Shown here in pieces: positions 1 through 64,000 of a stretch of 64,000 nucleotides of DNA. Positions within the stretch are counted from its first letter, which is position 1, and each line of letters begins with the position of its first letter. The stretch is taken from positions 6,696,001 through 6,760,000 of the forward strand of contig NZ_CP027712.1 of NCBI RefSeq assembly GCF_003945765.1, in the 5' to 3' direction. The translations under genes and the position numbers were made by a program. Source of the stretch: Pseudomonas chlororaphis subsp. chlororaphis. GTDB lineage: Bacteria > Pseudomonadota > Gammaproteobacteria > Pseudomonadales > Pseudomonadaceae. A model generated the notes under the pieces. It was not told where the DNA came from and ran no database searches. It was given only the letters and a program-made list of their open reading frames with translations.

Positions 1-353
1 GCATCGAGATCGGCCACGTCACCTTCGGCGCACCCATGCAACGCTCGCCCAAGAGCACCGAAGCGGTGTACCTGCTGGCCAAGGAAGCCTTCGCCCTGGG
101 CTATCGCCGCCTGGAGTGGAAGTGCAACAACGCCAACGCCCGCTCGCGTTATGCGGCCGAGCGCCTGGGTTTCAGTTTCGAAGGGGTGTTCCGCCAGCAC
201 ATGGTGGTCAAGGGCCAGAACCGCGATACCGCCTGGTTCTCGATCCTCGATTCCGAATGGCCGAAGGTCGGCGCCGGGTTCGAGCGCTGGTTGAGCGAGG
301 ACAACCAGAGCGGCTCGGGGCAGTTGAAAGGGTTGGCGGAGTGCCGAGGGTAA
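1..353 (+). CDS. GNAT-family N-acetyltransferase, 3' part only
   Basis: The reading frame is open from the left edge and stops at TAA 351-353, so only the C-terminal part of about 116 residues is present. The visible part has the typical end of a RimJ/RimL-type GNAT fold: a helix with YLLAKEAFALGYRRLEW, then CNNANARSRYAAERLGF and a final strand with the EGVFRQHMVVKG stretch. In this family these segments shape the acetyl-CoA pocket; the acceptor is unknown. A methionine codon at 36 lies inside the domain and is not the true start. The gene is transcribed towards the convergent mmuM-like gene, with a repeat-filled spacer between them. The family call is firm; the substrate cannot be inferred. 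Confidence 0.8.
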   Translation, partial: IEIGHVTFGAPMQRSPKSTEAVYLLAKEAFALGYRRLEWKCNNANARSRYAAERLGFSFEGVFRQHMVVKGQNRDTAWFSILDSEWPKVGAGFERWLSEDNQSGSGQLKGLAECRG

Positions 354-354
354 G

Positions 355-596
355 CCTGCGATAGACCCGCAGGGTCTCCGGCGGTTGCAGGATCCCCGCG
401 AGCGTGCCGCTCGATCGCAGCCTTCGGCAGCGGCTACACAAAGCATGAGCACGACTCCATTATCGTGCCTGGCACTGCCCCTGTAGCCGCTGGCGCAGCC
501 TGCGATAGACCCGCAGGGTCTTTGGCGGTTGCAAGATCCCCGCGAGCGTGCCGCTCGATCGCAGCCTTCGGCAGCGGCTACATAAAGCATCGAGCA
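355..596. repeat. Two direct copies of a REP-type palindromic element
   Basis: A unit of about 95 bp starting CCTGCGATAGACCCGCAGGGTCT occurs at about 355-451 and again at about 499-596, with only a few differences and a 144-bp period. The second copy is preceded by GTAGCCGCTG (483-492), inverted relative to CAGCGGCTAC at its far end, as in Pseudomonas REPIN elements. The elements fill the spacer between two convergent genes, the usual place for REPs, where they may act in termination or mRNA stability. Confidence 0.75.
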
Positions 597-622
597 TGGT
601 CGGGATATAGGAGTCGCACGGT

Positions 623-1522
623 TTAGGCCAGCTGCTGCGCCAGCACCGCAATGTGCTCCGGCCCGATACCGCAGCAACCGCCCAGGTGGCTGGCGCCGCG
701 TTGCCGCCAGTCGGCCGCCCATTGCAGGTAACCCGGCGGGTCGAGGTCGTCGCGCAGCGGGTCGAGGCCATCGTTGGCCGTGGCTTCTTTCGGTTGCGGC
801 GGGAAGGCGTTGGCGTAGGCGCCGATATGGATCTTCACCCCCAGCCGCTCGAAGGTTGCCCGCGCCGCGTCGATCGCCGCGCCTATCACTTCCGGCTGGC
901 TGCAATTGAACAGCAGGGTTTCCACCCCCAGCTCGGCGGCCACCGCCGCCGCGTCCGCCACCGGCTCGCCGGAGCGCAGGCGTGGCACCTGGTCAGGGTT
1001 CTCATCGTGCAAGGTGAACGATAGCCAGAAGGGTTTGCCGTCCTTGGGCAGGCCGGCGTGGATCGCCCGCGCCTCGACCGTGGAGCTCTGGGTTTCCGCC
1101 AGCCACAGGTCGACATGCGGGGCCAGGCCGTTGACCAGCGGTGCCAGCAACTCGGCGGCACGACCGGCCTCGAACAGGTCCGGGCGATAGGAGCCGAACA
1201 GCGGCGGTAGCGAACCGGCTACCCGCACCGGTTTGCCGGAAGCCTGTACCGCGCGCCGCGCCAGTTCGCCGGCCAACGCCGCCAGCGCCTGGCCTTCGGC
1301 GGCAAAACGCGCTTCGCCGATGTGGAACGGCACCACTGCGTAGCTGTTGCTGGTGATGACGTTGGCACCGCTTTCGATATAAGCCGCATGCACCGCTTCC
1401 ACTGCCTGCGGTGCTTCGCTCAGGGCCAGCGCCGACCACTCGGGCTGCCTGAACGGCGCCCCGCGGCGTTGCAGTTCACGACCCATGCCGCCATCCAGAA
1501 TTACCCTGCTTTCTGCGCCCAT
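623..1522 (-). CDS. mmuM: Homocysteine S-methyltransferase (MmuM-like)
   Basis: About 299 residues, the usual length for the single-domain betaine/S-methylmethionine:homocysteine methyltransferase family. The N-terminal VILDGGMGRELQRRG motif, the NVITSNSY strand, a Cys in LLFNCSQPE and the C-terminal GGCCG motif are visible; the last two supply the three Cys ligands of the catalytic zinc in this family. The product would make methionine from homocysteine with a methyl donor such as S-methylmethionine. In-frame starts exist at 1558, 1537 and 1522; 1522 is chosen because the fold begins directly after it and a GAGA stretch lies upstream, but the evidence is weak. It diverges from an amino-acid ABC binding protein that may import a related substrate. 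Confidence 0.85.
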   Translation of the reverse strand: MGAESRVILDGGMGRELQRRGAPFRQPEWSALALSEAPQAVEAVHAAYIESGANVITSNSYAVVPFHIGEARFAAEGQALAALAGELARRAVQASGKPVRVAGSLPPLFGSYRPDLFEAGRAAELLAPLVNGLAPHVDLWLAETQSSTVEARAIHAGLPKDGKPFWLSFTLHDENPDQVPRLRSGEPVADAAAVAAELGVETLLFNCSQPEVIGAAIDAARATFERLGVKIHIGAYANAFPPQPKEATANDGLDPLRDDLDPPGYLQWAADWRQRGASHLGGCCGIGPEHIAVLAQQLA

Positions 1523-1633
1523 ATGCTTTTTTCTCATATGCTTATGAAAATAACTCACTACCTGAGTCGTTCTTATAACTATTTAATACGCACCATTCAG
1601 TTAATAACAACTTTTTTTCTGCCCGGGATTCCA

Positions 1634-2455
1634 ATGAAATTCAAACCGCTGCTGGCCCTGGGCCTGACGATTCTCGCTGCCTCCAGCCAGGCTTTTGCCG
1701 GTGCCACCCTGGACCGTATCGAACAGAAAAAAGAGTTGGTCGGCGTGCTGATGGAAAGCTACCCGCCCTTCTCCTTCCTCAATGATCAGAATCAGCTCGA
1801 TGGCTTCGACGTGGACGTGGCCAAGGCCGTGGCCGACAAACTGGGGGTGAAGCTGCGCCTGGAAACACCGTCCTGGGACGTGATCGCCGCCGGCCGCTGG
1901 AGCGGCCGCTACGACATCTGCATCTGCTCCATGACCCCGAGCAAGGCCCGCGCCGAAGTCTTCGACTTTCCAGTGCAGTACTACGCCTCGCCAGCGGTGA
2001 TCGTAGTCAACGCCAAGGACGATCGTATCCACGGCGCCAAGGACCTGAGCGACAAGAAGGTCGGCCTGACCAGCGCGTCCAGCTACGAGAGCTACCTGAA
2101 CAAGAACCTGGTGATCGAGGGTGCCGAGGACACCCGGTTGCAGTACCCGTTCGACAACGTGCAGATCGCCCCGTACGACACCGACAACGTGGCCTTCCAG
2201 GACCTCGGCCTGGGCGCTGGCGTGCGCCTGGACGCGATCCTCACCAACCTGGTAACGGCCCAGCCGCGCCTGGCCCAGGACCCGCGCTTCAAGCTCGCCG
2301 GCGAGCCGCTGTACGCCGAACCCAACTCGGTGGCCATCGAAAAAGGCGACGCCCAGTGGCATGCCAAGGTCCGTGAGGTGTTCGCCCAGCTGAAGCAGGA
2401 CGGCACCCTGAGCAAGCTCTCGCAGAAATGGATCGGCGCCGACATCAGCCAATGA
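1634..2455 (+). CDS. Amino-acid ABC transporter substrate-binding protein
   Basis: 273 residues with a clear signal peptide (MKFKPLLALGLTILAASSQAFA) followed by a type II periplasmic binding fold of the SBP_bac_3 family: LVGVLMESYPPFSFLN, the LDGFDVDVAKAVADKLG signature, and the SWDVIAAGRWSGRYDIC segment that contacts the ligand. It would capture a polar or sulfur-containing amino acid in the periplasm and deliver it to the permease encoded next, whose ATG overlaps this stop codon. An ATG at 1634 directly precedes the signal peptide; the frame stays open further upstream, but that part overlaps mmuM and is not protein-like. Divergence from mmuM suggests a methionine or S-methylmethionine link, which is only an inference. 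Confidence 0.85.
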   Translation: MKFKPLLALGLTILAASSQAFAGATLDRIEQKKELVGVLMESYPPFSFLNDQNQLDGFDVDVAKAVADKLGVKLRLETPSWDVIAAGRWSGRYDICICSMTPSKARAEVFDFPVQYYASPAVIVVNAKDDRIHGAKDLSDKKVGLTSASSYESYLNKNLVIEGAEDTRLQYPFDNVQIAPYDTDNVAFQDLGLGAGVRLDAILTNLVTAQPRLAQDPRFKLAGEPLYAEPNSVAIEKGDAQWHAKVREVFAQLKQDGTLSKLSQKWIGADISQ

Positions 2456-3288
2456 CTTCTCTTTCGCAACCACCTCGGCCACCGCAAGCGCTGGCCGAGC
2501 CGCTGGTCAAACGCCTCTTCGGTTTCCGCACCCGCCTGTACCTGACCTGGGCGGTGCTGTTCGGCCTGTTCGCCAGTTTCTTCCTGAGCTTCGACCTGAA
2601 GTTCTCGATCATCCTCGACAAGCTGCCCAACCTGCTCGGCATCACCCTGGCCCCCAACGGGTTTCTGCAAGGCGCGGCGCTGACCCTGTTCCTCTGCCTC
2701 TGCTCAATCGTGCTGTCGTCGCTGCTGGGCTTCGTCACCGCGCTGGCCCGGTTGTCGAAAAGCGCCGTGGCCTTTGGCATCGCCAGCTTCTACGCCTCGT
2801 TCTTTCGCGGCACGCCGCTGTTGATCCAGATCCTGCTGATCTACCTCGGCCTGCCGCAACTGGGCGTGGTGCCGGGCGCCATCGCCGCGGGGATCATCGC
2901 CCTGTCGCTGAACTACGGCGCCTACCTCAGCGAGATCTTCCGCGCCGGCATCCTCGGCGTGCCCCACGGCCAACGCCAGGCGGCCCTGGCCCTGGGCATG
3001 AGTGACAGCGTGATCTTCTGGCAGGTGACCCTGCCCCAGGCCATGCGCACCATCATCCCGCCGGCCACCAACCAGTTCATCTCGATGCTCAAGGATTCGT
3101 CGCTGATCTCGGTGATGGGCGTCTGGGAAGTGATGTTCCTGGCCCAGTCCTACGGCCGCTCCAGCTACCGCTACATCGAAATGCTCAGCACCGCGGCGAT
3201 CATCTACTGGCTGCTGTCGATCGGCCTGGAACTGATCCAGGCGCGGATGGAAAGGCATTACGGCAAGGCCTACGCCGAGCGCGACTGA
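2452..3288 (+). CDS. Amino-acid ABC transporter permease (HisM/GlnP type)
   Basis: 278 residues with several membrane spans and the polar amino acid permease EAA motif (EIFRAGILGVPHGQRQAALALGM, about residues 163-185), the site that docks on the ABC ATPase. The ATG at 2452 overlaps the end of the binding-protein gene (stop 2453-2455), so the two are translationally coupled. The N-terminus carries a Pro/Gln-rich cytoplasmic extension before the first span. No ATP-binding subunit follows: the next gene is convergent. The transporter must therefore borrow an ATPase from elsewhere, or the cassette has lost it. Confidence 0.85.
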   Translation: MTSLSQPPRPPQALAEPLVKRLFGFRTRLYLTWAVLFGLFASFFLSFDLKFSIILDKLPNLLGITLAPNGFLQGAALTLFLCLCSIVLSSLLGFVTALARLSKSAVAFGIASFYASFFRGTPLLIQILLIYLGLPQLGVVPGAIAAGIIALSLNYGAYLSEIFRAGILGVPHGQRQAALALGMSDSVIFWQVTLPQAMRTIIPPATNQFISMLKDSSLISVMGVWEVMFLAQSYGRSSYRYIEMLSTAAIIYWLLSIGLELIQARMERHYGKAYAERD

Positions 3289-3291
3289 GGC

Positions 3292-3642
3292 TCAGTGGGG
3301 TGCCGAGGGCTCGGGCGTACCCGGGCCCTTTTCCAGGCGCTCGAGATCATTGAGCAGCGAGCGGGCGCGACTGGTTTTCTGCACAGCCACCACCCCCATC
3401 TGCAAACCGAAGGGCCTGAACACCGCGTTCAACGACTTGAGGGTCGGGTTGCCGTCACCGTGTTCGATGTGGATCAGGGTGCGCAGGGAAATCCGGCACA
3501 TCCTGGCGAACTGGCTCTGATGCAGCCCCGTGACTTCGCTGCGCAGGCGCCTGACCGCATCGCCAAGCGGCAAGCGGCCGGCCGCCAGCTCCTGCTGGAT
3601 GTTGTCGATCAGCGCACCGCGCTCTTCCAGGGTTGTACTCAT
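3292..3642 (-). CDS. XRE-type HTH protein, HipB-like partner
   Basis: 116 residues. The central part has a Cro/CI helix-turn-helix: VTGLHQSQFARMCRISLRTL followed by the recognition region IEHGDGNPTLKSLNAVFRPFG. This layout is typical of HipB-like antitoxins and XRE repressors. The ATG at 3642 overlaps the stop of the upstream HipA-like gene by four bases; an in-frame ATG at 3654 also exists. In classical hip loci the HTH gene comes first, but here the kinase gene is promoter-proximal. The protein probably represses the shared promoter, where AGTGCACT palindromes are found, and restrains the kinase. The role is inferred from family and context. Confidence 0.75.
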   Translation of the reverse strand: MSTTLEERGALIDNIQQELAAGRLPLGDAVRRLRSEVTGLHQSQFARMCRISLRTLIHIEHGDGNPTLKSLNAVFRPFGLQMGVVAVQKTSRARSLLNDLERLEKGPGTPEPSAPH

Positions 3643-4964
3643 CGCAGTCCCCACTCCTGCAGGCGTCGGTCCAAGTGGCGCAAGTGAATGCGCGGGTGAT
3701 TCAGGGTGGCGTCGGGCAAGCCGCTGGCGTGCAACAGGTCCGGCAAGGCCCGCAGCCGTTCGGCATCTTCCCGCAGGCGCGCCAGGGCGGCTTCAGGGTC
3801 GAGCAGCGGCTTCAGGCTCGCGCATACCAGGCGCCAGTCCACGTCGCCCGCCACTTCCATGCGCCCGGGCCATTTGATGGTCCGGGTAATGCCCTCATCG
3901 TCCATGACCGTGGGTGCCAGATCGTAGATCGGCGCCAGCTGCACCCGACTGTCGGTGCGGATGACCGAGAGGTTACGTCCATGATTGTCCGAGTTGCCGA
4001 GGATCTTGTTGAGCAGGTCCCGGCGCAGGTAATCCGCCACCAGCTCGGGGATCGCCGATTCCTGGCCCGTGGCTCGCCACAGTTCGGCGAGGATCCCCAG
4101 CACCTCGGTGTGCCTCATGCCCTGGCCATGGCCCACCAGCCCCGCCAGGGAATAGATCGACTCCACCGCCAGGCGCTCCACCCCCGCCGGCGTTACCCGA
4201 CGGTCGAAGCGCTGCATCCACAGGCTGGGCCTGGGGCCTTCTTCCAGGGCCAGGCCCTCGGCCGGCAGCGTATCGATGCCCAACTGTTGCAGCGCCCGGT
4301 AATAGTGGAATTCGCTCCTGAGGATGTCGCCGTCATTCTGCGTGGCCGGGTTACGGGGAAACTTCACCCACCAGTGGCACGCCGCCGAGGCATCGTCGAG
4401 CAACGCGTCGGGGTACAGCAGGCCCTCGCGGTTTTGAGCCAGCAGCAGCTTGGGTGCTTCGTCGCCGATGCTCGCAGTACCGCCGAACGCCGCGCCCTGC
4501 TCGTGGGCGTACTCGAGAAAGCGGTTATCGAGGGCGATCACCTGGTCCCGGGAAAACCCCAGCGCCGGGCGCCTGCGCAAGCCCGCCAGCGACTCCTTGA
4601 TCCGCAGGTTGCCGATGGGCGCCGCGCTGGACCGGCTCAAGAGGAACAACTCGACGCCCATGCCGTCCGGCCGCTCGTGGCCAATCTGGCGCAGCAGGAA
4701 GCGCCCGGTCGCTGCCGCCGGGGCAAGGTCATAGAGAAAGGCCGGGGCTCGTTCTTCCCGCCACGACTCCCAGCCCAATGGGATCTGCGCACTGACCGAC
4801 CTGGCCAGCGGGCTGGCGACAGCCTCCAGGTTATCCACCAGGTACTGCTGGACATAACCAAAACGGCAGGGGCTGGAGAAGCCCTCTTCGGGCCTGTCGA
4901 AGGTCAGGGTCATGGCGTCGTTCCATGCCCCTGCGCAGTAGAGCTGCAAAGTCAGCCGAAGCAC
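3639..4964 (-). CDS. HipA-family serine/threonine kinase
   Basis: 441 residues, the normal length of full HipA proteins. The N-terminal subdomain starts LTLQLYCAGAWNDA, typical of the family, which argues for the GTG at 4964 (preceded by an AGG-containing ribosome site) over the internal ATG at 4913. The nucleotide loop region (GGTASIGDEAPKLLL), the catalytic loop GNSDNHGRNLS and the metal-binding APIYDLAPT motif are intact, so an active kinase is expected. HipA of E. coli phosphorylates glutamyl-tRNA synthetase and arrests growth; other HipA-like kinases have other targets, so this one cannot be assigned a target. Its HTH partner is encoded downstream with a four-base overlap. Confidence 0.8.
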   Translation of the reverse strand: MLRLTLQLYCAGAWNDAMTLTFDRPEEGFSSPCRFGYVQQYLVDNLEAVASPLARSVSAQIPLGWESWREERAPAFLYDLAPAAATGRFLLRQIGHERPDGMGVELFLLSRSSAAPIGNLRIKESLAGLRRRPALGFSRDQVIALDNRFLEYAHEQGAAFGGTASIGDEAPKLLLAQNREGLLYPDALLDDASAACHWWVKFPRNPATQNDGDILRSEFHYYRALQQLGIDTLPAEGLALEEGPRPSLWMQRFDRRVTPAGVERLAVESIYSLAGLVGHGQGMRHTEVLGILAELWRATGQESAIPELVADYLRRDLLNKILGNSDNHGRNLSVIRTDSRVQLAPIYDLAPTVMDDEGITRTIKWPGRMEVAGDVDWRLVCASLKPLLDPEAALARLREDAERLRALPDLLHASGLPDATLNHPRIHLRHLDRRLQEWGLR

Positions 4965-4976
4965 TTTGTTACCTGC

Positions 4977-5070
4977 ATTTTAGTGCACTTTTAATGAGCC
5001 ATAAGGCATTTAAGTGCATTGTAATGCATATATATAAAATTCAGAACGGAATAAGTGCACTAAAATACAC
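4977..5070 (-). promoter_or_regulatory. AT-rich hip promoter with three palindromic repeats
   Basis: The octamer AGTGCACT occurs at 4982-4989 and again at 5054-5061, each in an A/T-rich setting, and a related near-palindrome TGCATTGTAATGCA lies between them at 5015-5028. The spacer is far richer in A/T than the surroundings. Arrays of palindromes of this kind next to a hip-type operon are the usual binding sites of the HTH partner, giving autoregulation. The first copy lies about 20 bases upstream of the GTG start of the kinase gene. Confidence 0.6.
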
Positions 5071-5158
5071 TCATATGATGTTCGTTCCAGCCTGGAAATA
5101 TCCCTCAAGCCGCCTGTAGCGGCACGCGCATCGCTCCCCGCCGTCCCGGGCAACAGGC

Positions 5159-5185
5159 AAAAAAAAAGGGAGGCCGTAGCCCCCC
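5159..5185 (-). terminator. Rho-independent terminator after oadA
   Basis: On the minus strand a seven-base-pair stem (GGGGGGC paired with GCCTCCC, one mismatch) with a TACG loop is followed by an unbroken run of T. It begins about 34 bases past the oadA stop codon. Confidence 0.8.
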
Positions 5186-5218
5186 CGAGGTAAAACGTTA
5201 CCGATGAAGGATTGAAAA

Positions 5219-7027
5219 TCAGCCTTCGATCTCGATCAGGATTTCACCCGGGTTGACCCGGTCGCCCTTGGCCACGTGGATGGCGGTGACCTTGCCGGCG
5301 ATGGCCGCCTGGACTTCGGTTTCCATCTTCATGGCTTCGGTGATCAGCACCGCCTGGCCGGCCTTGACGGTGTCACCTTCCTTGACCAGCACGTCGACGA
5401 TGTTGCCCGGCATGGTGGTGCTGACGTGGCCCGGCGCGCTGGCCTGCTTGCGCTTGCTGCTGCCACCGCCGACGAACTCGTTGAGCGGCTCGAACACCAC
5501 TTCTTCCGGCATGCCGTCGATGGACAGGTAGAAGTGGCGCTTGCCTTCGGCCTTCACGCCGACACCGGTGATGTCGACGCGGTAGGTCTCGCCGTGCACG
5601 TCGATGACGAACTCGGTCGGTACGCCTTCGCCGCCGGCCGAGCTCACGCCGCCCGCTTCCGGAATCGGCAGCAGCACTTCCGGCGTCAGGGTGCCGGCTT
5701 CGCGTTCTTCGAGGAACTTGCGCCCGATGTCCGGGAACATGGCGTAGGTCAGCACGTCTTCTTCGGATTTGGCCAGGGCGCCGATGTCATTGCGCAGCTT
5801 GGTCATTTCCGGCTTCAGCAGGTCGGCCGGGCGCACGTCGATCACTTCTTCGCTGCCGATGGCCTGGCGCCGCAGCTTCTCGTCCACCTCGCCCGGTGCC
5901 TTGCCGTAGCCACCTTGCAGGTACAGCTTCACCTCGTTGGTGATGGTCTTGTAGCGCTCGCCGGCCAGCACGTTGAAGAACGCCTGGGTGCCGACGATCT
6001 GCGAAGTCGGGGTCACCAGCGGCGGGTAGCCGAGGTCGTGACGCACCCGCGGGATCTCCGCCAGCACTTCGTTCATGCGGTTCAGGGCGCCCTGCTCCTT
6101 GAGCTGGTTGGCCAGGTTGGAAATCATCCCGCCCGGCACCTGGTTGACCTGCACCCGGGTGTCGACCGCGGTGAATTCGCTTTCGAACTGGTGGTACTTC
6201 TTGCGCACGGCATAGAAGTACAGGCCGATCTCCTGCAGCAGTTCCAGGTCCAGGCCGGTGTCGAATTCGCTGCCTTTGAGGGCGGCGACCATCGACTCGG
6301 TGCCCGGGTGGCTGGTGCCCCAGGCGAAGCTGGAGATCGCGGTGTCGATATGGTCGGCGCCGTTCTCGATAGCCTTGAGCTGGCACATCGCGGCCAGGCC
6401 GGCGGTGTCATGGGAGTGGACGAACACCGGCAGCGATTGCTCGGCCTTCAGCGCCTTGACCAGTTCGCCAGTGGCATAAGGGGTCAGCAGGCCGGCCATG
6501 TCCTTGATCGCCACCGAGTCGCAACCCATGGATTCCATCTGCTTGGCCTGGGCCACGAACGCCTCGATGGTGTGCACCGGGCTGGTGGTGTAGGCGATGG
6601 TGCCCTGGGCGTGCTTGCCGGCGGCTTTCACCGCTTCGATGGCCACCCGCAGGTTACGCACGTCGTTCATGGCGTCGAAGATGCGGAACACGTCGATGCC
6701 GTTGACCGCCGCCTTGGCGACGAAGGCCTTGACCACGTCGTCGCTGTAATGGCGGTAGCCCAGCAGGTTCTGCCCGCGCAGGAGCATTTGCAGGCGGGTG
6801 TTGGGCAGCGCGGCGCGCAGTTTGCGCAGGCGCTCCCACGGGTCTTCCTTGAGGAAGCGCACGCAGGCGTCGAAGGTCGCGCCGCCCCAGACTTCCAGCG
6901 ACCAGTAGCCGACTTTGTCGAGCTTGTCGCAGATCGGCAGCATGTCTTCGGTGCGCATGCGGGTCGCCAGCAGCGATTGGTGGGCGTCACGCAGGATGGT
7001 GTCGGTAACAAAAATCTTCTTGCTCAT
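5219..7027 (-). CDS. oadA: Pyruvate carboxylase subunit B / oxaloacetate decarboxylase alpha-like, biotinylated
   Basis: 602 residues. The N-terminal HMGL-like carboxyltransferase domain starts TDTILRDAHQSLLATRMR, with the metal-binding Asp in the TILRDAHQ motif and the VHSHDTAG motif near residue 210. It is followed by a PYC/OADA conserved domain and a C-terminal biotinyl domain with EAMKMETE; the biotinylated Lys is near residue 567. With the biotin carboxylase encoded just upstream it should form the two-subunit (alpha4-beta4 type) pyruvate carboxylase of pseudomonads, making oxaloacetate for the TCA cycle. No sodium-pump subunits are nearby, which argues against a decarboxylase role. ATG 7027 has a GAGGAAAAG ribosome site; the longer start at 7042 lacks one. 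The gene follows pycA after 11 bases. Confidence 0.93.
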   Translation of the reverse strand: MSKKIFVTDTILRDAHQSLLATRMRTEDMLPICDKLDKVGYWSLEVWGGATFDACVRFLKEDPWERLRKLRAALPNTRLQMLLRGQNLLGYRHYSDDVVKAFVAKAAVNGIDVFRIFDAMNDVRNLRVAIEAVKAAGKHAQGTIAYTTSPVHTIEAFVAQAKQMESMGCDSVAIKDMAGLLTPYATGELVKALKAEQSLPVFVHSHDTAGLAAMCQLKAIENGADHIDTAISSFAWGTSHPGTESMVAALKGSEFDTGLDLELLQEIGLYFYAVRKKYHQFESEFTAVDTRVQVNQVPGGMISNLANQLKEQGALNRMNEVLAEIPRVRHDLGYPPLVTPTSQIVGTQAFFNVLAGERYKTITNEVKLYLQGGYGKAPGEVDEKLRRQAIGSEEVIDVRPADLLKPEMTKLRNDIGALAKSEEDVLTYAMFPDIGRKFLEEREAGTLTPEVLLPIPEAGGVSSAGGEGVPTEFVIDVHGETYRVDITGVGVKAEGKRHFYLSIDGMPEEVVFEPLNEFVGGGSSKRKQASAPGHVSTTMPGNIVDVLVKEGDTVKAGQAVLITEAMKMETEVQAAIAGKVTAIHVAKGDRVNPGEILIEIEG

Positions 7028-7038
7028 TGTTCTTTTCC

Positions 7039-8454
<1,416 letters not shown>

Positions 8455-8644
8455 TTGGAGGTACCCTTGAGCCGTTGGAACAAAAGACCCGCTAGACCGG
8501 GTCGGCGCGTGACCAAATGTTTCAAGCCAGTCGCAGGCCCACACTAATCCTGTCGATGAATTAACAAAAATCAATAATTATTGGGTCGCTCATAAGCAAA
8601 GACTTATAGTTGATCCGACAGCCTTCGGCGCGAGACCTTAGATA

Positions 8645-9607
8645 ATGCGTAAGTCCTTGATGCGTATGACATTACGCCAGTTGCAGATTTTCAATGAGGT
8701 CTGCGATCTGCGCTCCTACAGCCGGGCGGCCGACGAAATGTCTCTGACCCAGCCCGCCGTCAGCCTGCAGATTCGCCAGCTGGAGGAGCTGATCGGCCAG
8801 CCCCTGTTCGATTACGTCGGCAAGAAGCTCTATATGACCGAGGCCGCCGAGGCGCTGCAACGGGCCAGCCGCGACATCTTCGGGCGCCTGGAAAACCTCG
8901 ACATGCAACTGTCGGACATGCAGGGCTCCTTGCAGGGCCAGCTGAAACTGGCGGTGGAATCCAGCGCCAAGTACTTCGTGCCGCACCTGTTCGCCGCCTT
9001 CAAGCGCCAGCACCCGGAGGTCAACCTGCAACTGACGGTGGTCAATCGGGGCCAGGTGATCCGCCGCCTCTCGGACAACCGCGACGACCTGGTGATCATG
9101 TCCATGGTCCCGCAGGACATGGGCCTGGAATTCCTGCCGTTTCTCAATAACCCGATCGTCGCCGTGGCGCCGCCCGACCATCCGCTGTGCCACCTCGGGC
9201 CGCTGCGCCTGCAGGACCTGGAACCCTACAACCTGCTGGTGCGCGAACAGGGTTCGGGCACGCGCCTGGCCTGCGAGGAATATTTCAAGGAAAAGCGCGT
9301 GCACTTCACCCAGACCCTGGAAGTGTCGTCGGCCGAGGCTCAGCGCGAGTGTGTGCTGGCGGGTCTGGGCGTGGCGCTGTTGACGCGCCACGCCCTGAAC
9401 CTTGAGTTGGCGACCGGGGGACTCGTCGAGTTGCCGGTCGAAGAGCTGCCGTTGTATCGCAGCTGGTGCCTGGTGCAGGCCAAGGCAAAACGCCTGTCAC
9501 CGGTAGCGCATGCGTTCCTGGGGTTTATCCGCAGCGAACGGGTGCAGATCAGCGGGCTTGTTGAGCGTTTTGACGGGAAGCTGCCGAGGCTGCCTGCCAG
9601 TAATTGA
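8645..9607 (+). CDS. LysR-family regulator, probable pycA-oadA regulator
   Basis: 320 residues. The winged HTH covers about residues 8-67 (LRQLQIFNEVCDLRSYSRAADEM, then LTQPAVSLQIRQLEELIG). An effector-binding domain follows with two Rossmann-like halves (LKLAVESSAKYFVPHLF; VREQGSGTRLACEEYF). In-frame ATGs at 8645, 8660 and 8666 are all possible. It diverges from pycA, so it is likely to control pyruvate carboxylase in response to a metabolite, an inference from position. The last 59 bases overlap a convergent small gene. Confidence 0.85.
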   Translation: MRKSLMRMTLRQLQIFNEVCDLRSYSRAADEMSLTQPAVSLQIRQLEELIGQPLFDYVGKKLYMTEAAEALQRASRDIFGRLENLDMQLSDMQGSLQGQLKLAVESSAKYFVPHLFAAFKRQHPEVNLQLTVVNRGQVIRRLSDNRDDLVIMSMVPQDMGLEFLPFLNNPIVAVAPPDHPLCHLGPLRLQDLEPYNLLVREQGSGTRLACEEYFKEKRVHFTQTLEVSSAEAQRECVLAGLGVALLTRHALNLELATGGLVELPVEELPLYRSWCLVQAKAKRLSPVAHAFLGFIRSERVQISGLVERFDGKLPRLPASN

Positions 9608-9761
9608 CGGCGTCCAGCTCGGGGTAGTCGTTGATTTCCTGCTGCAGACGGCGCAGCTCACAGCGATGTTCGATCGCGCGGCGAAATTCCATGCGGCGCT
9701 GGTCTTCCTGTTGACGACGGGTCTTGACTGCGCTGTTGCTCTCTTCGTAAGGCCGGGCCAT
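9549..9761 (-). CDS. Small conserved-looking charged protein
   Basis: 70 residues, very rich in Arg, Glu and Gln, and probably mostly helical: it starts MARPYEESNSAVKTRRQQED and ends AASRQNAQQAR. A strong ribosome site GGGAGA stands seven bases before the ATG at 9761, which supports real translation even though the last 59 bases overlap the convergent LysR gene. There is no membrane segment or known motif. I recall similar short proteins in other pseudomonads but cannot name a function. It could be a shadow ORF, but the ribosome site and composition make this less likely. Confidence 0.55.
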   Translation of the reverse strand: MARPYEESNSAVKTRRQQEDQRRMEFRRAIEHRCELRRLQQEINDYPELDAVNYWQAASAASRQNAQQAR

Positions 9762-9866
9762 TTCGAGTCTCCCAATGCGAGTACGGGAGCTTCACGATGA
9801 CGCCTGCCAATGACGATTTGGCTGCGGGTCGGTTACAGGATGATGAAAGTTGCCCCCACCGCCTGC

Positions 9867-9951
9867 AGGAGCGAGGCTTGCCCGCGAAGGCCCCGCCGCT
9901 GGGTTTCTGGCCCACCGCGCCATCATTCTTCGCGGGCAAGCCTCGCTCCTA
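9867..9951. repeat. REPIN (inverted pair of REP elements)
   Basis: GGAGCGAGGCTTGCCCGCGAAG at the left end is matched by its reverse complement at the right end, with about 40 bases of loop. This is the common GAGCGAGGCTTGCCCGC REP class of Pseudomonas. It separates the small gene from the convergent end of the RpiR-family gene. Confidence 0.85.
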
Positions 9952-9963
9952 CGGAAGGCCGGG

Positions 9964-10830
9964 CTAGTCGTCCAGGGCTTTTACCGACTTGGGCGACAGG
10001 CGCAGGCTGCGAAGGCTGCGCTTGACGCTCTTGAGGTGGTTGACCAGGCTCGGGCCGCGGGCCATGGCCACGCCCATCGCCAGGACGTCGATCACCACCA
10101 GGTGGGCGATGCGCGAGGTCAGCGGGGTGTAGATTTCGGTGTCTTCGTGCACGTCGATCGCCAGGTTGACGGTCGACAGCTCGGCCAGCGGCGTCTGGCT
10201 CGGGCACAGGGTGATCAGCGAGGCGCCGCTTTCACGCACCAGGTTGGCGGTGATCAGCAGGTCCTTGGAACGCCCGGACTGGGAAATGCAGATCGCCACG
10301 TCGGTGGGCTTCAAGGTCACCGCCGACATCGCCTGCATATGCGGGTCGGAATAGGCCGCCGCGGTCAGCAGCAGGCGGAAGAATTTGTGCTGGGCGTCCG
10401 CCGCCACCGCGCCCGAGGCGCCGAAGCCGTAAAACTCCACGCGCTGGGCCTGGGACATGAGGGTCACAGCCCGTTGCAACTCCACCGGATCGAGCTTCTC
10501 GCGAACCTCCATCAGGGTGTGCAGGGTGGTGTCGAAGATTTTCAGGCTGTAGTCGGCGACCGAGTCGTCTTCATGAATCGCGAACTGGCCGAAGCTCGCC
10601 CCGGCGGCCAGGCTCTGGGCCAGCTTGAGCTTCAGGTCCTGGAACCCCGAGCAACCGATGGCGCGGCAGAAGCGCACGATGGTCGGCTCGCTGATACCCA
10701 CGCTGTGGGCCAGGTCGGCCATGGAACTGTGCATCACAGCCGCAGGGTCGAGCAGCACATGATCGGCGACCTTGAGCTCCGACTTGCGCAAGAGATGGCG
10801 TGATTGGGCAATGTGCTGCAACAGATTCAA
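9964..10830 (-). CDS. RpiR/HexR-family transcriptional regulator
   Basis: 288 residues with an N-terminal RpiR HTH domain (SELKVADHVLLDPAAVMHSSMADLA, then SEPTIVRFCRAIGCSGFQDLK, about residues 17-70) and a SIS sugar-phosphate isomerase-like domain (FYGFGASGAVAADAQHKFFRL; CISQSGRSKDLL; LAIDVHEDTE). HexR proteins sense 2-keto-3-deoxy-6-phosphogluconate and control Entner-Doudoroff genes. Position near pycA rather than zwf/edd suggests a second, paralogous regulator linked to central carbon flow. The conserved N-terminus MNLLQHIAQSR requires the TTG at 10830. A HexR-type palindrome lies upstream (10880-10894), consistent with autoregulation. Confidence 0.85.
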   Translation of the reverse strand: MNLLQHIAQSRHLLRKSELKVADHVLLDPAAVMHSSMADLAHSVGISEPTIVRFCRAIGCSGFQDLKLKLAQSLAAGASFGQFAIHEDDSVADYSLKIFDTTLHTLMEVREKLDPVELQRAVTLMSQAQRVEFYGFGASGAVAADAQHKFFRLLLTAAAYSDPHMQAMSAVTLKPTDVAICISQSGRSKDLLITANLVRESGASLITLCPSQTPLAELSTVNLAIDVHEDTEIYTPLTSRIAHLVVIDVLAMGVAMARGPSLVNHLKSVKRSLRSLRLSPKSVKALDD

Positions 10831-10879
10831 AGGGCTGGACTCATTGTTATGGGGCAGACGCCCAAGGATGTAGCAATTT

Positions 10880-10894
10880 TGTAGTTATACTACA
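10880..10894 (-). promoter_or_regulatory. HexR/RpiR-type operator palindrome
   Basis: TGTAGTTATACTACA is an almost perfect inverted repeat located 50 bases upstream of the TTG start of the RpiR-family gene. It fits the TGTA...TACA pattern known for HexR operators in gammaproteobacteria, so autoregulation is likely. Binding is inferred. Confidence 0.6.
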
Positions 10895-11030
10895 TGAATT
10901 CGCTTTTTGCCTGCTCAATGCGTAACTGAATCACCTTTGCGCCCCACTGTTTTAGCCTCGCCTGCTCTTTGTAGCTGCTGGAGCCGGGCAGCCGGTATTC
11001 GTAAAAACTTCAGATATTCCTGGCCTTTTG

Positions 11031-11072
11031 CGGCCGCTGCGCAGCCGATCGCAGCCTGCGGCAGCGGCTACA
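11031..11072. repeat. REP element carrying the stop codon of the GGDEF-EAL gene
   Basis: The minus strand reads CTGTAGCCGCTGCCGCAGG followed by CTGCGATCGGC, a REP core seen also at 24093, 53485 and 54861. The TAG within CTGTAG (11068-11070) is the termination codon of the leftward GGDEF-EAL gene. Confidence 0.75.
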
Positions 11073-13932
11073 GGGTCTCGGCCCGCAACAGCACCGCAAG
11101 CCCCTCGGCTTCCACCGGCCGACTGATCAGGTAGCCCTGCACCTCATCGCATTTCTGCTCCTTGAGAAATGCCAGCTGCTCCGGATGCTCCACCCCTTCG
11201 GCCACCACCTTCAGCGACAGCCCATGGGCCATGGCGATGATCGCCCGGGTGATCGCCGCGTCGGCGCCGCCTTCGCTCAGGCCGCGGATGAATGCCTGGT
11301 CGATCTTCACGTAGTCCACCGGAATCCGCTTGAGGTAGCTCAGCGAGGAATAACCGGTGCCGAAGTCGTCGATGGCCAGCTTCACCCCCAGGTCACGCAG
11401 TTGCTGGAAGGTCGAAACGATGTGTTCGACGCTGTCGAGCAGATGGCTTTCGGTCAGCTCCAGCTCGAGGAAATGCGGCGCCAGCCCGGTCTCTTCCAGC
11501 ACGCTGCGCACCTGGCTGACCAGCTTGCCCTGGCGCAGTTGATGCACCGACAGGTTCACCGAAACCCGAATCGCCGGCAGCCCCTGGCGCTGCCACTCGC
11601 AGGCTTGCCAGCAGGCCTGGCGCAAGACGAATTCGCCGATCGGGCCGATCAGACCGATCTCTTCCGCCAGGCCGATAAAGTCCCCCGGCGGCACCCGCCC
11701 CAGGTCGGGATGGTCCCAGCGCACCAGGGCTTCGGCGGCGTTCATGCGGCCGGTGGCGAGGCACAGTTTCGGCTGGTAGAACACCTTCAGTTGGCGCTCC
11801 TCGACCGCCTTGCGCAGCTGGTTCTCCAGTTGCAGGCGCTCCAGAGTGCTGGCTTGCAGGCTGGCGGTGTAGAACTGGAAGTTGTTGCCGCCCAGGTGCT
11901 TGGCGTGTTGCATGGCGATGTTCGACTGGCTGATCAGCGCCGGAATTTCCCGCGCGCTGTCGGGCAGCATGCTGATGCCCATGGAAGCGCTGACCACCAG
12001 CTCATGGCCTTCCACGGTAATCGGCAGGCGCAGCTTCGCCGACAAGCGGGTGGCCACCCGGGTCAGGCTCGACAGGCAGCCATAGGCATCGAACAGCACC
12101 GCGAACTCATCGCCGGACAAGCGGGCAATGGTGTCGGCTTCCGGCAGCGCGTTGACCAGCCGCCGCGCCATTTTCTGCAACAGCTGGTCGGCGATGTCGT
12201 GGCCCAGGCTGTCGTTGAGCAGCTTGAAACGGTCCAGGTTGATATGCACCAGGGCCAGGCTGCGGCCGCCCTGGCGCATCCGTTGATGGGCTTCGCGCAA
12301 GCGTTCGCGAAACAGCGAACGGTTGGCCAGGCCGGTGAGCTCGTCGTAATGGGTCAGGTAGCGCATGCGCTCCTCGGATTCGCGCCGCGCCGACAGATCG
12401 GCGAAGAAGCCCACAATATGGCTTACCTTTCCCCGGGTATCGCGCACCACGTTCAATTGCAGCCACTGCGGGTACAGCTCGCCGTTCTTGCGTGCCTCCA
12501 CCAATTCGCCCTGCCAGCTGCCATGCTGTTCGAGAGTTTGATGAATCACCGGAAAGTGCCGCCGTGCGTCGCGACTGCACGGCAGGTCGACCACATTGCG
12601 CCCGAGCATGTCCTCGATCTGGTAACCGGTAACCCGGCTGAACGCCTGATTGACCGCCAGCAGCACGTAATCGGGGTCGAGGATCACGATGCCCTCGCTG
12701 GCCGCCTCGAACACCATCGCCGACAGGCGGCGCTGCTCTTCCTGTTGCTTACTGGCGCTGATATCGCGCCGGGTGCCGACCATGCGCAGCACCCGCCCGC
12801 CTGGGCCGCGCTCCACGGCGCGGCCACGGTCCTCGATCCAGACCCAGCGGCCATCGGCATGCCGCACGCGATATTCCACCAGGTAATCCTCGGTGCGCCC
12901 CTTCAGGTGCTCCACCAGCGCGCGCTTGAGCAGCGGCAGGTCTTCGGGATGCAGCAGCGGCTTGAGGTGGCTGAGCATCGCCCGCACGAACTCCGGCTCC
13001 AGGCCGAACAGCTCCTTGATATGGCTGTGATGGACCTCGTCGGTCTGCAGGTTCCAGTCCCACAGCCCCAGCTGGCTGGCCTTGAGGGCCAGGGCCAGGC
13101 GCGCTTCGCTCTTGCTCAGGGCCTGGTTGGCCGCGTCCAGCTCGAGGCTGCGCTGGGCCACTCGGCTTTCCAGGCCGACCTGGGCTTCGCGCAATTGCTC
13201 TTCGGCGCGGCGACGCTGCTCGACTTCCCGCAACAGCTCGCTGTTGAGCTGTTCGCTGCGACTCTGCGCCTGTTGCAGATGTTCGATCAGGGCCTGGTTC
13301 TGGAAACGCCGCAGCAAGCCCATCTGGATCAGGCGGTTGACCTGCCAGGCCACCACGCTCAGCGACACCAGCAGGATCAACCCCAGCCAGCCCCAGCCGC
13401 GCTGCTGATCGTCGCCGCCCCAGAACAGGTAGCCGATCGCCGGTAGCAAACAGGGCAAGGTAAAGGACAGGAAGGCCGGCAGGCTGACCGCGTAGGCCAC
13501 GCTGGCCGAGAGGATCGCCGCGCCGATCAGGCCGAAGACCCAGGCCTGCTGCAGGAAATTGTCGGTGGGCATCAGGGCGATGCCGGCGCAGGCCAGGGTC
13601 AGGCCGCTGACGGCGGAGCCGAGCAGGAACATGCGGCGCCAGACCGGCTGCGCCTGGCGGCTGGGAATCGCCGAGTCGAACGCCGCCACCTGGATCACCC
13701 GCAGGGCGACCAGGGCCAGCAACCAGACCATCCACACGCTGACCAGCCAATAACGCTCGGGGCTCCACAGCAGCCAGGCGCAGACCAGGCCGTTGAGCAG
13801 CATGAACAGGGTGGGCAACAGGGAGCCCTGATAAAGCAGGCGCGTGCGCTCTACCGCCATCTCCATGGCGTATTGCTTGCGAACAACCCGAGGCTCCACG
13901 AAGGGTCCGGACGGGCCAGTGCTGAGTGTCAT
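11068..13932 (-). CDS. Membrane GGDEF-EAL cyclic-di-GMP protein with PAS domains
   Basis: 954 residues. An N-terminal block of about six membrane spans (roughly residues 35-195) is followed by a coiled-coil segment rich in Gln and Glu, two PAS/PAC units (about 270-520), a GGDEF domain with SGDEF near residue 606, and an EAL domain with EALVRWDHP near 734, ELTESHLL, IDDFGTGYSSL and VAEGVEH. EAL catalytic residues look complete. The GGDEF core has Ser for the first Gly, which is often still active. It should make or degrade cyclic-di-GMP at the inner membrane in response to a signal sensed by the PAS or membrane part. The ATG at 13932 is chosen as the first one before the membrane block. It is divergent from uvrD. 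Confidence 0.9.
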   Translation of the reverse strand: MTLSTGPSGPFVEPRVVRKQYAMEMAVERTRLLYQGSLLPTLFMLLNGLVCAWLLWSPERYWLVSVWMVWLLALVALRVIQVAAFDSAIPSRQAQPVWRRMFLLGSAVSGLTLACAGIALMPTDNFLQQAWVFGLIGAAILSASVAYAVSLPAFLSFTLPCLLPAIGYLFWGGDDQQRGWGWLGLILLVSLSVVAWQVNRLIQMGLLRRFQNQALIEHLQQAQSRSEQLNSELLREVEQRRRAEEQLREAQVGLESRVAQRSLELDAANQALSKSEARLALALKASQLGLWDWNLQTDEVHHSHIKELFGLEPEFVRAMLSHLKPLLHPEDLPLLKRALVEHLKGRTEDYLVEYRVRHADGRWVWIEDRGRAVERGPGGRVLRMVGTRRDISASKQQEEQRRLSAMVFEAASEGIVILDPDYVLLAVNQAFSRVTGYQIEDMLGRNVVDLPCSRDARRHFPVIHQTLEQHGSWQGELVEARKNGELYPQWLQLNVVRDTRGKVSHIVGFFADLSARRESEERMRYLTHYDELTGLANRSLFRERLREAHQRMRQGGRSLALVHINLDRFKLLNDSLGHDIADQLLQKMARRLVNALPEADTIARLSGDEFAVLFDAYGCLSSLTRVATRLSAKLRLPITVEGHELVVSASMGISMLPDSAREIPALISQSNIAMQHAKHLGGNNFQFYTASLQASTLERLQLENQLRKAVEERQLKVFYQPKLCLATGRMNAAEALVRWDHPDLGRVPPGDFIGLAEEIGLIGPIGEFVLRQACWQACEWQRQGLPAIRVSVNLSVHQLRQGKLVSQVRSVLEETGLAPHFLELELTESHLLDSVEHIVSTFQQLRDLGVKLAIDDFGTGYSSLSYLKRIPVDYVKIDQAFIRGLSEGGADAAITRAIIAMAHGLSLKVVAEGVEHPEQLAFLKEQKCDEVQGYLISRPVEAEGLAVLLRAETL

Positions 13933-14178
13933 AGGCAGTGTTCTTATAATGATTGAGCCCGAAACGTCGCCGGAGCATACACAAGCAACCGCCCGGACCA
14001 AACTGCCTGGAATCATAAAATCGGCAAATCCGCGCGAGCGCCGATCCCTGCGAAATTCCTCCAGCCAAGCCCGGCCAACGGCTGCAGCCCGTGACCGACC
14101 GGTCGTCCCTGGCGTTCTTTTATCGGCTAAACCAAAGCTTGGTTTGCCCGGTGTGCGCCAGCCCCCTAGAATGCCCCG

Positions 14179-16362
14179 ATGCGCGATGATCTCTCCCTTC
14201 TGCTGAACTCCCTCAACGATGCCCAACGCCAGGCCGTAGCCGCCTCCTTGGGTCGTCAGTTGGTCCTGGCCGGTGCTGGCTCCGGTAAAACCCGAGTGCT
14301 GGTGCACCGTATCGCCTGGTTGATCCAGGTCGAGAACGCCTCGCCCCACTCCATCCTGTCGGTGACCTTCACCAACAAGGCCGCTGCCGAGATGCGCCAG
14401 CGTATCGAGCAGTTGATGGGTATCAACCCGGCCGGCATGTGGGTCGGTACCTTCCACGGCCTGGCGCACCGCCTGCTGCGGGCGCACTGGCAAGAGGCCG
14501 GCCTGAGCCAGACCTTCCAGATCCTCGACAGCGACGACCAGCAACGCCTGGTCAAGCGGGTGATCCGCGACCTGGGCCTGGACGAGCAGCGCTGGCCGGC
14601 CCGGCAGGCCCAGTGGTTCATCAACGGGCAGAAGGACGAAGGCCTGCGTCCGCAACACATTCAAGCCAGCGGCGACCTGTTCCTGGCCACCATGCGCGGC
14701 ATCTACGAAGCCTACGAGGCCGCCTGCCAGCGCGCCGGGGTCATCGACTTCTCCGAGCTGCTGCTGCGTGCCCTGGACCTGTGGCGCGACCACCCGGGCC
14801 TGCTGGCGCACTACCAGAAGCGTTTCCGCCACGTGCTGGTGGACGAATTCCAGGACACCAACGCCGTGCAGTACGCCTGGTTGCGCCTGCTGGCCAAGGG
14901 CGGCGACAGCCTGATGGTGGTGGGCGACGACGACCAGTCGATCTACGGCTGGCGCGGGGCGAAGATCGAGAACATTCACCAGTATTCCGAAGACTTCCCG
15001 GACACCGAAGTGATCCGCCTGGAGCAGAACTACCGCTCCACCGCCGGCATCCTCAAGGCCGCCAACGCCCTGATCGCCAATAACACCGGGCGCCTGGGCA
15101 AGGAGTTGTGGACCGACGGCGGCGAAGGCGAAGCGATCAACCTGTACGCCGCCTTCAACGAACACGATGAAGCGCGCTACGTGGTGGAAACCATCGAAAG
15201 CGCCCTGAAGACCGGCCTGGCCCGTAGCGATATCGCCATCCTCTATCGCTCCAACGCCCAGTCGCGGGTGCTGGAAGAAGCGCTGCTGCGCGAGCGCATT
15301 CCGTACCGCATCTACGGCGGCCAGCGCTTCTTCGAACGCGCCGAAATCAAGAACGCCATGGCCTATATGCGCCTGCTGGAAGGTCGCGGCAACGACGCGG
15401 CCCTGGAGCGGGTGATCAACGTGCCGACCCGCGGCATTGGCGAAAAGACCGTCGAAGCGATTCGCGAACACGCGCGCCACAGCCATGTGTCGATGTGGGA
15501 AGCGATGCGCCAGCTGGTGGCCAATAAAGGCGTGACCGGGCGTGCCGCCGGTGCCCTGGGCGCCTTCATGGAGCTGATCGAGCACCTGGCGGCGAAAACC
15601 GCCGAGATGCCGTTGCACCTGATGACCCAGACCGTTATCGAGCAGTCCGGCCTGATCGCCTACCACGAAGCGGAAAAAGGCGAGAAAGGCCAGGCCCGGG
15701 TAGAAAACCTCGAGGAACTGGTCAGCGCCGCGCGCAACTTCGAGCACACCGAAGAAGACCAGGAACTGACGCCGCTGGCGGCCTTCCTCGGCCACGCTTC
15801 GCTGGAAGCCGGCGACACCCAGGCCGACGAGCACGAAGACAGCATCCAGCTGATGACCCTGCACAGTGCCAAGGGCCTGGAATTCCCTTACGTGTTCCTG
15901 GTGGGCATGGAAGAAGGCCTGTTCCCGCACAAGATGAGCCTGGAAGAGCCCGGCCGCCTTGAAGAGGAACGCCGCCTGGCCTACGTCGGCATCACCCGGG
16001 CGATGCAGAACCTGGTGATGACCTACGCCGAAACCCGACGCCTGTATGGGAGCGAGACCTACAACAAGGTGTCGCGTTTCGTACGGGAGGTACCGAAGGG
16101 GCTGATCCAGGAAGTGCGCCTGTCCAACAGCGTCAGCCGTCCGTTCGGCGGTGGCCAGTCGCAGAGCACCAGCAGCCTGTTCGGCGGCAGCGAGATCCCG
16201 GACACCGGCCTCAGCCTCGGCCAGGCGGTACGCCACTCGGTATTCGGCGACGGTGTGATCCTCAACTTCGAAGGCGCCGGCGCCCAGGCCCGGGTCCAGG
16301 TGAACTTCAGCGAAGGCAGCAAGTGGCTGATGCTCGGCTACGCCAAGCTCGAAGCCATCTGA
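14179..16362 (+). CDS. uvrD: DNA helicase II UvrD
   Basis: 727 residues, the normal UvrD length. Superfamily 1A motifs are in order: Q motif LNDAQRQAV, Walker A AGAGSGKT (residues 31-38), Ia TFTNKAAAEMR, Walker B DEFQDTN (about 224), III QSIYGWRGA (about 255), IV EQNYRS, V LHSAKGLEFP (about 560) and VI YVGITRAM. A C-terminal FGDGVILNFEG segment is the Tudor-like RNA-polymerase-interaction region. It unwinds DNA 3' to 5' in nucleotide-excision and mismatch repair. It is a single gene divergent from the GGDEF-EAL gene and followed by about 250 bases in which I see no gene. Confidence 0.96.
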   Translation: MRDDLSLLLNSLNDAQRQAVAASLGRQLVLAGAGSGKTRVLVHRIAWLIQVENASPHSILSVTFTNKAAAEMRQRIEQLMGINPAGMWVGTFHGLAHRLLRAHWQEAGLSQTFQILDSDDQQRLVKRVIRDLGLDEQRWPARQAQWFINGQKDEGLRPQHIQASGDLFLATMRGIYEAYEAACQRAGVIDFSELLLRALDLWRDHPGLLAHYQKRFRHVLVDEFQDTNAVQYAWLRLLAKGGDSLMVVGDDDQSIYGWRGAKIENIHQYSEDFPDTEVIRLEQNYRSTAGILKAANALIANNTGRLGKELWTDGGEGEAINLYAAFNEHDEARYVVETIESALKTGLARSDIAILYRSNAQSRVLEEALLRERIPYRIYGGQRFFERAEIKNAMAYMRLLEGRGNDAALERVINVPTRGIGEKTVEAIREHARHSHVSMWEAMRQLVANKGVTGRAAGALGAFMELIEHLAAKTAEMPLHLMTQTVIEQSGLIAYHEAEKGEKGQARVENLEELVSAARNFEHTEEDQELTPLAAFLGHASLEAGDTQADEHEDSIQLMTLHSAKGLEFPYVFLVGMEEGLFPHKMSLEEPGRLEEERRLAYVGITRAMQNLVMTYAETRRLYGSETYNKVSRFVREVPKGLIQEVRLSNSVSRPFGGGQSQSTSSLFGGSEIPDTGLSLGQAVRHSVFGDGVILNFEGAGAQARVQVNFSEGSKWLMLGYAKLEAI

Positions 16363-16618
16363 CGCCTTGACCTCCTTCGCCATGCCGGGGCGATGCTTCT
16401 GAACCAGAAGCATGCCCCGCGGCATGGGGCGAAATCGGGCTGACCGGCCACTGAGCCGTTGCATCCGCCCAACGGACAAACCTGTACAGGGCCCACTTGC
16501 CTCGACCCAAGCTGAACCGTGGCTGTCAGGCAAAAGCCCGAAACACTCTGCCGCTAGCCAGTGACACTTCACCTGTGCAACATGGCGCGCGTGCCATCCA
16601 CAAATGGGAATTCCCTTT

Positions 16619-17497
16619 ATGAAACGTTTTCTTAGCATCGCCATGGCGTTGTGCATCGGCCTGACGATGAGCCTCGACGCCAACGCCAAGCGCTTCGGTG
16701 GCGGCAAAAGCGCTGGCGCCGCGCCGACCCACCAGACCAGCCAGATGGCTCCGTCCTCTTCCGGCATGGGTTCCACTGCCGCGACCGCCGGTGCTGCCGG
16801 TGCCGCGGGCGCTGCCACCAAGGCCAGCGGCGCTTCGCGCTGGCTCGGCCCATTGGCCGGTATCGCCGCAGGCGGCCTGCTGGCCTCCATGTTCATGGGC
16901 GACGGCTTCCAGGGCATGCAGATCTTCGACATCCTGATCATGGCGGTCATCGCCTTCCTGGTCTTCCGCTTTATCGCCGCCCGTCGTCGCAAGCAGCAGG
17001 AGCAGTACGCTCCAGCCGGCCACGCACCGATGCAGCGTGAAGCCTTCGAGCCAAAACCTGCCTCCGGTTCGATCTTCGGTGGTTCGGCTGCACCTGCCGC
17101 CGTGGCCCGTCCGGTAATCAACGCGCCAGCCTGGTTCAACGAAGAGCGTTTCGTCGAAGCCGCGCGCAACCACTTCCAGTCCCTGCAGCAACACTGGGAC
17201 GCCAACGAAATGGACAAGATCGCCGAGTTCGTGACCCCGCAGATGCTGCAATTCCTGAAGCAGGAACGTGCCGATCTGGGCGACGGCTTCCAGTCGACCT
17301 ACATCGACAACCTCAATGTGCAACTGGAAGGCGTCGACGACCGCGCCGACAAGACCATCGCAACCCTGACCTTCACCGGCGTGTCGAAGACCTCGCGTTT
17401 CGACCAGGGCGAAGTGTTCAGTGAAAGCTGGAACATGGAGCGCGCCCAGGGCGAAAATCAGCCTTGGCTGGTTGCAGGTATCCGCCAGAACGGCTGA
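16619..17497 (+). CDS. Tim44-like domain membrane protein
   Basis: 292 residues: an N-terminal signal or membrane segment (MKRFLSIAMALCIGLTMSLDANA), a low-complexity Ala/Gly/Ser-rich region (about residues 22-78), one or two membrane segments (WLGPLAGIAAGGLLASMF and IFDILIMAVIAFLVFRFI, about 80-125) and a C-terminal Tim44-like domain (FNEERFVEAARNHFQSLQQHWD onward) of the fold shared by mitochondrial Tim44 and ribosomal L45. The domain is thought to bind proteins or membranes; in bacteria the role is unsettled. An ATG at 16619 gives the signal segment directly; the ATG at 16604 is in frame but adds nothing. It ends at a clear terminator, so it is monocistronic. Confidence 0.85.
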   Translation: MKRFLSIAMALCIGLTMSLDANAKRFGGGKSAGAAPTHQTSQMAPSSSGMGSTAATAGAAGAAGAATKASGASRWLGPLAGIAAGGLLASMFMGDGFQGMQIFDILIMAVIAFLVFRFIAARRRKQQEQYAPAGHAPMQREAFEPKPASGSIFGGSAAPAAVARPVINAPAWFNEERFVEAARNHFQSLQQHWDANEMDKIAEFVTPQMLQFLKQERADLGDGFQSTYIDNLNVQLEGVDDRADKTIATLTFTGVSKTSRFDQGEVFSESWNMERAQGENQPWLVAGIRQNG

Positions 17498-17525
17498 TTC
17501 TCTCCAGTGTCACATCGGTAATCGC

Positions 17526-17551
17526 AAAACCCCGGCTCAGGTCGGGGTTTT
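17526..17551. terminator. Rho-independent terminator after the Tim44-like gene
   Basis: AAACCCCG and CGGGGTTT form an eight-base-pair stem around an eight-base loop, followed by TTTTG. The flanking A run makes it potentially bidirectional. Confidence 0.8.
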
Positions 17552-17635
17552 GCATTTCACGATTGCACTTATAGCGAGCTACTGTATAAACCGCCGTCTA
17601 TTAAACCGCGCCATAGAGCTAAGAGGACCCAGGCC

Positions 17636-18043
17636 GTGGAAGAAGTCATCGAGCAACTCCGTGAAGCAAACGAACCGGTACCCGTTCCCCTGGAACTGCC
17701 GGATGAAGACCTGCTGGTGGAAATCGAAGAACAGCTGTTCATCAATATCCCCTTCGTCTTCAAAGAGTTCCTGTTGACCGTGAGCGATGTCGTCTACGGC
17801 AGCCTGGAGCCGGTCACCGTGACCGACCCGCAATCCCACACCTACCTGCCGGAAGTGGCGGCTACCGCCTGGGACATGGGCGTGCCGCGCGAGCTGATCC
17901 CGATCTGCCAGGACGGTGACGACTACTACTGCGTCGAGGAAGACGGCACCGTGGTGTTGTGGTCCGGCGAAGAAGAGCTGATCACCGAAGAATCCTGGGA
18001 ATCGGTGTGGCACTGGGCGCGGGACGTCTGGCTGGAAAGCTGA
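17636..18043 (+). CDS. SMI1/KNR4 (SUKH) family protein
   Basis: 135 acidic residues. The SUKH pattern is visible: an N-terminal helix, then LPDEDLLVEIEEQLFINIPFVFKEFLL, the VTVTDPQSHTYLPEV strand region, a turn with PRELIPICQDGDDYYCVEEDG and the final helix ESWESVWHWARDVWLES. SUKH domains occur in yeast cell-wall regulators and in bacterial immunity proteins against contact-dependent toxins. No toxin or effector gene is next to this one, and similar stand-alone copies are common in pseudomonads, so a housekeeping role is more likely. The start is GTG at 17636, preceded by AAGAGGA. Confidence 0.8.
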   Translation: MEEVIEQLREANEPVPVPLELPDEDLLVEIEEQLFINIPFVFKEFLLTVSDVVYGSLEPVTVTDPQSHTYLPEVAATAWDMGVPRELIPICQDGDDYYCVEEDGTVVLWSGEEELITEESWESVWHWARDVWLES

Positions 18044-18103
18044 TCGGCCTTGCGCGGTTTCGCCCCGCGGGCGCAGGCGCATGGATCGACTGCCACCCGT
18101 TGC

Positions 18104-18956
18104 ATGACGTTCACAAGCGGTCGCGCCACCCGGTCGATCGCCGCATTGACACTACTCGCCAGCAGCCTGCTGGCGGGTTGTCAGTCGCCCATGGCTCAGT
18201 TGCAAAGCCTGAGCACGCAGTACGCCCATCAGGTCGAAGTCCTGCCCACCTCACCCTTCCCGCTCGCCAGCAGCCTGCCCCAGCACTTATCCAAACAACC
18301 CCGCCTGCGCGTCTACCTTGAAGGCGACGGCCATGCCTGGGAGACAGCCCGCCAACCCAGCCTCGCCCCCAGTCCGCAGCACCTGCTGATGGTGTAACTG
18401 GCGCTGAGCGATCCCCGTCCCAGCGTCTATCTGGCCCGCCCCTGCCAATTCGTCAGGGCGGCTGACTGCACGGCGACCATCTGGACCGACCAGCGCTTTT
18501 CCCCAGCGGTACTGCGCAGCCTCGACCAGGCCCTCGACCGCCTCAAACAGCGTTACGGCAATCAGGATTTCGAACTGATCGGCTATTCAGGTGGCGCGGC
18601 ACTGGCCCTGTTGCTGGCCGCGCGGCGAGACGATATTATCCAGGTGCAAACCCTGGCCGGCAACCTGAGCCCTCGGCTATGGGTCAGTGCGCTGGGGCTG
18701 AGCCCGCTGCACGGCTCCCTCGAGCCGCTGGACCAGGCACCCAAGCTGGCCCTGGTGGCGCAACGGCATTTGCTCGGCCAGGCCGACCGCAGCGTGCCTG
18801 CCAGCCTCTACCCCGCCTATCGGCAGGCACTGGGGGACGCAAGCCTTCTGCGTACAATCCGTCAGCCTGCCCGGGGTCACCCACGACCAGGGCTGGGTCG
18901 AAGCCTGGCGACACTGGCGCGACCAACCGCTGAGTTGTGCATCACCGGGCAATTAG
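18104..18956 (+). pseudogene. Decayed lipoprotein alpha/beta-hydrolase gene
   Basis: The 5' part encodes MTFTSGRATRSIAALTLLAS with an SLLAGC lipobox, then YLEGDGHAWETARQPSLAPSPQHLLMV, after which a TAA (18395-18397) interrupts the frame. Translation in the same frame beyond it gives a convincing continuation: LALSDPRPSVYLARPCQF, a Tyr-rich strand and the nucleophile elbow LIGYSGGAALALLLA. Near 18840 the coding signal moves to another frame (GVTHDQGWVEAWRHWRDQP) and ends at TAG 18954-18956. One nonsense change (probably CAA to TAA) and one frameshift therefore inactivate it, unless they are sequencing errors. The intact gene would be a serine-hydrolase-type outer-membrane or periplasmic lipoprotein. 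Its stop overlaps the convergent antiporter's stop. Confidence 0.75.
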
Positions 18957-20716
18957 TGCCCATTGTCTTCCTTGTGGTTATCCAGGGTATCCAGCAAGGC
19001 CACCTGCATGCGGGTGTGCACGCGGATGAACCAGCGCCACAGCAGCGCGGCCACCGCCGCCGTCACCACCGCAATCAGCACCAGCAGCTCGGTGGTCGGC
19101 AGGATGCTCGAAGACAGCGCCGCCAGCAGCAGGAAGATCACCAGCAGCGACAGCACCGGAATCACCTCGGCGATCACCCGGCGCACGCGCTGGGTGTGAC
19201 GCCCGGCCATTTCCGGCTTCACCCCCATCTCCGCCAGCAGCATCGACAGGGCCTTGAGCTTGCGATAGGCGGCGATCAGGAACGGCAGCGACAGCAGCAG
19301 CGCCCCGCCCCAGATCAGCGCCTTCTGCCAGCTCGGATCACTGATCCAGTCCTGCAGGTATTCGCCGATGCGCGCGGCGAAATAACCGCCGGAGAAGAAG
19401 ATCGCCACCACCAGCGCCAGATTGACCCCGACCTGCAACAGGATCCGCCGGATCATCGACGCCAGCAGCGCCCCCTCGCCATGGGGCTGGATACTGCGCA
19501 ACCATTCGCCGTACATGCCCAACACCCGGCTCAGGCGGGTCGGCATCACGGCGGCGAGCTTCAGCGACAGCGGGTCGGCGGCGCGGATCAGGTAAGGCGT
19601 GAGCAAGGTGGTAATGGCCGACACGGCGACCGCCACCGGGTAGAGAAAGTCGCTGGTGACCTGCAGGGTCATGCCCAGCGCCGCGATGATGAAGGAGAAC
19701 TCGCCGATCTGCGACAGGCCCATGCCGACCCGTAGCGAGGTGCGGCCATCGTTGCCGGCGATAAAGGCGCCCAGGCCGCAGGACAGCATCTTGCCCAGCA
19801 CCACCGCGACGGTGATCACCGCGATCGGCCAGGCGTACTGCAGGAGGATCTGCGGGTCGATCATCAGGCCGATGGCGACGAAGAAGATGGCGCTGAACAT
19901 GTCGCGTACCGGCTCGATCAGGCGCTCGATCTTCAGCAATTGCCGCGACTCGGCCATGATCGCGCCGATCAGGAAGGCGCCGAGCACCATGCTGTACTCC
20001 AGCTTGACCACCAGCAGGCAGAAGCCGAAGCACAGCCCCAGCACGGTAATCAGCAGCATCTCGTTGCTTTCGAACCTGGCCACGTAGGCCAGCAGCCGCG
20101 GGACCAGCAGGATGCCGATGACCAGGGCGACGATCATGAACAGCGAGAGTTTGCCGACGGTGGAGAACACTTCCCCGGAACTGACAGTGCCGCTGACCGC
20201 GATGCTCGAGAGCAAGGCGATGATGCCGATGCCGAGGATGTCTTCGACGATCAGCACGCCGAAGATCAGCTGGGCGAAGCGCTGGTTCTTCATCTTCAGG
20301 TCGTTGAGCGCCTTGACGATGATGGTGGTCGAGGAAATCGCCAGGATCGCGCCGAGGAACAGCGAGTCCATGGTGTTCCAGCCGAACCAGCGGCCGATCT
20401 CGTAGCCGATCCAGATCATCAGCACGATTTCCATGAACGCCGCGATAAAGGCCGTGGCGCCGACCTTGAACAGCTTGCGCAGGCTGAACTCCAGGCCCAG
20501 GCAGAACATCAGGAAAATCACCCCCAGCTCGGCCAGGGTCTTGATCGTGTCTTCGTCGTGGATCAGGCCGAACGGCGGGGTGTGCGGGCCGATGATGAAG
20601 CCGGCGACGATATAGCCGAGGACCACCGGCTGCTTGAGCCGATGGAAGAGAATGGTCACCACGCCTGCGACCAGCATGATCACTGCCAGGTCCTGAATAA
20701 AGCTGATGGCATGCAT
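18953..20716 (-). CDS. Kef-type cation/proton antiporter (CPA2)
   Basis: 587 residues with about 12 membrane spans plus a C-terminal membrane region. CPA2 landmarks are visible: GYIVAGFIIGPHTPPFG near the N-terminus, ELGVIFLMFCLGLEFSLRKL, the ISSTTIIVKAL crossing helix and GVLIVEDILGIGIIAL with the ion-binding Asp. No TrkA-N or TrkA-C regulatory domain is present; instead further membrane segments follow (about 420-570), unlike E. coli KefB/KefC. It probably exports K+ or Na+ in exchange for protons across the inner membrane; the ion is unknown. Transcription is convergent with the decayed hydrolase gene, and the two stop codons overlap. Confidence 0.85.
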   Translation of the reverse strand: MHAISFIQDLAVIMLVAGVVTILFHRLKQPVVLGYIVAGFIIGPHTPPFGLIHDEDTIKTLAELGVIFLMFCLGLEFSLRKLFKVGATAFIAAFMEIVLMIWIGYEIGRWFGWNTMDSLFLGAILAISSTTIIVKALNDLKMKNQRFAQLIFGVLIVEDILGIGIIALLSSIAVSGTVSSGEVFSTVGKLSLFMIVALVIGILLVPRLLAYVARFESNEMLLITVLGLCFGFCLLVVKLEYSMVLGAFLIGAIMAESRQLLKIERLIEPVRDMFSAIFFVAIGLMIDPQILLQYAWPIAVITVAVVLGKMLSCGLGAFIAGNDGRTSLRVGMGLSQIGEFSFIIAALGMTLQVTSDFLYPVAVAVSAITTLLTPYLIRAADPLSLKLAAVMPTRLSRVLGMYGEWLRSIQPHGEGALLASMIRRILLQVGVNLALVVAIFFSGGYFAARIGEYLQDWISDPSWQKALIWGGALLLSLPFLIAAYRKLKALSMLLAEMGVKPEMAGRHTQRVRRVIAEVIPVLSLLVIFLLLAALSSSILPTTELLVLIAVVTAAVAALLWRWFIRVHTRMQVALLDTLDNHKEDNGH

Positions 20717-20982
20717 GGCGTGGGGCTCCTTGGGGTCGTGTTCTTGCGGGCGGCGCGGGGGCGTTGCGCAGCCTGCCGGCCAGCGGGAAAAGCCCTTGGG
20801 ACGGGCTTTTGAAGGTTAACATCGCGACTTGTGCCAGAAAGGCGGTGCAATATATGGAAACAGATAGATCGCCGCGTGACGGCGATCGCGGGCGCAGCGT
20901 CCCGTTATCGATGGTTTGAAACGCTGACCAAGCACCCGCAGAGGTGCGCCCCGCAACCCCTGCCTTAACCCGTGAGTGTGCT

Positions 20983-21465
20983 ATGGAACCCGGAAACGCC
21001 CAGCTGTCGATGACGGTATTGATGACCCCTGACATGGCCAACTTCTCAGGCAATGTCCACGGCGGCACCCTGCTCAAGTACCTCGATGAAGTCGCCTACG
21101 CCTGCGCCAGCCGTTATGCCGGCCGTTATGTGGTGACCCTGTCGGTGGACCAGGTGATCTTCCGCGAGCCGATCCACGTCGGCGAACTGGTGACCTTCCT
21201 GGCCTCGGTCAACTACACCGGCAACACCTCGATGGAGGTCGGTATCAAGGTGGTCACCGAGAACATCCGCGAGCGCTCGGTGCGCCACACCAACAGTTGC
21301 TTCTTCACCATGGTAGCCGTGGACGACCAGCGCAAACCCGCCGCCGTGCCGCCACTGCAACCGCAAACCAGCGAAGACAAGCGCCGCTTCATGCAGGCCC
21401 AGCAACGCCGGCAGATCCGCCAGGAGCTGGAAAAGCGCTATCAGGAAATCAAGGCCGACGCCTGA
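20983..21465 (+). CDS. Acyl-CoA thioesterase (YciA-like hotdog fold)
   Basis: 160 residues with a single hotdog domain: MTVLMTPDMANFSGNVHGGTLLKYLDEVAYACASRYAG, where the NVHGG turn and the Asp in LDEVAY are typical of the YciA/BACH branch, then VDQVIFREPIHVGELV. The C-terminal tail (about 120-160) is charged and probably helical. It should hydrolyse acyl-CoA thioesters in the cytoplasm; chain-length preference cannot be read. The ATG at 20983 lies at the start of conservation; the frame is open from 20944 without a matching sequence. Confidence 0.88.
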   Translation: MEPGNAQLSMTVLMTPDMANFSGNVHGGTLLKYLDEVAYACASRYAGRYVVTLSVDQVIFREPIHVGELVTFLASVNYTGNTSMEVGIKVVTENIRERSVRHTNSCFFTMVAVDDQRKPAAVPPLQPQTSEDKRRFMQAQQRRQIRQELEKRYQEIKADA

Positions 21466-21532
21466 TCGTCCGAGACAGGCTCGCTTTTACCGAGCGAGCC
21501 TGTTGGCGATAAGCCCCCGCGCAACCCGTTAG

Positions 21533-22405
21533 TTACAGATCGATCGGTACCGCCTCGAACCGCACCCGTGGATGGGTGATCCGGTCCTGGGCCCGGATCA
21601 GTTGCAGTTCGTAACTGGCGCAGGCCTGGGTTTCCAGCAGCACTTCATGCACCGCCGCGGCGGTGAACTCGAACGCCGCCACCAGGCTGTCGCCCAGCAG
21701 CACCCGGGCCAGGAACAGCCCCGAAGTCAGGTCGCCCACACCCACCGGCTGACGCGGGAATGCCAGCAGCGGACGACGCAGGTGCCAGCTGCCTTCGGCG
21801 GTCACCAGCAACATCTCGAAGCCGTCCGGCAGCTTGCCCGGGTAATCCAGATGCTTGACCAGCACCGCTTTCGGACCACGCGCCAGCAGCGCCCGGGCCA
21901 TGGCCAGGCAGTCGAACAGCGACTGCGGCTTGCGCCCGGCGAAGCTGTCCAGCTCCAGTTGGTTGGGGCAGAGGAAATCCGCCACGGCCGCCGCCTCTTC
22001 CAACAGGAAGTCGCTGACCTCCTGGGGCACGCTGCAACCCTTTTCCGGGTGGCCCATCACCGGGTCGCACAGGTACAGGGCCTTGGGGTTGGTCGCCTTG
22101 ATCCGCGCCACGCCACCGAGGATCGCCCGCCCCTGCGCCGCGCTGCCCAGGTAGCCGGACAGCACCGCGTCGCAGTTACCCAGTTCGCCGATGGCGGCAA
22201 TGCCTTCCACCAGCTCCGGGATCTGGTGCGGCGACAGCACCTCGCCGGCCCACTGGCCGTATTGCGTGTGGTTGGAGAACTGCACCGTATTGAGCGGCCA
22301 GACATTCACCCCGACCCGCTGCATGGGAAACACCGCGGCGCTGTTGCCGGCATGGCCGAAGACCACATGGGACTGGATCGCGAGCAGATGAGGCGTACGT
22401 TTCAT
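21533..22405 (-). CDS. pdxY: Pyridoxal kinase PdxY
   Basis: 290 residues with the ribokinase-like fold of pyridoxal kinases: [27 protein letters not shown] at the N-terminus, [18 protein letters not shown], the central [13 protein letters not shown] motif, and the C-terminal [17 protein letters not shown] anion-hole segment with the catalytic Asp. It phosphorylates pyridoxal to pyridoxal phosphate in the salvage route. ATGs at 22405 and 22414 are in frame; 22405 fits the conserved N-terminus, while 22414 has a slightly better upstream purine stretch. It diverges from the DUF3301 gene. Confidence 0.93.
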
Positions 22406-22521
22406 TCGGGTCATTCCGTAAAACGATTGAAATTCGAGCCGCGCAGTATGCGACTAAACGCAACCTGTACGACAGACCGAAGACGCAGTTAAGCTGGTGC
22501 GACTTCGTTGGAGCGCACCTC

Positions 22522-22917
22522 ATGCTGACCCTTGGAAACATTTTCGTGCTGATGCTGCTGGCGACCGGCGCCGCCTGGCTATGGCACAACCACGGCCTGC
22601 GCGAGCGGGCGCTGGAGAGGGTCAAGCAGCATTGTGCGCGGCTCGATATCGAGCTGCTGGACGGCAACGTGGCGTTGAAGCGCATCGGTTTCGTCAGGGA
22701 CGCCAGTGGTCGCCGGCGCCTGGCCCGGATCTACACCTTCGAATTCACCGTCACCGGCGAAACCCGCCATGCGGGGACCATCACCCAGTTCGGCGCCCAC
22801 AGCGCGCAGATCGAGCTGGCGCCCTACCCGATTGCAACGCCCGCGCCGCCACCCGTGCCGACACACAGCGCCGAAGTGATCGAACTGAGCCAATGGCGCG
22901 AAGGACGCAGCAAGTAA
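22522..22917 (+). CDS. DUF3301 family small membrane protein
   Basis: 131 residues. One N-terminal membrane span (LGNIFVLMLLATGAAWLWHNHG) is followed by a compact conserved region, RERALERVKQHCARLDIELLDGNVALKRIGF, and a strand-rich part RLARIYTFEFTVTGETRHAGTI; the tail is Pro-rich. This order is characteristic of DUF3301, a family of unknown function anchored in the inner membrane with a cytoplasmic domain. It diverges from pdxY and is followed by a REPIN, so it appears monocistronic. Confidence 0.85.
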   Translation: MLTLGNIFVLMLLATGAAWLWHNHGLRERALERVKQHCARLDIELLDGNVALKRIGFVRDASGRRRLARIYTFEFTVTGETRHAGTITQFGAHSAQIELAPYPIATPAPPPVPTHSAEVIELSQWREGRSK

Positions 22918-22938
22918 GGCCAACCGCCTATGCACTCC

Positions 22939-23052
22939 TGTAGGAGCGAGGCTTGCCCGCGATAGCCGCGAAGCGGCGATTTTTCCTGGCAAAACGCGTC
23001 ATCGTTGACGATTTTTTCGCGGGCAATCGAGCGTCGACCGGCCGCTCCTACA
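22939..23052. repeat. REPIN
   Basis: GTAGGAGCGAGGCTTGCCCGCGA at the left is inverted at the right, partly degenerate (TCGCGGGCAATCGAG, then CGCTCCTAC). It lies between convergent DUF3301 and COG0523 genes. Confidence 0.8.
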
Positions 23053-23067
23053 GAAGCAGGGGTTGGA

Positions 23068-24030
23068 TTATTGGCAGCACTCAGCCAGGGACTGTTGCAG
23101 GGTGGCCACGTCCTGCGGCTCGCTGAAGATCAACTCGATACGTGAATCGCGGCGCCACTCGCTGGCTTGCCAGTGCAGCGCGGCGTTATCCAGGGCGTTG
23201 CCCGAAACCCAGCCCTGCGCACCGTGGATCACCAGCTTGGCCCGGCGCCAATCAAGGCTCGCCAGCCATTGCTCGAGGCACCGAACATCGAATACCTGGC
23301 TCGGGTGCCAGCGCCAACCGATGCTCCAGCCGCCCTCCTGGGCCTGGCTCAGGCAGATGGGCTGGGCCGGATCGGTCCAGATCGCCGGCAGCTGTGCCAA
23401 TCCCTTGGGTACTTCGAAGGCCTCGATGGCAGCCCCCGCGCGAGCCTCCACGCCAGGCAAGCGCTCCAGCGCCAAGGTCCCGCGGGTAGTCCAGAGCAGC
23501 GGACAGGCCGGCAACTGCTCGAGAATGCCCTGACGCTGCGCCGCGTCGAGCCCTTCGTCCTTGTTCAGCAGCAACAGGCCGGCACTGGGCAGCGCCTCCT
23601 GTTGGGCCTGCGGCAGCGGCTTGCCGGCCGCCAGCGCCTGGGCATCGAGGACCAGCACGCAAGGTTGCACGGCCAGGACCGTTTGCCAGGGCGCCTCGCG
23701 CAATTGCTGGAGCAGTTGCGCCGGGTGCCCCAGGCCGGAAGGCTCGATAAACAGGCGATCAGGCCGGGCCTTGCGCAACAGGCGCCCCAGGCCCACCTGG
23801 AACGGCGCGCCGTTGACGCAGCACAGGCAGCCGCCGGCCACTTCGCCCAGGGCGATACCGTCCTCGTCCCGGGCCAGCAGCGCCGCATCCAGGCCGATCT
23901 GGCCGAACTCGTTGATCAGCACCGCCCAGCGCTCATTGGCCGGACGCTGTGCCAACAGGTGCTGGATCAGGCTGGTCTTGCCCGCGCCGAGGGGACCGGC
24001 GATGACGTGGGTGGGGATGTTGTGCAGCAT
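23068..24030 (-). CDS. COG0523 (CobW-like) metal-chaperone GTPase, short form
   Basis: 320 residues. Walker A GPLGAGKTS (about residues 12-20), the metal-binding CxCC motif in GGCLCCVNG (about 67-75), an LFIEPSGLGHP switch region and LLLLNKDEGLD as the base-recognition loop are present. A C-terminal CobW_C-like domain ends in ECCQ, which could add metal ligands. COG0523 proteins deliver metals such as zinc to client enzymes using GTP. This copy is separated by a REP from the DUF1826 gene and lies in the same leftward run as the Zur-linked GTPase, so a zinc role is likely. It is clearly diverged from the 402-residue paralogue at 24885-26093. Confidence 0.88.
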   Translation of the reverse strand: MLHNIPTHVIAGPLGAGKTSLIQHLLAQRPANERWAVLINEFGQIGLDAALLARDEDGIALGEVAGGCLCCVNGAPFQVGLGRLLRKARPDRLFIEPSGLGHPAQLLQQLREAPWQTVLAVQPCVLVLDAQALAAGKPLPQAQQEALPSAGLLLLNKDEGLDAAQRQGILEQLPACPLLWTTRGTLALERLPGVEARAGAAIEAFEVPKGLAQLPAIWTDPAQPICLSQAQEGGWSIGWRWHPSQVFDVRCLEQWLASLDWRRAKLVIHGAQGWVSGNALDNAALHWQASEWRRDSRIELIFSEPQDVATLQQSLAECCQ

Positions 24031-24092
24031 GGGGGGAACGCTCGGAAAGGAGGTGATTGATCCTACGCGCTAACCCGCGGCAGCGAAATTCC

Positions 24093-24185
24093 CGTAGCCG
24101 CTGCCGCAGGCTGCGATAAGGCGCGCAGCGCCTTCCGAGGGCCTCAAGAGCACGTCTCCTGCGGAGCCGATCGCACAGCTACAGG
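24093..24185. repeat. REP elements between the DUF1826 and COG0523 genes
   Basis: GTAGCCGCTGCCGCAGGCTGCGAT at the left is matched by a degraded inverse copy (GCCGATCGCACAGCTACAG) at the right. The unit ends just before the DUF1826 stop codon at 24187. Confidence 0.7.
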
Positions 24186-24186
24186 G

Positions 24187-24884
24187 TCAGCCGAGCCAGT
24201 CCAGGGTGAGGATCAGCCGGCGCTCGCCGGGGGCCGGTTGCGGCGAGCGGTGGATCAGGCCGAAACCCTCGTTGCCCAGCCATTTCTCACCCTTGAACAG
24301 GGCCACCTCGCCGCTGGCCATCTGCTGGATCAGCGCGGCATCCGTGGGTTCGGCCTCGGCCTGGCCCAGTTGCCGACGATCCATCGCGCCCTCGCGCAGC
24401 CATTGGCTACCGGCGCCGGCATAGGTGGTGATCAGCCGTACCGGCACATGGTCGACATGAAAACGCGGGCACATGGCCTTATCCAGCACCCGCAGGCGCA
24501 GGCCGACGCGCTTGGCGCCCAGCAGGCAGGCAAAGGCGCTGACCAGCCAGGCGACATCGGCGATAAAACCATCGTAGCCCTGCAGATCGCTGAAGCCAGA
24601 AGCCAGGCCGCGCAGGTTCGGCTCGGCGTCCTCGGTGTCGAGTTCCAGCGACAGCGACTCGGCCAGCGGCTCGTTCAACGACAGCAGCAAGGCGCCGAAA
24701 TCGGCGATATGCGCCGGCAACTGGCGCTGCCACAGGGCCAGGTTGACCTCGTCGTCCAGCGCCTCGGCGAGGACGATAGGGGCCGGGCCGCAAGCCTCGC
24801 GGCGTATCGGTTTGTGCAGGGTTGGCCGCAGGAGCGGCTTCGCAAGCAGGTTCGCTCCCACAGGGGACAGTGGTTGGTAGAGCA

Positions 24885-24885
<1 letters not shown>
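24187..24885 (-). CDS. DUF1826 family protein of the zinc-starvation run
   Basis: 232 residues. From about residue 37 the protein shows the DUF1826 pattern: VLAEALDDEVNLALWQRQLP, GLASGFSDLQGYDGFIADVAWLVSAF, RVLDKAMCPRFHVDHVPVRLI and a C-terminal GLIHRSPQP. The HVDH and HRSP motifs resemble the metal-binding core of Rhizobiales- and pseudomonad-type Fe/2OG-like oxygenases, though this is only a suggestion. DUF1826 genes repeatedly neighbour COG0523 genes. The ATG at 24885 overlaps the GTPase stop codon. Residues of about 8-24 (VGANLLAKPLLRP) are the translation of a REP element, so the native start may be further in. Confidence 0.75.
24824..24866 (-). repeat. REP element inside the 5' end of the DUF1826 gene
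   Basis: Minus strand reads GGGAGCGAACCTGCTTGCGAAG followed by CCGCTCCTGCGGC, a standard Pseudomonas REP with its own inverted partner. It lies within the annotated coding frame about 20-60 bases after the ATG. Confidence 0.75.
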
Positions 24886-26093
<1,208 letters not shown>

Positions 26094-26126
26094 CAGGTGA
26101 TCCTCATCGGGGGCTGGGGGGCTGGG

Positions 26127-26546
26127 TCAGATCGCCCGTTGATGGCGTTCGCGCAGCTCTTGGCGTTCTTTGGCTTCGATACACAGGGTGGCGGTGGGCC
26201 GCAGCAGCAGGCGCCTGAGGCCAATGGCCTCGCCGGTTTCGCGGCACCAGCCGTACTCGCCACGGGCCAGGCGTTCGAGGGCTTCGTCGATCTTGTCCAG
26301 CAGCTTCTTTTCCCGCTCCAGCAGGCGCAGTTGCCACTGACGCTGCTCTTCGGCGCTGCCGATATCGGCGGGGTCGCTGTGGGGCTCCTGCTCGCGCAGC
26401 ACCTCGAACTCACCGTCGATGCGCTCTTGCAGCTCGACGCGCTGGGCCAGCAGCAGCTCACGGAAATAAGCCTGCTGGACATCGTTCATGTAGTCCGCCT
26501 CGGGCTGGGCGAGAAGTTGCGCTTCGGTCATCGGGCGTTCAGTCAT
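26127..26546 (-). CDS. dksA2: DksA2, zinc-independent DksA paralogue
   Basis: 139 residues with the DksA coiled coil (about residues 30-105) including the acidic tip DPADIGSAEEQRQW, then the globular part GEYGWCRETGEAIGLRRLLLRP followed by TATLCIEAKERQE. Normal DksA has four zinc Cys (CxxC and CxxC); here the pattern is CxxT and CxxA, so only two Cys remain and structural zinc is not expected. It binds RNA polymerase and mediates the stringent response with ppGpp when zinc-dependent DksA fails. The ATG at 26546 begins 28 bases after a Zur-type palindrome; an in-frame ATG at 26531 is an alternative. Confidence 0.95.
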   Translation of the reverse strand: MTERPMTEAQLLAQPEADYMNDVQQAYFRELLLAQRVELQERIDGEFEVLREQEPHSDPADIGSAEEQRQWQLRLLEREKKLLDKIDEALERLARGEYGWCRETGEAIGLRRLLLRPTATLCIEAKERQELRERHQRAI

Positions 26547-26574
26547 GGTGGGTCACGGGTCAGGCTTTATTTAA

Positions 26575-26589
26575 TGTTATAGTATAACA
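26575..26589. promoter_or_regulatory. Zur box between dksA2 and the secreted-protein gene
   Basis: TGTTATAGTATAACA is a near-perfect inverted repeat that matches the core of the gammaproteobacterial Zur consensus. It lies 28 bases before the dksA2 start and 76 bases before the divergent gene's start, so zinc-loaded Zur should block both. Confidence 0.88.
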
Positions 26590-26665
26590 ATACAAATAAG
26601 CCAACCCTCTCTTGCCGCCCGCGACGAAGGGCGGGATGCTTGAGCCTCCCCAGCCGAGAAACCCC

Positions 26666-27046
26666 ATGCGCCACGCCTTGAAATACACGCTGCTGAGCCT
26701 GTCCCTGCTGGTCGCAGACACCGCCATCGCGCAAGTGCCCAGCGCCCTGGCCACCTGCACCCGCAGCGCCAACCTGCTGGCCTGCGTGGATGCCGAAGGC
26801 AACGCCTACAGCGTCGCGGCCGCGGGCAGTACTACCTATCTGCGGGGTTTCGAGGTCACCGGCAAACGTTATTGGGCGCAGACCAACAGCCGCTACGGCC
26901 AACTGACCTTCTTTACCGGCCTGGCCTCCGACGGCGAAGCCTGGGTCGGCTACAGCCAGCGCGTCGGCTGGACCACCCGCAACCGCTTTTCCAGCTCCGG
27001 CGGCAGCAGCGGCAAGTTCACTTGCAGCCGGATCACTGGCTGCTAA
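26666..27046 (+). CDS. Small secreted Cys-containing protein, probably zinc-repressed
   Basis: 126 residues. The signal peptide RHALKYTLLSLSLLVADTAIA is followed by a mature part of about 104 residues starting QVPSALATCTRSANLLACVD. The rest is rich in Tyr, Ser, Thr and Gly (SVAAAGSTTYLRGFE; GKRYWAQTNSRYGQLTFFTG) and ends CSRITGC. Four Cys are placed in two pairs near the two ends, suggesting two disulfides; there is no His cluster. I do not recognise the family. The start is the ATG at 26666 directly before the signal peptide. It diverges from dksA2 across a Zur box, so expression under zinc limitation is expected. Confidence 0.75.
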   Translation: MRHALKYTLLSLSLLVADTAIAQVPSALATCTRSANLLACVDAEGNAYSVAAAGSTTYLRGFEVTGKRYWAQTNSRYGQLTFFTGLASDGEAWVGYSQRVGWTTRNRFSSSGGSSGKFTCSRITGC

Positions 27047-27058
27047 GCAAAGCATTTT

Positions 27059-27147
27059 GTAGAAACGAGGCTTGCCCGCGATGAACGCTTACGCGGTATA
27101 GCTGATACACCGCAGCGTCTTCATCGCACGCAAGCTGTGCTCCTATA
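27059..27147. repeat. Degenerate REPIN
   Basis: GTAGAAACGAGGCTTGCCCGCGATGA at the left is matched by a degraded inverse copy (TCATCGCACGCAAGCTGTG, then CTCCTATAG) at the right. It lies between the convergent secreted-protein and amidase genes. Confidence 0.7.
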
Positions 27148-27165
27148 GAAGAAGGCTGGGCCGCG

Positions 27166-28386
27166 TCAGGCCTGAGCTTTTTTCTGTTCCTGCAACCAGG
27201 CCATATAGCTGTTCACCGGCGGATTCTTCTGGAAGTAGCTCTGCAAGCCCGCGAACAGCCCATCGGCAATCGCCTGCTGGTGCCGCGCGGTGACTAGGCG
27301 CTGGCTGTCGCGACTGTTGGAGATGAAGCCCGTCTCCACCAGGATCGAGGGCACGTCGGGGGACTTGAGCACCGCGAAACCGGCTTGTTCCACGCGCTTC
27401 TGATGCAGGGTGGTGATGCCCGCCAGGCTGCCCAATACGGTACCGCCCAACTGCAGGCTGGCGGCGATGGTGGCGTTCATCGACATGTCGAGAATCACCC
27501 CGGCGAGCATCGGGTCCTTGTCTTTCAGGTTGAGCAGGCTGGTGGCGCCCAGCAGGTCGGCGCCGTTCTCCCGCTGCGCCATGAAGCGCGCCGTGGCCGA
27601 CGTCGCACCACCTTCCGACAGCGCGTAAACCGAAGCCCCGGACGCCGTCAGGCGTGGCGCCGCATCGGCATGCACCGAGATAAACATGTCGGCCTTGTGC
27701 TTGCGGGCGATCTCCACCCGCTTGCGCAGCGGCACGAAGAAATCGTCGTTGCGCACCAGCTTCACATCGAAGCCCTTCTCACGCTTCAACCGCTTGGCCA
27801 GCAGCTGGGCGATCGCCAGCACCACATCCTTCTCCCGTTCGCCACGGGCGCCGACCGCCCCCGGGTCCTTGCCGCCGTGACCCGGGTCGACCACGACGAT
27901 GATGTCGCGCTTGGGATGCGCCCGGTCCGCCGGTGTTTCACGCGGCAAAGCGGGAGCGGCGACCGCCGCGATCTGCTGCGGGACGCGGCTGGTATTGCTC
28001 AGATCGAGCACCAGGCGGTGGCCCTGGCCGTCCTGGGGTGGCAGCAAAAAGCTGTCGAGCCGCTGCGGTTCGGCGAGGTCGAGGACGATCCGCGTATCGC
28101 CCTGGCCAAAGTGCCCGGAACGGATCGAGCGAATCGGCGTGTTGGCCAGGGCCAGTTGGCTGAAATCGCCGCTGAGCTGCGCGCCGCGAAGGTCGATGAT
28201 CAGCCGTTCCGGCGCGCTGAGAGAGAAGGTCTTGTAGTGCACCGGCCCACTCAGATCGAGCACCAGGCGCAGCTTGTCGGCCGAGTTCCATAACCGCAGG
28301 TTGCGAATCTGGGTGGCGGACACCCCCACAGGCAGAACCAAGGCCGCGCTGGCCAACAGCAGGTTGAGCAACTGACGTCTGTGCAT
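27166..28386 (-). CDS. N-acetylmuramoyl-L-alanine amidase (AmiC-like, AMIN + Amidase_3)
   Basis: 406 residues with a signal sequence (RRQLLNLLLASAALVLPVGVSA), an AMIN domain (about 25-130) that binds peptidoglycan near the septum, a linker, and an Amidase_3 catalytic domain from about 165. Zinc ligands are visible in DPGHGGKDPGAVG (His), in the Glu of GARGEREKDV and in ISVHADA (His); the catalytic Glu is in LVETGFISN. It cleaves the stem peptide from glycan in the periplasm during cell separation. It diverges from folE2 over a Zur box 84 bases from its start, so it is probably a second amidase made when zinc is short. It still keeps the usual zinc site. Confidence 0.92.
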   Translation of the reverse strand: MHRRQLLNLLLASAALVLPVGVSATQIRNLRLWNSADKLRLVLDLSGPVHYKTFSLSAPERLIIDLRGAQLSGDFSQLALANTPIRSIRSGHFGQGDTRIVLDLAEPQRLDSFLLPPQDGQGHRLVLDLSNTSRVPQQIAAVAAPALPRETPADRAHPKRDIIVVVDPGHGGKDPGAVGARGEREKDVVLAIAQLLAKRLKREKGFDVKLVRNDDFFVPLRKRVEIARKHKADMFISVHADAAPRLTASGASVYALSEGGATSATARFMAQRENGADLLGATSLLNLKDKDPMLAGVILDMSMNATIAASLQLGGTVLGSLAGITTLHQKRVEQAGFAVLKSPDVPSILVETGFISNSRDSQRLVTARHQQAIADGLFAGLQSYFQKNPPVNSYMAWLQEQKKAQA

Positions 28387-28469
28387 GACTTACACCGCAG
28401 ATTGAGGAGCATCCGTACTCGAAAGGCTTGGTGAAAAAACGTTCAGGAAAAAGGTTTCATCGACCGCAT

Positions 28470-28484
28470 TGTTATAATATAACA
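28470..28484. promoter_or_regulatory. Zur box between the amidase and folE2 genes
   Basis: TGTTATAATATAACA differs at one base from the box at 26575 and fits the Zur consensus core. It is 32 bases before the chosen folE2 start and 84 bases before the amidase start, so it can control both divergent units. Confidence 0.9.
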
Positions 28485-28515
28485 TGGCGAATTGTTTCCA
28501 ACGATGGACCTGCTC

Positions 28516-29412
28516 ATGAATGCGCTGACTCTGCCGGATATCGCCGCGCAGGCCGCACGCCAGGCCCTGCCCCTTGAGTGGGTGGGCATGTGTGGCATTG
28601 CCTTACCTGTGTTGTTTGATGGCCAGCGGATTGGCGCAACAGCGGATGCCGGTGTCAGCCTCGACGACGGCGAAGCCCGTGGCATTCATATGTCGCGCCT
28701 GTATCTGGCGCTGGAAATGCTCGAACAGGAAAATCTCACCCCGGCCCTGATGCGCCAGGTACTGCAACGTTTTCTCGACAGCCACGACGGGCTGTCCAGC
28801 AGTGCCTACCTGCGAATTCATGCCGATCTGCTACTGAAACGCCCCGCCTTGATCAGCCCGTTGGCCGGCTGGAAAACCTATCCAGTGAGCATCGAAGCGC
28901 ACCTGAAAAACGCAATGTTCCACGTGGAACTAAAAATCGAGGTGCCTTATTCCTCGACGTGCCCTTGTTCCGCCGCGCTTTCCAGGCAGCTGATTCAGCA
29001 ACAATTCATCGATGATTTCGCCAACCGGGCGCTGCACCATGAAGACATCCTGACCTGGCTCGGCTCCTCGAAAGGCATAGTCGCCACGCCCCACAGCCAG
29101 CGCAGCACCGCGCAATTGCAGCTGCGCCTGGATGACTTTCTCGACGAGTTGCCGTTGATGGCGGCGATCAATGACGCCGAAGCCGCCCTCGGCACCGCCG
29201 TGCAAACCGCGGTGAAACGCGCCGATGAACAAGCCTTCGCCCTGGCCAACGGGCAAAACCTGATGTTCTGCGAAGACGCCGCGCGCCGCCTGAACCTCGC
29301 CTTGCAACGTTCGCCAGGCATCCGCGCCTTCCAGGTGCGCGTGGTGCACGCCGAAAGCCTGCATGCCCATGACGCCGTGGCCGAGAGCCGCTGGAACTGG
29401 GAGCTCGCATGA
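28516..29412 (+). CDS. folE2: GTP cyclohydrolase FolE2 (type IB)
   Basis: 298 residues of the FolE2/COG1469 family: VEWVGMCGIALPVLFDG near the start, FHVELKIEVPYSSTCPCSAALSRQ with the conserved Cys at about residue 149, a His-containing FANRALHHEDIL stretch and the Glu of VVHAESLHAHDA. It makes dihydroneopterin triphosphate for folate and works without zinc, replacing FolE under zinc limitation. ATG 28516 (MNALTLPDI) is chosen because conservation starts there; ATG 28504 and TTG 28492 are in frame. It is first in a rightward run reaching thrS, and a Zur box lies just upstream. A parS palindrome lies inside the coding region. Confidence 0.95.
   Translation: MNALTLPDIAAQAARQALPLEWVGMCGIALPVLFDGQRIGATADAGVSLDDGEARGIHMSRLYLALEMLEQENLTPALMRQVLQRFLDSHDGLSSSAYLRIHADLLLKRPALISPLAGWKTYPVSIEAHLKNAMFHVELKIEVPYSSTCPCSAALSRQLIQQQFIDDFANRALHHEDILTWLGSSKGIVATPHSQRSTAQLQLRLDDFLDELPLMAAINDAEAALGTAVQTAVKRADEQAFALANGQNLMFCEDAARRLNLALQRSPGIRAFQVRVVHAESLHAHDAVAESRWNWELA
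28916..28931. other. parS site (ParB-binding palindrome)
   Basis: TGTTCCACGTGGAACT contains the perfect 14-base palindrome GTTCCACGTGGAAC of the bacterial parS consensus and departs from the 16-base form at the last position only. It is embedded in folE2, where it encodes FHVEL. Chromosomal parS sites cluster around the origin in Pseudomonas. Confidence 0.85.
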
Positions 29413-30077
29413 TCAGCCTGCAATCGCTACGTTGGGGCGCGCCCGGCCAACCGCTGACGCCGGCACTCGACCTTGAGCTGGAGCCCGGCAGCCTGACCGC
29501 CATCATCGGCGCCAACGGCTCGGGCAAAAGCAGCCTGCTGAAAGTCATTGCCGGCCTGCAAAAGCCCTTGGCCGGGAAGATCAAGTTGCAGGTCCCTCGC
29601 CGTGGCGGCCTGTCCTTTCTGCCGCAGCAGCAGTACCTCGACCGGCAGTTCCCCATCACCCTGCAGGAATTGGTGGCCGCCGGTTTCTGGGGCGATCGGC
29701 AAAGCGCGCAACAGCGTGCCGGACGTTTGCAGCAGGTGCTCGCAGACTGGTGCCTGAGTGGCCTGGAACAACGCCCGTTGATGGCCTTGTCCGGCGGCGA
29801 ATTGCAGCGTGCCCTGCTCGCCCGCCTGAGCCTCGCCGATGCCCCGCTGTTGCTGCTGGACGAACCCCACGCCGCCCTGGACGAACTGGGCCAGGCCCTG
29901 CTGTGGAAACACATCCACACCTGGCAGCAGCAAGGTCGCACGCAAATCGTGGTCTGCCATGACCTCGCCGCCGTGCGCCAGCACATCCCCCAGACCCTGC
30001 TGATCAAGGCCAGCGGTTGCCGGTTCGGCAGCAGCGAGGAACTGATCGTCCAGCCCATTCAGATGCAGGTGGCCTGA
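29409..30077 (+). CDS. Metal ABC transporter ATP-binding protein (ZnuC-like)
   Basis: 222 residues. Walker A GANGSGKSS is at about residues 35-43, the Q-loop at FLPQQQYLD, the signature LSGGELQRALLARLS near 129-142 and Walker B LLLLDEPHAALD just after, followed by the switch His in VVCHDLAAV. It would power uptake of zinc (or another divalent metal) with the permease and binding protein encoded next. The ATG overlaps the end of folE2 and the stop overlaps the permease start, so translation is coupled. The binding protein's ligand set favours zinc. Confidence 0.9.
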   Translation: MISLQSLRWGAPGQPLTPALDLELEPGSLTAIIGANGSGKSSLLKVIAGLQKPLAGKIKLQVPRRGGLSFLPQQQYLDRQFPITLQELVAAGFWGDRQSAQQRAGRLQQVLADWCLSGLEQRPLMALSGGELQRALLARLSLADAPLLLLDEPHAALDELGQALLWKHIHTWQQQGRTQIVVCHDLAAVRQHIPQTLLIKASGCRFGSSEELIVQPIQMQVA

Positions 30078-30943
30078 TGCTCGCCGCCGCCCAGCTCTGG
30101 CAGCCCTTCCACGAGTTCGTGTTCATGCGCCGGGCATTGCTCGGCGGCCTGGCGCTGGCATGCAGCACCGCACCGTTGGGGGTGTTCCTGATCCTGCGGC
30201 GCATGAGCCTGATCGGCGACGCCGTGGCCCACGGCATCCTCCCCGGCGCGGCGCTGGGCTTCTGGTTCGCCGGGCTGAGCCTACCGGCACTGACGCTTGG
30301 CGGCCTCGGCGCCGGACTCGGCATGGCCGGCCTGGCCGCCTGGATTACCCGGCGCACCGGCTTGCGCGAGGACGCCAGCCTGGCCGCGATCTACCCGATT
30401 TCCCTGGCCAGCGGCGTGCTGATTCTCGGCCTCGCCGGCAAACGCCTGGACCTGCTGCACCTGCTGTTCGGCTCGGCCCTGGCGGTGGACGGGCCGACCC
30501 TGGAGGGCATGCTCTGGGTCTCCGGGTTCAGCCTGCTGGCCATGGCGCTGATCTACAAGGCACTGCTGCTGGATACCCTCGACCCACTGTTCCTCAACAG
30601 CGTCAGCCGCCTCGGCCCCCTCGCCCACGGCCTGTTCCTGACCCTGGTGGTGCTGAACCTGGTGATCGGTTTCCAGGCCATCGGTGCCTTGATGGTGGTC
30701 GGCCTGATGATGCTGCCGGCCGCCGCCTCGCGCTTCTGGAGTCGGCGCCTGCCGGTGCTGATCGGCATTGCCGCGCTGCTCGGTTGCCTCTCGGTATGGC
30801 TCGGCCTGTTGCTGTCGTTCCACTACTCGCTGCCCAGCGGCCCGGCCATCGTCCTGGTGGCGGGCGGCCTGTACCTGCTGTCCGTGGTGTTCGGTCCGGT
30901 GCACGGTCTGCTGCGCCGCCCGCCTTTGCTCACATCCCCATGA
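30077..30943 (+). CDS. Metal ABC transporter permease (ZnuB-like, ABC-3 family)
   Basis: 288 residues with about eight membrane spans and the ABC-3 features: FMRRALLGGLALACSTAPLGVFLILRRMSLIGDAVAHGILPG, then LAAIYPISLASGVLILGL, the coupling segment and a C-terminal GFQAIGALMVVGLMMLPAAASRFW. The start is the ATG at 30077 overlapping the ATPase stop; the frame is open earlier but only as a shadow of the ATPase. It forms the inner-membrane channel of the zinc-starvation importer. Confidence 0.9.
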   Translation: MLAAAQLWQPFHEFVFMRRALLGGLALACSTAPLGVFLILRRMSLIGDAVAHGILPGAALGFWFAGLSLPALTLGGLGAGLGMAGLAAWITRRTGLREDASLAAIYPISLASGVLILGLAGKRLDLLHLLFGSALAVDGPTLEGMLWVSGFSLLAMALIYKALLLDTLDPLFLNSVSRLGPLAHGLFLTLVVLNLVIGFQAIGALMVVGLMMLPAAASRFWSRRLPVLIGIAALLGCLSVWLGLLLSFHYSLPSGPAIVLVAGGLYLLSVVFGPVHGLLRRPPLLTSP

Positions 30944-30954
30944 GGTGTTCCCCG

Positions 30955-31839
30955 ATGCGCGCCCTACTCGTGCTCTTCAGTCTGTTGCTGCCGTTGTCGT
31001 TGTCGCCCGCCCAGGCCGCGGACAAACTCGCTGTGGTCACCAGCTTCAGCATCCTCGCCGACATCACCCGCCAGGTCGGCGGCGAGCACATCCAGATCAC
31101 CGACATGGTCGGCCCGGACGCCGACGCCCACACCTACGAACCGACGCCGGACGATGCCAAGGCCCTGCTCAAGGCCCGGCTGATCATCAAGAACGGCCTG
31201 GGTTTCGAGCCCTGGCTGGATCGCCTGGTGGCCAGTACCGGCACCCGGGCCACGGTGATCACCGCCAGTCGCGGAGTGATCCCGCGCTCGCTGGATGAGG
31301 ACGGCGAGACCATTCCCGACCCGCATGCCTGGCACAACCTGGCGAACGCCGAACTCTATGTGGGCAACATCACCAAGGCGCTGGTGGCCGCCGACCCGGC
31401 GAACAAGGCTGATTACGAACGCAACAGCCAGGCCTACCTGAAACGGATCTACGCGCTGCTGGCCGAAGCCAAGGCCAAGTTCGGCGCGTTGCCGCCGGGC
31501 AATCGCAAGATCGTCACCTCCCACGACGCCTTCGGTTACCTGGGGCAGGCCTATGGCATCGACTTCATGGCCCCGCAGGGCCTGTCCACCGAACGCGAAC
31601 CCTCGGCCGCCGAAGTCGCGGCGCTGATCACCCAGATCCGCAACGCCAAGGTCAAGGCGGTGTTCATGGAGAACATCAAGGACGCGCGCCTGCTCAAGCA
31701 GATCGCCGACGAAAGCGGCGCCCATATCGGCGGCACCCTGTACTCCGACGCCCTCGCTGCGCAGGGCCCGGCTAGCACCTTCACCGGGTTGTTCGAATAC
31801 AACCTGAACACCCTGTACGACGCCCTGAGCCAACCATGA
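30955..31839 (+). CDS. Zinc-type ABC substrate-binding protein (ZnuA-like)
   Basis: 294 residues with a signal peptide (RALLVLFSLLLPLSLSPAQA) and the cluster A-I metal-binding fold. Putative ligands are His in DADAHTYEPTP, His in DPHAWHNLANAE, His in TSHDAFGYLGQAYG and Asp in TLYSDALA. Three His plus Asp is the zinc pattern, while manganese-type proteins have Glu in the third place. The His-rich loop of classical ZnuA is missing, so it resembles the loopless type. The ATG at 30955 follows an AGGTG ribosome site; an in-frame ATG at 30940 is possible. The hisI-like gene overlaps its end. Confidence 0.9.
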   Translation: MRALLVLFSLLLPLSLSPAQAADKLAVVTSFSILADITRQVGGEHIQITDMVGPDADAHTYEPTPDDAKALLKARLIIKNGLGFEPWLDRLVASTGTRATVITASRGVIPRSLDEDGETIPDPHAWHNLANAELYVGNITKALVAADPANKADYERNSQAYLKRIYALLAEAKAKFGALPPGNRKIVTSHDAFGYLGQAYGIDFMAPQGLSTEREPSAAEVAALITQIRNAKVKAVFMENIKDARLLKQIADESGAHIGGTLYSDALAAQGPASTFTGLFEYNLNTLYDALSQP

Positions 31840-32273
31840 ACAAGCGCCCACCGCTGTCGATGCTCGACCTGGAAAGCGCGCCCCTGGGCAGCCGTTGGCC
31901 GCTCACCAGCGTTCTCGATGCCCTGCCATGGAACGCCGACGGCCTGATCGCCGCCATCGCCCAACAGCACGACAGCGGCGAGGTGCTGATGCTCGCCTGG
32001 ATGAACCGCAAGGCGCTGGCCGAGACCCTGGCCAGCGGGCAGGTCTGCTACTGGTCGCGCTCGCGCCGGCAACTGTGGCGCAAGGGCGAAAGCTCGGGGC
32101 ATCGCCAGCGTCTGCTCGAAGCGCGCCTGGACTGCGACGGCGACGCCGTCCTGCTGCTGGTGGACCAGCAAGGCCCGGCCTGCCACACCGGGCGCCCCAA
32201 CTGTTTCTACAACGCCATTCGCGACGGTGCGGTGCAGGTCATCAGCGCGCCGCTACAGGAAACCCCAGCATGA
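31836..32273 (+). CDS. hisI: Phosphoribosyl-AMP cyclohydrolase paralogue (HisI2)
   Basis: 145 residues. The HisI core is complete: QQHDSGEVLMLAWMN, CYWSRSRRQLWRKGESSGHRQ, LDCDGDAVLLLVDQQGPACHTG and NCFYNAIRDG. The three Cys that bind zinc in known HisI (in DCD, ACHTG and NCF) are retained, so it does not look zinc-free by sequence, although Zur-linked hisI paralogues are considered backup enzymes. It opens the purine ring of phosphoribosyl-AMP in histidine synthesis. It lies between the zinc importer and the gamma-carbonic-anhydrase-like gene with four-base overlaps on both sides. The housekeeping hisI is expected elsewhere next to hisE. Confidence 0.92.
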   Translation: MNKRPPLSMLDLESAPLGSRWPLTSVLDALPWNADGLIAAIAQQHDSGEVLMLAWMNRKALAETLASGQVCYWSRSRRQLWRKGESSGHRQRLLEARLDCDGDAVLLLVDQQGPACHTGRPNCFYNAIRDGAVQVISAPLQETPA

Positions 32274-32830
32274 TTCGCAAGAACCCCTCCGGTGATCTGC
32301 CGGTCATCGCCGAGTCGGCCTATGTCGACAAGACCGCCATCATCTGCGGCAAGGTGGTGATCGGCGAGAACGTATTCGTCGGCCCCTACGCGGTGATCCG
32401 TGCCGACGAAGTCAACGAGCAAGGCGCCATGGACCCGATCGTCATCGGCGCCAATTCGAACATCCAGGACGGCGTGGTGATCCACTCCAAATCCGGCGCG
32501 GCGGTGACCATCGGCGAGTTCACCTCCATCGCCCACCGCTCGATCGTCCATGGCCCGTGCACGGTCGGCGACCGGGTCTTCATCGGCTTCAACAGCGTGC
32601 TGTTCAACTGCGCGGTCGGCAACGGCAGCGTGGTGCGACACAACTCGGTGGTCGATGGCCGCGACCTGCCGCAAGGCTTCTACGTGCCCTCCACCACCCG
32701 TATCGGGCCCAACACCGACCTCTCGCAGTTCCCGCCGGTCAGCGTCAGCGCCTCGGAGTTTTCCGAAGACGTGGCGCGCACCAACGTCGATCTGGTGCGC
32801 GGTTACAAAGCCCTGCAGAACGAGTTCTGA
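32270..32830 (+). CDS. Gamma-carbonic-anhydrase-like hexapeptide protein
   Basis: 186 residues forming a left-handed beta-helix of hexapeptide turns: GKVVIGENVFVGPYAVIRADE, IVIGANSNIQDGVVIHS, VTIGEFTSIAHRSIVHGPCTVGDRVFIGF. The three metal-binding His of Cam-type gamma-carbonic anhydrases are present (VVIHS; AHRSIVH with the right five-residue spacing), as are the Gln of NIQDG and the Arg/Asp pair of IRADE. It may hydrate CO2; the metal could be iron, zinc or cobalt, and iron would fit zinc shortage. The ATG at 32270 overlaps the hisI stop. A stand-in for zinc-dependent beta-carbonic anhydrase is a reasonable inference. Confidence 0.88.
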   Translation: MIRKNPSGDLPVIAESAYVDKTAIICGKVVIGENVFVGPYAVIRADEVNEQGAMDPIVIGANSNIQDGVVIHSKSGAAVTIGEFTSIAHRSIVHGPCTVGDRVFIGFNSVLFNCAVGNGSVVRHNSVVDGRDLPQGFYVPSTTRIGPNTDLSQFPPVSVSASEFSEDVARTNVDLVRGYKALQNEF

Positions 32831-32832
32831 AC

Positions 32833-34170
32833 ATGAACAGCGTGCTGATTCGCAACGCCCGGCTGGTCAATGAAGGACGCGAGTTCGACGCCGACCTGCT
32901 GGTGGACCACGGGCGCGTCGTCAAGATCGCCAGCAGCATCGAAGGCGAGAACGCCCGCACCGAGATCGACGCCCAGGGCCAGTGGCTGCTGCCGGGAATG
33001 ATCGACGACCAGGTGCATTTCCGCGATCCCGGCGCGCCGGAAAAAGGCAGCTTCTACAGCGAGTCGCGGGCGGCCGTGGCGGGTGGCATCACCAGTTTCA
33101 TGGACATGCCCAACACCCAACCCGCGACCCTGACCCTGGCCGCGCTGGAGGACAAGAAGCGCCGAGCGGCGATCCACTCGGTGGCCAACTATGGCTTTCA
33201 CTTCGGCGTCAGCCGCGACAACCTCGACACCGTCGCCGCCCTCGATCCGTGCCTGGTGGCCGGGGTCAAAGTGTTCATGGGCGCCTCCACCGGCAACATG
33301 CTGGTGGACGATCCGCAGGTCCTCGAGCGATTGTTCGCCGAGGTGCCGACCATTCTCCTGGCGCACTGCGAACACACGCCCAGCATCCAGGCCAACGAGC
33401 GGCGCATGCAGGAGCGTTTCGGCGAAGCGATTCCCGCCGTGGCCCACCCGCTGATCCGCGATGCCGAAGCCTGCTATCGCTCCTCGTCGCTGGCCGTGGA
33501 TCTGGCCAGGCGTCACGGCACGCGCCTGCATGTCTTGCACCTGACCACAGCCCGCGAACTGGAACTGTTCGAAGACCAGCCCCTGGCGCAAAAGCGCATC
33601 ACCGCCGAAGTCTGCCTGCACCACCTGCTGTTCGACGACCGTGATTACGCGCGCCTCAGGCACCTGATCAAATGCAACCCGGCGATCAAGACCCGCGCCG
33701 ACCGCGACGCCCTGCGCCAGGCCTTGCTCGGCAACCGCCTGGATGTAATCGGCAGCGATCACGCGCCGCACACCTGGGCACAGAAACAGCTGCCCTACCG
33801 CCAGGCGCCTTCCGGGCTGCCGCTGGTGCAACACGCCCTGCCCGCCCTGCTGGAACTGGTGGCCGATGGCGTGCTGCCCATCACCACCCTGGTGGAGAAA
33901 ACCAGCCACCGGGTCGCCGACCTGTTCACCATTCCCGATCGCGGCTACCTGCGCGAAGGCTACTGGGCCGACCTGGTATTGATCAGGCCCGAGCCCGAGG
34001 GCCTCGCCGTGGCCCAGCAACCGATCCTCGCCCAGTGCGGCTGGACGCCCTTCGCCGAACAGCGTTTCCGCCATAGCGTCGACACCACCCTGGTATCGGG
34101 GCAACTGGCCTGGCACGCCGGGCGCCTCTACGACAACTGCCAGGGTTTGCCGCTGCGTTTTACCCGCTGA
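32833..34170 (+). CDS. pyrQ: Dihydroorotase paralogue with altered first metal motif (PyrQ-type)
   Basis: 445 residues of the type I dihydroorotase/amidohydrolase family. Visible are [13 protein letters not shown], the carboxylated-Lys strand GVKVFMGAS, His in LLAHCEHTP, His in LHVLHLTTA and the catalytic Asp in IGSDHAPH. In standard enzymes the first motif is HVHxR; here it is QVHFR, so one of the two alpha-metal His is Gln. I recall the same variant in Bacteroidetes-type dihydroorotases, so it is a subfamily trait rather than damage. It closes carbamoyl aspartate to dihydroorotate in pyrimidine synthesis and probably backs up zinc-dependent PyrC. It follows the preceding gene after two bases. 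Confidence 0.88.
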
Positions 34171-34213
34171 TCCCTTCCCTGAACCCCTCCCCAGGAACAC
34201 CAAGGAACACCCG

Positions 34214-36112
34214 ATGATTCACATCACCCTGCCCGACGGCTCACAACGTGAGTACGACCAGCCGCTTTCCGTGTACGAGGTGGCCGCGAGCATCGGCCTC
34301 GGCCTGGCCAGGGCGGCGGTCGCCGGCCGGGTGAACGATCGACTGGTGGATTGCTCCTTTATGCTGGAGGGCGATGCCCGGATCAGCATCGTCACCGCCC
34401 GCGAGCCCGAGGGCCTGGAGATCCTGCGTCACTCCTGCGCGCACCTTTTGGCCATGGCGGTGAAGGAGTTGTACCCCTTGGCCCAGGTCACCATCGGCCC
34501 GGTGATCGAGGACGGCTTCTTTTACGACTTCGCCTACGAACGGCCCTTTACCCCCGACGACCTGCAGCGCATCGAAGCGCGCATGACCCGCCTGGCCGCG
34601 ACCAACCATGCGGTACGCCGGCGCGAGCTGAGCCGTGACGACGCCCTGGAATACTTCGCCAGCCTGGGCGAGCACTACAAGGCCGAGCTGATCCGCGACA
34701 TCCCGCAGGACCAGGTGCTGTCGCTGTACCGCCAGGGCGATTTCGAAGACCTGTGCCGTGGCCCCCACGTGCCGTTCACCGGCATCCTCCAGGCGTTCAA
34801 GCTGACCAAGGTCGCCGGCGCCTACTGGCGCGGCGATGCCAGGAACGCGCCGCTGCAACGGATCTACGGCACCTGCTGGGCCACGCCGAAAGACCTCAAG
34901 GACTACCTCACTCGCCTGGAAGAAGCCGGCAAGCGCGACCACCGCAAGCTCGGACAGCAACTGGACCTGTTCCACTTCGACGACTGCGCGCCGGGCTCGG
35001 TGTTCTGGCATGCCAAGGGCTGGACCCTGTTCCAGCAACTGATCGGCTACATGCGCCGGCGCCAGGACCAGGCCGGCTACCAGGAAGTGAACACCCCGGA
35101 CGTGATGGACCGCGGCCTCTGGGAAACCTCCGGGCACTGGCAGAACTACCGCGACCACATGTTCAGCACCACCACCGAAGACCAGCGGGTGTTCGCCCTC
35201 AAGCCGATGAACTGCCCTGGCGCGGTGTCGATCTTCAGCCGTGGCCTGAAAAGCTACCGCGACCTGCCGCTGCGCATCGCCGAGTTCGGCAAGGTGCATC
35301 GCTACGAGCCCTCCGGCGCGTTGCACGGGTTGCTGCGGGTGCGCCACTTCACCCAGGACGACGCGCACATCTTCTGCACCCCGGCGCAGATGCAGGCGGA
35401 ATGCGCGAGCACCATCGCCCTGGTGTTCGACATCTATCGCGACTTCGGCTTCCACGACGTCGCGGTCAAGCTCTCCACCCGGCCGGCCCATCGCATCGGC
35501 AGCGACGCGCTGTGGGACCAGCTGGAAGGTGCCTTGTCCGGCGCCCTGGAGACGATGGCGATCGACTACCGGATCAACCCCGGCGAAGGCGCGTTCTACG
35601 GCCCGAAACTGGAGTTCGTGCTGCGCGACGCCATCGGCCGCGACTGGCAATGCGGCACCCTGCAGGTCGATCTCAACCTGCCGGAACGCTTCGAGATCAG
35701 CTACATCGACGAGCACGGCGAACGCCAGCGCCCGGTGATGCTGCATCGCGCGCTGTTCGGTTCCCTGGAGCGTTTTATCGGCATCCTCATCGAGCATTAC
35801 AGCGGCGCCCTGCCCTGCTGGCCGGCGCCGCGGCAGGCGGTGGTGATCAACATCAGCGAAGGTCAGGCGGACTATGCCCGGTCGGTGGCCGACAGCTTGT
35901 CGCGCCAGGGTCTGCGAGCCAGCGCCGACCTGCGCAACGAGAAGATCAGCTACAAGATCCGCGAGCACAGCCTGCAAAAGGTGCCGTACCTGCTGGTGGT
36001 AGGCGACAAGGAAAAGGACGGGGGATTTGTCAGCTTGCGCAGCCGCCATGGCGAGGACCTGGGGCGGTGGGCGGTGAGCGAGGTGGCCGAACGGATGCGC
36101 TCGGGATTGTAG
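34214..36112 (+). CDS. thrS: Second threonyl-tRNA synthetase (zinc-starvation copy)
   Basis: 632 residues, full length. Domains in order: TGS (1-60), the editing domain with [12 protein letters not shown] (HxxxH) and [10 protein letters not shown] (CxxxH), the class II catalytic core with motif 2 ([16 protein letters not shown]) and motif 3 ([15 protein letters not shown]), and the anticodon-binding domain (from about 530). The zinc ligands of ThrRS are all present (Cys in MNCPGA, His in RHFTQDD, His in MLHRAL). It charges tRNA-Thr, and the paralogue could compete better for zinc or have higher affinity. It is last in the run from folE2; 43 bases separate it from the dihydroorotase gene. A housekeeping thrS next to infC is expected elsewhere. 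Confidence 0.93.
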
Positions 36113-36212
36113 CGGCAGCGCCTGGGCGGATGCTATCGCGGCCAAGTCGGATCGTCGTCCGCTCGCTCCTACCTCGCCTGTGTAGCGTCATGAACGCCCG
36201 CAGCGCGTCTTC

Positions 36213-36238
36213 TGTAGGAGCGAGGCTTGCCCGCGATG
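36213..36238. repeat. Single REP element
   Basis: GTAGGAGCGAGGCTTGCCCGCGAT, the same class as at 9867 and 22939, occurs between the convergent thrS and DUF3617 genes, just before the latter's stop codon. A poorly matching inverse copy may lie at about 36150-36180. Confidence 0.75.
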
Positions 36239-36241
36239 CTT

Positions 36242-36763
36242 TTAGGCCCTTGGCTTAACGGTCCCGCAATCCTGCCCCAGCCATACCGCACGGGTGTCCA
36301 TGCTGCCCTTTTGCTGGAAGCCGGTGGCATTGAAGGTACCGATAACGTTGGTGGTGAACTCCCGATCGCTGAGGAATTTTGCCACGCCCGAGCCCTGGGC
36401 TTTCGGGCAGCTGAAGCGGAATTTCCACTGGTTGGAGGTGCGGTCGGTGACCTCCTGGCGGCAACCCGATTGCGGGTCCTGCAGCGGGATGGTGTCGGAC
36501 TTCACCTGCTCCGGCGTCAGGCACACGCGGATGCCCTTGCCGCCCATGGTCACACCCTGCTTCTCCAACTGCGCCCGTTGCTCGGGCGTCAGCTGTTGTT
36601 GCAACTGACCGAGAATCAACGACAGGTCCGGCAGGCTCTGGTCATCGACTTTCATGTTGCTGGTGGTCAGTTCCCACAGGCCCGGTTGCAGCATCTGGGC
36701 CTGCGCGGCCAGCGGAAGCGAGACAACGGCGGCCATGGCCAAACCCAGTAGACGAAGCTTCAT
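36242..36763 (-). CDS. DUF3617 periplasmic protein
   Basis: 173 residues with a signal peptide (MKLRLLGLAMAAVVSLPLAAQA) and the DUF3617 pattern: LQPGLWELTTSN at the mature start, RVCLTPEQVKSD in the middle and CRQEVTDRTSNQWKFRFSC followed by a beta-rich end with FTTNVIGTFNATG. Four Cys in the mature part probably form disulfides. The function of the family is unknown. The gene is monocistronic, convergent with thrS and divergent from the cardiolipin synthase gene. Confidence 0.85.
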   Translation of the reverse strand: MKLRLLGLAMAAVVSLPLAAQAQMLQPGLWELTTSNMKVDDQSLPDLSLILGQLQQQLTPEQRAQLEKQGVTMGGKGIRVCLTPEQVKSDTIPLQDPQSGCRQEVTDRTSNQWKFRFSCPKAQGSGVAKFLSDREFTTNVIGTFNATGFQQKGSMDTRAVWLGQDCGTVKPRA

Positions 36764-36985
36764 CGAATGACTCCTAGACAGTAGTGGCCGTTAGACGCCA
36801 AAAATGCAGCGGCGTTGCATGGCGAATTAATTAGCGACAATCATGCTCGAACATGGTCTGTTAGGGTCTGCAACGAAGAGTTGGCGAGCAAGGTCGCGCC
36901 TGTTTGCACGCAGCGCCGAAGGCTCCCGGCACGCCGCTTTTCATACGGACCCCAGCATTGAATCTTCAGGAGCAAGGCTGTCCCC

Positions 36986-38425
36986 ATGGATTATTTTGGC
37001 CCACATATTTTTGGCTATCTGATTGCCACCCTGCACTTTCTCGGCCTGATCGCCGCCATCCACGCCGTGCTGACCGTCAGGACCGCCCAAGGCTCCATCG
37101 CCTGGGCCCTGTCGCTGTTGTTCATGCCGTACCTGACCCTTATCCCTTATCTGGTGTTCGGCCGCAGCACCTTCGATGCCTATATCAAGGCCCGGCGCCA
37201 GGCCAACCTGGAGATGCGCAAGGCGATCAACGAGCTGAACTGGCGCCCCTGGATCGAGGAGGCCCTGAGCGCCCGCGCCTCCGCCGCCTACACCTCGCTG
37301 CGGGCCATGCCCAAGCTGGGCCGCATGCCCTGCCTGGCCAGCAACCATGTACAACTGCTGGTCAACGGCGATGCCACCTTCGCCGCGATTTTCGCGGCCA
37401 TCGAACGCGCCCGCACGGCGGTGCTGATCCAGTTCTTCATCATCCACGACGACAACCTTGGCCGACGCCTGCAAGAGCTGCTGCTGAAAAAGGCTGGCGA
37501 AGGCGTGGCGATCCACCTGCTCTACGACCGCATCGGCAGCCATTCCCTGCCCCACGCCTATGTGCAGCCACTGCGCGACGCCGGCATCCAGGTGCATGCC
37601 TTCGCCACCCGCAGCGGCTGGCTCAACCGCTTCCAGATCAACTTTCGCAATCACCGCAAGATAGTGGTGGTGGATGGCCTGCTGGGGTTTGTCGGCGGGC
37701 ATAACGTGGGCGACGAATACCTGGGGAAAAAACCGCCTCTGGCACCCTGGCGCGATACCCATGTTTCGGTCAGCGGTCCGGTGGTGGCCTGCCTGCAGGA
37801 ATCCTTCGCCGAAGACTGGTTCTGGGCCTCGCGGCAATTGCCGCCGTTGATCCTGCCGGACACCTACCCCGATGACGGCGTGCTGTGCCAGGTGCTGGCC
37901 AGCGGCCCGGCGGACCCTTATGAAACCTGCTCGCTGTTCTTCGTCGAAGCCATCCACGCGGCGACCGAGCGGGTGTGGATCACCAGCCCCTATTTCGTCC
38001 CCGACGAGGCCGTGTTCGCCGCCTTGCGCCTGGCAGCCCTGCGCGGGGTGGATGTGCGGATCCTGCTGCCGTCGCGCGCGGACCACCGGATCGTCTACGC
38101 GGCATCCAGCCTGTACGCCTTCGAAGCCGTACGCGCCGGGGTGCGGGTGTTCCGTTACCAGCCGGGTTTCCTGCACCAGAAAGTGGTGCTGATCGACAGC
38201 GAAATCAGCGCGATCGGCAGCGCCAACCTGGACAACCGCTCGTTCCGCCTGAATTTCGAGGTGATGTTGCTGACCGTGGACGAAGCCTTCGCCAGGGAGG
38301 TGGAACAGATGCTCAACCTCGACTTCGAGCGTTCCCGCGAAATCGCCAAAGAAGAAAGCCGGGAAACCCACCGCCTGCAACAACTTGGCATGCGGGTCGC
38401 CCGGCTTATTTCACCGATCCTCTAA
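36986..38425 (+). CDS. clsA: Cardiolipin synthase (ClsA type)
   Basis: 479 residues. Two N-terminal membrane spans ([43 protein letters not shown]) are followed by two phospholipase-D domains with complete HKD motifs, [10 protein letters not shown] near residue 221 and [11 protein letters not shown] near 395. The [10 protein letters not shown] segment follows the second. It condenses two phosphatidylglycerols into cardiolipin at the inner membrane. The ATG at 36986 starts the first membrane span. It is convergent with cfa, with only ten bases between the stop codons. Confidence 0.93.
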
Positions 38426-38435
38426 CGTCGGCGCT

Positions 38436-39623
38436 TCATGAGTAATACAGGTCGTCGCGGGTCCAGGGCAGCTCATGACTGCCATCGGCGTGAGCCTTGA
38501 CCGCGAGAATCTGGTGCAGGTTGATCCAGCCGCGGGCGAAGGCGTAGGCACAGCCGGCCAGGTACAGGCGCCAGATGCGCAAGACCTGTTCCGGCACCAG
38601 TCGGGAGGCGGCTTCCAGGTTATCTTCCAGGCGCTCGCTCCAGTGGTCCAGGGTACGGGCGTAATGCAGGCGCAGGCTTTCCACGTCGACGATCTCCAGC
38701 CCCGCTTCGCTGATCTCGGCCGAGATCATCGCCAGGTGCGGCAGCTCGCCATTGGGGAACACATACTTCTCGATGAAGTCGCCGGCTCCACGGCCCACGG
38801 GACGTCCATCGGTGTGCTTGGCGGTGATTCCGTGGTTCATCACCAGGCCGCCCTCGCGCACCGCGCCGAACAGCGTCTTGCAGTACTGCGCCAGGTTGGC
38901 GTGGCCCACGTGCTCGAACATACCGACGCTCACCACCTTGTCGAAGCGGCCGTCCTGGGGCAGGTCGCGGTAGTCCAGCAGTTGCAGTTCCACCTGGTCC
39001 TGCAAGCCTTCGGCGATCACCCGCTCCCTGGCCAGCGCCAGCTGTTCCTTGCTCAGGGTGATACCGAAGACCTTGGCCCCGAATTCTCGCGCCGCGTACC
39101 GCGCCAGCCCGCCCCAGCCGCAACCGACATCCAGCAGGTACTCGCCGGGCTGCAAGCGCAGCTTGCGGCACAGGTGGCGAAATTTGGCCTGTTGGGCCTG
39201 TTCCAGGCTTTCACTGCCGGTCTCGAAATAGGCGCAGGAATAGGCCATGTCGCTGTCGAGCCACAGCTGGTAGAAGTCGTTGGAAAGGTCGTAGTGGTAG
39301 GAGATGGCGGCCGCATCGGTGGCCTTGTCGTGCAGGGAACGTACCGGCAGCGCTTCTTCCTCGCCGTCCAGCAGCGCCTGGCTCAGTTCATCGCAAACCC
39401 GGATGACTTCGCTGATTGAGCCTTCCAGCTCAAGTTTGCCCTCGACGAACGCCGCTCCCAGCGAGTTGAGAGTGGGATGGGCGAGCTGGGTGACCAGTTG
39501 CGGGTCCTTGACCACAATAGTGACGCTGGGCGCCGGCCCCAGATTGAACTCATGGCCGTCCCAGAGTCGCAGGCGTAGCGGTAGTTGCAGATTCTGTAAG
39601 GCCGGTGGAAGTTGCGCGAGCAT
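38436..39623 (-). CDS. cfa: Cyclopropane-fatty-acyl-phospholipid synthase
   Basis: 395 residues of the mycolic acid/CFA synthase family: HYDLSNDFYQLWLDSDMAYSCAYFE, the SAM-binding LLDVGCGWGGLARYAA, GMFEHVGHANLAQYCKTLF and the C-terminal WRLYLAGCAYAFARGWINLHQIL. The N-terminal SCP2-like part (about 1-90) binds lipid. It methylenates unsaturated acyl chains in membrane phospholipids, usually in stationary phase. Some pseudomonads carry more than one cfa-like gene, so this may be one of two. Confidence 0.92.
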   Translation of the reverse strand: MLAQLPPALQNLQLPLRLRLWDGHEFNLGPAPSVTIVVKDPQLVTQLAHPTLNSLGAAFVEGKLELEGSISEVIRVCDELSQALLDGEEEALPVRSLHDKATDAAAISYHYDLSNDFYQLWLDSDMAYSCAYFETGSESLEQAQQAKFRHLCRKLRLQPGEYLLDVGCGWGGLARYAAREFGAKVFGITLSKEQLALARERVIAEGLQDQVELQLLDYRDLPQDGRFDKVVSVGMFEHVGHANLAQYCKTLFGAVREGGLVMNHGITAKHTDGRPVGRGAGDFIEKYVFPNGELPHLAMISAEISEAGLEIVDVESLRLHYARTLDHWSERLEDNLEAASRLVPEQVLRIWRLYLAGCAYAFARGWINLHQILAVKAHADGSHELPWTRDDLYYS

Positions 39624-39868
39624 GGATTATCCCCCTTGTTTCAGACGTCTGAGTGAGGTTAGACCATACTGAAAAATTAGCAGGCTATCGATCTGATAGC
39701 TGAAATTCATCAGTGCCGGCAGTGCAACAATCCCTGCTGAACAGCCAGCCGACCGTCCCGGAAGCTGGGCCCTCTTCACAGATGACCGCCAGGCGGGCGC
39801 ACAGTTCGACCTGGTTTAATTCTAGCTCCAGACGCTCAAACCCGCGCTTTCCGCCCCGGCCCACGCCC

Positions 39869-41773
39869 CTACAACTTGAGCAATGGCTCCTGGAAACGCA
39901 GCAAACGCCCGGCATTGCCCAGCACCAGCAAGGTGCTGAGGTTATGCAGCAGCGCCGCGATCATCGCCCCCGCCGCGCCAAGCCAGCCGAACGCGGCAAA
40001 GGCGACTATGGCCAGGGTCCAGCCCAGGCCGATGATCACATTGACCTGCAGGGTCTGGCGGCACTGGCGACTCAGGCGCACACAGGTGCCGAGGCGCCGC
40101 AGGTCGCTGCCGATCAGCACGATATCGGCCGACGCCAGGGCAATGTCCGCCCCACCCGCGCCCATGGCCACACCGACCACGCCAGCCTTGAGCGCCAGGG
40201 AATCGTTGATCCCGTCGCCCACCACCATCGGCCGGAAACCGCTGTCGATTTCCCCCAGCACGCGCTTGAGTTTGTCTTCCGGTAACGCCTGGGCTTCGAC
40301 ATCGCCGATGCCGACATCCCGCGCCAGGCTGTCGGCCACGCTCTGGCGGTCGCCGGTCAGCAACAACTGGCGGCCCAGCCCCAGTTCGCGCAGCTCGTCG
40401 AGGGCAAACCGCGCTTCCGGCTTGACGCTGTCGGCCAGCAACAGCCAGGCGAGAAATTCACCGTTCAGCGCCAGCCCGGCAATCGGTCCGTCATGTTCGG
40501 GCACCGCCGTGGTGGCGATGTCGAGCTGGCCGAACAACTCGGGACGCCCCAGGGCGGCTTCGCCCTGCTCGGTCTGCGCCACCACTCCCAGCCCCTGGCG
40601 TTCGCGAATATCCGACAGCACCAGGAAATGCTCCTGGGCCACCAGGCCGGCCAGCGCGCGGCTGACCGGGTGGCTGCTGGCCGAACCGAGGCTGGCCGCC
40701 AGGTTCAACAAGGCCTGGCGATCTTCCCGCGGGCTGTCGATCGATTGCAGGCGCAAGGTGCCGAAGGTCAGGGTGCCGGTCTTGTCCACCACCAGCGAGG
40801 TCAGATCCGCCAGTTCCTCGAGGAACGCCGAGCTGCGAATCAGGATGCCGTGCCGCGCCGCCACGGCGATCCCGGCAATCGCCGTGGCCGGCGCGGACAG
40901 CACCAAGGCACAGGGGCAGGCCGCCACCAGCACCGCGAGCATCGCCTGGGCATCGTGGGTGATGAACCAGGTCACCGCCGCCAGCAGCAACACCAGCACC
41001 ATGTAACTGCCGGCGTAACGTTCGAGCAAACGGGTGATCGGCGGCTTGGAACGTTCGGCGCTTTGCATCAGCGCGATGACCTTGCCCAAGGTCGATTCGT
41101 GGCCGGTGCGGGTCACTTCCAGGCGCAACAGGCCGTCGAGGTTGATCGCCCCGCCGAACACCTGCATGCCGACATCGGCCTCCAGCGGCACCGACTCGCC
41201 AGTGATCGGTGCGGTGTCGAGGCTGGCCTGTCCGGACAGCACCAAACCATCGGCGGGCACCCGGTCACCGGCACGCACTTCGACGACATCGCCGGCCTTG
41301 AGCGTGGCGTTGTCCACCTCGCCAATGCTGCCATCGGCCTGCACCAGGCGCGCATGGCTGCGGGTCAAGCGGCCCAGGGCATGAATGGCTTCCTGGGAGC
41401 CGATCACGCTGCGCTCTTCCAGCACGTGGCCGAAGATCATGATGATCGGCAACAGCGCCGCGGTCAGCAGGTCGCCGGTGGCCCAGGCGCCGAGCATGGC
41501 CAGGGCGATCAACTGGTCGGTGATGCCGTGCAGGCTCGGGTAACGCAGGCTGTACCAGGCCGAACGCATCACCGGCAGTGCCACCAGTAACGAAGCGAAA
41601 CCCAGCAGCAACTGGCTGACGCCGGTCTGCTCCGAGGCCAGCCAGCGCCAGACCAGGCCCAGACCGAGCAGCCCCAACGCGAGCATGGCCAGGGTCAGCT
41701 GACGCGCGGCGCTACGTTGTTCTGCGGAGGTGAGCATGCTCGCCGGCGCGGCGGCATGGGTGTGGGCAGTCAT
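39869..41773 (-). CDS. hmtA: P1B-type metal-transporting ATPase, HmtA-like
   Basis: 634 residues, with no cytosolic HMA metal-binding domain at the N-terminus but a short His-containing tail (MTAHTHAAA). P-type landmarks: APITGESVPLE near residue 190, ACPCAL near 286 in the sixth membrane helix, the phosphorylated DKTGTLT near 329, SSHPVSRAL near 370 and GDGINDSLAL near 523. The CPC motif places it in the P1B group that moves Cu, Zn, Cd or Pb. P. aeruginosa HmtA, a related protein lying beside HflK/HflC-like genes, was reported to import zinc and copper, so import is proposed here too. It is last in a four-gene leftward operon with overlapping junctions and a Zur-like site upstream. Confidence 0.85.
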   Translation of the reverse strand: MTAHTHAAAPASMLTSAEQRSAARQLTLAMLALGLLGLGLVWRWLASEQTGVSQLLLGFASLLVALPVMRSAWYSLRYPSLHGITDQLIALAMLGAWATGDLLTAALLPIIMIFGHVLEERSVIGSQEAIHALGRLTRSHARLVQADGSIGEVDNATLKAGDVVEVRAGDRVPADGLVLSGQASLDTAPITGESVPLEADVGMQVFGGAINLDGLLRLEVTRTGHESTLGKVIALMQSAERSKPPITRLLERYAGSYMVLVLLLAAVTWFITHDAQAMLAVLVAACPCALVLSAPATAIAGIAVAARHGILIRSSAFLEELADLTSLVVDKTGTLTFGTLRLQSIDSPREDRQALLNLAASLGSASSHPVSRALAGLVAQEHFLVLSDIRERQGLGVVAQTEQGEAALGRPELFGQLDIATTAVPEHDGPIAGLALNGEFLAWLLLADSVKPEARFALDELRELGLGRQLLLTGDRQSVADSLARDVGIGDVEAQALPEDKLKRVLGEIDSGFRPMVVGDGINDSLALKAGVVGVAMGAGGADIALASADIVLIGSDLRRLGTCVRLSRQCRQTLQVNVIIGLGWTLAIVAFAAFGWLGAAGAMIAALLHNLSTLLVLGNAGRLLRFQEPLLKL

Positions 41774-42828
41774 GGTTGGGCTCCCTGAATAATCAGGCGG
41801 GAATCGTCTTGGGGATTGACCGTGGTCACCGAGCCGGCCTGGCCGAGAATCTTCGGCAGCCGTTCGCGGTAGATGCGCAGGAGCATTTCCGGGTCGGTGC
41901 CGTTGCGTTGCGCCTGGGCCAGGCCCTGGATGGTCGCGGTGTCGGCCTGGGCCTTGGCCAGGCGCTCACCAGCCTGGGCGTGCGCCACCTGCAAGGTGCG
42001 GTCGGCCTGTTCGTTGGCGGTTTGCGTGAGTTTTTCGGCTTCGGTGCGAGCGTTGGCCACCGCCTTGTCGGCTTGCTGGCTGGCGGTCAGCACCGCGTTG
42101 AAGGCGCTGACCGCCGGCCCCGGCAGACTGGACTGGACGTCGACCCGGGTCACCTCGATGCCGATCCCCTGCCCGGTCGCCGCCAGATCCGCCAGCCGTT
42201 GGTTGATGCCTTGCACCAGATCGCCGCGCAGCCTTTCGCGACGCTCGGCGGCCTGATTGTCGGCGCCGATCAGTTCCGGACGCGCCACCAATATCGTGTC
42301 GAGATCGCGGGCGGCGGTCAGGGCCAGGGCACTGCGGGTCACCAACCGATCCAGCGCCGGCAACACATGTTCGCCCTGCAATACAAAGGCATAAGGCTCG
42401 GTGACCTTATAGAACACCCGCACATCCAGCTGCACCACCCCGGCGTCGCCGGTCAGCAGATAACCGGAACCGGCCAGGGCATCGCTCAGGGGAACGGCGA
42501 AACTGGCCACCTTGTCACCCTTTAAGGCCGCATCGGAACGCAGCAGGCTTTCCACCCGGCGTTCGATCACCCGGTCTGCGGCGGGCAACAGCACCACCTG
42601 TTCGAACGGCTGCGGCCAGGCCAGTAACAAGCCGGCGTTCTGGATGCGATCCAGGGCGCCGAAATGCAGGACCACCGCGCGATTTTGCGGATCGATCTGC
42701 CGCACATTGGAAAACGCCCAGGCCAGGGCTGCCAGCACGGTCACCGCATACAGGGCGAGAAACGCCAGGCGACCGGCCTGAATCCATGGGCTGCCAAGTT
42801 CATGTGTTCCACGTGGAACCAAACTCAT
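41770..42828 (-). CDS. SPFH-domain membrane protein (HflC/HflK-like), nearest the ATPase gene
   Basis: 352 residues. A membrane span at about 18-41 (LAFLALYAVTVLAALAWAF) is followed by an SPFH/Band 7 domain, IDPQNRAVVLHFGALDRIQNAG, with VQLDVRVFYKVTEPYAF, ending in a long Ala/Gln/Glu-rich helix (about 235-300) typical of stomatin-like oligomer rims. The HflK-like layout suggests a cage in the inner membrane with its bulk in the periplasm. It overlaps the HmtA-like gene and the His-rich SPFH gene by four bases. The start codon region contains a parS palindrome that encodes VPRGT. Confidence 0.85.
   Translation of the reverse strand: MSLVPRGTHELGSPWIQAGRLAFLALYAVTVLAALAWAFSNVRQIDPQNRAVVLHFGALDRIQNAGLLLAWPQPFEQVVLLPAADRVIERRVESLLRSDAALKGDKVASFAVPLSDALAGSGYLLTGDAGVVQLDVRVFYKVTEPYAFVLQGEHVLPALDRLVTRSALALTAARDLDTILVARPELIGADNQAAERRERLRGDLVQGINQRLADLAATGQGIGIEVTRVDVQSSLPGPAVSAFNAVLTASQQADKAVANARTEAEKLTQTANEQADRTLQVAHAQAGERLAKAQADTATIQGLAQAQRNGTDPEMLLRIYRERLPKILGQAGSVTTVNPQDDSRLIIQGAQP
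42805..42820. other. parS site (ParB-binding palindrome)
   Basis: TGTTCCACGTGGAACC holds the perfect 14-base palindrome GTTCCACGTGGAAC of parS (42806-42819). It lies at the beginning of an SPFH gene, 13.9 kb from the parS in folE2. One further copy is needed to call a dense origin-proximal cluster. Confidence 0.85.
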
Positions 42829-43865
42829 GGTTGCGACCCGGCGGCTTTATTGCCGAGTGTCGGCGGCCCGTCCACCAGCACCCGGAACGGCGCGGCATCG
42901 GTGCGCAGAATCAGCTTGGTGCCTGGGGTCACCACAGTGCCCAAGGTGTCCAGCGACCGCAGCAGGTTGTACAGCTGCGGCGAACCGGCGTAGGCGCGAC
43001 CGTAGATCTCCGCCGCCTGCACCCGCGATTGCGCTTCGATGTCCGCGGCTTTCACCGTGGCATCGGCCTGGACGATGCGCGCATCGCGCTCGGCGGCGGA
43101 ACGGATTTGCGCCGCTTCGCGCTTGCCGATGGCCGTGCGTTCGGTGGCGATGGTTTCACGCTCGGCGCGCATACGATCGACGGTGGCGGTCAGGGTCACC
43201 GAGGGCAGGGTCAGGCGCTCGACACCGACTTGCAGCACCCGCACCCCGTAAGTGCTCAACAACTGTTGCTCGATCTGTTTACGCAACTGGGCTTCGAAGT
43301 CGGCGATGCGCACCTTGCTGGCATCGGTGTTCACCAGATTGGCCAGGTCGAAACTGCTGGCGGTGGTTTCCAGGGCCGAACCGACAAAGGTACGAATTTG
43401 CCGCGCCGCTTCATCCGGCTGGTTCTGCACCGCGCGCATAAAGCGCTTCACGTTGTCCGCATCGCCCTGCACCTGCCACGCCACATAGGCCTGGACGATG
43501 ATGCGCAGACCGTCGCGGGTGCCGACATCCTGCAAACCGCTGGAGGTGGTGCGCAGGCGCAGATCCACCGGGATCGCCGCCTCGAACGGTGCCGGCCAGC
43601 GCCAGCCGAGGCCCGGTTCCAGCAGCACCCGCGCCGGGTTGCCGAAACGGGTAATCACCGAGGCTTCGCCGGAGCGCACTTGCACCAGGCTCGCCGCGGC
43701 GACGGCGAACAACACCAGCAACAGCGCCCAGGCCATGCGCCGCCAGGGAAAGGGCCCCGCCTCTTCCGGCGCGCCGTGGTGATGATGGTGTCCGTGGTGA
43801 TGGCCGCCGTGGCCGTGATCGTGGCCGGCGTGATCCTGATGATCGTGGGAATGGGACTGGCTCAA
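42825..43865 (-). CDS. SPFH-domain protein with His-rich N-terminal tail
   Basis: 346 residues. The first 31 hold 15 His in the pattern HSHDHQDHAGHDHGHGGHHH followed by five consecutive His, a strong candidate for binding zinc, nickel or copper. A membrane span follows (about 44-64, MAWALLLVLFAVAAASLVQV), then an SPFH domain (SVITRFGNPARVLLEPGLGWRW; IIVQAYVAWQV) and a long helical region (about 225-300) ending in LDTLGTVVTPGTKLIL. With an N-in topology the His tail would face the cytoplasm. It overlaps both neighbouring genes by four bases. A metal-buffering scaffold for the HmtA-like ATPase is a reasonable but untested idea. Confidence 0.88.
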   Translation of the reverse strand: MSQSHSHDHQDHAGHDHGHGGHHHGHHHHHGAPEEAGPFPWRRMAWALLLVLFAVAAASLVQVRSGEASVITRFGNPARVLLEPGLGWRWPAPFEAAIPVDLRLRTTSSGLQDVGTRDGLRIIVQAYVAWQVQGDADNVKRFMRAVQNQPDEAARQIRTFVGSALETTASSFDLANLVNTDASKVRIADFEAQLRKQIEQQLLSTYGVRVLQVGVERLTLPSVTLTATVDRMRAERETIATERTAIGKREAAQIRSAAERDARIVQADATVKAADIEAQSRVQAAEIYGRAYAGSPQLYNLLRSLDTLGTVVTPGTKLILRTDAAPFRVLVDGPPTLGNKAAGSQP

Positions 43866-45829
43866 TGGACGGCTCCTGGCTGAGCGGTGTTACCCGGTAC
43901 CGAAGGCTCGGTCGGCAAAGTGAATGTACGCAGGTCGAGGGTCGGTGCGTTGGCGCCGCCCAGGCGATGATCGAGCACCAGCAACTTGGCGTTGCGCAGG
44001 CCCTGGCTCAGCTGGCTCAAATACTGCTCCAGCACGAATGCCTGGCCGGCGCTGGCATAGGCCTTTTGCTCGGCGCTGAACCGCAGGTCGGCCGCTTGCG
44101 CCGTGGCCTGCACTTCATGGGCCGTGGCCTGGGCCTGATCGCGGGCGATGCTGGCCTGCAATTGCGCCTGGTTAGTCTGCTCGCTGGCCGCGCCACGCTC
44201 GCGGGAGATCAGCGCCTGGGCGCCGATCTGCGCGGCCTGGACGCCGTGATAAGCATTGGCGGCGCCGGCCGGCGGGTGAATGGCCTCGACCACGGTGGCG
44301 AGAATCTCCACCCCGCTGTCGAGTTTCTCCAGGTCGGCCTGCACCGCGCGGCCGATATCCTCGGCCAGGTTGGTACGGTCTTCGCCCAGCAGGCCGTCGA
44401 GGGTGCGCGAGGCGAAGTCGTGGACCAGGATGCGGCTGGCGGTGCTGCGGATCAGCATCGGAATGTCGGCGCTGTTGTAAGTCGCCGCCAGCGCCGCCTG
44501 ATCGCTCAGGCCGATGCGATAGACGAAGCGCACGTCCATGTTGACGATCTGGAAGCTCTGCTTGTCGGCAGCGCCGCTGGCGATCACTTGGGACTTGTCG
44601 TTGACGTGGCTGGCGTCCCACAAACGGTTGGCCACCAACGGGGGCGGCCCTTCGGCGGAGGCCGGTTCGATCACGCCGGGCGCTTCGCCGACGCTGGTGG
44701 CCAGCTCGTGCACCACGCCGTTCTCGACACTCAGCACCCGGCCCAGCGGCCAGGGCAGGCCCGCATGCAAACCCGGGCCAAAGACCGCCACCGGCTTGCC
44801 GAAACGCTCGTAGATGCCCCGCCCCTGCAACGGCACTTCATGCAGGCCGGTGAGCAGCCAGCCCACCCCGAGCACCACCAGCAGCACCGGCAGGAACGCG
44901 CGGCGCATATAAGTGAAGGCCCAGATCTGCCGCAGGTCGATGCCGAAGCGGTTGTGCAATTCGTGCTGCAAGGCCAGCAAGGGTTGTGGCGGCCAGCGCA
45001 GCAGATCGGCGACCACGCTATGGGCCAGCATGCGCGGCTCCAGTTGCGCGCGACGCGGGCTGAATAACGACAATACCGCGCGCAGCAGGAACTCCAGGGC
45101 CACCAGCGCCGGCAACACGCCGATCAGCACGCCCAGGCGCACCGGCCAGAGCGCCGTGTCGCTGCTGAACAACAGGCACAGCGCCGCCAGCACCAGGCTG
45201 ATGATCGCCACTCGCGCCAACTGCGCCAGCGCCGCCGCTTCCGGCCATTCGCCGGGGTGTTCCTGGCTCAGTTGGCGCTCGAACACCAGCAAGCCGAAGG
45301 CCAGCAACAGCGCCAGCACCGCGCCGACATTGCCCGCCAGGCCCAGGGTTCCAGCGGGCAGGCCGAGGTTCCACGCCTGCTCGATCACCAACAGCACCAG
45401 CAAGGCCCAACCGCCCAACCACAAGGTCGGCGCGCCGATCTGCACCAACAAACTGGACCAACGCCGGCTGATGCCATCCAGCAGCCGCTCGTACCAGCCA
45501 TCGTCGGGTAGCGGTTCATCCGCAACCGGCTCCGGGCTCGGCGCCACCTCTGGCGCCTGCAACGCACCCGCGCGCCAGGCACTGACCCAGCCCGCCGCCT
45601 GCAGGCCGCCGACCAGCACCAGCAAGGCCGCGGCCAGATTGACCAGCAACGCCGGCCATAAGGATTGCGGGGCAAACAGGCCGACGAAAAACGCCAACAC
45701 CAGCCCCATCCCGGCCAGCCCCGCCAGCCCGATGCCCCAACGCTTCAGACGGCGTTCGTGAAAGGCCGCCCGCTGAAACCTCGGCAAGGCTTCGACCCCC
45801 GCCCCTTCAGTCTCAAGATCGACTTGCAT
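43862..45829 (-). CDS. Large polytopic SPFH-domain protein
   Basis: 655 residues. An N-terminal block of about six membrane spans (roughly residues 30-320, including LVLAFFVGLFAPQSLWPALL, LWLGGWALLVLLVIEQAW and FLPVLLVVLGVGWLLTGL) precedes an SPFH domain, LQGRGIYERFGKPVAVFGPG, then VDIRFVYRIG-like strands and a helical C-terminus rich in Gln and Ala (SEQTNQAQLQASIARDQAQA), ending in a hydrophilic tail. This is about twice the usual HflK size. It is the first gene of the quartet; the ATG at 45829 follows GGGGTG, while an in-frame earlier start at 45901 is not protein-like and would overlap the Zur-like palindrome. Confidence 0.85.
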   Translation of the reverse strand: MQVDLETEGAGVEALPRFQRAAFHERRLKRWGIGLAGLAGMGLVLAFFVGLFAPQSLWPALLVNLAAALLVLVGGLQAAGWVSAWRAGALQAPEVAPSPEPVADEPLPDDGWYERLLDGISRRWSSLLVQIGAPTLWLGGWALLVLLVIEQAWNLGLPAGTLGLAGNVGAVLALLLAFGLLVFERQLSQEHPGEWPEAAALAQLARVAIISLVLAALCLLFSSDTALWPVRLGVLIGVLPALVALEFLLRAVLSLFSPRRAQLEPRMLAHSVVADLLRWPPQPLLALQHELHNRFGIDLRQIWAFTYMRRAFLPVLLVVLGVGWLLTGLHEVPLQGRGIYERFGKPVAVFGPGLHAGLPWPLGRVLSVENGVVHELATSVGEAPGVIEPASAEGPPPLVANRLWDASHVNDKSQVIASGAADKQSFQIVNMDVRFVYRIGLSDQAALAATYNSADIPMLIRSTASRILVHDFASRTLDGLLGEDRTNLAEDIGRAVQADLEKLDSGVEILATVVEAIHPPAGAANAYHGVQAAQIGAQALISRERGAASEQTNQAQLQASIARDQAQATAHEVQATAQAADLRFSAEQKAYASAGQAFVLEQYLSQLSQGLRNAKLLVLDHRLGGANAPTLDLRTFTLPTEPSVPGNTAQPGAVH

Positions 45830-45903
45830 AGCACCCCAACGCTGGTCGTTAACCCATTCGGGCCTGTGGATAACTCTCCGGCAGGCCGCTGTATTTGTCA
45901 CAA

Positions 45904-45922
45904 ATCGTTACGATATAACGAT
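45904..45922. promoter_or_regulatory. Zur-like palindrome upstream of the SPFH-HmtA operon
   Basis: ATCGTTACGATATAACGAT is an imperfect 19-base inverted repeat. Its core keeps the GTTA...TAAC half-sites of the two good Zur boxes and differs at four of 15 central positions from the folE2 box. It is 75 bases before the SPFH gene's ATG and about 150 bases before the divergent CDP-alcohol transferase gene. Binding by Zur is plausible, not certain. Confidence 0.5.
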
Positions 45923-46069
45923 AGTAGTGAAATTTTCGTCCCTTACCTATGCCTTTATTTGCCATGGGCGCGTCACAAACCCAGGGAAAACCGCTGCTGT
46001 GCTGATGCCAGCCCGCAAGATCTGTGGCCATAATCCGTGGCCCACTTTGTGACAAGGAAACGTCCAGCC

Positions 46070-46723
46070 ATGCTCTCCATCTACCAGCTCAAACCGCGCT
46101 TCCAGAACCTGCTGCGGCCATGGGTCCAGCGCCTGTACGAGAACGGCACCACGGCCAACCAGATCACGGTGCTGGCGGGGGTGATTTCGGTGCTGGTGGG
46201 CGCCCTGATCGCCAGTTTCGCCAGCCATCTCTGGCTGTTCATCCTGATCCCGCTGTGGATGATCCTGCGCATGGCGCTGAACGCCATCGACGGCATGCTG
46301 GCCCGGGAATTCGGCCAGCAATCGCGCCTGGGCGCCTACCTCAACGAATTGTGCGACGTGATTGCCGACAGCGCGCTGATCCTGCCTTTCGCGCTGATTG
46401 CCGGCGTCAGCCTGCCGCTGGTCCTGCTGGTGACGCTGCTGGCGCTGTTCAGCGAATACGCCGGCGTGCTGGGGCCGATGATCGGTGCCTCGCGCCGCTA
46501 CGACGGGCCCATGGGCAAGAGCGACCGGGCGTTCGTGCTCGGCGTGCTGGCCACCGGCATCGCCCTGGGCTGGCTGAGCGCCGCCTGGATCAACGGCGTG
46601 CTGGCGCTGGTCGCCGCGTTGTTGGTCTACACCTTGATCAACCGGGTTCGCCAGGGCCTGCTCGACGTACAACAGCAAGACACCCAACGACAAGAAGTGC
46701 AGCAAAACGCCCCCTCGGAATAA
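46070..46723 (+). CDS. CDP-alcohol phosphatidyltransferase-like protein (YnbA-like)
   Basis: 217 residues with six predicted membrane spans. The CDP-alcohol signature is recognisable, NAIDGMLAREF...GAYLNELCD, but deviates: in the standard DxxDGxxARx8GxxxDxxxD the first and third Asp are Asn here (NAIDG and LNELCD), while the second and fourth are kept. This may be normal for the YnbA branch. The enzyme would transfer a phosphatidyl group from CDP-diacylglycerol to an unknown alcohol. The ATG at 46070 has AAGGAAA upstream. It starts a six-gene rightward operon whose other members resemble E. coli ynbBCD. Confidence 0.8.
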   Translation: MLSIYQLKPRFQNLLRPWVQRLYENGTTANQITVLAGVISVLVGALIASFASHLWLFILIPLWMILRMALNAIDGMLAREFGQQSRLGAYLNELCDVIADSALILPFALIAGVSLPLVLLVTLLALFSEYAGVLGPMIGASRRYDGPMGKSDRAFVLGVLATGIALGWLSAAWINGVLALVAALLVYTLINRVRQGLLDVQQQDTQRQEVQQNAPSE

Positions 46724-46733
46724 GGAAGTTGCC

Positions 46734-48491
46734 ATGCGCGAAGCTCTCCATCAGACCTTCACCACCCACGACGGCGTCGAGCTGTTCTACCGCCACTGGC
46801 CGGCCACCGCCGCCCCCTCGGACGCCCCGCGCCAGGCGGTGCTGCTGTTCCACCGCGGCCACGAACACTCCGCGCGCATCGCCCACCTGGTGGACGAACT
46901 GGACCTGCCGGCCTTCGATTTCTTCGCCTGGGATGCCCGCGGCCACGGCCAGTCGCCCGGCGCCCGTGGCGACAGCCCGAGCTTCGCCACCAGCGTGCGC
47001 GACGTGCAGACCTTCTGCGATCACCTGCGGGCCAGCTACGGCATCGACGAAGAACACATGGCCGTGGTGGCCCAAAGCGTCGGCGCAGTGATTGCCGCCA
47101 CCTGGGTCCACGATTACGCGCCGCGCATCCGCGCCCTGGTGCTGGCGTCGCCGGCGTTCAAGGTCAAGCTCTACGTGCCTTTCGCCCGCCCGGGCCTGGC
47201 GCTGATGCGGCGTTTTCGCGGCAACTTTTTCGTCAACAGCTACGTCAAGGCGCGCTTCCTCAGCCACGACCCGGCGCGCGTGGCCTCCTATGACAGCGAC
47301 CCGCTGATCACCAAGGCGATCTCGGTGAACGTGCTGCTGGGCCTGTACGAAGCCGCCGAACGGGTGGTGGCCGATGCCCAGGCGATCCAGGTGCCGACCC
47401 AGTTGCTGATCTCCGGCGCCGACTTCGTTGTCCACCGCCGGCCCCAGGAACAGTTCTTCGAGCGCCTGGGCAGCCTGCACAAGGAAAAACACATCCTGCC
47501 GGGCTTCTTCCACGACACCCTCGGCGAGAAGGCCCGGGCCCCGGCCGTCGCCAGCGCCCGGCGATTCATCCTGCAGAACTTCGCGCGACCGCTGAACCGC
47601 GCTGCCCTGCTCGACGCCGACCGCCTGGGCCTGACCTGCGCCGAGTCCGAGGCGCTGGCGGCGCCCCTGCCGCACAACTCCCTGCGTGACCTGTACTGGC
47701 GCATGACCCGCGCCAGCATGCGCCTGGGCAGCCAGCTCTCGGCCGGGGTCAAGCTGGGTTTCGACAGCGGTTTCGACTCCGGCAGCACCCTGGACTACGT
47801 CTACCGCAACCAAGCCACCGGCACCTCGGCCCTGGGCCGGATGATCGACCGTAACTACCTGGACTCCATCGGCTGGCGCGGCATTCGCCAACGCAAGGTG
47901 CATGTGGAAGAACTGCTGCGCCTGGCCATGGAAAAACTGCGCACCGAGCAGCGCGAAGTGCGCATCGTCGACATCGCCGCCGGCCACGGGCGCTACATTC
48001 TCGAAGCCTTGCAGGGGGTCAGCCCGCTGCCGGAGTCGATCCTGCTGCGCGACTACAGCGACATCAACGTGCGCGACGGCAGCGCGTTGATCGCCGAGAA
48101 AGGCCTGGGCGAGATTGCCCGTTTCGTCAAAGCCGACGCCTTCGACCGCGACGACCTCGCGGCCCTGGAGCCCAAACCGACACTGGCGGTGGTCTCCGGC
48201 CTGTACGAGCTGTTCGCCGACAACCCGATGGTCAGTGATTCCCTGGCGGGCCTGGCCGCCGCCGTGGAGCCTGGCGGTTACCTGGTCTACACCGGGCAGC
48301 CGTGGCACCCGCAGCTGGAGCTGATCGCCCGCGCCCTGACCAGCCACCGCGCGGGCCAGGCCTGGGTCATGCGTCGCCGGACCCAGGCCGAGATGGACCA
48401 ACTGGTGGAAGCCGCGGGGTTCCGCCGGATCACCCTGCGCGTCGATCAGTGGGGCATTTTCAGCGTGTCGCTGGCGCAGCGGGTGCAATGA
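46734..48491 (+). CDS. Alpha/beta-hydrolase and methyltransferase fusion (YnbC-like)
   Basis: 585 residues in two parts. The first (about 1-290) is a serine hydrolase of the monoacylglycerol lipase type: VLLFHRGHEHSARI, FAWDARGHGQSPG, nucleophile elbow VVAQSVGAVIAA and the His in GFFHDTLGE. The second (about 310-585) looks like a SAM-binding fold, with VRIVDIAAGHGRYILEAL, a following acidic residue in LLRDYSDINV, and VVSGLYELFADNPMV. E. coli YnbC has the same fusion. Hydrolase and methyltransferase on one chain suggest that a lysolipid or lipid headgroup is trimmed and methylated. It starts ten bases after the YnbA-like gene, and its stop overlaps the next gene. Confidence 0.8.
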   Translation: MREALHQTFTTHDGVELFYRHWPATAAPSDAPRQAVLLFHRGHEHSARIAHLVDELDLPAFDFFAWDARGHGQSPGARGDSPSFATSVRDVQTFCDHLRASYGIDEEHMAVVAQSVGAVIAATWVHDYAPRIRALVLASPAFKVKLYVPFARPGLALMRRFRGNFFVNSYVKARFLSHDPARVASYDSDPLITKAISVNVLLGLYEAAERVVADAQAIQVPTQLLISGADFVVHRRPQEQFFERLGSLHKEKHILPGFFHDTLGEKARAPAVASARRFILQNFARPLNRAALLDADRLGLTCAESEALAAPLPHNSLRDLYWRMTRASMRLGSQLSAGVKLGFDSGFDSGSTLDYVYRNQATGTSALGRMIDRNYLDSIGWRGIRQRKVHVEELLRLAMEKLRTEQREVRIVDIAAGHGRYILEALQGVSPLPESILLRDYSDINVRDGSALIAEKGLGEIARFVKADAFDRDDLAALEPKPTLAVVSGLYELFADNPMVSDSLAGLAAAVEPGGYLVYTGQPWHPQLELIARALTSHRAGQAWVMRRRTQAEMDQLVEAAGFRRITLRVDQWGIFSVSLAQRVQ

Positions 48492-49834
48492 TGACGGTCG
48501 CCGCGACATACCCCCGCGAGCCCGGCCTGCTGAAACCCGCGGTGCTCTGGCTGTTGCTGCTGGCGCCACTGTTTTTCGGCACCTACGGCTTCGCCACCTG
48601 GGTCACCGCGCAACGCGCCGAGGTCGGCAGCCTGGTGTTCGACTGGGAGCGGCAGATGCCGTTCTGGGCCTGGAGCATCGTGCCCTACTGGTCGATCGAC
48701 CTGCTGTACGGCTTTTCCCTGCTGTTGCCCACCAGCCGCGAAGAACTCAAGCGCCACGCCCTGCGGCTGCTGACCGCGCAAGTCATCGTCGTCAGTTGCT
48801 TCCTGCTCTGGCCGCTGCGTTTCACCTTCCAGCGCCCGGAACTGGATGGCCTGTTCGGCTGGCTGTTCGATGTGCTGGCCGGCTTCGACAAGCCGTTCAA
48901 CCAGGCGCCGTCGCTGCACATCGCGCTGCTGGTGGTGCTGTGGGTCTGCTACGCGCGGCATGTCCAGGGCGCCTGGCGCTGGCTGGTGCACGGCTGGTTC
49001 GCACTGATCGGCGTGTCGGTGCTGACCACTTATCAACACCACTTTATCGACGTGCCCACAGGCGCCCTGGCCGGCTGGCTGTGCGTCTGGCTGTGGCCGC
49101 TGGACCGCCCCGGGATGCTGCACAACCTGCGTCTGGCCCGCGATCGCCAGCGCTGGCGCCTGGCGTCGTTCTATGCCGTGGGCGCCGCGGCGCTTGCCAT
49201 CCCGGCCTTGGCCTTTTCAGGCGCCTGGCTGTGGCTGTTGTGGCCGGCACTGGCCCTGCTGCTAGTGGCGCTGAACTATGGGCTGTTCGACGCCAAGGGT
49301 TTCCAGAAGGGCGCGGACGGCCGCCTGGGCAACGCCACGCGCTGGCTGCTGGCACCTTATCTGGCGGCGGCCTGGATCAATTCCCGGCTGTGGACACGCC
49401 AGCATCCACAGCCCGACGAGGTTGTGGATAACGTCTGGCTGGGGCGCATCCCGACCCCGGGCGAGCTGCAGGACAGCCCGTTCAGCGCGGTGCTCGACCT
49501 GTGTGCCGAACTGTCCGTGGACGGTCGCCACCTGGCCTATCGCTGCGTGCCGGTGCTCGACTTGACCGCGCCCACCACCGAGCAATGCCGCGAGGCCGCG
49601 CAAGCCATCGAAAGCCTGCGCGAGCACGCGCCGCTGCTGGTCTGCTGCGCCCTGGGTTATTCGCGCAGCGCCACCGCCGTGGCCGCCTGGCTGTTGTACA
49701 CAGGCCGCGCCGCCAGCGTCGATGCGGCCATCGTGCAGATCCGCCGCGCGCGCCCGCAGATCGTCCTGCAACCCGCACACCGCAAGGCCCTGGAGCCTTT
49801 ATCCACAGCCCAGGGGAGCGCCCATGGCCACTGA
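48488..49834 (+). CDS. PAP2-like and dual-specificity phosphatase fusion (YnbD-like)
   Basis: 448 residues. The N-terminal half has about seven membrane spans carrying a PAP2 lipid phosphatase signature: NQAPSLHIALL (PSxH) and TTYQHHFIDVPTG (HxxxD). The C-terminal cytoplasmic half is a dual-specificity phosphatase domain with VCCALGYSRSATAVAAWLL, that is Cys-x5-Arg. Two phosphatase activities on one membrane chain could act on phosphatidyl-phosphate intermediates such as the product of the YnbA-like enzyme. The ATG at 48488 overlaps the previous stop by four bases; a second ATG follows at 48491. Confidence 0.82.
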   Translation: MMTVAATYPREPGLLKPAVLWLLLLAPLFFGTYGFATWVTAQRAEVGSLVFDWERQMPFWAWSIVPYWSIDLLYGFSLLLPTSREELKRHALRLLTAQVIVVSCFLLWPLRFTFQRPELDGLFGWLFDVLAGFDKPFNQAPSLHIALLVVLWVCYARHVQGAWRWLVHGWFALIGVSVLTTYQHHFIDVPTGALAGWLCVWLWPLDRPGMLHNLRLARDRQRWRLASFYAVGAAALAIPALAFSGAWLWLLWPALALLLVALNYGLFDAKGFQKGADGRLGNATRWLLAPYLAAAWINSRLWTRQHPQPDEVVDNVWLGRIPTPGELQDSPFSAVLDLCAELSVDGRHLAYRCVPVLDLTAPTTEQCREAAQAIESLREHAPLLVCCALGYSRSATAVAAWLLYTGRAASVDAAIVQIRRARPQIVLQPAHRKALEPLSTAQGSAHGH

Positions 49835-50279
49835 TATGGAATTGCATGCGGTGGCCAGCCTGTTACGCCGCGGGCATTCGCTGGACCTGTTATCCACAGG
49901 CCTGAGCCTGCTCGGCGCCCTGCTCGGCCTCGGCCAGTGGTTGCTTGGCGTATCCGCCCCCTGGGCCATCGCCCTGAGCGTCGCCCTGCTGGTGCTGGGC
50001 TTGCTGCAAAAGTACTGGGCGCTGCGGGTGGCCTTCGATGCCGAGCTGTTCCAGCGGGTGGCGGACAGCCCGCAGCCCCTGGCCGAACGCGGCGCCGCCC
50101 TGGACCAGGCACTGAGCGCCCTCGGCCTGCAACCGGCGAATGCCGGCGGCCGCCCGTGGCAACAACGCAGCCACGGCGCCCTCAACCTGTTGCGTCGCCA
50201 GGCCTGGCTGCTGGCGGCGCAAGTACTGCTGACACTGGGCTTCATCCTGGCCAGCCCCTGGCTGGCCGTCGCCGGATAA
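49824..50279 (+). CDS. Small membrane protein in the lipid operon
   Basis: 151 residues. Three hydrophobic segments are visible (LLSTGLSLLGALLGLGQWLL, APWAIALSVALLVLGLLQKYW and WLLAAQVLLTLGFILASPWL), with a soluble stretch of about 50 residues between the second and third. I do not recognise a family. It overlaps the preceding gene by 11 bases and is followed after nine bases by the acyltransferase gene, so it is surely part of the operon, possibly as an assembly or regulatory subunit. The gene has no counterpart in E. coli ynbABCD as I recall it. Confidence 0.7.
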   Translation: MATDMELHAVASLLRRGHSLDLLSTGLSLLGALLGLGQWLLGVSAPWAIALSVALLVLGLLQKYWALRVAFDAELFQRVADSPQPLAERGAALDQALSALGLQPANAGGRPWQQRSHGALNLLRRQAWLLAAQVLLTLGFILASPWLAVAG

Positions 50280-50288
50280 GGAATTCTC

Positions 50289-50912
50289 ATGCTCGAACCC
50301 CTGGTCGCCACCCTCATCACCTCCGCCGCCCGCACCATCACCGGGGCGCGCAGCCTGTGGCTCGGTTGCGGGCCGCAGGCGGTGCAACGCATCTACTTCG
50401 CCAACCACAGCAGCCACGGCGACTTCGTGCTGCTCTGGGCCTCGCTGCCGCCCGCGCTGCGCAAGGTGACGCGGCCGGTGGCCGGCGCCGATTACTGGCA
50501 GACCCGCCCGCTGCGTCGCTACCTCATCAACCGCGTGTTCAACGGCGTGCTGATCGACCGCGAGCGCAAGAAGCCTGTGGATAACCCCTTGCAGCCGATG
50601 CTCGACGCTCTGGCCAACGGCGATTCGCTGATCATCTTCCCCGAAGGCACGCGCAACCTGGAGGAGGAAGGCCTGCTGCCGTTCAAGAGCGGCCTCTACC
50701 ACCTGGCGAAAAGTTACCCACAGGCCCAGGTGATTCCGGTGTGGATCGCCAACCTCAACCGCGTGATGCCCAAGGGCCGTTTCCTGCCCCTGCCGCTGTT
50801 ATGCACCACCAGTTTCGGCGCGCCGCTGTCCCTCGAGGACGGCGAAAGCAAAGAGCACTTCCTCGAACGCAGCCGCGCAGCGCTGCTGGCCATGGCCCCG
50901 GAGCATTCTTGA
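50289..50912 (+). CDS. PlsC-type 1-acylglycerol-phosphate acyltransferase-like protein
   Basis: 207 residues of the LPLAT superfamily. The catalytic HX4D motif is NHSSHGDF (near residue 38) and the glycerol-phosphate-binding motif is FPEGTRN near residue 119, with PVWIANLNRVMPKG as the later conserved block. It would add an acyl chain to a lysophospholipid or related lipid. In this operon it probably supplies the acyl group to the product of the YnbC-like hydrolase. The ATG at 50289 begins nine bases after the small membrane protein; the next gene starts after one base. Confidence 0.85.
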   Translation: MLEPLVATLITSAARTITGARSLWLGCGPQAVQRIYFANHSSHGDFVLLWASLPPALRKVTRPVAGADYWQTRPLRRYLINRVFNGVLIDRERKKPVDNPLQPMLDALANGDSLIIFPEGTRNLEEEGLLPFKSGLYHLAKSYPQAQVIPVWIANLNRVMPKGRFLPLPLLCTTSFGAPLSLEDGESKEHFLERSRAALLAMAPEHS

Positions 50913-50913
50913 G

Positions 50914-51846
50914 ATGGATAGGCAAACCCTGATGTTGTTCGGCGGGATCGGCGCGGTACTGGTGCTGGCCTCGCTGATCGGTTTTCTGCTCAAGCTGCGC
51001 AGCCGTGGCGCGCCGAGCTCGGTGATCGACAACCTCAATGCGCGCATCAACGCCTGGTGGGTGATGGTGCTGGTGATCGGCATCGCCTTCTGGCTCGGCA
51101 CCAGCGCGGTGATCCTGCTGTTCTACGCGGTGTCCTTCTACGCCCTGCGCGAGTTCCTGACCCTGATGCCGACCCGGCGCAGCGACTACCCGGCGCTGGT
51201 GGCGGCGTTCTACCTGGCCCTGCCCGTGCAATACCTGCTGATCTACTTCGACTGGTACGGGCTGTTCTCGATCTTCATCCCGGTCTATGTGTTCCTGCTG
51301 CTGCCGATCCTCGCGTCCCTGGGGGGCGACAGCACGCACTTCCTGGAGCGCGCCTCCAAGGTCCAGTGGGGGCTGATGATCGCGGTGTTCTGCGTGTCGT
51401 TCGTCCCGGCGCTGCTGACCCTGGATATCGCCGGCTACGAAGGGCGCAACCTGCTGCTGATCGCCTACCTGGTGATCGTGGTGCAGATGTCGGACGTGTT
51501 GCAGTACGTCTGTGGAAAACTCTTCGGCAAACGCAAGATCGCCCCGCGGCTGTCGCCGTCCAAGACCGTGGAAGGTTTTGTCGGCGGCATCCTCCTGGCC
51601 TCGCTGATCGGCGGCGCGCTGTGGTGGATTACCCCCTTCACCATTTGGCAGTCGTTCCTGATCGCCCTGCTGATCAACCTGCTGGGCTTCGCCGGCGGCA
51701 TCGTCATGTCGGCGATCAAGCGCGACCGCGGGGTGAAGGACTGGGGCCACATGATCGAAGGCCACGGCGGCATGCTCGACCGCCTGGACTCGGTGTGTTT
51801 CGCCGCGCCGATCTTCTTCCACCTCGTGCGCTACTGGTGGACCTGA
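50914..51846 (+). CDS. CDP-diacylglycerol synthase paralogue (CdsA/YnbB-like)
   Basis: 310 residues with about eight membrane spans and the cytidylyltransferase signature SAIKRDRGVKDWGHMIEGHG followed by GMLDRLD, which matches the CdsA pattern fully. Upstream, SPSKTVEGFVGG is also typical. It makes CDP-diacylglycerol from phosphatidic acid and CTP, the donor needed by the YnbA-like enzyme at the head of the operon. The housekeeping cdsA is expected elsewhere, near the dxr-ispC region. The gene is the last in the operon and is followed by a REPIN. Confidence 0.88.
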   Translation: MDRQTLMLFGGIGAVLVLASLIGFLLKLRSRGAPSSVIDNLNARINAWWVMVLVIGIAFWLGTSAVILLFYAVSFYALREFLTLMPTRRSDYPALVAAFYLALPVQYLLIYFDWYGLFSIFIPVYVFLLLPILASLGGDSTHFLERASKVQWGLMIAVFCVSFVPALLTLDIAGYEGRNLLLIAYLVIVVQMSDVLQYVCGKLFGKRKIAPRLSPSKTVEGFVGGILLASLIGGALWWITPFTIWQSFLIALLINLLGFAGGIVMSAIKRDRGVKDWGHMIEGHGGMLDRLDSVCFAAPIFFHLVRYWWT

Positions 51847-51867
51847 ACACCCCACCTCCCTTCTTCT

Positions 51868-51966
51868 GTAGGCGCGAAGCTTGCTCGCGAAAAGATCGCC
51901 AACGATAACGCGTACCGGTTGACGGCACGCCGCTTCGCGGCTTTCGCGAGCAAGCTTCGCTCCTAC
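51868..51966. repeat. REPIN
   Basis: GTAGGCGCGAAGCTTGCTCGCGAAA at the left is matched by its inverse, TTTCGCGAGCAAGCTTCGCTCCTAC, at the right. The two arms pair almost perfectly. It follows the lipid operon and precedes lpd. Confidence 0.85.
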
Positions 51967-52080
51967 AAGGAAGACGCAATTGCGTGCTTGACCGGGGTTG
52001 CTGTGCGCGCTCATATTACGGTCATAATTTTTTGCTCGACTACCTTTAAAGCCTTCTTTTCCGATTGCAGGAGAACAGCC

Positions 52081-53481
52081 ATGAGCAGCTACGACGTCGT
52101 CATCCTCGGTGGGGGTCCCGGTGGCTACAACGCCGCCATTCGCGCCGGCCAGCTGGGCCTCAAGGCCGCCTGCGTCGAAGGTCGCGCCACCCTCGGCGGC
52201 ACCTGCCTGAACGTTGGCTGCATGCCGTCCAAGGCCTTGCTGCACGCCTCGGAGCTGTATGACGCGGCCATGGGCAAGGAATTCGCCGAACTGGGCATCG
52301 AGGTCAAGCCCAGCCTCAACCTCGCCCAGATGATGAAACAGAAGGACGACAGCGTGGCCGGCCTGACCAAGGGCATCGAGTTCCTGTTTCGCAAGAACAA
52401 AGTCGACTGGATCAAGGGCTGGGGCCATATCGACGGCCCCGGCCAGGTCACGGTGACCGACAGCGCCGGGGCCAAGACCCGGTTGCAGGCCAGGGACATC
52501 GTGATCGCCACCGGCTCCGAGCCGACGCCCCTGCCCGGGGTGGAGATCGACAACCGGCGCATCCTCGACTCCACCGGCGCGCTGTCCCTCGGCGAGGTGC
52601 CCCGGCACCTGGTAGTGATCGGCGCCGGGGTGATCGGCCTGGAGCTGGGTTCGGTCTGGCGGCGCCTGGGGGCCCAGGTGACGGTGGTCGAGTACCTGGA
52701 CCGCATCTGCCCCGGTGTCGATGGCGAAGCCGGCAAGACCCTGCAACGGGCCCTGGCCAAGCAGGGAATCGCCTTTAGGCTCGGCACCAAGGTCAGCAGC
52801 GCCAGCACCTCGGCCAATGGCGTGCAGTTGAGTATCGAACCCGCCGCGGGCGGCACGGCGGAGCTGCTGGAAGCCGACTATGTGCTGGTGGCCATCGGCC
52901 GCCGGCCCTACACCCAGGGCCTGGGCCTGGAGAACGTCGGCCTGAGCACCGACTCGCGCGGCATGCTCGCCAACCAGCGGCACCGCACCGCGGCCGCTGG
53001 CGTGTGGGTGATTGGCGACGTCACCTCAGGGCCGATGCTCGCCCACAAGGCCGAGGACGAGGCCATGGCCTGCATCGAGCAGATCGTCGGCAAGGCCGGC
53101 GAAGTGAATTACGACCTGATTCCCAGTGTGATCTACACCAAGCCCGAGCTGGCCAGTGTCGGCAAGACCGAAGAGCAGCTCAAGGCCGAGGGCCGGGCTT
53201 ACAAGGCCGGCAAGTTCCCTTTCACGGCCAACAGCCGGGCCAAGATCAACCACGAGACCGAAGGTTTCGCCAAGGTCCTGGCGGACGCGCAGACCGATGA
53301 AATCCTCGGCGTGCATTTAGTAGGACCGAGCGTCAGCGAAATGATCGGTGAATACTGCGTGGCCATGGAGTTTTCCGCCTCGGCCGAAGATATCGCCCTG
53401 ACCTGCCACCCGCACCCGACCCGCTCCGAGGCGTTGCGCCAGGCAGCGATGGATGTCGAGGGGATGGCGACGCAGATGTAG
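52081..53481 (+). CDS. lpd: Dihydrolipoyl dehydrogenase (Lpd)
   Basis: 466 residues. FAD-binding GGGPGGYNAAIRAGQLG, the redox-active disulfide GTCLNVGCMPSKALLHAS, the NAD-binding GAGVIGLELGSVWRRLG and the C-terminal HPHPTRSEALRQAA with catalytic His are all visible. It reoxidises lipoamide in 2-oxo acid dehydrogenases or glycine cleavage. It stands alone, without E1/E2 genes, like the Lpd3 type of P. aeruginosa as I recall it. The ATG at 52081 follows an AGGAG ribosome site. Confidence 0.93.
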   Translation: MSSYDVVILGGGPGGYNAAIRAGQLGLKAACVEGRATLGGTCLNVGCMPSKALLHASELYDAAMGKEFAELGIEVKPSLNLAQMMKQKDDSVAGLTKGIEFLFRKNKVDWIKGWGHIDGPGQVTVTDSAGAKTRLQARDIVIATGSEPTPLPGVEIDNRRILDSTGALSLGEVPRHLVVIGAGVIGLELGSVWRRLGAQVTVVEYLDRICPGVDGEAGKTLQRALAKQGIAFRLGTKVSSASTSANGVQLSIEPAAGGTAELLEADYVLVAIGRRPYTQGLGLENVGLSTDSRGMLANQRHRTAAAGVWVIGDVTSGPMLAHKAEDEAMACIEQIVGKAGEVNYDLIPSVIYTKPELASVGKTEEQLKAEGRAYKAGKFPFTANSRAKINHETEGFAKVLADAQTDEILGVHLVGPSVSEMIGEYCVAMEFSASAEDIALTCHPHPTRSEALRQAAMDVEGMATQM

Positions 53482-53484
53482 AGC

Positions 53485-53602
53485 CTGTAGCCGCTGCCGC
53501 AGGCTGCGATCGCGACCGAAGGGCGCGCAAGCTCTCAAGATCGCCGAAGGCCTTCGGCCTTATCGTCCGAACGCGGCCCGAGCCTTCGGCAGCGGCTACA
53601 GA
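53485..53602. repeat. REPIN
   Basis: CTGTAGCCGCTGCCGCAGGCTGCGATCGC at the left is inverted at the right (CTTCGGCAGCGGCTACAG). It lies between convergent lpd and Lrp-type genes. Confidence 0.8.
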
Positions 53603-53610
53603 TGATCGCG

Positions 53611-54093
53611 TCAGGTCGGCAAATGCCCCAGCGGCAGCGCGCCCGGGGTTTTCACCGTGTGGATCGCGAAGTTGCTGCGGATATCGCTGACGCCCGGCAG
53701 TTTCAGCAGGCTGCCGGTAAGAAAACGGTCATAGGCGCGCAGGTCCGGCACCACCACCTGCAGCAGGAAGTCCGACTCGCCGGATACCAGGAACGCCGAA
53801 AGCACCTCCGGCAGCGCCGTCACCGCCTTGTGAAAGGCTTCGGAATGCTCATCGGTGTGCCGCTCGACCTTGACCCCGACGAACACCGTCAGCCCCAGGC
53901 CCACTTCATCGCGATCGAGGTTGGCCTGGTAGCCGCGAATCACCCCGGCTTCTTCCAGCATCCGCACCCGGCGCAGGCAGGGTGAAGGAGACAGGCCGAT
54001 CTCCTCCGCCAGTTGCACGTTGCTCAGGCGGCCGTCGCGCTGCAGGGCGGCGAGAATCTTGCGGTCGTAGGCGTCCAGTTTCATTTTTGGCAT
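53611..54093 (-). CDS. Lrp/AsnC-family transcriptional regulator
   Basis: 160 residues. Winged HTH at the N-terminus (LDAYDRKILAALQRDGRLSNVQLAEEIGLSPSPCLRRVRMLEEAGVI) and an RAM effector domain (about 70-150; VERHTDEHSEAFHKAVTALPEVLSAFLVSGESDFLLQV). It binds DNA as an octamer and senses an amino acid. It diverges from a LysE-family exporter gene, the common arrangement of an exporter and its own regulator. An in-frame ATG at 54084 is an alternative start. Confidence 0.88.
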   Translation of the reverse strand: MPKMKLDAYDRKILAALQRDGRLSNVQLAEEIGLSPSPCLRRVRMLEEAGVIRGYQANLDRDEVGLGLTVFVGVKVERHTDEHSEAFHKAVTALPEVLSAFLVSGESDFLLQVVVPDLRAYDRFLTGSLLKLPGVSDIRSNFAIHTVKTPGALPLGHLPT

Positions 54094-54116
54094 TTTCCGA
54101 TAGTCACTCCATGTCC

Positions 54117-54144
54117 AGGTGGAAGATTATGCCAATTTCCACCT
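54117..54144. promoter_or_regulatory. Inverted repeat in the Lrp/LysE divergent promoter
   Basis: AGGTGGAA (54117-54124) and TTCCACCT (54137-54144) form a perfect eight-base inverted repeat with a 12-base AT-rich spacer, between the two divergent genes. It is a plausible operator for the Lrp-type regulator. Confidence 0.45.
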
Positions 54145-54230
54145 CCTTGCTGGCTGACTACGCAAGCACCTGCCCTGCCCTTCGGCCCTAGACTCTACCT
54201 ACCGAATCGACAACGAAAGGGGGTGGCAAG

Positions 54231-54857
54231 GTGGCGCAACTGTGGATGTTTTTCCTGGCATTGGCGGTGGTCTATCTGCTGCCCGGCCCCGACATGATCC
54301 TCCTGCTGCAAACCGGCGCCCGCCAGGGCAAGGGCCTGGCGCTGGCCACTGCGGTGGGCCTGGCGATTGCCCGGGGCTGTCATGTGGCACTGGCGGCATT
54401 GGGCCTGGCCGCCCTGTTCAAGGCCGCGCCCTGGACCTTCGAGGTGGTGCGCCTGGGCGGGGCCGCGTACCTGTTGTGGCTCGGCGTGCAGTGCCTGCGG
54501 GCCAACCTGCTGCCCAGCCTGCAGGATGGCGAGGCCGCGAGCGCCCTGCGCTGGCGCGAAGCGATCCGCCGCGGCCTGCTGACCAACCTGCTCAACCCCA
54601 AGGCGCTGCTGTTCTGCTCGGTGCTGCTGCCACAGTTCATCGACCCGCAGGCCGGCCCCGTGGCCGCGCAGTTCGCCAGCCTCGGTCTGCTGCTGGTATT
54701 GGTGGGGTTGCTGTTCGACAGCGCCTACGCCCTGGCCGGCGCCTGGATCGGCCGCTGGCTGGCGCACAACCGCGCCGCCCAGCGGGTCCAGCAATGGCTG
54801 TTCGGCAGCCTGCTGATCGGCTTCGCCCTGCGCCTGACTTTCGTGCAACAGGCCTGA
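54231..54857 (+). CDS. LysE/RhtB-family amino-acid exporter
   Basis: 208 residues with six membrane spans. The family pattern is clear: VYLLPGPDMILLLQTGARQGKGLALATAVGLAIARG in the first two spans and TNLLNPKALLFCSVLLPQFID in the fourth. It exports amino acids or their analogues, and the substrate is set by its neighbour Lrp-type regulator. The start is GTG at 54231, preceded by AAAGGGGG. Confidence 0.9.
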   Translation: MAQLWMFFLALAVVYLLPGPDMILLLQTGARQGKGLALATAVGLAIARGCHVALAALGLAALFKAAPWTFEVVRLGGAAYLLWLGVQCLRANLLPSLQDGEAASALRWREAIRRGLLTNLLNPKALLFCSVLLPQFIDPQAGPVAAQFASLGLLLVLVGLLFDSAYALAGAWIGRWLAHNRAAQRVQQWLFGSLLIGFALRLTFVQQA

Positions 54858-54860
54858 ACT

Positions 54861-54976
54861 CTGTAGCCGCTGCCGCAGGCTCGGGCCGCGTTCGGACGAT
54901 CGCGACCGCAGGGCGCGCAAGGCCGCAAGATCGCTGAAGGCCTGCGGCCTTATCGCAGCCTGCGGCAGCGGCTACA
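54861..54976. repeat. REPIN
   Basis: CTGTAGCCGCTGCCGCAGGCTCG at the left is matched at the right by GCAGCCTGCGGCAGCGGCTACA. It lies between the LysE gene and the convergent end of the LPS-decoration block. Confidence 0.8.
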
Positions 54977-55023
54977 AAAGCCTGCGTCCTGCCTCATTCA
55001 AGTGGGCAATAGCCGGCGTCGGT

Positions 55024-55848
55024 TCAGGCCGGCTTGCGGGCGATGATGACCTGGCTCTTGGCGACCACGGCGTCCAGCGCGTGCTTGATCTGCACCCCGC
55101 GCGGCGAGTTGAGGATGGTCTGCCAGGTGTTCGCCCATTGGTCGAGCAACGGGTGGTCGGGGTTGCTGAATTCGACCTTGGCTTCCCAGAACAGCAGCAT
55201 CCACATCGACCAGTAGAAGCCGTACTGGCTATGGCTGAGCACCTCCAGCCCGGCGTCGCCGACCATCTGCTTGAACTGCTCTTCGCTGATGATGCGGATA
55301 TGGTTGGGCTTCTGGAAATACTCCGGCGCGGCGATGTCCTTTTGCAGGTCCTCGGAGCTCGGGTGCGGCACGCTCAACAGGTACAGCGCGCCCGGCTGGC
55401 CGACCCGCACCAGCTCGCAGAGAAACTGCGCCGGATCGTCCACATGCTCGATGACCTCGGTGGACACCACCCGGCTGGCGGTGCCGTCGGCGATCGGCAG
55501 CGGGTTGCAGTCGGTGACATGGCATTCCACGCCGCGGGCCGGCGTATCGCTCAGCCGCTGGCGCGTCGCCTCGACCTTGGCCGCGTCGATGTCGGCAATG
55601 ATGATCTTCGCCCCGCGCATCGCGCAGTAATGCACGTTGCCGCCGTCACCACAGCCAACGTCCAGCAGGGTGTCCTCGGCCGTCACCGGAAAGCCGGTGA
55701 ACAGCTCGCCGTTTTCCTGGTTGAACCAGCCGCTGAGCATGGCGTCCTGCAGGCCCAGCATGTACGGATCGACCTTGGCCGGCGGCGGTGCGTCAGGCAT
55801 CACGGCCGCAGGAGCGCTCGCCGTGAGTTTTTTCAGAAGGCTCAGCAT
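55024..55848 (-). CDS. SAM-dependent methyltransferase, LPS block copy 1
   Basis: 274 residues of the class I methyltransferase fold: motif I TLLDVGCGDGGNVHYCA (about residues 60-78), acidic IIADIDAAKVEAT, motif II/III ECHVTDCNPLPIADG and VVSTEVIEHVDDP. A short Ala/Pro-rich head precedes GLQDAMLSGWFNQENGELF, which is shared with the second copy at 56996-57886. It probably methylates a sugar of the A-band polysaccharide or its cap. The ATG at 55848 overlaps the acyltransferase stop by seven bases; the open frame continues upstream only in a shadow frame. Confidence 0.85.
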   Translation of the reverse strand: MLSLLKKLTASAPAAVMPDAPPPAKVDPYMLGLQDAMLSGWFNQENGELFTGFPVTAEDTLLDVGCGDGGNVHYCAMRGAKIIIADIDAAKVEATRQRLSDTPARGVECHVTDCNPLPIADGTASRVVSTEVIEHVDDPAQFLCELVRVGQPGALYLLSVPHPSSEDLQKDIAAPEYFQKPNHIRIISEEQFKQMVGDAGLEVLSHSQYGFYWSMWMLLFWEAKVEFSNPDHPLLDQWANTWQTILNSPRGVQIKHALDAVVAKSQVIIARKPA

Positions 55849-56999
55849 GAAGTGACTCCAGTGGAAGGAACGGGAGAACGGGATGTGCCCAGGCGTTGCA
55901 CCAGCTCGGCGCCCCGATTGCGCAGGGGCAACTCGATGACACGGTAGTTGAGTTCGCTGAACAACAGCAGCAGGCCTGCGGCGCAGGCCAGCGCCAGCAG
56001 CGGCTGGTCGTTCAGCCCGGTCGTGCCCAGGGGCGCCAGGCGGAACCAGGCTTCGCGGACCAGCAGAAACACCGGGATATGGATCAGGTAGATCCCGTAG
56101 GAACGACTGCCGACCCAGGCCAGCAGGCTTTTCAGCAGGCCGCGGGGCAACAGGTAGTCGCGGTTGTAGGAAGCGACCCACACCAGCAGCGCGCAGAGCA
56201 CGGCCAGGGCGCCCACCCGGTAAAAGGTGGCATGGAAACCATCGGTAGCCAGCCAACCCATGCCCAGGCCGCACAGGATCAGCAGCAACGGGCCGAGCCC
56301 CGGATGCCGACCCAACCACTTCGGTTCCCAGTGCCGGTAGCTGGCGCGGGCCGTCCACAGCGCCAGCAACACGCCGAGGGCCATGGCGTCGGTGCGGATG
56401 ACCATCAGCAGTGCCGAGCGCAGGGTCAGGACTTGCACGAGTACCAGCGCCAGCAACACCCAGGCCAGGTACCTGCGACACAACAGCACCAGCAGCGGCA
56501 GCAACAGGTAGAACTGCTCCTCCAGCGACAGGCTCCAGTAGACGAAACTGGCGCCGTACTCATAGTGGAAAAAGCTGTCGGCGAAACGGAAATTGGCGAA
56601 TTGCAGCAGGCCGGCAACCGTGGCCCAGAGGTTGGCGTGCAGGCTGCCGAAGGCTGCCGAACGATTGAGGAACAGGCTCGCCAGTAACATCAGCAGCAGC
56701 CACAACCAGGCCGAGGGCAGCAGGCGGAAGGCGCGGCGAATCCAGAAGTCGCGGATCCGTTGCCAGCACTGCGCGCCGCTGGTGCAGGCGCGCAGCTGCG
56801 GGACCAGGCTGCGGGCGATGACAAAACCGGAGATGGCGAAGAACAGGTCCACGCCCCACCAGAACTGCCCGTAGGCGGCGACGCTGCCCAACCAGGCTTG
56901 CCCCTCGCGAAACAGATTGCCTTGCAGATGATGGAACACCACGCCCAGCACCGCGATGCCCCGCAGCAGCTCGATGTCCATGATCCGCTTGTCGTTCAA
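55842..56999 (-). CDS. OafA-type membrane acyltransferase
   Basis: 385 residues of the acyltransferase 3 family with about ten membrane spans. The catalytic block RGIAVLGVVFHHLQGN (His pair at about 22-23) and FWWGVDLFFAISGFVIARSL are in place, as is LEEQFYLLLPLLVLL. It moves acetyl or another short acyl group onto a polysaccharide at the membrane. ATGs at 56999 and 56981 are both usable. It lies between two paralogous methyltransferase genes, so it likely belongs to O-polysaccharide decoration. Confidence 0.87.
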   Translation of the reverse strand: MNDKRIMDIELLRGIAVLGVVFHHLQGNLFREGQAWLGSVAAYGQFWWGVDLFFAISGFVIARSLVPQLRACTSGAQCWQRIRDFWIRRAFRLLPSAWLWLLLMLLASLFLNRSAAFGSLHANLWATVAGLLQFANFRFADSFFHYEYGASFVYWSLSLEEQFYLLLPLLVLLCRRYLAWVLLALVLVQVLTLRSALLMVIRTDAMALGVLLALWTARASYRHWEPKWLGRHPGLGPLLLILCGLGMGWLATDGFHATFYRVGALAVLCALLVWVASYNRDYLLPRGLLKSLLAWVGSRSYGIYLIHIPVFLLVREAWFRLAPLGTTGLNDQPLLALACAAGLLLLFSELNYRVIELPLRNRGAELVQRLGTSRSPVPSTGVTSC

Positions 57000-57886
57000 G
57001 ACGGCTCAGCCACGGCGCCGGGCAGCGGCTTGCGGGCGATGATGACCTGGCTTTTCGGCATGAAGCCATCGAGCACCTGCTTGATCGCCAGCCCGTCGGG
57101 TTGCGCCAGCAGCTCCTCCCAGGTCCGCGCCCAGCCTTCCATCAGCGCCGGGTACGGCGCCTGGATGCGGTCGCGCACGGCGCCCGGCGGCTCGCGTCCG
57201 GCGGCCCGTTCGCTGGCCCAGAAAAAGATCATGCCCATGACCCAGAAAAAGCCCGTGGCCTGCCGATGCTCAATGACCAGCCCGGCGTCCTCGATCATCT
57301 GGCCAAAGCCTTCGCGGGAAAACACCTGCACATGGTTCGGCGCACGGTAGTAGCCGGGCGGCGCGATGCCCTTCTGCAAATGCTCGCCCACCGGGTCCGG
57401 AACGCTGATCAGGTACTGCGCGCCGGGACGGCCCATGCGCACCAGCTCGGCGAGGAATGGCTCGGGCTGTTCGATATGCTCCAGCACTTCCATGCACACC
57501 ACTTTGCTCGCGCAGCCCTGGGCCAGCGGCAACGGCAGGCTGTTGCTGACCAGCCCCAGGGCGGGCACGTCCGATTGCTCGGCGACTTGCCGGGCCAGCT
57601 CGCGCACCTTGTCGAACTCACTGTCGGTAAAAATCACCGAAGCGCCCTGGCGCATGGCGAACAGCGTGGCCACGCCCTCGCCGCAGCCGACATCGAGCAG
57701 GGTGTCGTCGGCGCTGATGGCAAAGCCCTTGAGCAGCTCGCCGGTTGCGGAACGGAACCAGCCGTCGAGCATGGCGTCGCGCAAGCCGCAATCGCGGGGA
57801 GAAACCGCGGGCCTGGGCGCTTCGGCCAGCAGCGGCGCAGGCAACGGCGCCCCCCTGCGCAAACGCCACAGAAACGCCCGCATCAC
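56996..57886 (-). CDS. SAM-dependent methyltransferase, LPS block copy 2
   Basis: 296 residues, paralogous to the gene at 55024-55848: GLRDAMLDGWFRSATGELLKGFAI is shared, as are motif I TLLDVGCGEGVATLFA and the VVCMEVLEHIEQPEPF motif. The head is a basic, Arg-rich stretch (FLWRLRRGAPLPAPL). A target sugar of the A-band polysaccharide is likely. It overlaps the acyltransferase gene and the glycosyltransferase gene by four bases on either side. The pair probably arose by duplication around the acyltransferase gene. Confidence 0.85.
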   Translation of the reverse strand: MMRAFLWRLRRGAPLPAPLLAEAPRPAVSPRDCGLRDAMLDGWFRSATGELLKGFAISADDTLLDVGCGEGVATLFAMRQGASVIFTDSEFDKVRELARQVAEQSDVPALGLVSNSLPLPLAQGCASKVVCMEVLEHIEQPEPFLAELVRMGRPGAQYLISVPDPVGEHLQKGIAPPGYYRAPNHVQVFSREGFGQMIEDAGLVIEHRQATGFFWVMGMIFFWASERAAGREPPGAVRDRIQAPYPALMEGWARTWEELLAQPDGLAIKQVLDGFMPKSQVIIARKPLPGAVAEPS

Positions 57887-59187
57887 GCGGGAAGCCCGGG
57901 GGTGGCAAACGCCTTGCGCCGCTCCAGCACCTGCTGGAAGAACTCGCCCAGGCGCTGTTCGGCCGTGGCCTGGCTACAGAAGCGCCGCAGGCTTTCGATC
58001 GCATGGCTCGACATCCGCGCATAACGCTCGGGGTCCTGCAGGGCGACGTCGTAGCTGGCGCGATAGGCCGAGCACAGTGAGTCCCAGTTGGTGATGTAGC
58101 GCAGGGTCCGGTAGGCCGCCCGGGGATCGTGGGGCCAGGCGGTCAACTCGTCGGTGGAGTCGACGATGAAAGTGTTGTCGGGGTCAATGTAGTCGGCCAT
58201 CGCGGTGTTGCACGGCGCCACCGCCGGCTTGCCGCAGGACATGAACTCCATCAGCGGCAGGCACTGCCCTTCGCCGAACGAGGAATTGACCACATAGCGG
58301 GTGGCCTCCACCAGCCGCTCGTAGTCCGGGTCGGACAAAAAGCCGTGGATCAGCACGATCCGGCACTGGTAGGACTGGTTCTTGTAGAGGTGGTGCAGCA
58401 TGTCGGCCAGCGCGTTGCCGATATCGTGGTGGGTCAGTTTCAGCACCAGGGTGGCGTCGGCACAGTCGCGAAAGGTGGTGCAGAACGCGCTGATCATGTC
58501 CTGCCAGTTCTTGCGCCCGTCGTAGGGGTTGAACACCGAGGTGTAGACCACCCCGTCGAGCAGCAGCTGACAGTCGCGGGCCGTGGCATCGAGCGCCAGC
58601 GGCATGCCTTCGCGCAGCGTGCCCGGGCCGTAGGCACTCAGGTCCAGGGTCCGGCTGTCGAGCAGCAGCCCGTGCAGGTTGAGGGTCACCCGGGACGCCC
58701 GTGGCTGCTTGCCCAGTTGCTCGCCACGGCGGGCGAAGCGATCCCAGACCGGGGCCGGGATCGCGCAGATCGGGTAGTCCTCGCCCATCACATCGCGCAC
58801 CGCTCGCACGGTAAAGCTGGAGTGGGTGATCGCCGCGCCCGCGGTGCCCAGGACCAGCCGCCAGTCATGGCGCGGCTCGCCCTGCCAGCTTTCGGTGGGA
58901 ATGGTGCTGAACTCCCAGGCGAACACCGGGATGGTCGGGCAAGCGTAATGGTTGGGCGTGCGATGGGGCGGCGAGAACGACAGGAAGATGCACGCCTCGC
59001 CTCGGCTCTGGCAGTCGAAATACAGGCGGTCCACCAGCTCGTCGGGGTTGCTGACCTCCAGCACCTGGCCCAGGCGTTCCAGCACCGGCCGGAACTCCTT
59101 GAGCACGAAGTAGTAGCTGTATTCGGGACGGCCCAGGTTCTGCTGGATGTTGCTCTTGTTGGTTTCCGAATGGATGAGGATCAGCAT
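57883..59187 (-). CDS. GT4-type glycosyltransferase, LPS block
   Basis: 434 residues. The N-terminal half has NLGRPEYSYYFVLKEFRPVLERLG and LSFSPPHRTPNHYACPTIPVFAWEFSTIPTE, while the C-terminal half has the donor-binding GT-B motif EGQCLPLMEFMSCGKPAVAP, typical of family 4. It is closely related to the 535-residue gene that follows, sharing the same N-terminal pattern, and the two are coupled by one-base contact. It probably adds a sugar to the D-rhamnan chain or its cap. Confidence 0.85.
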   Translation of the reverse strand: MLILIHSETNKSNIQQNLGRPEYSYYFVLKEFRPVLERLGQVLEVSNPDELVDRLYFDCQSRGEACIFLSFSPPHRTPNHYACPTIPVFAWEFSTIPTESWQGEPRHDWRLVLGTAGAAITHSSFTVRAVRDVMGEDYPICAIPAPVWDRFARRGEQLGKQPRASRVTLNLHGLLLDSRTLDLSAYGPGTLREGMPLALDATARDCQLLLDGVVYTSVFNPYDGRKNWQDMISAFCTTFRDCADATLVLKLTHHDIGNALADMLHHLYKNQSYQCRIVLIHGFLSDPDYERLVEATRYVVNSSFGEGQCLPLMEFMSCGKPAVAPCNTAMADYIDPDNTFIVDSTDELTAWPHDPRAAYRTLRYITNWDSLCSAYRASYDVALQDPERYARMSSHAIESLRRFCSQATAEQRLGEFFQQVLERRKAFATPGLPA

Positions 59188-60794
59188 CAGGCGTTACCCG
59201 CCACGGCCAGGGAGGACGCGCCGTCGGCCTCGGTCAGCGGGGTCAGGGCGAAGAACTCCCGCAGGCGCCCCTGGACGCTGGCGAAGCTGCTGTACTCCTG
59301 CATGCGCCGGGCCGCGGCCAGGGACATCGACTGGTACCCCGCGGGGTTTTCCTTGGCCATGCGGTAACTGTCCTGGTAGGCGGTTTTCAACGAGCCCCAA
59401 TCCGGGCGGTGGCGCAGGGTGCGAAACAGGATGCGCGAGTCCTGCGGCCAGATCGCCGGCTCCTGGCTGGACTTGACGACGAAGGCCACGTCCTCGTCGA
59501 TGTAATCGAGCATGGCCGTGTGCAGCGGCGCGATCACCGGCTTGCCGCAGGCCATGAACTCCATCAGCGGCAGGCACAGGCCTTCGCACCGCGAAGCGTT
59601 GACGTAGAAACTGGCCGCGCCGTACAGCCTTGCGAACTGCTCGTCGTCCAGATAGCCGTGCATGGCCACCACCCGACAGCTGAACGGTGACAGCTGCGAC
59701 AGCAGGGTCAGCATTTCGACGTAATAGGTCGACAGGTCGTTCTGGGTCATCTTCAACACCAGGGTGGCGTCTTCGGTGTCGCGCATTGCCCAGCAGAACG
59801 CGGTAATCAGTTGATGCCAATTCTTGCGACCGTCGTCTGGGTTGAACACGCTGACATAGACCACGCCATCGACCTGGAACTCCACCTGCCGGTCGGTGGG
59901 CGGGAGGACGGCCTGGGGGTGTTCCGGCTCAGGCGCGGGTACCGGCAGGACGACGGGCAGCGCTGCCGCGTGCTCCGGTCTCGATTTCGCCATCAGCGCC
60001 CGCAGGCGCTCGGGAACCCGGTCGCGCAACCCCTCGCGGTAGCATTCGCGAACATAGTGCTTGCTGATGAACAGCGGCCGGCGCCATTCGCCGCCGGCCA
60101 GCGCCCGATACCATTCGCGCAGATAGTGCTTGGCGATGAATAGCCGGCGCCTGACGGTCAGCGGTGGGGCTTCGACGATTTCGGCCTCGACGGGAGCGGG
60201 AGGCGGCGGTGCCTCATCCAGCACCGGCGCGATCAGGCCGTCGGCGGAAAGTCCCAGGGCCCGGCTGTCGATGATGCAGCCCTTGATCTGCAGGGTGGTG
60301 CCGGCGTTGACCGGCACATTGGGGTATTGCCCGCGGACGCCGTCGAAGCGCTCCCACAACGGGGTAGGCAGCACCAGCACCGGAAAATGCTCACCCAGCA
60401 CCCGACGCACCGCACGGGCCGTATGGCTGGACAGGGTGATCACCCGGCCATGGCGGCCAAGGGTGCGGCTCCAGTCCTGGTGCGGGTCGTTATCCCAGTA
60501 TTCGTGGGGGATCGAGTCGAACTCCCAGGCCACCACACACAGGGTCGGGCAGTCCAGGTCGACCGGGGTTTTCTGGGGTGGGGTGAACGAAAGAAACAGG
60601 CAGTCTTCGCCCTTGAGTCGCAGCTCGTGATACAGCCGGTCGACCTCGGCCGGCGTCTGCACCACATGCACGCGCCCAAGGCTTTCCAACACCGGGCGAT
60701 AGGCCTTGAGCACGAAGTAATAGCTGTATTCCGGACGCCCGAGGCTCTGGCTGATGGAGCCGTCGTTAACATCCGAATAAAGAATGAAATTCAT
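59187..60794 (-). CDS. GT4-type glycosyltransferase with an internal insertion
   Basis: 535 residues, about 100 more than its neighbour. It begins with SLGRPEYSYYFVLKAYRPVLESLG and LSFTPPQKTPVDLDCP, and ends with EGLCLPLMEFMACGKPVIAP, the same GT-B pattern. The extra residues (about 190-310) contain a Pro/Ala/Glu-rich spacer and two copies of a motif like LFIxKHYxREWYR (DNA at about 60113-60152 and 60045-60087). It would join the second of two related sugars. It is the first gene of the leftward block and starts with the ATG at 60794. Confidence 0.83.
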   Translation of the reverse strand: MNFILYSDVNDGSISQSLGRPEYSYYFVLKAYRPVLESLGRVHVVQTPAEVDRLYHELRLKGEDCLFLSFTPPQKTPVDLDCPTLCVVAWEFDSIPHEYWDNDPHQDWSRTLGRHGRVITLSSHTARAVRRVLGEHFPVLVLPTPLWERFDGVRGQYPNVPVNAGTTLQIKGCIIDSRALGLSADGLIAPVLDEAPPPPAPVEAEIVEAPPLTVRRRLFIAKHYLREWYRALAGGEWRRPLFISKHYVRECYREGLRDRVPERLRALMAKSRPEHAAALPVVLPVPAPEPEHPQAVLPPTDRQVEFQVDGVVYVSVFNPDDGRKNWHQLITAFCWAMRDTEDATLVLKMTQNDLSTYYVEMLTLLSQLSPFSCRVVAMHGYLDDEQFARLYGAASFYVNASRCEGLCLPLMEFMACGKPVIAPLHTAMLDYIDEDVAFVVKSSQEPAIWPQDSRILFRTLRHRPDWGSLKTAYQDSYRMAKENPAGYQSMSLAAARRMQEYSSFASVQGRLREFFALTPLTEADGASSLAVAGNA

Positions 60795-61226
60795 GGCATC
60801 TCACGATGAAGCCGCCGTCCTGGCACCTTCACACAATGACGGTAGAGCCATGGCGCCACGCCTGTGTTGTGGGCGTGCATCCATCGTTCTCATGCCCGTC
60901 TACGTTCTTGTTCTATTGGTCAGTTTTGCATGACTGCGAGACAGCCATTCTGATCGCTTTGGGGTCGAGACGAGGGGCATTCTAAACACATCCATTGAAG
61001 ATTCGGGAACCTCCCGACAAGATTTTTCCTATGCTGGAAAACGAGAACTTACCGGTCACGGTAGGACCTGTTGAAATTCCAAAGCAATTGGCACAGATTG
61101 AGCGCCAAACAACTACAACAAGCTTCGTCAATAGAAAGGCCCGGGGGAAATAGCAGAGTTTTCGTATTTCTCATATGAATTATGTGTCCAAATATTGCCG
61201 AAGCCTCCGTCTAAAGAGGCTGCTGC
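60795..61226. other. 432-base divergent spacer before rmd
   Basis: No gene is seen. The stretch from about 61000 to 61200 is clearly richer in A/T than its surroundings and holds the promoters of the leftward glycosyltransferase block and the rightward rmd-gmd unit. No clear regulator site is recognised. The AT-rich stretch resembles silenced, H-NS-like (MvaT) binding regions, but I cannot show that. Confidence 0.5.
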
Positions 61227-63106
<1,880 letters not shown>

Positions 63107-63109
63107 GGC

Positions 63110-64000
63110 ATGCTGATTCCAGTGATTCTTTCCGGCGGTGCCGGGACCCGGTTGTGGCCGGTTTCGCGCGAAGGTCATCCCAAGCCATTCATGCTCCTGC
63201 CCGACGGCCAGAGCCTGCTGGGCAAGACCTACCGCCGCGCCGCCGGGTTGCTGGCCGGTAGCGGCGATATCGTCACGGTGACCAACCGCGACCACTTCTT
63301 TCAAAGCAAGGATCACTTCCTGGCCGCCAGGCTGGATCGGCATCACGGGCATTTCATCCTCGAACCCTCGGGCCGCAACACCGCTCCGGCCATCGCCGCC
63401 GCGGCCCTGGCCCTGCAGGCTCGGCACGGCGACCAGGTGACCATGGTAGTGATGCCGGCCGACCACCTGATCCGCAACGAAGAAGCCTTCAAAAGCGCGG
63501 TCGCCCACGCCGCGCAACTGGCTGAAACCGGGCACCTGGTCACCTTCGGCGTCACGCCGAACGCCCCGGAAACCGGCTTCGGTTATATCGAGTCAGGCGA
63601 CGCCCTCGACGATAACGGTGCCGCCAGGGTGCTGCGTTTCGTGGAAAAACCCGACCTGAAGACTGCCCTGGGCTACCTGGAAAGCGGCCGGTTCCTGTGG
63701 AATTCGGGCCTGTTCTGTTTCACCGTCGCCACGCTGCTGGAGCAGCTGCAACAGCACGCCCCCGAGCTGCTGGAACAGGGCCGCGCCTGCCTGGCCGCGA
63801 GCACGCCGGTGGAGACCGGCAACATCATCCAGCATGAATTGTCCGCGGAGCATTTCGCCAGGATGCCGGACATCTCCATCGACTATGCGCTGATGGAAGT
63901 CTCGGACCAGGTCGCGGTCGTGCCCGCCCGGTTCGACTGGAGCGACATCGGCTCCTGGGGCGCGATCAGCGCCCTGGTCGACGCCGATGCCCAGGACAAC
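63110..64000 (+). CDS. wbpW: Mannose-1-phosphate guanylyltransferase (WbpW/ManC type), 3' truncated
   Basis: The first 297 residues are visible; the gene runs off the right edge. ILSGGAGTRLWPVSREGHPKPF is the nucleotidyltransferase signature with the Lys that contacts the substrate, and VMPADHLI and FVEKPDLKTALGYL are typical later blocks. The SGLFCF and DISIDYALME segments complete the catalytic domain. The full family (about 480 residues) has a C-terminal mannose-6-phosphate isomerase domain beyond the window. It makes GDP-mannose for Gmd. The ATG at 63110 comes three bases after the gmd stop codon. Confidence 0.92.
   Translation, partial: MLIPVILSGGAGTRLWPVSREGHPKPFMLLPDGQSLLGKTYRRAAGLLAGSGDIVTVTNRDHFFQSKDHFLAARLDRHHGHFILEPSGRNTAPAIAAAALALQARHGDQVTMVVMPADHLIRNEEAFKSAVAHAAQLAETGHLVTFGVTPNAPETGFGYIESGDALDDNGAARVLRFVEKPDLKTALGYLESGRFLWNSGLFCFTVATLLEQLQQHAPELLEQGRACLAASTPVETGNIIQHELSAEHFARMPDISIDYALMEVSDQVAVVPARFDWSDIGSWGAISALVDADAQDN

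Follow-up and report, generated by a model that had tools for sequence, protein, structure and literature searches.

Introduction

The closest described relative of the locus discussed here is the Pseudomonas aeruginosa PA2439-PA2435 (hmtA) operon, which is induced by zinc starvation and whose PA2439 promoter was bound by Zur in an EMSA (PMC8531726). One published test found that added zinc did not repress hmtA mRNA, which counts against tight zinc control. According to excerpts of reviews, Zn and Cu are imported by HmtA, and cells that overexpress it contain more of both metals. The portions of the literature on the operon that were consulted name no role for its SPFH proteins (PaFlo5-7), whose deletion left growth in LB intact and had small effects in other respects, and the available part of that published account contains no zinc-limited test of the deletion.

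Two further systems are useful for orientation. In the published passages on HflK/HflC, these proteins enclose FtsH and govern its access to membrane substrates. The mycobacterial PacL1-CtpC efflux platforms, like the operon described below, combine a P1B pump and a metal-binding membrane partner in one operon, although PacL1 belongs, in the excerpts available, to the DUF1490 proteins, unlike the SPFH partners A-C considered here; and since PacL1-CtpC pump foci form without flotillin, as stated in part of the same literature, SPFH proteins are not generally required to cluster a pump.

In this article, I use one stretch of DNA from Pseudomonas chlororaphis subsp. chlororaphis (64,000 nucleotides, hereafter the window) to discuss whether an operon of three SPFH genes and one ATPase gene encodes a single membrane machine, an SPFH cage or ring with its pump, a proposal whose chances I consider evenly balanced. 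Zinc-starvation induction and Zur binding of the P. aeruginosa operon are already published; new are the shared occurrence and synteny of the genes, the conserved tail of one SPFH protein and a parallel SPFH trio in which a CDF transporter is fused to the first member.

The operon and its Zur-type box

Between 39869 and 45829 on the minus strand, three genes for HflK/HflC-type SPFH proteins (A, B and C) and one for a CPC-type P1B ATPase (D) form one unit, with four-base overlaps at all junctions (A/B 43862-43865, B/C 42825-42828 and C/D 41770-41773). The features, in window coordinates, are as follows.

45907-45919, minus strand: Zur-type box GTTACGATATAAC (minus strand GTTATATCGTAAC), starting 90 bp upstream of the ATG of A
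43862-45829, minus strand: gene A, polytopic HflK-type SPFH protein, 655 aa, ATG start; six extra spans, then the SPFH span, then the SPFH domain
45074-45727, minus strand: A residues 35-252, six transmembrane spans by span prediction
44189-44827, minus strand: A residues 335-547, Band_7/SPFH domain (Pfam), with the HPP motif H518-P519-P520 near the domain end
42825-43865, minus strand: gene B, HflC-type SPFH protein, 346 aa, TTG start
43773-43865, minus strand: His-rich N-terminal tail of B, ahead of its membrane span, with His at 15 of its 31 residues; conserved in orthologs
41770-42828, minus strand: gene C, HflK-type SPFH protein, 352 aa, by Band_7, trees and profile scores
39869-41773, minus strand: gene D, P1B-type ATPase, 634 aa, HmtA-type by neighbourhood
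40910-40918, minus strand: CPC motif of D, C286-P-C288, both Cys invariant in 37 orthologs
39944-39946, minus strand: H610 of D in the last span (HNLST), invariant in 37 orthologs

The first-pass annotation, made from the sequence alone, had described a four-gene run with four-base overlaps, and both the coordinates and the Pfam domains confirm it, with Band_7 over its cut-off in A, B and C, and E1-E2_ATPase and Hydrolase domains in D. The open frame of A extends beyond the ATG to a GTG at 45901, and 36 orthologs align from the ATG. Judged by gene order and content, the operon is that of P. aeruginosa PA2439-PA2435, which matches the hmtA neighbourhood named for it in the first reading; the counterparts would be PA2439/PaFlo5 for A, PA2438/PaFlo6 for B and PA2437/PaFlo7 for C, where orthology to PAO1 and PA14 was taken from gene order and not from their sequences. 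By description, PA2434-PA2439 likewise comprises an HflK-type, an HflC-type and a third SPFH protein with a P1B ATPase, has a Zur site ahead and is induced by zinc starvation.

The box ahead of the first gene is a putative Zur site by match and conservation, agreeing at 9 of 10 positions with GTTATNNNATAAC, which I take to be the Zur-box consensus and which was used for scoring. Its rarity in the genome was tried as an argument and dropped, as there are 30 places with at most one mismatch against 39 for a reversed-pattern control; a single box is not beyond chance genome-wide, so conservation alone counts as evidence for it. In 35 of 37 loci the best site within 250 bp upstream of A agrees at 8 or more of the 10 positions, as do 7.6% of shuffled regions, and in 24 it agrees at 9 or more, as do 0.6%; the shuffles were plain letter shuffles, the 37 loci are related to one another, and the best site of L083 (-197) and the reported register in L089 and L095 are not the homologous box. 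The three loci outside the family have boxes matching at 10, 9 and 8 of 10 positions. This conserved site, together with the zinc-starvation induction and the EMSA in P. aeruginosa (PMC8531726), upholds both the Zur-type site and the zinc control that the first reading had placed ahead of the operon.

Shared occurrence of the four genes

The tie between SPFH proteins and ATPase, likewise proposed from the window, is borne out by shared occurrence and synteny. Far from the SPFH genes being found mostly without the ATPase, A, B and D are found in the same 37 of 248 Pseudomonadaceae genomes, and B and D, with which the phylum sample was searched, in the same 11 of 398 genomes across the phylum (cut-offs E<1e-90 for B, set after a gap had been seen between 1.9e-91 and 2.0e-82, and E<=1e-120 for D), the two samples overlapping in 8 operon-bearing genomes and the orthologs not being independent. 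All four genes stand together and in order in 40 of 40 loci, 37 of them in the family, including the window, and 3 outside it. At the cut-offs used, and with only the few best first-look candidates scored per genome, every family-sample genome with one of A, B and D has all three, and in the phylum sample B and D never occur singly.

A widespread proposal casts SPFH proteins as general organisers of membranes, and the operon might be a regulatory grouping only, in which A, B and C have a general part in ordering membrane domains during zinc shortage, with no physical link to D. The small deletion effects reported would suit such a grouping; however, the joint presence and absence just described, the three loci outside the family with all four genes together and the CDF transporter fused to an SPFH protein in the parallel trios argue against it, and I find it highly improbable.

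The SPFH proteins and the question of FtsH

The unusually large SPFH protein with about six extra spans that had been noticed at first pass is A, in which the six predicted spans precede the usual SPFH span at residues 311-329. Its charge bias (K+R 15 inside and 3 outside) places its SPFH domain, by prediction, in the periplasm; the charge pattern of B and C is neutral (2 and 2), and a periplasmic orientation of their SPFH domains would follow from homology to HflK/HflC. The His-rich tail seen on one of the proteins proves to be N-terminal on B, with a His-rich stretch (11-20 His) ahead of the span in 37 of 37 orthologs; by HflK/C topology this tail would be cytosolic, and in the g230 relatives (taken as the P. 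aeruginosa group) D also has a His-rich cytosolic tail.

Like E. coli HflK/HflC-FtsH, the trio has the SPFH domain, K-type and C-type subunits and a periplasmic placement, which for A is a prediction and for B and C would follow from homology; unlike it, the trio has two K-type and one C-type member, A is polytopic, the operon partner is a P1B pump and the NCBIfam hflK/hflC equivalog cut-offs are not reached (A 57 and C 90.2 against 159.4 bits, B 93.8 against 134.4). FtsH is a zinc protease, and A, B and C could be FtsH adaptors that, in zinc shortage, control how long D or other transporters persist. This would agree with the sub-threshold hflK/hflC matches, with two FtsH-type genes elsewhere in the genome and with the enclosure by which HflK/HflC, in the passages mentioned above, limit the reach of FtsH to membrane substrates, but the operon has no FtsH gene, a separate pair taken as the canonical hflK/hflC lies at 636-638 kb of the same genome, the co-inheritance is with D and the CDF fusion links a trio to a transporter. 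I regard the adaptor explanation as quite unlikely.

The ATPase and its direction

The P1B ATPase features are all present in D (CPC, DKTGTLT, SSHP, E1-E2 ATPase and HAD domains). Its closest solved relative is 7qbz, a P1B pump annotated as cadmium translocating (E 1.5e-74) and presumably a P1B-4 ATPase, followed by ZntA (4umv, 1.3e-69), and H610 aligns with the His of HEGST in the former and the Asp of DTGAT in the latter. The P1B-2 (ZntA type) signature is CPC with Lys and Asp in the last two spans, of which D has the CPC, but GLGWT faces ALGLK and HNLST faces DTGAT of 4umv; the P1B-4 (CoaT type) signature is SPC with HEGxT, and here D has CPC in place of SPC and HNLST in place of HEGST.

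P1B ATPases are normally exporters, and D may be one too, removing in zinc shortage the wrong metals admitted by induced importers or supplying periplasmic enzymes with metal, whether or not an SPFH cage surrounds it. The cadmium pump ranking ahead of ZntA among the solved relatives is in keeping with this, as are the His-rich cytosolic tails, which could feed an exporter. On the other side, the operon is regulated like zinc-uptake systems, and the review excerpts give uptake of Zn and Cu by HmtA with a raised cellular level on overexpression; D as an importer would rest, by analogy, on that published overexpression work as relayed by reviews. Export by D is a rival explanation that I consider unlikely, and the caged pump discussed below is compatible with either direction.

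A parallel trio with a fused CDF transporter

A parallel three-SPFH operon headed by a CDF-SPFH fusion was found in 24 of 25 loci (L116-L140; L117 was left out of the trio because of a contig end, the CDF part of L116 lies beyond the contig end and L119 is the same contig as L102), all metagenome-assembled and from several phyla, with titles naming Desulfobacterota, Acidobacteria, SAR324, Planctomycetota, Spirochaetales, Gammaproteobacteria and others. Two further loci, L141 and L142, lack the fusion. The CDF part is over the PF01545 cut-off (68 against 26.6 bits in the L102 protein), and the Zn-type site residues ExxHxxxD and DxxHxxxD are present in 118 of 120 fusion proteins. Common to this trio and A-B-C are the order polytopic K-type, C-type, K-type and the number of spans ahead of the first SPFH domain, seven, of which one was set by hand from the CDF fold. 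The HPP motif is shared by all 120 fusion proteins and by 239 of the 240 homologs of A, and occurs at the first PP in 0 of 29 canonical HflK (3 without PP; L018 was kept out of this set), by a first-PP method that on A rows gave an unrelated PP in 10 of 37. Unlike A-B-C-D, this trio carries its transporter in cis, as a fused CDF, and, unlike B, the second protein is without a His-rich tail in the 10 aligned; no D-like ATPase lies within the DNA examined at the 27 loci searched for one, where several fusion contigs are short and neighbours could be missed. The SPFH domain of the fusion is predicted on the exit side of the CDF transporter. CDF transporters are usually exporters, and export suits the fusions no less than import does, a further point for an exporting D.

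A descent from the CDF trio would be favoured by profile scores for A and B and not for C: the SPFH domain of A scores best with the profile of the fusion, B scores best with that of the second trio protein and C is nearer to canonical HflK than to the third, each in 37 of 37 (L010 was dropped from this scoring). In trees (100 of 242 rows; 42 rows), A groups with C and not with the fusion SPFH, a joint clade of the two having a p-AU of 0.13; B joins the second trio protein in a 32-row tree (96/100) and not in the 100-of-242-row tree, and no alternative put to an AU test was rejected (p 0.13 to 0.38). The B and C labels of L093 were exchanged in the trio-locus comparison and the 100-row tree, and right in the profile scoring. 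Among the matches listed in open-licence PubMed Central, neither a CDF-SPFH fusion, which may be described elsewhere, nor an SPFH protein or HflK with a P-type ATPase was found in print, and the part of PMC2636767 that was available mentions no cation, transporter or metal.

The six-span domain of A agrees with the CDF-SPFH fusion in span number and predicted topology. It has no significant Pfam match, and no His or Asp in residues 35-252 is invariant among 57 homologs. A hidden CDF transporter was considered here and is not supported (HHalign probability 0.1 on a scale of 100, no PF01545 match); with no detectable sequence homology, the domain could be a CDF relative only of a very remote kind.

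A proposed compartment around a metal pump

The shared presence and absence of trio and pump, together with a CDF transporter fused to a ring protein elsewhere, suggest that the rings probably hold metal pumps, and I take the SPFH trios to be dedicated partners, and probably periplasmic cages, of metal transporters. In the operon, zinc shortage would cause Zur to leave the promoter and the four proteins to be made together. The two HflK-type proteins and the HflC-type one would then build, on the HflK/HflC pattern, a ring or cage in the inner membrane whose SPFH domains lie in the periplasm and which encloses or anchors D, with A probably touching the pump within the membrane through its six extra spans. 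Metal may be held at the cytosolic face of the pump by the His-rich tails that B, and in the g230 relatives also D, would have on that side, while the cage would provide a private periplasmic space at its outer mouth, where metal may be collected for uptake or passed to a periplasmic client; uptake is slightly favoured because of the Zur control and the published HmtA import data. The first-pass interpretation is upheld in part, in its single operon, hmtA neighbourhood, zinc/Zur control and SPFH-ATPase tie, and I infer its compartment and transport direction only in the conditional terms given here.

More tentatively, with the balance tipping a little against it, there may be a class of caged transporters, in which a trio of K-, C- and K-type SPFH proteins forms a periplasmic compartment over an evolutionarily interchangeable metal transporter, either an adjacent P1B ATPase (in Pseudomonas and a few other genomes) or a fused zinc-type CDF (in Desulfobacterota, Acidobacteriota, Planctomycetota and others). 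A trio not seen without its pump and a second case with a covalently attached transporter would give bacterial SPFH rings a concrete and testable function, the building of a compartment around a metal transporter. A caged pump would also make sense of the small effects seen on deleting PaFlo5-7, where growth was tested in LB, and could help to settle the working of HmtA, a claimed P1B importer.

A smaller difference concerns the g230 loci, in 9 of 13 of which C and D stand 627-662 bp apart, with a small gene in the gap that is absent from the window. One 161-aa example, with a signal-like start, has no Pfam match, and by its place in the order the gene is perhaps PA2436.

The operon and its SPFH proteins

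The best reading of this operon is a dedicated SPFH-transporter machine, since its genes form one unit, its SPFH genes are tied to a pump, one subunit carries a histidine-rich tail, and a second lineage has a transporter joined to its own first SPFH subunit. The window lies within a 6.81-Mb single-contig genome; protein A shares 98% identity with a 110-member protein cluster assigned to P. chlororaphis, which is taken as the host. The operon comprises:

45907-45919, Zur-type box upstream of A
A, minus strand, 655 aa, HflK/HflC-type SPFH protein
B, minus strand, 346 aa, HflK/HflC-type SPFH protein
C, minus strand, 352 aa, HflK/HflC-type SPFH protein
D, minus strand, 634 aa, CPC-type P1B ATPase

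All three junctions are 4-base overlaps, Band_7/SPFH domains are found in A, B and C, and D is a P1B ATPase. A 100-row tree places A and C among the HflK proteins and B among the HflC proteins (100/100), which makes the trio two K-type subunits and one C-type. Of the six Band_7 stretches in the genome, three are A, B and C, a pair at 636-638 kb is taken as the canonical hflK/hflC, and the sixth lies at 210 kb. Protein A has six predicted spans ahead of the usual SPFH span, and its charge pattern (K+R 15 inside, 3 outside) predicts a periplasmic SPFH domain, as in HflK/C according to two reports (PMC2636767; PMC12048511); the pattern is neutral in B and C (2 and 2), whose orientation is taken from homology to HflK/C. 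By analogy with the HflK/C structure, the trio would form a periplasmic cage over the pump. The open frame of A reaches back to a GTG at 45901, within a few bases of the Zur-type box, and automatic annotation could choose this unlikely start.

Co-inheritance and metal features

With the genome surveys scored on the best first-look candidates of each genome only, and related genomes not being independent trials, A (E<=1e-30), B (E<=1e-60) and D (E<=1e-120) were confined to the same 37 of 248 Pseudomonadaceae genomes, in three genera, with the order A-B-C-D in all 37 loci (window counted). In a phylum survey of 398 genomes, B-type matches below 1e-90, a cut-off chosen after a gap in scores was seen, and D at E<=1e-120 pick out the same 11 genomes; three of these lie outside the family (two in family f177, one in f210), each with the four genes in order. 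A stop splits gene B in the outside-family locus L173. Protein searches also returned A homologs from Entomomonas, Utexia and Sodalis, and in an even class sample (274 genomes) A had matches in 154, with full-length coverage, among the places listed, only in its own genome.

A His-rich stretch (11-20 His) precedes the sole span of B in 37/37 loci, and the CPC Cys pair and H610 of D are kept in all of them. The N-terminus of D is His-rich in all 13 loci of g230, the genus taken as the P. aeruginosa group, while the window's D has only two His there. The last-span motif of D is HNLST, against DTGAT in ZntA and HEGST in the 7qbz ATPase, its best solved match, so the metal site of D is unusual.

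Zur-type boxes and the P. aeruginosa counterpart

Matches of at least 8/10 to GTTATNNNATAAC, the Zur consensus, occur in 35 of 37 regions upstream of A (L093 and L090 are the two without such a site), 24 of them with 9 or 10 matches; of shuffled upstream regions, 7.6% reach at least 8/10 and 0.6% reach 9-10/10. The three outside-family loci have upstream boxes of 10, 9 and 8 of 10. Perfect boxes number three in the genome, and the two inside the window, adjoining DksA-like and FolE2 genes, both fall in a second zinc-stress block some 9-17 kb from the operon:

23068-30943, genes for two CobW-type GTPases, a DksA-like protein, an N-acetylmuramoyl-L-alanine amidase, FolE2 and an ABC-3 type transporter
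26576-26588, perfect Zur-type box
28471-28483, perfect Zur-type box

The window is tied to the P. aeruginosa genes PA2439-PA2435 (hmtA) through order and content, not through their sequences. In a znuA mutant PA2439 rose 9.0-fold, PA2438 10.6-fold, PA2437 14.4-fold and PA2435 (hmtA) 5.6-fold, with a weak Zur site at the locus (PMC4542158). Full shift of the PA2439 promoter by Zur requires zinc, and hmtA mRNA was low throughout, zinc addition bringing no decrease (PMC8531726); a later review exempts hmtA from Zur binding (PMC10393844). Low-zinc proteomics found PA2435 and PA2437-PA2439 raised, many p values being >0.05 (PMC11761036), calprotectin raised HmtA (PMC8557868) and N-acetylcysteine raised PA2437-PA2439 (PMC9431628). 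In a 2026 study the SPFH genes are called PaFlo5-7 and horizontal transfer is suggested for them; their deletion left LB growth normal, lowered biofilm by ~20% and attenuated the strain in Galleria, and hmtA goes unmentioned in the main text (PMC13086221).

The first-pass annotation had seen a possible zinc-uptake compartment here; D may transport in either direction. Uptake agrees with the regulation and with published HmtA work; export agrees with the usual behaviour of P1B and CDF proteins.

A parallel trio with a fused transporter

In a gammaproteobacterial locus from the class survey (L102), the first of three SPFH genes encodes a Cation_efflux (CDF) domain before the SPFH domain (PF01545, scoring 68 bits where the cut-off is 26.6):

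L102:6027-9722, CDF-SPFH fusion trio; also in L116-L140

Both domains are present in 120/120 matches listed (the best 120 of 171, the query's record included), and 118 of these 120 listed proteins carry ExxHxxxD and DxxHxxxD, which I take to be the Zn-type pair of CDF sites. Against the PDB, the fusion profile matches FieF, ZnT1 (SLC30A1) and HflK. A scan of 84,980 species, one genome each, gave 27 loci, 25 of which belong to the CDF-SPFH family (in L116 the CDF part lies past the contig end), all metagenome-assembled and spread over several phyla; the order is fusion, C-type, K-type in 24 of the 25, a contig end cutting the remaining one. The DNA searched around each of the 27 loci contained no D-like ATPase, and searches of open-licence literature gave no description of CDF-SPFH fusions heading three-SPFH operons.

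An HPP motif is common to A (239/240 homologs) and the fusion (120/120 among the matches listed); none of the 29 canonical HflK proteins examined showed it. The SPFH part of A scores highest with the fusion profile in 37/37 (median 115.6 bits vs 104.8 for HflK) and B with that of the second trio protein in 37/37 (186.9 vs 141.3 for HflC), whereas C scores highest with canonical HflK (94.0 vs 72.8). The trees do not decide between a common origin and separate origins for the two trios.

By eye, from open-frame starts, FeoB-like genes lie near the trio in L117, L123, L124 and L125, and DtxR-like regulator genes in L123 and L125; at the FeoB-neighboured trios the metal may be iron or manganese instead of zinc.

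Neighbours of D in relatives

A DUF692-like motif lies within 3 kb after D in 9 of 22 same-genus loci (L067, L068, L069, L072, L075, L076, L082, L085, L087). In L072, the one scanned, an MbnB/TglH/ChrH enzyme (PF05114) is flanked on one side by a small protein rich in Cys and Lys and on the other by a DUF2063 gene (10014-11974), a set that, judged from its genes, looks like a metal-binding RiPP operon. A small gene sits between C and D in L097, L089, L091, L093-L096, L099 and L100; the L097 protein (161 aa, signal-like start) has no Pfam match, and the gene is possibly the counterpart of PA2436.
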